DNA from: Gallionellales bacterium CG03_land_8_20_14_0_80_55_15
GTDB taxonomy: Bacteria; Pseudomonadota; Gammaproteobacteria; Burkholderiales; Gallionellaceae
DNA: 17,706 nt
NCBI GenBank assembly: GCA_002780675.1
Contig: PEUR01000129.1
Span: 1 to 17,706 of the forward strand
Direction: 5' to 3'
Shown: positions 1-17,706 of the stretch, one piece after another
Position numbering within the stretch: the stretch's first letter is position 1
How the letters are laid out: every line of letters begins with the position of its first letter
Program-made: the position numbers and the translations under genes
Notes under the pieces: model-generated
What the model was told of the DNA's origin: nothing
Database searches by the model: none
The model's input: only the letters and a program-made list of their open reading frames with translations

Positions 1-719
1 AGGCGGTCATACAGCGCGTTCGGCAGGTGCTTAAGCAGCCAGCCGACCACGCCCATTTGCCACGGAATCACCGCGAAGGCGGTTTGCCGTGCAATGGCGC
101 GAACGATGCGCCGTGCCGCTTCGGGCGCTTCCAGAATGAACGGCATCGGGTAAGGGTTGACTTCGGTCATCGCCGTCTTGACGTAACCCGGACAAATCGT
201 CACCACCTTGATGCCGCTGCCGCGCAGCTCGACGCGCAACGATTCCAGATAGGTGATGGCGGCGGACTTGGAGGCAGAATAGGCACCCGCCCCCGGCAAG
301 CCGCGAAATCCGGCAACACTGGCGATACCGACCAAAGTACCTTGGTGAGCTTCGCGCATCGCCGCGACAAACGGCTGGAAAGTCTTCACCATACCCAGCA
401 CGTTGATGTCCATCACCTGCTGGAAAGCGTCCCCATCCTCGGCATATTCGGTAAGCGTGCCGACGCTGACCCCGGCGTTGGCAATAACCACATCCGGCAC
501 GCCGACCCTCGCCATGAAATCGCAAGCGGCCTGTCGAAGGGCGGCGGCATCGCGCACATCCAGCGCGTAGCAATAAACCTGATCGGGAAATTCCAGCGAG
601 AGTGCTTGCAGCAAATCAGCACGGCGGGCAAAAGCGGCCACACTCGCGCCACGCTCAAGATAATGGCGCGCCAGCGATAACCCCAAACCGCTGGACGCGC
701 CAGAGAGAACGACCTTCAG
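1..719 (-). CDS. Short-chain dehydrogenase/reductase (SDR), 3' end outside window
   Basis: This is a classical SDR oxidoreductase, NAD(P)-dependent, with unknown substrate. Read from 719, the frame gives KVVLSGASSGLG (the Gly-rich Rossmann cofactor loop, residues 7-13), a DVRD segment near residue 54, IANAG (residues 79-83), the catalytic Ser at about 134 (IASVAG) and YSASK (Tyr147, Lys151). About 239 residues are visible and the C-terminus is cut by the window edge. The start is odd. The frame is closed by TAA just upstream, and the only codons before the cofactor loop are ATA, GCT and CTG. I therefore place the start at CTG (717-719), three bases after the dsbA stop, with a purine-rich AAGAG in the end of dsbA as a possible ribosome site. 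There is no in-frame ATG until far inside the domain. It is probably co-transcribed with dsbA. Family assignment is firm; substrate is unknown. Confidence 0.85.
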   Translation of the reverse strand, partial: MKVVLSGASSGLGLSLARHYLERGASVAAFARRADLLQALSLEFPDQVYCYALDVRDAAALRQAACDFMARVGVPDVVIANAGVSVGTLTEYAEDGDAFQQVMDINVLGMVKTFQPFVAAMREAHQGTLVGIASVAGFRGLPGAGAYSASKSAAITYLESLRVELRGSGIKVVTICPGYVKTAMTEVNPYPMPFILEAPEAARRIVRAIARQTAFAVIPWQMGVVGWLLKHLPNALYDR

Positions 720-721
720 AG

Positions 722-1363
722 CTATTTACTCTTGGCTTTTTTCTCGGCGGGATGCGCCTTGCGCGCCATTGCGATAACTTCATTCAGCACGCGGATGGTA
801 TCGGCTGGTTGCAACCCAGTAATCACATATTTACCATCCACCACCAGTGTCGGCGTGCCATTGATGCCGTAGCGACGGATCATTTGCTTGGCATTCGCTA
901 TTTTGCTGTTCACCGTGAACGATTGATAGGTCGCCGCAAACTTGTTGCGATCCACGCCGTTGCTGGCGACAAATGCGCCTATCGTATCCAGATCATATAA
1001 ATTCGCCTGCTTTATGTGAATAGCCTGATAAATCGCATCATCCATCTGCTTTATTTTTCCCATAGATTCAAGCGCATAGAATGTTCTCGCCAGCGGCTCG
1101 GTGGAGTCGCGGAAGATCGTCGGCACGAAAGTCAGCTGCACATCGCTGGGCAGGGTTTTTGCCCAATCTGCCAGCAGTGGATGCAGATGGAAGCAGTGGG
1201 AACACTCATAGAAGAAGAATTCCAATACTTCAATTTTAGGGGTGCTGGCAGGCTGAGCCGGGCTAAGCAACGTGTATCCCTTGCCTTGTTGCGCTGCGGC
1301 GAAAGCAGTACCGACGAACATGAACATCACTGCAACAATCAAATTTTTGAACATCTTTTTCAC
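722..1363 (-). CDS. dsbA: DsbA-type periplasmic thiol:disulfide oxidoreductase
   Basis: This is a secreted thioredoxin-fold oxidase that forms disulfide bonds in periplasmic proteins and is normally re-oxidised by DsbB. The 213-residue protein starts with a Lys-rich signal peptide (residues 1 to about 22, ending AFA), followed by the active-site motif CSHC (Cys54, Cys57) after FFFYE, an alpha-helical insert, and the cis-proline loop GTPTLVV (Pro171). Length matches the family at about 210 residues. E. coli DsbA has CPHC, so the serine in the dipeptide is a small variation. The start is GTG at 1361-1363, backed by a strong AAGGAG (1370-1375) six bases away; an ATG three codons in is the alternative. 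It lies 48 bases downstream of the SPOR gene, and the SDR gene follows almost directly. Many c-type cytochromes in this organism need controlled cysteine oxidation, which fits, but that is context only. Confidence 0.92.
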   Translation of the reverse strand: MKKMFKNLIVAVMFMFVGTAFAAAQQGKGYTLLSPAQPASTPKIEVLEFFFYECSHCFHLHPLLADWAKTLPSDVQLTFVPTIFRDSTEPLARTFYALESMGKIKQMDDAIYQAIHIKQANLYDLDTIGAFVASNGVDRNKFAATYQSFTVNSKIANAKQMIRRYGINGTPTLVVDGKYVITGLQPADTIRVLNEVIAMARKAHPAEKKAKSK

Positions 1364-1411
1364 TTCTTACTCCTTGAAAAAAGGGTGATTATGCCGAAAA
1401 ACTTCCGACAA

Positions 1412-2014
1412 TCAGTGCGTTGGAGTAGCCTCAAGACCAATTAGTTTCAAGCTGCCACGCGCGTTGTTCATTTCTTTCTCGCTATGGAATGGGCCTACCC
1501 TGACACGATGCCACACGCCCTTACCCGGAATCGTCACCGTCTGCACACTGGATTCCACGCCCTTCATAGCCAAACTGGCTTTCAGATTTTCTGCTTCGGC
1601 GGCATTGGCGAATGACCCCGCCTGCAAGTAGGTCGTTTTAAGGGGGGGGGCTGGCTTATTTTCGGCGGGTTTGTTTTCTGCTGGCTCGATCTTAGCGGCG
1701 GGTTCCGGCAAGGTTGTCGCATCCTGTTTGTCGGTCAACACCTTGTAAAATTCAAAGCGCGGTTTGGCTTCTGCTGCGAAAGGCACTGCTTGCACCGCCA
1801 CCGTCTTGGGAGCAGGCACGGCAGGCTTAGCCATTTCTGCCGCCGGCTTAATCACTTGTTCTTTACTGACAAACGGGCTGGGTAATTTCAACAGATACCA
1901 AGCCAGACCCGCCGCCAAGGCGACACCGAACACCATGCCCAACAAAATGCCCGTCAACAACGGACTCCCCTTCCTGCCTGGCGCATCGGATTTATTGCGT
2001 GTCGGTCTGCTCAT
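1412..2014 (-). CDS. SPOR-domain inner-membrane protein (FtsN-like)
   Basis: This is a bitopic membrane protein with a C-terminal SPOR domain, the fold that binds denuded septal peptidoglycan in cell-division proteins such as FtsN and DedD. The 200-residue product has a short basic cytoplasmic tail, one transmembrane helix (about residues 19-42), a Pro/Ala/Lys/Glu-rich periplasmic linker that contains a tandem PAENK PAENK repeat, and a SPOR domain (about 125-195, beginning TTYLQAGSF and including WHRVRVGPF). It starts at ATG 2014 with only a weak purine-rich ribosome site. It sits between argS and dsbA. A run of nine C residues on its coding strand (plus-strand G9, 1642-1650) falls just before the SPOR domain and could slip. 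Orthology to FtsN itself is not shown by the sequence. Confidence 0.85.
   Translation of the reverse strand: MSRPTRNKSDAPGRKGSPLLTGILLGMVFGVALAAGLAWYLLKLPSPFVSKEQVIKPAAEMAKPAVPAPKTVAVQAVPFAAEAKPRFEFYKVLTDKQDATTLPEPAAKIEPAENKPAENKPAPPLKTTYLQAGSFANAAEAENLKASLAMKGVESSVQTVTIPGKGVWHRVRVGPFHSEKEMNNARGSLKLIGLEATPTH
1642..1650. repeat. G9 homopolymer inside the SPOR gene
   Basis: Nine consecutive G on the plus strand (C9 on the coding strand) encode the Ala-Pro-Pro-Leu stretch just ahead of the SPOR domain. A one-base change would remove the whole domain. The run is a plain reading; any slippage is inference. Confidence 0.9.
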
Positions 2015-2069
2015 CTTTTAATCATTTCCACCCGTAAATTAAATCGCATAAATTAAAACAGATCAATCA

Positions 2070-2092
2070 AAACACTCGCCAAGGTCGGGCGA
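2070..2092 (-). terminator. Weak hairpin directly after argS
   Basis: Immediately after the argS stop, the minus strand has a five-base stem TCGCC/GGCGA with a seven-base loop, followed by GTGTTTTG. The stem is short and the T-run is only four, so at best this is an attenuating terminator before the SPOR gene. Confidence 0.25.
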
Positions 2093-3769
2093 TTACATCT
2101 TGTCCGGCGCGCTTACGCCCAGCAAGGCCAAGCCATTGCGCATCACTTGTGCTGCCGCCGTAATCAATGCGAGACGAGCGCACTTGATGGCCTCATCTTC
2201 CACCAGAAAACGCGAGGCATTGTAGTAGCTGTGGAACGCCGCCGCCAAATCCTTTAGATAAAACGCCACCAGATGCGGTGCCAAATCTTCCGCAGCGAGC
2301 TCTATTATCTGAGGATAATCAATAAGTTGCTGTAGTAAAGCCGTTTCGTATTCGCTGTCCAGCAAGCCGACGTTGGCCTGCAACAGGCTTAAATGCTCAC
2401 CGCCCCACAGTTCCAGCACGGTGCTGATACGGGCATGGGCATACTGGATGTAATAAACCGGATTGTCGTTGCATTTGGATTTCGCCAGGTCAATGTCGAA
2501 CACCAGTTGCGAATCGGGATGGCGCGCCGCGAGGAAATAGCGCGTGGCATCGCAGCCCACTTCGTCTATCAAATCGCGCAACGTCACATAACTGCCCGCG
2601 CGCTTGGAGATTTTCACCTCTTCGCCGTTCTTCAGCACCGTCACCATCTGGTGCAGCACATAATCCGGCCAGCCTTGCGGAATGCCCGCATCCAGCGCCT
2701 GCAAGCCCGCTCTCACGCGCGTGATGGTGCTGTGATGATCCGCGCCCTGTTCGTTGATGACGCGCACAAAACCGCGCCGCCATTTGTCGAGATGATAGGC
2801 TACGTCCGGCACAAAATAGGTGTAGCCGCCGTCCGCCTTGCGCATCACGCGGTCTTTATCGTCACCGAAATCGGTGGTGCGCAACCACAGCGCGCCATCC
2901 TGCTCGTAAGTATGGCCGCTGGCGATCAGCCCTTGCACCGCCTCCTCTACCTTACCGGACGAATACAGCGCGGATTCCAGCGCGAACACGTCGAACTCGA
3001 CATTGAAGGCGCGCAAATCCAGATCCTGCTCGCGGCGCAAATAAGCCACCGCGAAATGGCGGATCGCCTCGGTATCAAAAATATCGCCCTTGCCGACAAC
3101 GTGCTGATCGTCCGACTCCACCGTTTCCTGCGCCATATAGGCATTCGCCACCTCCGCGATGTAATCGCCGCGATAGCCGCCCTCCGGCCAGCGAGGATCA
3201 TCTGGCGTAACGCCCTGGCAGCGCAACTGCACCGAGCGCATCAAATTTTCAATCTGCGCCCCCGCATCGTTGTAATAAAACTCGCGCGTCACCTCCCAGC
3301 CTGCCGCATGCAACACGTTACACAGACAATCGCCCACCGCCGCACCGCGACCATGCCCCACATGCAAGGGACCGGTCGGATTCGCCGAAACGAACTCCAC
3401 CTGAACCTTGCACCCCGCGCCCAGATGCAGATGACCGTAACCTGCTCCCGCATGGAGTACAGTATGGACAATCGCTTGCTTGGCTGTCTTGGTAATGAAC
3501 ACATTGATAAATCCTGCACCGGCAATCTCGACTTTTTCGATGACATCGGACTCGGGCAAAGCGGCAATCAAGGCTTGCGCGATGTCGCGCGGCGATTTTC
3601 GCAACGGTTTGGCCAGCTGCATCGCCAGATTGCAGGCGTAATCGCCATGCGCTGCCTGCTTGGGACGCTCGATCAATACGATCGCGCCGACCTGCTCGGG
3701 TGCTACCTCGCGCAACGCCCGCGCGAACAATTCGGCAAGATAGGATTTGAAATTTAATACGATGGACAT
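2093..3769 (-). CDS. argS: Arginyl-tRNA synthetase
   Basis: This is a cytoplasmic class I aminoacyl-tRNA synthetase that charges tRNA-Arg. With the start chosen here the protein has 558 residues, close to the usual 560-580. The N-terminal Add-1 domain is followed by the class I signature [13 protein letters not shown] (HVGH at 136-139), and the KMSKS-equivalent loop is [11 protein letters not shown] (387-397). The C-terminal anticodon-binding helical domain ends in [12 protein letters not shown], a common ArgS ending. The ATG at 3769 ([11 protein letters not shown]) is preferred over an in-frame TTG at 3802, because the added N-terminal residues are untypical and the ATG overlaps the stop of a short leader frame as TGATG. 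The gene has little ribosome site of its own, so coupled translation is likely. The SPOR gene follows 78 bases downstream. Confidence 0.97.
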
Positions 3770-3810
3770 CAGGCAGCACCAATAAACATAAAATTCCCGC
3801 AACCGCTCAT
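3769..3810 (-). CDS. Short leader frame coupled to argS (13 codons)
   Basis: An ATG at 3810 opens a 13-residue frame ([13 protein letters not shown]) whose TGA overlaps the argS ATG as TGATG. Just upstream is an unusually strong purine-rich ribosome site (GGAGGGGGAGGGGGAAA), while argS itself has none worth the name. The likely role is to load ribosomes that re-initiate at argS. It contains no arginine codon, so classical arginine attenuation is not indicated. The reading and overlap are direct; function is inferred. Confidence 0.4.
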
Positions 3811-3857
3811 TTTCCCCCTCCCCCTCCGGGTGAAGATTGCAGCAGGGAAACGGGCAT
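3807..3857 (-). CDS. Possible upstream leader frame (16 codons)
   Basis: A second short frame, from ATG 3857 ([16 protein letters not shown]), ends with TGA at 3807-3809, which overlaps the next leader ATG as ATGA. Its glycine run is simply the translated ribosome site of the next frame. It could be chance; I list it because two successive stop/start overlaps lead into argS. No clear ribosome site precedes it. Confidence 0.2.
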
Positions 3858-3909
3858 GACGGATTTCAAAAGCAGGGGGTCATACCGCACCCGCTTCAAA
3901 GAGGCGCGG

Positions 3910-3918
3910 ATTATAGCA
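3910..3918 (-). promoter_or_regulatory. Extended -10 promoter for argS
   Basis: The minus strand reads TGCTATAAT, a perfect extended -10 element, about 140 bases upstream of the argS ATG. No good -35 hexamer lies at the usual distance, which is acceptable for an extended -10 promoter. Predicted transcription start is near 3903, giving a leader of about 130 bases that carries the short frames. Confidence 0.5.
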
Positions 3919-3923
3919 TCTAG

Positions 3924-3956
3924 GCAGCATCCGTTTACTTCAGTAACGGATGCTGC
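3924..3956. other. 12-bp perfect inverted repeat beside the argS promoter
   Basis: GCAGCATCCGTT and AACGGATGCTGC form a perfect 12-bp inverted repeat around a nine-base spacer. It sits five bases upstream of the extended -10 and 66 bases after the SPFH stop. There is no T-run on either side, so a simple intrinsic terminator is not supported; it could be an operator covering the -35 region or a Rho-assisted transcript end. A weaker CCTCC/GGAGG hairpin lies at 3995-4010. Confidence 0.5.
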
Positions 3957-4021
3957 GCAGCCCTCTGATAAATCGGGAATCTGTACACACGCCCCCTCCA
4001 ACAGAGGAGGATGCCAGCCGC

Positions 4022-4927
4022 CTACTTCTGCGCCTTGACGATGCTCATGGCAGTGGCGACCATGGCGCCCATGTCCGCCAGATTGCCCGGCAGAATCAGG
4101 GTGTTGCCCTGCTTGGCGACATTGCCGAAGGCTTCCACATATTTTTCGGCGACTTTAAGGTTAACCGCGTCCATGCCGCCGGGCGACTGGATGGCAAGGG
4201 CGACTTGCTGGATCGCTTGCGCGGTTGCCGCAGCGACGGCCTTGATGGCTTCGGCTTCGCCCTGGGCGGTGTTGATCGCGGCCTGTTTTTCACCCTCGGA
4301 GCGCTGAATGAAGGCTTCACGTTCGCCCGTGGCGATATTGATTTGTTCCTGCTTGCGGCCTTCCGACGCAGCGATCAGGGCGCGCTTTTCGCGTTCGGCA
4401 GTGATCTGCGCCTGCATGGCGTGGAGGATTTCCTTGGGCGGGGTCAAATCCTTGATTTCGTAGCGCAACACTTTCACCCCCCAACTGGTGGCGGCTTCAT
4501 CCAGCGCGGCAACAACAGCGCGGTTGATGTCGTCGCGCTCTTCAAAGGTCTTGTCCAACTCCATCTTGCCGATCACCGAACGCAAGGTAGTCTGGGCAAG
4601 CTGGGTAATCGCCACGATGTAATTGCTGGTGCCGTAAGAGGCAAGACGGGGGTCGGTCACCTGAAAATACAGGATGCCGTCCACCGTCAATTGGGTGTTG
4701 TCACGGGTGATGCAGATCTGGCTGGGGACATCCAGCGGCACTTCCTTGAGCAGGTGTTTGTACGCGACTCGATCAACGAAGGGAATGACGATATTCAGGC
4801 CGGGTGACAGCGCCGCATGAAAACGCCCCAGCCGCTCAATGACCCATGAATTTTGCTGCGGCACGACCTTGAGCGCCTTGACGATAAAAATAATGGCTGC
4901 AACCAGTATAAACAGTGAGATTTCCAT
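4022..4927 (-). CDS. SPFH/band-7 membrane protein, QmcA/paraslipin-like
   Basis: This is a stomatin-family (SPFH) protein that likely assembles into large membrane-associated rings. The 301-residue product has one N-terminal membrane segment (residues 2-20), then the family core VVPQQNSWVIERLGRF (22-37) and PGLNIVIPFVDRV, the SPFH domain to about residue 180, and a long Ala/Glu/Lys/Gln-rich helical region (about 170-255) typical of band-7 proteins, with a conserved tail NTLILPGNLADMG. Length matches E. coli QmcA (about 305). It starts at ATG 4927 with AAGGA six bases upstream, 23 bases after the NfeD gene. SPFH and NfeD are classic partners (as in qmcA-ybbJ), thought to act in membrane quality control with FtsH-type proteases. 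The exact role is not fixed by the sequence. Confidence 0.93.
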   Translation of the reverse strand: MEISLFILVAAIIFIVKALKVVPQQNSWVIERLGRFHAALSPGLNIVIPFVDRVAYKHLLKEVPLDVPSQICITRDNTQLTVDGILYFQVTDPRLASYGTSNYIVAITQLAQTTLRSVIGKMELDKTFEERDDINRAVVAALDEAATSWGVKVLRYEIKDLTPPKEILHAMQAQITAEREKRALIAASEGRKQEQINIATGEREAFIQRSEGEKQAAINTAQGEAEAIKAVAAATAQAIQQVALAIQSPGGMDAVNLKVAEKYVEAFGNVAKQGNTLILPGNLADMGAMVATAMSIVKAQK

Positions 4928-4950
4928 GCTTTTTCCTTAACGTTTGCGGC

Positions 4951-5370
4951 TTAATGATGTTTGGGTTTGTGAGGTGTCAGAATCAGGGAAGCACCCTGTA
5001 TCGCCTTGATATAGAACACTCCCTCGTGCGGCATGTCGGAAGACTCCGGCTCTGCATCCCACTCAGCACCGCGATAGGCCACCCGCGCCGCGCCGTTTTC
5101 GTGCCACGTCAGCACCTGCACTGGCTGCCCGACATCGAGATTGCTGTCCGCCGCCGCGCCGCCACGCTTCCCGTTGCGCAAGATAAACGTACCCGCGATC
5201 ACGGCCAGCGCGCTAAGCGTCAATTGCCACGCGATACTCGCCTCCAGCAGCGCCGCCAAACCGCCCAACGCCATCGCAATGGCAATCATCAGCAGGTAAA
5301 ACGTGCCTGTCGCCATTTCCAGCGCGAGCAGGATAAGCGCCAGCAAAAACCAGTAAATGTAAATTTCCAT
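4951..5370 (-). CDS. NfeD-like membrane protein (YbbJ type)
   Basis: This is a short NfeD-family protein, the usual partner of SPFH proteins. The 139-residue product has an aromatic N-terminus (MEIYIYWF), two to three closely spaced membrane helices (about residues 5-70), and a soluble C-terminal OB-fold-like domain (about 80-135, with DVGQPVQVLTWHENGAARVAYRGAEW). The start at ATG 5370 is chosen because the longer in-frame extension overlaps the NYN gene and reads as non-protein-like sequence; this ATG follows the NYN stop by four bases, with ACAGG upstream. The length fits the short NfeD class lacking the ClpP-like protease domain. It probably modulates the assembly or location of the neighbouring SPFH ring. 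Confidence 0.88.
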   Translation of the reverse strand: MEIYIYWFLLALILLALEMATGTFYLLMIAIAMALGGLAALLEASIAWQLTLSALAVIAGTFILRNGKRGGAAADSNLDVGQPVQVLTWHENGAARVAYRGAEWDAEPESSDMPHEGVFYIKAIQGASLILTPHKPKHH

Positions 5371-5374
5371 CCTG

Positions 5375-6199
5375 TCAGTCCGTAGCCGGCAAACAAAGTG
5401 TGTATTGGCCGGAATTCTGGTCACGCACCACCATGAGCAGTTTTTGCCGCTGCGCCTCTTCGACCAAGTCCTTGAACGAGCGGTAGCCGTAATAGGATTC
5501 GGTGAATCCGGGTTTGCGGCGCTGCATGGTGGTCTTGACCATAGAACCCCATATTTTTTCGTCTGAACCCCGTTCCACAACCAATGCCTCGACAGTTTCT
5601 ACAATAAAATCAAGCGCTTCCTGACGCTTATCCGCTTCGCTCCTAGCGGCTGACGGCTTGACCTTGCTGGTTGCAGCTTTTCTGGGCGTTTGCCTTTCGG
5701 CGCGTTTTTGTTTCGCTTCCTGTTCGCGCACCAGATCGTCATAAAAAATGAATTCGTCGCAGTTTGCGCTCAACAGATTCGCGGTCGAATCCTTCACACC
5801 GATGCCGATGACGTACTTGTTGTTCTCGCGCAGCTTGGAGACCAGCGGTGAAAAATCAGAATCTCCGCTGATAATGACGAAGGTATCCACATGTGCCTTG
5901 GTGTAGCAGAGATCGAGCGCATCCACCACCATGCGGATGTCGGCAGAATTCTTGCCGCTTTGCCGCACATGGGGAATTTCAATCAGCTCAAAAGCGGCCT
6001 CGTGCATGGTCGCCTTGAATTCCTTGTAGCGATCCCAGTCGCAATAAGCCTTTTTGACCACAATACTGCCTTTGAGCAGCAAGCGTTCCAGCACTTTCTT
6101 GATGTCGAACTGCGCATACTTGGCATCGCGCACACCCAGCGCCACGTTCTCGAAGTCGCAAAACAAGGCCATGTTGGTAATTTCAGGTTGGGCTGCCAT
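5375..6199 (-). CDS. NYN (PIN-like) predicted RNase with C-terminal LOTUS/OST-HTH domain
   Basis: This is a predicted metal-dependent RNase of the LabA/DUF88 NYN family joined to an RNA-binding LOTUS domain. In the 274-residue product the NYN domain spans about 8-155 with acidic motifs FCDFEN (Asp15), SADIRMVVDALD (Asp87, Asp93) and ISGDSDFSPLV (Asp113, Asp115). These are the expected catalytic aspartates. A Lys/Arg/Ala-rich linker (about 158-190) leads to a LOTUS domain (about 192-272; GYRSFKDLVEEAQ and a QYTLCL end). It starts at ATG 6199 with AAGGAG ten bases upstream and a plausible promoter. It is the first gene of a unit with NfeD and SPFH, four bases separating it from NfeD. The domain calls are secure; RNA target and role are unknown. 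Confidence 0.9.
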   Translation of the reverse strand: MAAQPEITNMALFCDFENVALGVRDAKYAQFDIKKVLERLLLKGSIVVKKAYCDWDRYKEFKATMHEAAFELIEIPHVRQSGKNSADIRMVVDALDLCYTKAHVDTFVIISGDSDFSPLVSKLRENNKYVIGIGVKDSTANLLSANCDEFIFYDDLVREQEAKQKRAERQTPRKAATSKVKPSAARSEADKRQEALDFIVETVEALVVERGSDEKIWGSMVKTTMQRRKPGFTESYYGYRSFKDLVEEAQRQKLLMVVRDQNSGQYTLCLPATD

Positions 6200-6215
6200 T
6201 TATTGTTTGCTCCTT

Positions 6216-6244
6216 GTTATGTGGATTGGCGCAAAACGTGCCAA
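6216..6244 (-). promoter_or_regulatory. Predicted sigma-70 promoter of the NYN-NfeD-SPFH unit
   Basis: The minus strand has TTGGCA (6239-6244, five of six to consensus), 17 bases, then CATAAC (6216-6221, four of six). The predicted start lies just before the AAGGAG of the NYN gene, giving a very short leader. It is prediction by eye only. Confidence 0.4.
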
Positions 6245-6299
6245 CACCACTCTCGATCGAAGCAGGACTTTAACCGAAAAAGTCCCCCTTGGCTGCGAT

Positions 6300-6335
6300 A
6301 AAAACAAAGTACGCAGTATTTATCTGCGTACTTTG
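6300..6335 (-). terminator. Intrinsic terminator of the cytochrome-ferredoxin-NrfD operon
   Basis: On the minus strand, CAAAGTACGCAG and CTGCGTACTTTG form a perfect 12-bp stem with a seven-base loop, followed by a run of five T. It lies 31 bases after the NrfD-like stop and ahead of the NYN promoter, so it separates the two operons. Confidence 0.85.
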
Positions 6336-6366
6336 CTCAACCAACACTCAAGACGTACTGTGAAAT

Positions 6367-7545
6367 TCAGACGACTGCCTTCTTGCCGTCTGCCCAGGGT
6401 GGCAACAATTTTGTTACCAGCCACAGCGTGATGTAAGGGCAGACAGAAATAACGCCAACCACAAATAAACTCTCACGGCCAAAGACTTCCGGGTAAAAGG
6501 TCAGCAGCCCTTTCATGGTCTTGGACAACTCCTGCCCGCCAATCACCACGTTCCAGCGCATGGCCAACACACCGACCATGATGGCCAAGCCACACAGGAA
6601 TAACCAGTTAACCAGTCGCTTCCCATGCACTTCAAATATCAACAGCCCGGAAGTAACCGCCAGAACAAAAACGGACATGATCCATTGAATCGCCATACCG
6701 ACCCAGATCGGCCCGGCGATCAACGCCTTCACGGTGTCCACCCCCTCGCGCGCCTTATAAAATATTTCCAACAATTCAAGGGCTTCGATCACCATCACGA
6801 TGGTGATCCCCGCAAACAAGACATATAACAAACCGCGCATGGTTTCGTCAATTATCGGTGTCTTGCGGAACTTGGAGACGATCACATACAACACGATCAA
6901 AAGCCCGACCCCTGAAGCGACCGCAGACAACAGAAAAATGACGGGCATCAGATCGGACGACCACCATTCACGCGTTTTCAGCGAGCCAAATACGAAACCG
7001 ACGTAGCCGTGCAAACCCATCGCACTGGGTATGCCGATCATGGACAGGATGCGTGCAAATTTATGGTCAATCGCCAGTGCGTGCGGCGAGACATCATCCG
7101 AGCCCAGGGTAAGCACGCCATAAACTTTCCCCATAATGCCGGTTTTAACCTTGGACATCGCGACAATATCGGCGCGGAACGCGAACCAGGTTTCCAGCAA
7201 CAACAGGCACAGGTAAAACCCGGCAACGTAACCGAACGCTGCCATCGCCGAAGTCCAGTGTGGCGTGATGACCGCATTGAACGCACGGGTAGGCTGCCCC
7301 AAGTGGAATAGCAACGGCGTTGGTGCAAAAATCATGAAGCACAGCGCGGTCAGCAAGGCAAACCTGGAGACAGGCGCAAAGCTCTTGATGTTAAACACAT
7401 GATACAGACTGGAAATAACAAACGCCCCCGCCACCAATCCGGTGATATAGGGATAGATTACGATGAGCTGACTCCACGGCACATCAGTTTCGTTTGGATA
7501 AACGTAACCGATGTAAGGGGTAACGTGGTCGAATACGTGTTCCAT
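6367..7545 (-). CDS. NrfD/PsrC-type polytopic quinone-interacting membrane subunit
   Basis: This is an integral membrane subunit of the NrfD/PsrC (polysulfide reductase) family, which exchanges electrons between quinone/quinol and a periplasmic iron-sulfur partner. The 392-residue protein has about eight to ten hydrophobic helices spread over its length. N-terminal features include PWSQLIVIYPYITGLVAGAFVISSLYH and PLLFHLGQP, the latter resembling the conserved loop near the quinone site. It starts at ATG 7545, overlapping the ferredoxin stop as TGATG, with a near-perfect AAGGAGG seven bases upstream; GTG at 7548 is a less likely start. It is the last gene of a three-gene operon with the hexaheme cytochrome and the ferredoxin. 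No molybdopterin or nitrite-reductase catalytic gene is nearby, so substrate cannot be inferred from the neighbourhood. Confidence 0.92.
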   Translation of the reverse strand: MEHVFDHVTPYIGYVYPNETDVPWSQLIVIYPYITGLVAGAFVISSLYHVFNIKSFAPVSRFALLTALCFMIFAPTPLLFHLGQPTRAFNAVITPHWTSAMAAFGYVAGFYLCLLLLETWFAFRADIVAMSKVKTGIMGKVYGVLTLGSDDVSPHALAIDHKFARILSMIGIPSAMGLHGYVGFVFGSLKTREWWSSDLMPVIFLLSAVASGVGLLIVLYVIVSKFRKTPIIDETMRGLLYVLFAGITIVMVIEALELLEIFYKAREGVDTVKALIAGPIWVGMAIQWIMSVFVLAVTSGLLIFEVHGKRLVNWLFLCGLAIMVGVLAMRWNVVIGGQELSKTMKGLLTFYPEVFGRESLFVVGVISVCPYITLWLVTKLLPPWADGKKAVV

Positions 7546-8435
7546 CACACCACCTCCTTATCAGTTCCCTTATAAAACACATTAGGGGCATTGCCCATTT
7601 CCGGCTTCAGCACTTGCACATGGTTATTGCGGATAAACAGGCTTACCGGGCTTTCCGGGTCATTACGATCACCAAAAATTCGTGTGCCGGTCGGGCATAC
7701 TTCGACACAGGCGGGATTGAGTCCTTTAGTGATGCGGTGGTAACACCAATTACATTTATCAACCGTCCCCCTCGATTCATTGAAGCTACGCGCGCCGTAA
7801 GGACAAGCCTGTACGCAATACTGGCAACCGATACAGTAAGTCGTATCAATCAGCACCGGACCATCCTTAGCCTTAAATGTAGCACCCGTCGGACACACCT
7901 GGACGCAAGACGGATGCTCGCATTGGTTGCACAGCTTGGGTACAAAGAACGCCTTGTCCACCTTGACATTTCTATAGCGGTTATCAAAACGAAATTTGGT
8001 TTCCGAGCCGGTATTCTCAATATTTTTCGGATCGGACTGGCTGTCAACGATAGCGGTATTGGAGCCTTCCAGATAAACATAACGCTCGACCCAGGTACGA
8101 TGGTGGTTGGCATCCATCTGCACACTGTTTTCCATCTTACACGCCTCCATGCAACGCAGACAGCCGATACAACGATCGGTATCAACCCCTATTGCCCATT
8201 TATGATCGTTCCAGTTGTAATCAGGCACTTGGGGCGGATTATTGACCGCCTCGGCGTATTGTTCATCATTTTGTTGAAACGCGCGGTTACCTCTTTCAGA
8301 TACGACGGCTCCCACTGCACCACCCGCACCGACCAACGCTCCCGCGCACGCCACACCTTTACCCAGGAATCCCAGGAAATTCCGGCGTGACATCACAGCC
8401 CTATCCTGTTCCACTTGCGTATCTGGAGTCGTCAT
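7545..8435 (-). CDS. Tat-exported four-cluster [4Fe-4S] ferredoxin (NrfC/PsrB/DsrO-like)
   Basis: This is a periplasmic iron-sulfur electron-transfer subunit. A Tat motif SRRNFLGFLG (16-25) and hydrophobic Ala/Gly segment precede four cysteine sets for [4Fe-4S] clusters: Cys89/92/95/99, Cys169/172/177/181, Cys201/204/207/211 and Cys228/231/243/247. This pattern is that of NrfC, PsrB and DsrO, which link an NrfD-type membrane subunit to a partner protein. Two starts are plausible. ATG 8435 has a GAGGG site five bases away and is used here (296 residues). ATG 8462 overlaps the cytochrome stop as ATGA and would add nine residues. The 3' end overlaps the NrfD start as TGATG, so strong translational coupling is expected. 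The physiological partner is probably the hexaheme cytochrome encoded upstream. Confidence 0.93.
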   Translation of the reverse strand: MTTPDTQVEQDRAVMSRRNFLGFLGKGVACAGALVGAGGAVGAVVSERGNRAFQQNDEQYAEAVNNPPQVPDYNWNDHKWAIGVDTDRCIGCLRCMEACKMENSVQMDANHHRTWVERYVYLEGSNTAIVDSQSDPKNIENTGSETKFRFDNRYRNVKVDKAFFVPKLCNQCEHPSCVQVCPTGATFKAKDGPVLIDTTYCIGCQYCVQACPYGARSFNESRGTVDKCNWCYHRITKGLNPACVEVCPTGTRIFGDRNDPESPVSLFIRNNHVQVLKPEMGNAPNVFYKGTDKEVV

Positions 8436-8458
8436 TTTTCCCTCACTCGATAATTTAT

Positions 8459-9586
8459 TCATTTGCAACTCACGCTGGCGTAATAAGCCGACAAGTTCTC
8501 TATATCCAATGGGCTGAGCGTTTTCGCCACGCTCGTCATCACCGCATGGGTGCGGCTGCCATCCCGGTACGCCTTGAGTGTATTGGAAAGATATTCAGCA
8601 TTTTGCCCCGCCAGATTCGGCCATGCCGATGAGCCGCTGATGCCCACAGAGCCTTTACCATAAAGCCCGCCGGCACTGTGGCAAGCGGCACAATTGGCCG
8701 CCTTGGCTTTGCCCAGTTCTGCCTTGGCCTGGTCGCCGCCGGTGACAACACAACGGGTGCTGGCAAAATAGGCCGCCACATTGCGCATATCTAACTCGCT
8801 CAAGCCTTCCGCCAGGGGAGTCATCATGTCATTTTGGCGTACGCCCGATTTAAACGTCTTCAGCGTATCAACCAAATAGTTGGCGTGTTGCCCCGCCAGG
8901 TTCGGCCATGCCGGGTTGGCGCTCGTCCCCGCCTCCCCGTGGCAGCCAACACAGGCAGCGGCGACGGCTTTACCCGCCTTGGCATCTCCCCGCAGGCTGG
9001 GCGGCAGATTAGCGAAAACGATCCGGGGTGAGTGCGGGTTGTGGCATTGGGTGCAAAGCTCATCACCACTATGAGTAGCAACGTCAATCTGACGCTGTTC
9101 AGTAGGTCGTCCGGCCAGCTTTTCGTGACAATTGAGGCAGATTCCGCGCATATCTTGCGGCTTCAACAGCAAATTTCTACCCGGTACGTTGGCGGGATGA
9201 ACTTTATGTTCATGGTGGGTAATCGAGTTGACTTTATCCTCAATGGACAGCGGCATTGCCTGTTTGGACGGGTGGTTTCCTGCCGGACCGGTATGACAAA
9301 CCTCGCAACCGGGGCCGTATTTATAGACAACGCCCTGAATGGCATCATTTCGGGTCGCCTTGCGGTGGATGCCGGCAGTCCAAACCTCATACTCTTTCTT
9401 GTGACATAACAAACAGGATGCAGAACCCTGAAGTTTCGGCACTTTGGAAGCGATCTCCGCTACCGCCGCACCACGGTAATGACCGTACTGATAAAACGAA
9501 TCCGGTATTAAAAATGTCCTGACCGAAAATGCAATTAAAGCAACCACCACGATTAAGGCCAACAAACGAGCTATGTGTTTAGGCAT
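8459..9586 (-). CDS. Hexaheme cytochrome c: tetraheme domain fused to cytochrome c4-like diheme domain
   Basis: This is a membrane-anchored or exported periplasmic multiheme cytochrome. The 375-residue protein has an N-terminal hydrophobic helix (about 7-27; signal or anchor) and six CxxCH sites: CLLCH 58-62, CEVCH 94-98, CLNCH 150-154, CTQCH 178-182, CVGCH 212-216 and CAACH 299-303. The first four, with extra histidines (HHEHKVH at 124-130), resemble tetraheme/DmsE- or NrfB-type electron carriers. The last two head tandem cytochrome c4-like units sharing AWPNLAGQ.A.YL and a likely axial Met (about 254/255 and 350). It starts at ATG 9586 with GGAGGG upstream; the longer frame from 9649 runs into the promoter. 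It is first in the operon and the ferredoxin follows by overlap. Heme count is certain; the electron partner is not known. Confidence 0.93.
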   Translation of the reverse strand: MPKHIARLLALIVVVALIAFSVRTFLIPDSFYQYGHYRGAAVAEIASKVPKLQGSASCLLCHKKEYEVWTAGIHRKATRNDAIQGVVYKYGPGCEVCHTGPAGNHPSKQAMPLSIEDKVNSITHHEHKVHPANVPGRNLLLKPQDMRGICLNCHEKLAGRPTEQRQIDVATHSGDELCTQCHNPHSPRIVFANLPPSLRGDAKAGKAVAAACVGCHGEAGTSANPAWPNLAGQHANYLVDTLKTFKSGVRQNDMMTPLAEGLSELDMRNVAAYFASTRCVVTGGDQAKAELGKAKAANCAACHSAGGLYGKGSVGISGSSAWPNLAGQNAEYLSNTLKAYRDGSRTHAVMTSVAKTLSPLDIENLSAYYASVSCK

Positions 9587-9635
9587 GATCCCTCCATAAT
9601 TTTTCCAGTCGGATAGACCAGAACAACTATCGGGC

Positions 9636-9641
9636 ATCATG
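9636..9641 (-). promoter_or_regulatory. -10 element of the cytochrome operon promoter
   Basis: CATGAT on the minus strand matches TATAAT in four of six positions and lies 21 bases after the FNR box, the spacing expected of a class II FNR-activated promoter. Predicted start of transcription is near 9629, about 43 bases before the cytochrome ATG. Confidence 0.45.
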
Positions 9642-9662
9642 CCCATCAATTGATTTGCGTCA

Positions 9663-9676
9663 TTGATTTATATCAA
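9663..9676 (-). promoter_or_regulatory. FNR/Anr-type binding site
   Basis: TTGATTTATATCAA matches the FNR/Anr consensus TTGAT-N4-ATCAA at every fixed position. Its centre lies about 41 bases upstream of the predicted transcription start of the hexaheme cytochrome operon, so activation under low oxygen is the natural prediction. An additional palindrome ATCAATTGAT sits at 9645-9654. Between here and the flavoenzyme stop at 9862 I see no gene. Confidence 0.75.
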
Positions 9677-9861
9677 TTGCGGACAGTTTATCGTGAGCGG
9701 AGACAAGGTGCTGAATACCCCTTTGCCTGGCTGAATTTTGCGGACAATCCGGCCTTGCTGTGGGAACGGCTGCGCCTTCCTGCAAGACCGCCGGTCACCT
9801 GCTTTTTTCACATAGCGCCGTACCTTTTCGCCAGGGATTATTCGGCATGATCAGCCGCGTG

Positions 9862-11265
9862 TCATATCACCTTGCCCGGATTCATCAGCCCTTGCGGGTC
9901 GAGCGCCTGCTTGATGGTGCGCATTAACTCCAGTTCAAGCGGGGCTTTGTAATCCTTGATCGCCTCGCGCTTGAGTTGTCCCAGTCCATGCTCGGCGCTG
10001 ATAGTGCCGCCCAATCGCGCCACCACTTCATAAACGATGCGGTTCACCTGATGCTCTTGCTGTTCGATAAAGACCAGGTTTTCCGAAACTTCTGGCATCG
10101 AGGCGTTGTAATGAATATTGCCGTCGCCCATATGGCCAAACGCAACGATACGTACGCCTGCAAATCTACCACGCAATGCCGCACTGGCCTGGGTGATAAA
10201 TTCCGCCGCACGACTGACTGGCACGGCGACATCATGCTTGATGCTGATACCCTCACGCTTTTGCGCCTCGCTGATATTTTTGCGCAGCTTCCACCACTTT
10301 TCGGCCTTCTGCACATCATTTGCAATGTCGAACGTCAATACTTCGCCGCCGAAATTAAGCAGCCCGTTACGCAACATGGCTTCGGGCGAATGTTGCAACA
10401 CGTCGTCAACCTTGATCAGCAGATACCAGTCATACTTGCGCTTGAAAGGTTCTTGCGTGTCTTCTATGTGTTTGAAAACCAGATCCAGGCAATTGCGTGA
10501 AATGATTTCAAAGCCACTCAACGCCTGACCGCAGGTTGCACGGATATTGGAAAGCAAACGCACCGCCACTTCGGGACTGGCAATCGCCACACAAGCTGTA
10601 GCGGTCGCTTGCGGACGCGGAAAAAGTTTCAACACGGCTGCGGTAATAATGCCCAGCGTACCTTCTGCACCGATGAACAACTGCTTCAAATCATAGCCGG
10701 TGTTGTCCTTACGCAAGCTGCGCAGCCCGTTCCAGATACGCCCGTCAGGCAACACCACTTCCAGCCCCAATACCAAATCGCGCGCGCTGCCGTAACGCAA
10801 CACGCCGATGCCGCCCGCATTGGTGGAAAGATTGCCGCCGATCTCACAATGCGGCGCGATCGCCGTCAGCCCTAGGGGAAACAGGCGATTAGCCTGCTCG
10901 GCGGCATCATAAAGACTGGCCAACTTACAGCCCGCCTCGACCGTCAAGGTATAGTTAATCGCATCCATCGCACGTATCTGATTCATGAGCGACAGATTAA
11001 GCACGATCTGCCTGCCCTCTGGTAGCGGCACAGAAGCGCCGCACAAACTGGTGTTGCCCCCCTGCGGCACGATGGCGATTTGCTGCGCCGCGCACAATTT
11101 GACAATATCCGAGACTTGCTGCGTGTTGGCAGGAAATACGACGGCAATCGCCTCGCCAGAATAGCGACCGCGCCAATCCTTAAAGTAGGGCAGCGCAGCC
11201 AACCCTGTCAGCAGCGCCTCACTGCCGACAATGGCGCTTGCTGCCGGAATAAAATCAGTATGCAT
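9862..11265 (-). CDS. FAD-linked D-2-hydroxyacid dehydrogenase, GlcD/D2HGDH-like
   Basis: This is a vanillyl-alcohol-oxidase-fold flavoenzyme that probably oxidises a D-2-hydroxy acid (glycolate, D-lactate or D-2-hydroxyglutarate) to the keto acid. The 467-residue protein has the FAD-binding PP loop VPQGGNTSLCG (66-76), CEIGGNLSTNAGGIGVLRYG (140-159), KDNTGYDLKQLFIGAEGTLGIIT (186-208), the metal-site motif GHMGDGNIH, SAEHGLGQLKR and the ending DPQGLMNPGKVI. Length fits GlcD or D2HGDH. It starts at ATG 11265, directly abutting the TAA of the preceding membrane cytochrome gene. No GlcE or GlcF gene is next to it, so its electron acceptor is not the usual glycolate-oxidase partner; the adjacent membrane heme protein is a candidate. 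Fold and flavin are certain, the substrate is not. Confidence 0.9.
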   Translation of the reverse strand: MHTDFIPAASAIVGSEALLTGLAALPYFKDWRGRYSGEAIAVVFPANTQQVSDIVKLCAAQQIAIVPQGGNTSLCGASVPLPEGRQIVLNLSLMNQIRAMDAINYTLTVEAGCKLASLYDAAEQANRLFPLGLTAIAPHCEIGGNLSTNAGGIGVLRYGSARDLVLGLEVVLPDGRIWNGLRSLRKDNTGYDLKQLFIGAEGTLGIITAAVLKLFPRPQATATACVAIASPEVAVRLLSNIRATCGQALSGFEIISRNCLDLVFKHIEDTQEPFKRKYDWYLLIKVDDVLQHSPEAMLRNGLLNFGGEVLTFDIANDVQKAEKWWKLRKNISEAQKREGISIKHDVAVPVSRAAEFITQASAALRGRFAGVRIVAFGHMGDGNIHYNASMPEVSENLVFIEQQEHQVNRIVYEVVARLGGTISAEHGLGQLKREAIKDYKAPLELELMRTIKQALDPQGLMNPGKVI

Positions 11266-12009
11266 TTAACGTAGCGGTCTTTTTAATGTCCATATCTGAA
11301 ACAACGAAATTAGAATCTGCAAGGCCATGGACATACCCAGTAATCCACCTGCCACAATGACGATGATGGCGTAGTTTGAATCCATTTTTGTCATAAACCA
11401 GGAGGCGACATCAACGAACACTGCAAGCATCGGTGAAACCACCAGAAATCGTTTAAAGATAACGTTAACTTCTGATTGTATAAAGATACCGCCCAGCATG
11501 AAGAGCAACAGACTAATACCAAATAAGTGAATATGCGATAGCTTCAATAAACTGGCCATAGACATGCCGGTATCCACTTCCGCAAATTTATGAAGACCGG
11601 CGTAAGTGCTGAAATCCGGCAAATTCATGCCGGAACTTTGCACGTGGCAATTCAGACAGGTTTTTTGCAGGATAGGTTTGATCTCATGTTCAAAATGATC
11701 TTCTCCCGCACCATCTTTGAGCCAGGCGACCATCAAATCACGGTCTTCAATGCTGATATTCCCCGCCATTGAGCCACGTATCGCCGCTTCAAGCCGGGTA
11801 CCGCTACGATTGCCGTAATAGCTGTCAGCCACATCGCTGATTGAAAGCCCAGGCTTTCCATCGTTCATTTGATGAGTGACATACAAATAAGAGGTAGCCA
11901 TCAAATAGCCCAGCCCAACCAGCAACAAGAAACAGGTGTACAAGAGCTTCTCGCTAATCGTGCGATCATAAAAACGTTTTGGAACGATGTGTCCTTCAGG
12001 TGCGACCAT
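11266..12009 (-). CDS. Four-helix membrane protein with one c-type heme site
   Basis: I do not recognise a named family. The 247-residue product has a basic N-terminus, a first membrane helix (about 22-42), a periplasmic region of about 100 residues with a single CLNCH heme c motif (near residue 118), then three helices. The second begins SHIHLFGISLLLF, with two histidines that could bind a heme or face a quinone site. The remaining two are around VSPMLAVFVDVASWF and YAIIVIVAGGLLGMSMALQI. The start at ATG 12009 is preferred (an AGGG site about nine bases away) over GTG 12036, which would lie two bases from priA. It follows priA and abuts the flavoenzyme. It looks like a membrane electron-transfer protein; the CxxCH and helices are direct, the role is inferred. 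Confidence 0.8.
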   Translation of the reverse strand: MVAPEGHIVPKRFYDRTISEKLLYTCFLLLVGLGYLMATSYLYVTHQMNDGKPGLSISDVADSYYGNRSGTRLEAAIRGSMAGNISIEDRDLMVAWLKDGAGEDHFEHEIKPILQKTCLNCHVQSSGMNLPDFSTYAGLHKFAEVDTGMSMASLLKLSHIHLFGISLLLFMLGGIFIQSEVNVIFKRFLVVSPMLAVFVDVASWFMTKMDSNYAIIVIVAGGLLGMSMALQILISLFQIWTLKRPLR

Positions 12010-12037
12010 GATAACTTGCCCTAAAAATGGCAACACT

Positions 12038-14245
12038 CTAAAACTCTAGCGGGTCAATGTCCAGTGAACAGCGCAATTTTTGGGCAGGTATATTATTCAG
12101 CGAAGGTTGCCAGGCATGTAAAAATTGCTGTAATTCGCTGCGACTACCCGACTGAACCAGCAGTTGTGCGCGCACATAATTGGCTCGACGCGCAAGAGAT
12201 GCAGGAACTACGCCGAGGATTTCCACTGCTCTATTCAAGCCGACTGCGGCAACACGCGCCTGATTGAGATAAGCGTAAACCTCAGTCTCTTCCTTACTCT
12301 CAGCACGCAGCATGGCCTGATAGACGAAGGGCGGGAAACCGGCCAGTTGCCGCTCGGCGAGTTGTGTCGCCGCCCACCCCGCAAAATCATGATTCTGCAA
12401 ACACAAAAACAGCGGGTGATCGGGAAAGGCTGTTTGTATCAGTACCTCACCCGGTTTCTCAGCACGCCCCGCACGTCCTGCCACTTGCATCAACTGCGCG
12501 AAGAGTTTCTCGCCCGCTCGAAAATCCGCACTGTACAAGGCGCTATCGGGATTCAACACCCCGACCAGAGTCAGTGCGGGGAAATCATGGCCTTTCGCCA
12601 GCATCTGCGTGCCGACCAGAATATCTACCTCGTGTGCCTGTATCTGCTCACGCATGATTTTCCAGGCGCGCTTGTTGCGCGTACTGTCGCTATCCACACG
12701 CAAGATGCGCGCATCGGGAAAGCGTTCCCGCAATGCGCTTTCTATCCGCTGCGTCCCGCTCCCGACTGGCTGCAAATCGGCATGGCCACAGCCGGGACAA
12801 GCGCGAGGCAGCCGCACTTGATAGCCGCAAAGATGACAGCGCAAGCGCTTATCCTTGAGGTGCAACACCATTTTCCCGGCGCAGTTCTTGCAATCTGATA
12901 ACCAGCCGCATTCCGTACACATCAACACCGGCGCATAACCCCGCCGGTTGATAAACAGCAGGCTTTGTTCGCCGCGCTGGATTCGTAGCCCGATTTCACG
13001 CAGCAATTTTTCGCTGATACCTTCAAACATCTGCGTTTGCTTGGTATTGATGCAACTGATGGTGGGCAGACTGGCAGCCGCCAGCGCACGTTCGGTCAGC
13101 TTGAGTAAACGGTAACGACCATTCTGCGCATTAAAATAAGTCTCCAGCGAAGGCGTTGCCGAACCCAACACAATGGGAACAGCACATTGTTTGGCGCGGA
13201 AAATAGCCACATCGCGCGCCGAATAGCGCAATCCCTCTTGCTGCTTGTAGGAAGTGTCGTGTTCCTCATCCACCAAAATAAGTGCCAGTCTGGGCAATTC
13301 GGTGAATACCGACAAGCGCGTGCCGAGCACGATCTGCGCCGCACCCGATTGTGCTTGCTGCCAATTATGTAATCGCTGGTTTTCCGACAGACCGCTGTGC
13401 AGGCTCACCAGATCCGCATCAGGAAAACGATTGCGAAAATAGCCTTCAAGTTGCGGAGTGAGATTGATTTCGGGAACCAACAGCAGCACCTGCCCTGCCC
13501 GTTGCAACATCTGGTGCATGAGATGCACATACACTTCCGTCTTGCCGCTGCCAGTCACGCCCTGCAGCAGGAAGCACGCGTAACCCCGCGCGCGCACGAC
13601 GCTGTCCACTGCCAGTTGTTGTTCGGCGGTCAAAGTGTGCGCATTCGCGAAAGTATGAGCGACGACCGCCCCTCCCATGGGAAGGCCTGGGGAGGAAATA
13701 TGAGCTTCGCACGACTCGACCCAGCCTTGCTCCAGCAGCCATTTCAGTTGCGTGGCCGCTGTTGCTGAAATGGCTTTCAATTGCTGCAGATTACACGTCT
13801 GCGCGGCCAATTTTTCGAGAATACGCAGCGCAATCACTTTGCGTTTCGGTAAAGACGCTATAGCGGGGGGGCAGCCAGCCAGCCGATAGTGCAAAATCGG
13901 CTTAATCGTGATCGGCTTATCCGCACGAAGCCGCGTCGGTAATGCAGTAAATACCGCTTGCCCGATGGGATAGTGATAATAATTGCTGCAAAATTTCAAC
14001 AACGACAGAAATCGGGCTGACAGCAGCGCACTGCCCGATAAAACCTGCAACACAGGCTTGATGCGCGTAGCGGAAAGGGGAGATTCAGCGACGCGCTCCA
14101 TCACCACGCCAACCTTTTTCCTGGTACCAAATGGCACGAGTACACGCTGCCCAGGCACAACAGATTCATCCGCCGAGTAATCAAACAGGGTGGCTAATGG
14201 AACATCAAGGGCGACGCGAACAATGGGCTTTATGGGTGGATTCAT
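12038..14245 (-). CDS. priA: Primosomal replication restart helicase PriA
   Basis: PriA is the 3'-to-5' superfamily 2 helicase that recognises stalled forks and reloads the replisome. The 735-residue protein has an N-terminal 3'-DNA-binding region (RVALDVPLATLFDY, PGQRVLVPFG), a winged-helix part, Walker A GVTGSGKTE (229-237), the DEEH box (326-329), GSATPSLET (361-369), and the eight-cysteine zinc-binding insert (Cys443, 446, 452, 455, 470, 473, 483, 486). Helicase motifs V and VI follow (GTQMLAKGHDFP, QVAGRAGR), and a C-terminal domain ends LDIDPLEF. Length matches the family. The ATG at 14245 overlaps the stop of the upstream Abi-like gene as TGATG. Downstream genes are the membrane heme protein and the flavoenzyme, so it lies in the middle of an unusual transcript. 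Confidence 0.97.
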   Translation of the reverse strand: MNPPIKPIVRVALDVPLATLFDYSADESVVPGQRVLVPFGTRKKVGVVMERVAESPLSATRIKPVLQVLSGSALLSARFLSLLKFCSNYYHYPIGQAVFTALPTRLRADKPITIKPILHYRLAGCPPAIASLPKRKVIALRILEKLAAQTCNLQQLKAISATAATQLKWLLEQGWVESCEAHISSPGLPMGGAVVAHTFANAHTLTAEQQLAVDSVVRARGYACFLLQGVTGSGKTEVYVHLMHQMLQRAGQVLLLVPEINLTPQLEGYFRNRFPDADLVSLHSGLSENQRLHNWQQAQSGAAQIVLGTRLSVFTELPRLALILVDEEHDTSYKQQEGLRYSARDVAIFRAKQCAVPIVLGSATPSLETYFNAQNGRYRLLKLTERALAAASLPTISCINTKQTQMFEGISEKLLREIGLRIQRGEQSLLFINRRGYAPVLMCTECGWLSDCKNCAGKMVLHLKDKRLRCHLCGYQVRLPRACPGCGHADLQPVGSGTQRIESALRERFPDARILRVDSDSTRNKRAWKIMREQIQAHEVDILVGTQMLAKGHDFPALTLVGVLNPDSALYSADFRAGEKLFAQLMQVAGRAGRAEKPGEVLIQTAFPDHPLFLCLQNHDFAGWAATQLAERQLAGFPPFVYQAMLRAESKEETEVYAYLNQARVAAVGLNRAVEILGVVPASLARRANYVRAQLLVQSGSRSELQQFLHAWQPSLNNIPAQKLRCSLDIDPLEF

Positions 14246-14922
14246 CACGCTATCGTTTGTGAGATCGACAATAGCGGTGCGCCCTGCTCACCCGCGCTGT
14301 GAATAGCAGAGAACCGATCTACCGATGCCAGAACGGTTGCCATATCAACATTGAGCCATGTTAAAAATTCGACCGCCTCGGCATGTTGAACTGTCAAATC
14401 GTGCCAATGCCAAATAAGCTCATAGTGAAATACGCGGTTGCGTAGCAAGCGTAAGCGGTTCAATCGACGCGAGAGGGTTTTGCGCTGGCGCTCGTGACGC
14501 GGTGCATGGGGGAGTGTCTTGCCCGCAAGCCAAGGCCATAATCTTTGGCCGTATTCGTAACGCACATCAAATAAGCTGCACCAAAAACCGAAGCTCATTT
14601 CCGCCACCACAGCGCCCGGCGCAACCGGCTTCCGATTTCGCTTGAGCAGATTAACGGCATCTTGAATCGACTGCGCTTCGCGTTGATCAAAAGGAAATGT
14701 GGCGTACCAATCTTCATGTCCCGTATGCTGCCACAGTGCAGAATGCAAAGTATTTCGGAGCGTTACTTCCAGCAAGTTGAGCACGGGATAAAGCGCTTCA
14801 CATAGCTGGATATTCCAAAGATAACGCTGCAAAATATGTTCCGCCGATTCGCTACGGCCAGTACGCCGGTATCCAGTCAAACGATCCGCTGACAGCGCGC
14901 CAACGAGGGACTTTAACTCCAT
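14245..14922 (-). CDS. Abi_2-like HEPN protein (abortive infection family)
   Basis: This resembles the AbiD/AbiF (Abi_2) family, HEPN-fold proteins linked with abortive phage infection and thought to act as RNases. The 225-residue product has the family-like core YLWNIQLCEALYPVLNLLEVTLRN (residues 34-57), a middle FGFWCSLFDVRYEYGQRLWP, and RLRLLRNRVFHYELIW, holding an R-x4-H HEPN motif (Arg161, His166). It starts at ATG 14922 with GGAG eight bases upstream. Its stop overlaps the priA ATG (TGATG), so the two are translationally linked. That arrangement is unusual for a defence gene and could mean it responds to replication state, or simply that it inserted in frame with an existing transcript. 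The HEPN motif is visible; RNase activity and defence role are family inference. Confidence 0.75.
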   Translation of the reverse strand: MELKSLVGALSADRLTGYRRTGRSESAEHILQRYLWNIQLCEALYPVLNLLEVTLRNTLHSALWQHTGHEDWYATFPFDQREAQSIQDAVNLLKRNRKPVAPGAVVAEMSFGFWCSLFDVRYEYGQRLWPWLAGKTLPHAPRHERQRKTLSRRLNRLRLLRNRVFHYELIWHWHDLTVQHAEAVEFLTWLNVDMATVLASVDRFSAIHSAGEQGAPLLSISQTIA

Positions 14923-14940
14923 CTAGTCATCTCCAAATAA

Positions 14941-15033
14941 TTGCACCACGGTCACAAGGAAGTTATAATAAGCGCGCAGTCCCTGGGCCATTCCTCTCCC
15001 CACCTTCGGGTAGGTGATGAATCTGGGGTTTTT
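14941..15033 (+). ncRNA. Possible short transcript between promoter-like and terminator-like elements
   Basis: The plus strand has TTGCAC (14941-14946), exactly 17 bases, then a perfect TATAAT (14964-14969). About 25 bases past the predicted start, CCCCACCT/AGGTG...GGGG (14998-15028) folds with a bulge and is followed by five T (15029-15033). Together they would bound an RNA of roughly 55 bases with no coding frame. The -35 matches in only three of six positions and the hairpin is imperfect, so the call is tentative. I do not recognise an RNA family. The remainder of 14923-15109 shows no gene. Confidence 0.25.
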
Positions 15034-15109
15034 CGTTTATGGCCTGATAAAACGATTACATCTGGATCGTAGCTTCCGTCAATCGCATCAACACAAAGCC
15101 TTAAAAATA

Positions 15110-15397
15110 TTAAGCACTTTGCATCTCGGCTACTGTTCTTGTTACGTGAGCGTGTTTGCGAACAGTTTTGAATTCAGCGACGATGTCTTCAATGTCAACC
15201 TGTTGCGCGGCAAGCATTTGCTCCAGGATATTACTTACCTTCTTTAGCGCCGCAATGTCTGTATCAACTTGACCTTGCGTCGGAATGAAGTAACCTACCG
15301 TCTGACCATGACGATTTACTGCCACAGGCACACTGGAGGCAATGTACTCCGCCAGGTCCGCCCTGAATTCTCGAATGCCAACCTTTGTTGTTTCCAT
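15110..15397 (-). CDS. Phd/YefM-family antitoxin, orphan
   Basis: This is a type II antitoxin of the Phd/YefM fold, which binds its operator as a dimer and neutralises a partner toxin. The 95-residue product begins TTKVGIREFRADLAEYI (2-19) and continues SSVPVAVNRHGQTVGYFIP, the typical N-terminal Phd DNA-binding domain. The C-terminal half (about 45-95) is helical and charged and would bind the toxin. It starts at ATG 15397 with GGAGG eight bases upstream. No toxin gene follows: only about 190 bases separate its stop from the Abi-like gene, and they hold no Doc-, RelE- or PIN-like frame. It lies 27 bases downstream of a broken second antitoxin. It may be a free-standing regulator or the remnant of a lost module. 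Confidence 0.8.
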   Translation of the reverse strand: METTKVGIREFRADLAEYIASSVPVAVNRHGQTVGYFIPTQGQVDTDIAALKKVSNILEQMLAAQQVDIEDIVAEFKTVRKHAHVTRTVAEMQSA

Positions 15398-15424
15398 GAT
15401 GATTGCCTCCCGTCTCTCGAACTC

Positions 15425-15592
15425 TCAAGCTGATTTGTGTACACATAATAGGTCACAACCCAACTTGATGCAATATCCAAGGCGGGATACCACATAACGC
15501 TGCTCCAGAAACTCAATAAAATTCAATGCTTCGCGTGCTGCCTGCACCGGTCAATATCGACTGTGCTGATAAATGTTTTCGGCTAGAGACAT
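15425..15592 (-). pseudogene. VapB/DUF2281-like antitoxin with an in-frame stop
   Basis: From ATG 15592 the frame reads MSLAENIYQHSRY, then TGA, then continues in the same frame as PVQAAREALNFIEFLEQRYV. This is the pattern of small DUF2281/VapB-like antitoxins, in which a Leu-Pro pair usually fills the position of the stop. One base change (TTA to TGA) would explain it. After residue 34 the sequence no longer looks like the family, so the 3' part may also be replaced. The Phd-type gene follows 27 bases downstream, so this may be one decayed toxin-antitoxin locus. Confidence 0.5.
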
Positions 15593-15629
15593 GATATTTA
15601 TTCCTCCAATACCGTGTATTGGTACACTA

Positions 15630-16349
15630 TCAAAGGGGGCAGACTCGATTGATTCTGAACTTTTCAGATTTTCTATCCCCACCCCTTACCTTCGGTTCAA
15701 CGCGTCTGTCCAATTTCTTTTGGATGCGTTGCTTGAACCGATCATTTCCCAAAACCCATGCTTTATTGGTCGCTTCTCTTATCTCGGTGATGCTCTTTTC
15801 CGGTATCCGATGCTTGAATAGCTGGCGGTAGGCCGCCTGCCGCTCTTCGTCCGTTTTGCCCAGTCGCAGATATTCGATATGCGGCGTAACCAGTTCATTC
15901 GGCTGCCCCATTGCGTTGTGGCGATAGCTCGACCAGGGATACTCGGACGGATGCGCAACCATGTCCGCTCGCACCGGATTTAACTCGATGTAGCGCATGC
16001 AGGTCAACAAATAATATTCGCTATCAATCAAGGTGGCTTTGTAACGACCTTCCCACAGTGTGCCGGTGCGCTGGTAGCAGTAGTTATAATACTGAACATA
16101 GTATCTCCCCAGCATTTGCATGGCTTTGGGCATGCTTTGCGCTTCATGCGGGTTGATCAGCAAATGGACGTGGTTGGTCATCAGCACATAGGCATGAATA
16201 TCACAGCCGTGCGTGGCGCAGGCTAGCTGGAGCTTTTCGAGATAGAACTGGTAATCGGCATCAGCACAGAATATCTCAGTGCGATTGTTACCACGAAGAA
16301 TGACATGTTGCGGTTGGCTGGGTATGACGAATCTGGGTAAACGCGCCAT
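15630..16349 (-). CDS. REP-associated tyrosine transposase (RAYT, IS200-like Y1 family)
   Basis: This is a single-stranded-DNA transposase of the Y1/HUH family, of the sub-group tied to REP sequences. The 239-residue product carries MARLPRFVIPSQPQHVILRGNNR at the N-terminus (here only partly quoted as typical), the HUH pair TNHVHLL (His60, His62), a tyrosine-rich helix GRYYVQYYN (about 81-89) that should hold the catalytic Tyr, then GTLWEGRYKA and YIELNPVRADMV, all standard for this group. It starts at ATG 16347-16349 with GGAAG upstream. Its last seven codons lie inside the left 19-bp inverted repeat. The frame is intact, so it may still be active. It sits next to, and probably interrupts, the IS21-family istA. 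Confidence 0.92.
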   Translation of the reverse strand: MARLPRFVIPSQPQHVILRGNNRTEIFCADADYQFYLEKLQLACATHGCDIHAYVLMTNHVHLLINPHEAQSMPKAMQMLGRYYVQYYNYCYQRTGTLWEGRYKATLIDSEYYLLTCMRYIELNPVRADMVAHPSEYPWSSYRHNAMGQPNELVTPHIEYLRLGKTDEERQAAYRQLFKHRIPEKSITEIREATNKAWVLGNDRFKQRIQKKLDRRVEPKVRGGDRKSEKFRINRVCPL

Positions 16350-16421
16350 TTTTCACTTCCGGTATCACGATGGTAGCAACTATACAACGCGTTCATTTAA
16401 ATATCAATCGAGTCTGACCCC
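15635..16421. mobile_element. RAYT unit bounded by 19-bp inverted repeats
   Basis: GGGGGCAGACTCGATTGAT at 15635-15653 and its inverted copy ATCAATCGAGTCTGACCCC at 16403-16421 match in 18 of 19 bases and bracket the transposase gene. The left copy encodes the RAYT C-terminus; the right copy forms the artificial end of the truncated istA frame. No clear target-site duplication is visible. A direct ATTGATTCTG follows both repeats (15648-15657 and 16422-16431). Confidence 0.7.
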
Positions 16422-17038
16422 ATTGATTCTGCGGCGTCGACTACCGTCTTGAGGTTGTCGTAGATCAGGCGCGCGGGCGCGCCACCGAAGAAGGCAAAGG
16501 CGCGACTGTGGGCATCGAGCACCATTTCCTGCATTTCTCTGGGGTAGGCCACGACAAACATCTGGCGGCTATAGGCCATGCGGAAGTGTGCCACTTTGAT
16601 GGTCTGAAACACCCCGCCCAACTCGACTTGCTCCTGGCTCCAGTCGAACTGGCAGGCATCGCCTGGCTGGAATAGCATCGGCACGAAGGCTTCAGTTAGC
16701 TTGGGGCCAGTGTTGCCGGATTTCCAGCGTTTAACAAAGCGCTGGACACTGTCATAAGCGCCGATATAACCGATTTCCTGCAAGCCTTCAAATAGCCGAT
16801 GCGCACTACGGCGGCGTGGCCGTGGAAGCTTCGATTCTTCCAGCAGCCATTGAGTTAGCTGTTCTGCAAATTGACCCAGCTTCGGCGAGGCTGGTTGCAG
16901 CCGCTCGTATTTGGGTTCTTCAACGGTATTGAGATGCTTGCGCACCGTTGGTCGGGATATGCCCATGTCGCGGGCGATTGCCGTGATCGTTTGCTTTTGC
17001 ACCGAATGTCGTCGGCGGATTTCATAAATGATGTCCAT
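16397..17038 (-). pseudogene. istA: Truncated IS21-family transposase istA
   Basis: This is the N-terminal part of an IS21-family IstA. From ATG 17038 (MDIIYEIRRRHSVQ), with GGAG eight bases upstream, it has an HTH region (TITAIARDMGISRPTVRKHL, about 17-36), the first DDE aspartate in CQFDWSQEQ (Asp132), and the second in IYDNLKTVVD (Asp194). Full IstA proteins are around 500 residues; this frame stops at 213. The last ten residues (ESMGSDSIDI) are translated from the RAYT-side inverted repeat, not from istA. The third catalytic acidic residue and the whole istB gene are missing, and no istA continuation is found on the far side of the RAYT unit. It cannot transpose on its own. Confidence 0.9.
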
Positions 17039-17151
17039 ATAAAACACTCCAGATACCCCCGGCTCAAAAGCCGGATGGTTACATACTGAGGTGGAAACTA
17101 TTGGACGCTGTTTCCACCTCTAATCTGGAAAGTGTTGCACGCTGTTTGACA
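16422..17151 (-). mobile_element. istA: IS21-family element remnant, one end only
   Basis: This holds the truncated istA plus one terminus. The outer end at 17151 reads TGTCAAACAGCGTGCAAC inward, the TGT start expected of IS21-type ends. Two related repeats lie inside it (17093-17115 and 17127-17151), both sharing GGAAA and ACGCTGTTT, as the tandem end repeats of IS21 elements do. A CCGGCT/AGCCGG hairpin (17059-17074) sits between the end and istA. The opposite end and istB are absent. Confidence 0.75.
17093..17151. repeat. Tandem terminal repeats of the IS21 end
   Basis: Two copies sharing GGAAA.T.TTG.ACGCTGTTT occur at 17093-17115 and 17127-17151, 34 bases apart start to start. They correspond to the repeated transposase-binding sites found at IS21 termini. 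Confidence 0.7.
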
Positions 17152-17706
17152 TCTACTCTAAAATTATCACGATACATAGGTCAAAGCGATATATGGGATG
17201 CCATGTTCAGGCGCCGCTTCTAGCCGGTCACGATCATCAGCGTTCTTGCGGGGTATTTTACACTTCGACCGACGGTAAAAAGCAGTCGTTTGAGATTCTC
17301 ACTTGTCTAATTTTTCAGCCTGACGGATTGCTGACGGTCGCGACGGACTGTCCCAGACCCGAAGAACGTTCACCATGAAGATCAGTTCATCGGCCATACC
17401 AGTCGGTCGCGCCTCCTGAATTCAATTGATTATGGACGACCGCTTTATGGCAGGCAGACAGTTAGCGAGATGCCATATCTGCAGCGTGCTAATAGCCGAA
17501 CTTCAACTTGATATTCCATTTGTTTCGCGGCAAGGGTTCTGGATGATTGCCATTGCGGACGCTGGCGATTTTCTGAAAATACTGTCGGTGCAGCCCGCCA
17601 AGATGTCCGGTTTCAATTTTTCGAGTCGTCACTTTTGGCCCATAATCCAGATTAAGAGCTGACCAGTTTCCCCCACTCCTTTAGACCTACAACTTTGGCA
17701 AGGATT
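17152..17706. other. Region without a convincing gene
   Basis: Beyond the IS21 end I see no supported complete coding sequence, RNA gene or repeat. Open frames here are short and have no family likeness. At the far right a minus-strand frame runs in from outside the window and stops at TAA 17652-17654, ending VVGLKEWGKLVSS; this could be the tail of a real gene, but only about 17 codons are visible. Confidence 0.4.

Follow-up and report, generated by a model that had tools for sequence, protein, structure and literature searches.

In iron oxidizers, the link between the periplasmic cytochromes and the quinone pool is unsettled, and published schemes use bc1, alternative complex III (ACIII), CymA/ImoA, or Irc. 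A contig of a Gallionellaceae MAG (81% complete), analyzed over positions 1 to 17,706 (the window), carries an operon for a multiheme cytochrome, a ferredoxin, and an NrfD-type subunit, which raises the question of what such a module does with no catalytic gene of its own. The module is a testable candidate for the quinone-cytochrome step, possibly regulated by oxygen.

Gene content of the locus

The operon consists of three minus-strand genes (9586 to 6367), with an FNR box on its 5' side and a terminator on its 3' side. Every element of the originally predicted unit was found at the locus, as follows:

9663..9676, minus strand: FNR box TTGATATAAATCAA, perfect consensus
8459..9586, minus strand: probably membrane-anchored hexaheme cytochrome c, with a c7-type tetraheme part and a cytochrome c4-like diheme part
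7545..8462, minus strand: ferredoxin of the NrfC/PsrB/DsrO type, carrying four Fe4S4 motifs and a twin-arginine signal
6367..7545, minus strand: NrfD-type membrane subunit of its own clade (PF03916)
6306..6334, minus strand: intrinsic terminator, a core stem-loop followed by a T-rich tail

The genes overlap at ATGA (cytochrome/ferredoxin) and TGATG (ferredoxin/NrfD). The terminator, which is absent from the output of a simple terminator scanner, has a core stem of 11 bp (6334 to 6306) and a fold with 15 pairs (-22.9 kcal/mol; z, -5.5). The FAD-oxidase gene upstream was taken to be a syntenic neighbor (priA, c7, FAD oxidase, and NYN region) rather than a functional partner.

For the cytochrome, ATG 9586 (MPKHI...), with GGAGG 4 nt upstream, is a more likely start than TTG 9649, and an anchor of the same type starts at this ATG in 22 aligned homologues; the protein is probably membrane anchored. 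Four of its six CXXCH motifs belong to the c7/doubled-CXXCH part and two to the c4-like part, for which the best match is a cytochrome c4 whose sequence sits in PDB entry 8snh alongside a cbb3 subunit. The candidate Met ligands of the c4 part, M255 and M350, are shared by all 22 homologues. Searches with the whole hexaheme protein were swamped by c4 cytochromes (275 of 300 genomes of the order matched), and full-length matches were found only in G103 besides the source genome. The ferredoxin has an RR pair and, in its four cluster motifs, 16 Cys residues, all of which are retained in every one of 22 homologues. It scored 186 bits against the DsrO model (cutoff, 200) and shares 35% identity with the G312 DsrO.

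Distribution and gene neighborhoods

Orthologues were found in 24 of the 150 sampled Gallionellaceae genomes. The triplet has the same order in 23 of these family loci and in G103, and the remaining locus is truncated by a contig end. The operon itself contains no catalytic gene in the 24 loci or in G103, as first noticed in the window. Catalytic genes were screened by BLAST, with 455 ORFs from 29 loci compared against 22 catalytic references, and the ORFs of the module loci gave zero matches to DsrK and NrfA. The only molybdopterin-type match in these loci was NarG of G324, where narGHI, approximately 2 kb upstream of the module, is the sole nearby reductase (1 of 24 loci). The neighborhood comparison proposed with the original prediction revealed no consistent reductase neighbor.

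The module neighborhoods vary among the 24 family loci. A small monoheme cytochrome c gene lies downstream in 9 of the 13 clade 1 loci, and an NnrS gene lies downstream of the module in G316. Within the Gallionellaceae, the module loci contain no further ORF with at least three CXXCH motifs. Downstream of the operon in G103 lie genes for tetraheme class I cytochromes and for 9-heme proteins that weakly match b561, and in the distant relative G635, an FD-NrfD-c4 arrangement is followed by flavocytochrome c sulfide dehydrogenase, a catalytic flavoprotein.

Phylogeny and quinone site of the NrfD subunit

The subunit belongs to the NrfD/PsrC family, as it scored 128.6 bits against PF03916 (cutoff, 25.8) and has the family's D/H and Ser at the Q site, with a spacing of 18 residues, plus an Arg gate (H81, S99, and R330). 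Residues Y31, H81, and S99 aligned to D58, D109, and S129 of HybB and to Y21, H74, and S92 of Escherichia coli NrfD, and R330 aligned to the Arg gate; the roles of these residues in the family are those given in PMC13059093 and PMC8076601. In the NrfD tree, also proposed as a check, the module sequences formed a clade (support, 100/100) outside the sampled characterized clades of DsrP, ActC/ActF, E. coli NrfD, and HybB. The subunit scored 53 bits against the DsrP model, whose curated cutoff (350) is useless as a test since NrfDs of dsr loci also score just ~50 to 60 bits, so the tree carries the weight for excluding DsrP. It aligned to the G312 DsrP at an E value of only 0.11 and scored 36.7 bits against the curated NrfD model (cutoff, 347.6). 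The PF14589 (NrfD_2) probe gave zero matches anywhere, including controls, and PDB sequence searches found no homologue of the subunit.

Other respiratory complexes in module genomes

The source genome also encodes bc1, a full ACIII at a separate locus, and cbb3 (CcoN). Its three molybdopterin-domain proteins are ActB1, a protein that by inspection resembles a cytoplasmic formate dehydrogenase, and an unassigned protein of 786 amino acids. Six module genomes hold separate dsr loci with their own DsrO and DsrP. None of the 11 genomes with clade 2 modules had an ActC match (Fisher P, 1.2e-4), and clade 1 showed the opposite (11 of 13); overall, module and ActC were not associated (Fisher P, 0.50), and the clade 2 exclusion may partly reflect phylogeny. 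Of the module, bc1, and ACIII, searches found the module alone in G312 (99% complete) and G318 (85%); a complex III piece in G440 fell below the cutoff. The suggestion that clade 2 genomes have no complex III at all was weakened by G381 and G436, which have no c1 match yet carry other cytochrome b genes.

Regulation

The FNR box (9676 to 9663) is the sole zero-mismatch FNR site in the window. It lies 21 nt upstream of CATGAT (9641 to 9636), a distance typical of class II FNR promoters. Across the 24 loci (392 kb), five of seven perfect boxes fall within 250 nt before the cytochrome gene (binomial P, ~2e-8). A box with at most one mismatch lies 90 to 117 nt before the ATG in 7 loci, and 13 loci have no box within two mismatches at -81 to -117. 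The source genome encodes a bona fide FNR (252 bits; cutoff, 228). The predicted FNR-type site is thus conserved in part of the locus set, where the operon may be induced at low oxygen.

Proposed function

The module is probably a quinone:cytochrome c oxidoreductase, in one direction or the other; the forward direction, from quinol to cytochrome c, is a finely balanced reading. Held with middling confidence, the best explanation as a whole is a minimal quinol:cytochrome c (c4) oxidoreductase, FNR induced in part of the lineage. The three products would form one periplasm-facing membrane complex, in which electrons would pass from the four Fe4S4 clusters through the tetraheme part to the tethered, high-potential c4-like part and on to carriers in the periplasm and to the cbb3 oxidase, the putative partner being cbb3 or a soluble cytochrome. 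In lineages with the box, FNR would activate the operon when oxygen is low. The complex would work like ACIII minus the molybdopterin-type subunit, ActD, and ActF and would coexist with bc1 and ACIII; we infer both its electron direction and its energy coupling. The general quinone-periplasm bridge first proposed may be specified more closely, as a quinone:cytochrome c4-type oxidoreductase, which would likely make it a third system for the complex III step next to bc1 and ACIII.

Triplet order, the separate NrfD clade, Q-site residues, the c4 match, and Met ligands count for the quinol:cytochrome c reading, as do CcoN and FNR in the genome, the clade 1 monoheme cytochrome, and the clade 2/ActC exclusion. 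Boxless loci, the frequent ActC in clade 1 genomes, the lack of an overall module-ActC association, narGHI of G324, and the G635 flavoprotein count against it, as does the ability of NrfD-type complexes to run in reverse, and the need for a further complex is not evident since the source genome already has bc1 and ACIII. A tentative extension is that the module is a further, independently evolved NrfD-based complex III analogue with a tethered c4, exchanged with bc1/ACIII among iron oxidizers.

The same complex might instead run in reverse, which we consider somewhat unlikely, with Fe(II)- or sulfur-derived electrons passing via periplasmic cytochromes and the c4 part to quinone for reverse flow to NADH. 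Fe(II) oxidation is a known trait of the family (PMC10734462), an uphill supply of electrons to bc1 has been proposed for the Acidithiobacillus c4 CycA1 (PMC2754497), and G635 pairs its FD-NrfD-c4 genes with a sulfide dehydrogenase. NrfD-type complexes can run this way, as with Qrc, which carries electrons from cytochrome to quinone (PMC13059093). However, low-oxygen FNR activation would better suit the forward direction, and Qrc-type wiring would hinder uphill quinone reduction.

It is unlikely that the module serves to pass electrons from quinol, under anaerobic conditions, to an acceptor in the periplasm or outside the cell (nitrogen oxides or Fe(III)), the role proposed for CbcSTU of Geobacter and SirCD of Shewanella. 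Such a role would fit the FNR box and protein, narGHI in G324, NnrS in G316, and the 9-heme and tetraheme proteins of G103, but the Gallionellaceae module loci lack another ORF with three or more CXXCH motifs, an exit through c4 points to an acceptor of high potential, and NarI is its own quinol dehydrogenase. The module could also provide electron transfer for a known enzyme (Nrf, Dsr, Psr, or Ttr) with its catalytic gene at another locus. This reading would accord with the DsrO score, an incomplete MAG, and an NrfA screen that covered module loci, but is very unlikely given the NrfD tree placement, the separate DsrO/DsrP of six module genomes, and the set of three molybdopterin-domain proteins in the source genome.

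Comparison with known complexes

The generalization that relatives normally travel with a terminal enzyme fails for NhcABCD and Geobacter CbcSTU/CbcVWX, described without one (PMC8076601, PMC11434368). Enzyme-free cytochrome/FeS/NrfD complexes are therefore already known, and what is new is the tetraheme-c4 fusion, that is, a c4 fused into an NrfD complex, the separate NrfD clade, and the host group. The literature searched contained no description of the module, and the main text of the Gallionellaceae papers searched does not name it as NrfD.

CbcSTU (Cbc4), a proposed menaquinol:ferricytochrome c oxidoreductase, likewise combines by description a c-type cytochrome, an Fe-S protein, and a membrane subunit with no catalytic subunit (PMC11434368); unlike the module, Cbc4 and Cbc3 (CbcVWX) have no c4-like part in that account and belong to another lineage. 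NhcABCD has a nine-heme cytochrome, an FeS protein, and the NrfD-like NhcC, also without a catalytic subunit (PMC8076601), but differs in its extra NhcD, nine hemes, and TpIc3:quinone direction. ACIII shares a multiheme cytochrome c, an FeS part, and the NrfD-type ActC, and many module loci have a monoheme cytochrome downstream; however, the operon lacks ActB1, ActD, and ActF, and its NrfD lies outside the ActC clade, which sets it apart from ACIII. The cytochrome-ferredoxin-NrfD order is that of DsrJOP in DsrMKJOP, from which the module is distinct in having six hemes rather than three, no DsrM or DsrK in the operon, and genomes in which both coexist. It is neither NrfABCD (no NrfA in module loci; NrfD below the cutoff) nor QrcABCD (no QrcB-type molybdopterin subunit in the operon). 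Shewanella SirCD is similarly an FeS-NrfD quinol dehydrogenase and feeds several pathways (PMC11434368), whereas the module brings its own multiheme cytochrome.

Operon organization and conserved residues

The module is a real, conserved operon. The predicted three genes, FNR box and terminator were borne out, with domains, coordinates and overlaps (ATGA and TGATG) all located on contig 26 of the host MAG (1.61 Mb, 222 contigs, 81% complete).

Features of the module in the window
9676-9663, minus strand: FNR box, perfect consensus, with CATGAT 21 nt downstream
9586-8459, minus strand: hexaheme cytochrome gene (Pfam: c7/doubled-CXXCH and two class-I cytochrome c stretches)
8462-7545, minus strand: ferredoxin gene (Pfam Fer4 domains)
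7545-6367, minus strand: NrfD gene (Pfam NrfD)
6334-6306, minus strand: terminator core stem-loop, past the NrfD gene

Among PDB sequences, cytochrome c4 comes closest to the cytochrome's C-terminal part (E 4e-25). Residues H74, H172, H185, M255, and M350 are invariant in 22 of 22 cytochromes, a pattern consistent with putative bis-His ligation of the hemes in the first part and His/Met ligation in the c4 part. The NrfD positions Y31, H81, S99, and R330 correspond to established quinone-site and gate residues, and all 20 NrfDs aligned share them. The 18-residue spacing of H81 and S99 equals that of QrcD D120 and S138, and, like QrcC Y113, Tyr 215 of the ferredoxin is flanked by two cluster Cys (PMC13059093).

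Distribution

A strong NrfD orthologue was found in 24 of the 150 family genomes sampled (window genome counted), comprising clade 1 (13 genomes, NrfD identity 82-100%) and clade 2 (11 genomes, about 70-74%; the G305 copy is frameshifted). Among the same 150 genomes, G356 and G413 retain NrfD as short remnants alone (L080, G356:C22:2913-3035; L083, G413:C121:51903-52022), which are signs of module loss. The G356 remnant sits between priA and an FAD-oxidase gene, the module site in other genomes. A full-length hexaheme homologue occurs in 1 of 299 other genomes of the order (G103), and NrfD matches at E <= 1e-30 in 4 of 368 other genomes of the class; G103 is not among the latter matches. Named relatives of the window NrfD comprise five loci (81-86% identity), all in MAGs: Gallionella sp., Ca. 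Gallionella acididurans, an uncultured Nitrosomonadales, and two 'Proteobacteria'.

Gene neighborhoods

All 24 family loci and G103 were compared. The triplet order is identical in 23 of the 24; the contig of the other (G374) begins within the ferredoxin gene. NrfD is frameshifted in L079, and that of L076, missed by the ORF filter, is intact in the homology search. Six CXXCH motifs occur in all 24 readable cytochromes (23 family and G103). The noted lack of a catalytic gene agrees with this recurring triplet and with a screen in which 455 ORFs of 29 loci, 25 of them module loci and 4 others, were compared with 22 catalytic references (molybdoenzymes, NrfA, HybC, HybO, DsrK, DsrL, and FCSD), in which the module loci gave two matches, narG (G324) and a glutamate synthase small subunit (L076). 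In G324, narGHI lies about 2 kb upstream, with two opposite-strand genes in between; in this screen a reductase lies near the module in this one locus, not consistently. Because it is a single case and narGHI brings its own quinol-oxidising subunit, the odds of the readings are unchanged. Ten further module neighbors scanned with Pfam included no respiratory reductase; among them were one NnrS (G316), one TonB receptor, and one without a match. narGHI and NnrS hint at a connection to nitrogen oxides in individual lineages. The G324 region (L063:2-6869) also holds a molybdopterin adenylyltransferase gene upstream of the module, and the NnrS gene (L078:6895-8073) lies downstream.

A small monoheme cytochrome c (clusters c5 and c6) follows the module in 9 of 13 clade-1 loci and 0 of 11 clade-2 loci, of which L072, L075, and L077 end <0.6 kb from NrfD; none lies downstream in the window. 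In G606, which belongs to another order, a c5-type cytochrome is encoded 1.7 kb downstream.

Regulation

A perfect FNR box lies within 250 nt before the cytochrome ATG in 5 of 24 loci. Boxes with at most one mismatch occur at -90 to -117 in 7 of 24 loci, and further such matches occur elsewhere in L031, L060, and L062, that of L060 and the near-identical L062 falling inside a receiver gene. Ten loci with at most one mismatch were observed, versus a mean of 0.27 and maximum of 3 in mononucleotide-shuffled upstream regions. Four more loci have two-mismatch sites at -81 to -98, and 13 of 24 have no site (<=2 mismatches) at -81 to -117. The host genome encodes FNR (252 bits; cut-off 228) with CX2CX5C and the fourth Cys. 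A receiver-domain gene lies directly upstream in L059, L060, and L065, two of which also have a PAS histidine kinase and a LuxR-type regulator; module regulation therefore varies among lineages.

NrfD phylogeny

In a 42-row tree, the 23 module NrfDs (G103 and 22 of 24 family loci, all but L076 and L079) group with those of G739, G685, G606, and G635 (support 100/100), apart from five DsrP of dsr loci, own-genome ActC/ActF, E. coli NrfD and HybB, three molybdoenzyme-linked NrfDs, and a second Gallionellaceae triplet. The module thus stands outside the sampled NrfD, DsrP, and ActC clades; PsrC and QrcD, also proposed as references, have no rows, nor do CbcU and NhcC. Relations between groups are unsure because the tree program flagged long branches, including a haloarchaeal row beside the module group. 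The dsr loci are taken to be such from synteny and gene length; in one of them, that of G360, DsrK was confirmed by its model at 585 bits (cut-off 400), and the G324 DsrJ, with a score of 61, fell short of its cut-off of 100.

Outside the family, ferredoxin and NrfD accompany a 4-heme cytochrome in G739 and G606 and a 3-heme cytochrome in G685. In G635 they go with a diheme cytochrome of c4-like type and with the flavoprotein of flavocytochrome c sulfide dehydrogenase (PF09242, 87 bits; cut-off 26). The core is therefore ferredoxin-NrfD, with an exchangeable cytochrome part. The G635-type cluster at L095:2319-6209 (ferredoxin, NrfD, diheme cytochrome, flavocytochrome c sulfide dehydrogenase) is a possible NrfD-linked sulfide dehydrogenase.

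Probable function and other quinone:cytochrome c systems

The host genome carries bc1 adjoining ActA-F of alternative complex III on contig 198 (subunit names assumed from gene order and domains) and CcoN (629 bits; cut-off 583). Of 150 family genomes, 81 gave a match to ActC and 119 one to cytochrome c1. With phylogeny and MAG gaps ignored, ActC occurs in 11 of 13 clade-1 genomes (Fisher 0.022) and 0 of 11 in clade 2 (Fisher 1.2e-4), and the module overall shows no association with it (Fisher P 0.50, 150 genomes). Eleven of 150 genomes lack both ActC and c1, five being clade 2. In a cytochrome b search of the 24 module genomes, G381 and G436 proved to carry other cytochrome b genes and G440 a piece scoring below the cut-off; the search found none in G312, G318, and G431, the last carrying ActC.

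The module is likely a quinone:cytochrome c oxidoreductase, whether its electrons run to or from the quinone, a role narrower than the general electron bridge originally suggested. The premise that relatives normally need a terminal enzyme does not hold, as enzyme-free cytochrome/FeS/NrfD complexes are already known. An ActC-type NrfD was proposed as a complex III replacement in SAR324 (PMC4782131), a precedent, and ACIII-like clusters were described (PMC10732223). In their main texts, the papers on CL21, the Gallionellaceae pangenome, and FeOB comparison never use the name 'NrfD'. A table of the pangenome paper includes, for 41 genomes, a 4Fe-4S ferredoxin cluster that is unassigned and might in principle correspond to the module ferredoxin. 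The accessible open-licence literature on NrfD with Gallionella/Sideroxydans/Gallionellaceae, iron-oxidizing bacteria, or tetraheme/c4 yielded no module description.

Other observations

The priA/FAD-oxidase/NYN region (window 5375-14248; L073; L117; L118; L082) varies between genomes: it may hold the module, arranged in either of two orders, or bc1, or else a second triplet of the ferredoxin-NrfD-tri/tetraheme kind. It thus resembles a site at which quinone:cytochrome c complexes are swapped. The G103 module is followed (L031:1-9265) by two 9-heme proteins, with weak, sub-cut-off C-terminal b561-like matches, and two tetraheme class-I cytochromes. Window 11266-12036 encodes a membrane protein that has a single CXXCH and matches no Pfam family; it is also present in 4 compared loci and L118, adjoining the FAD-oxidase gene in some. 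Near the contig end, an ORF (16397-17047) matching an integrase core (rve, below cut-off) and a helix-turn-helix is likely a transposase fragment.
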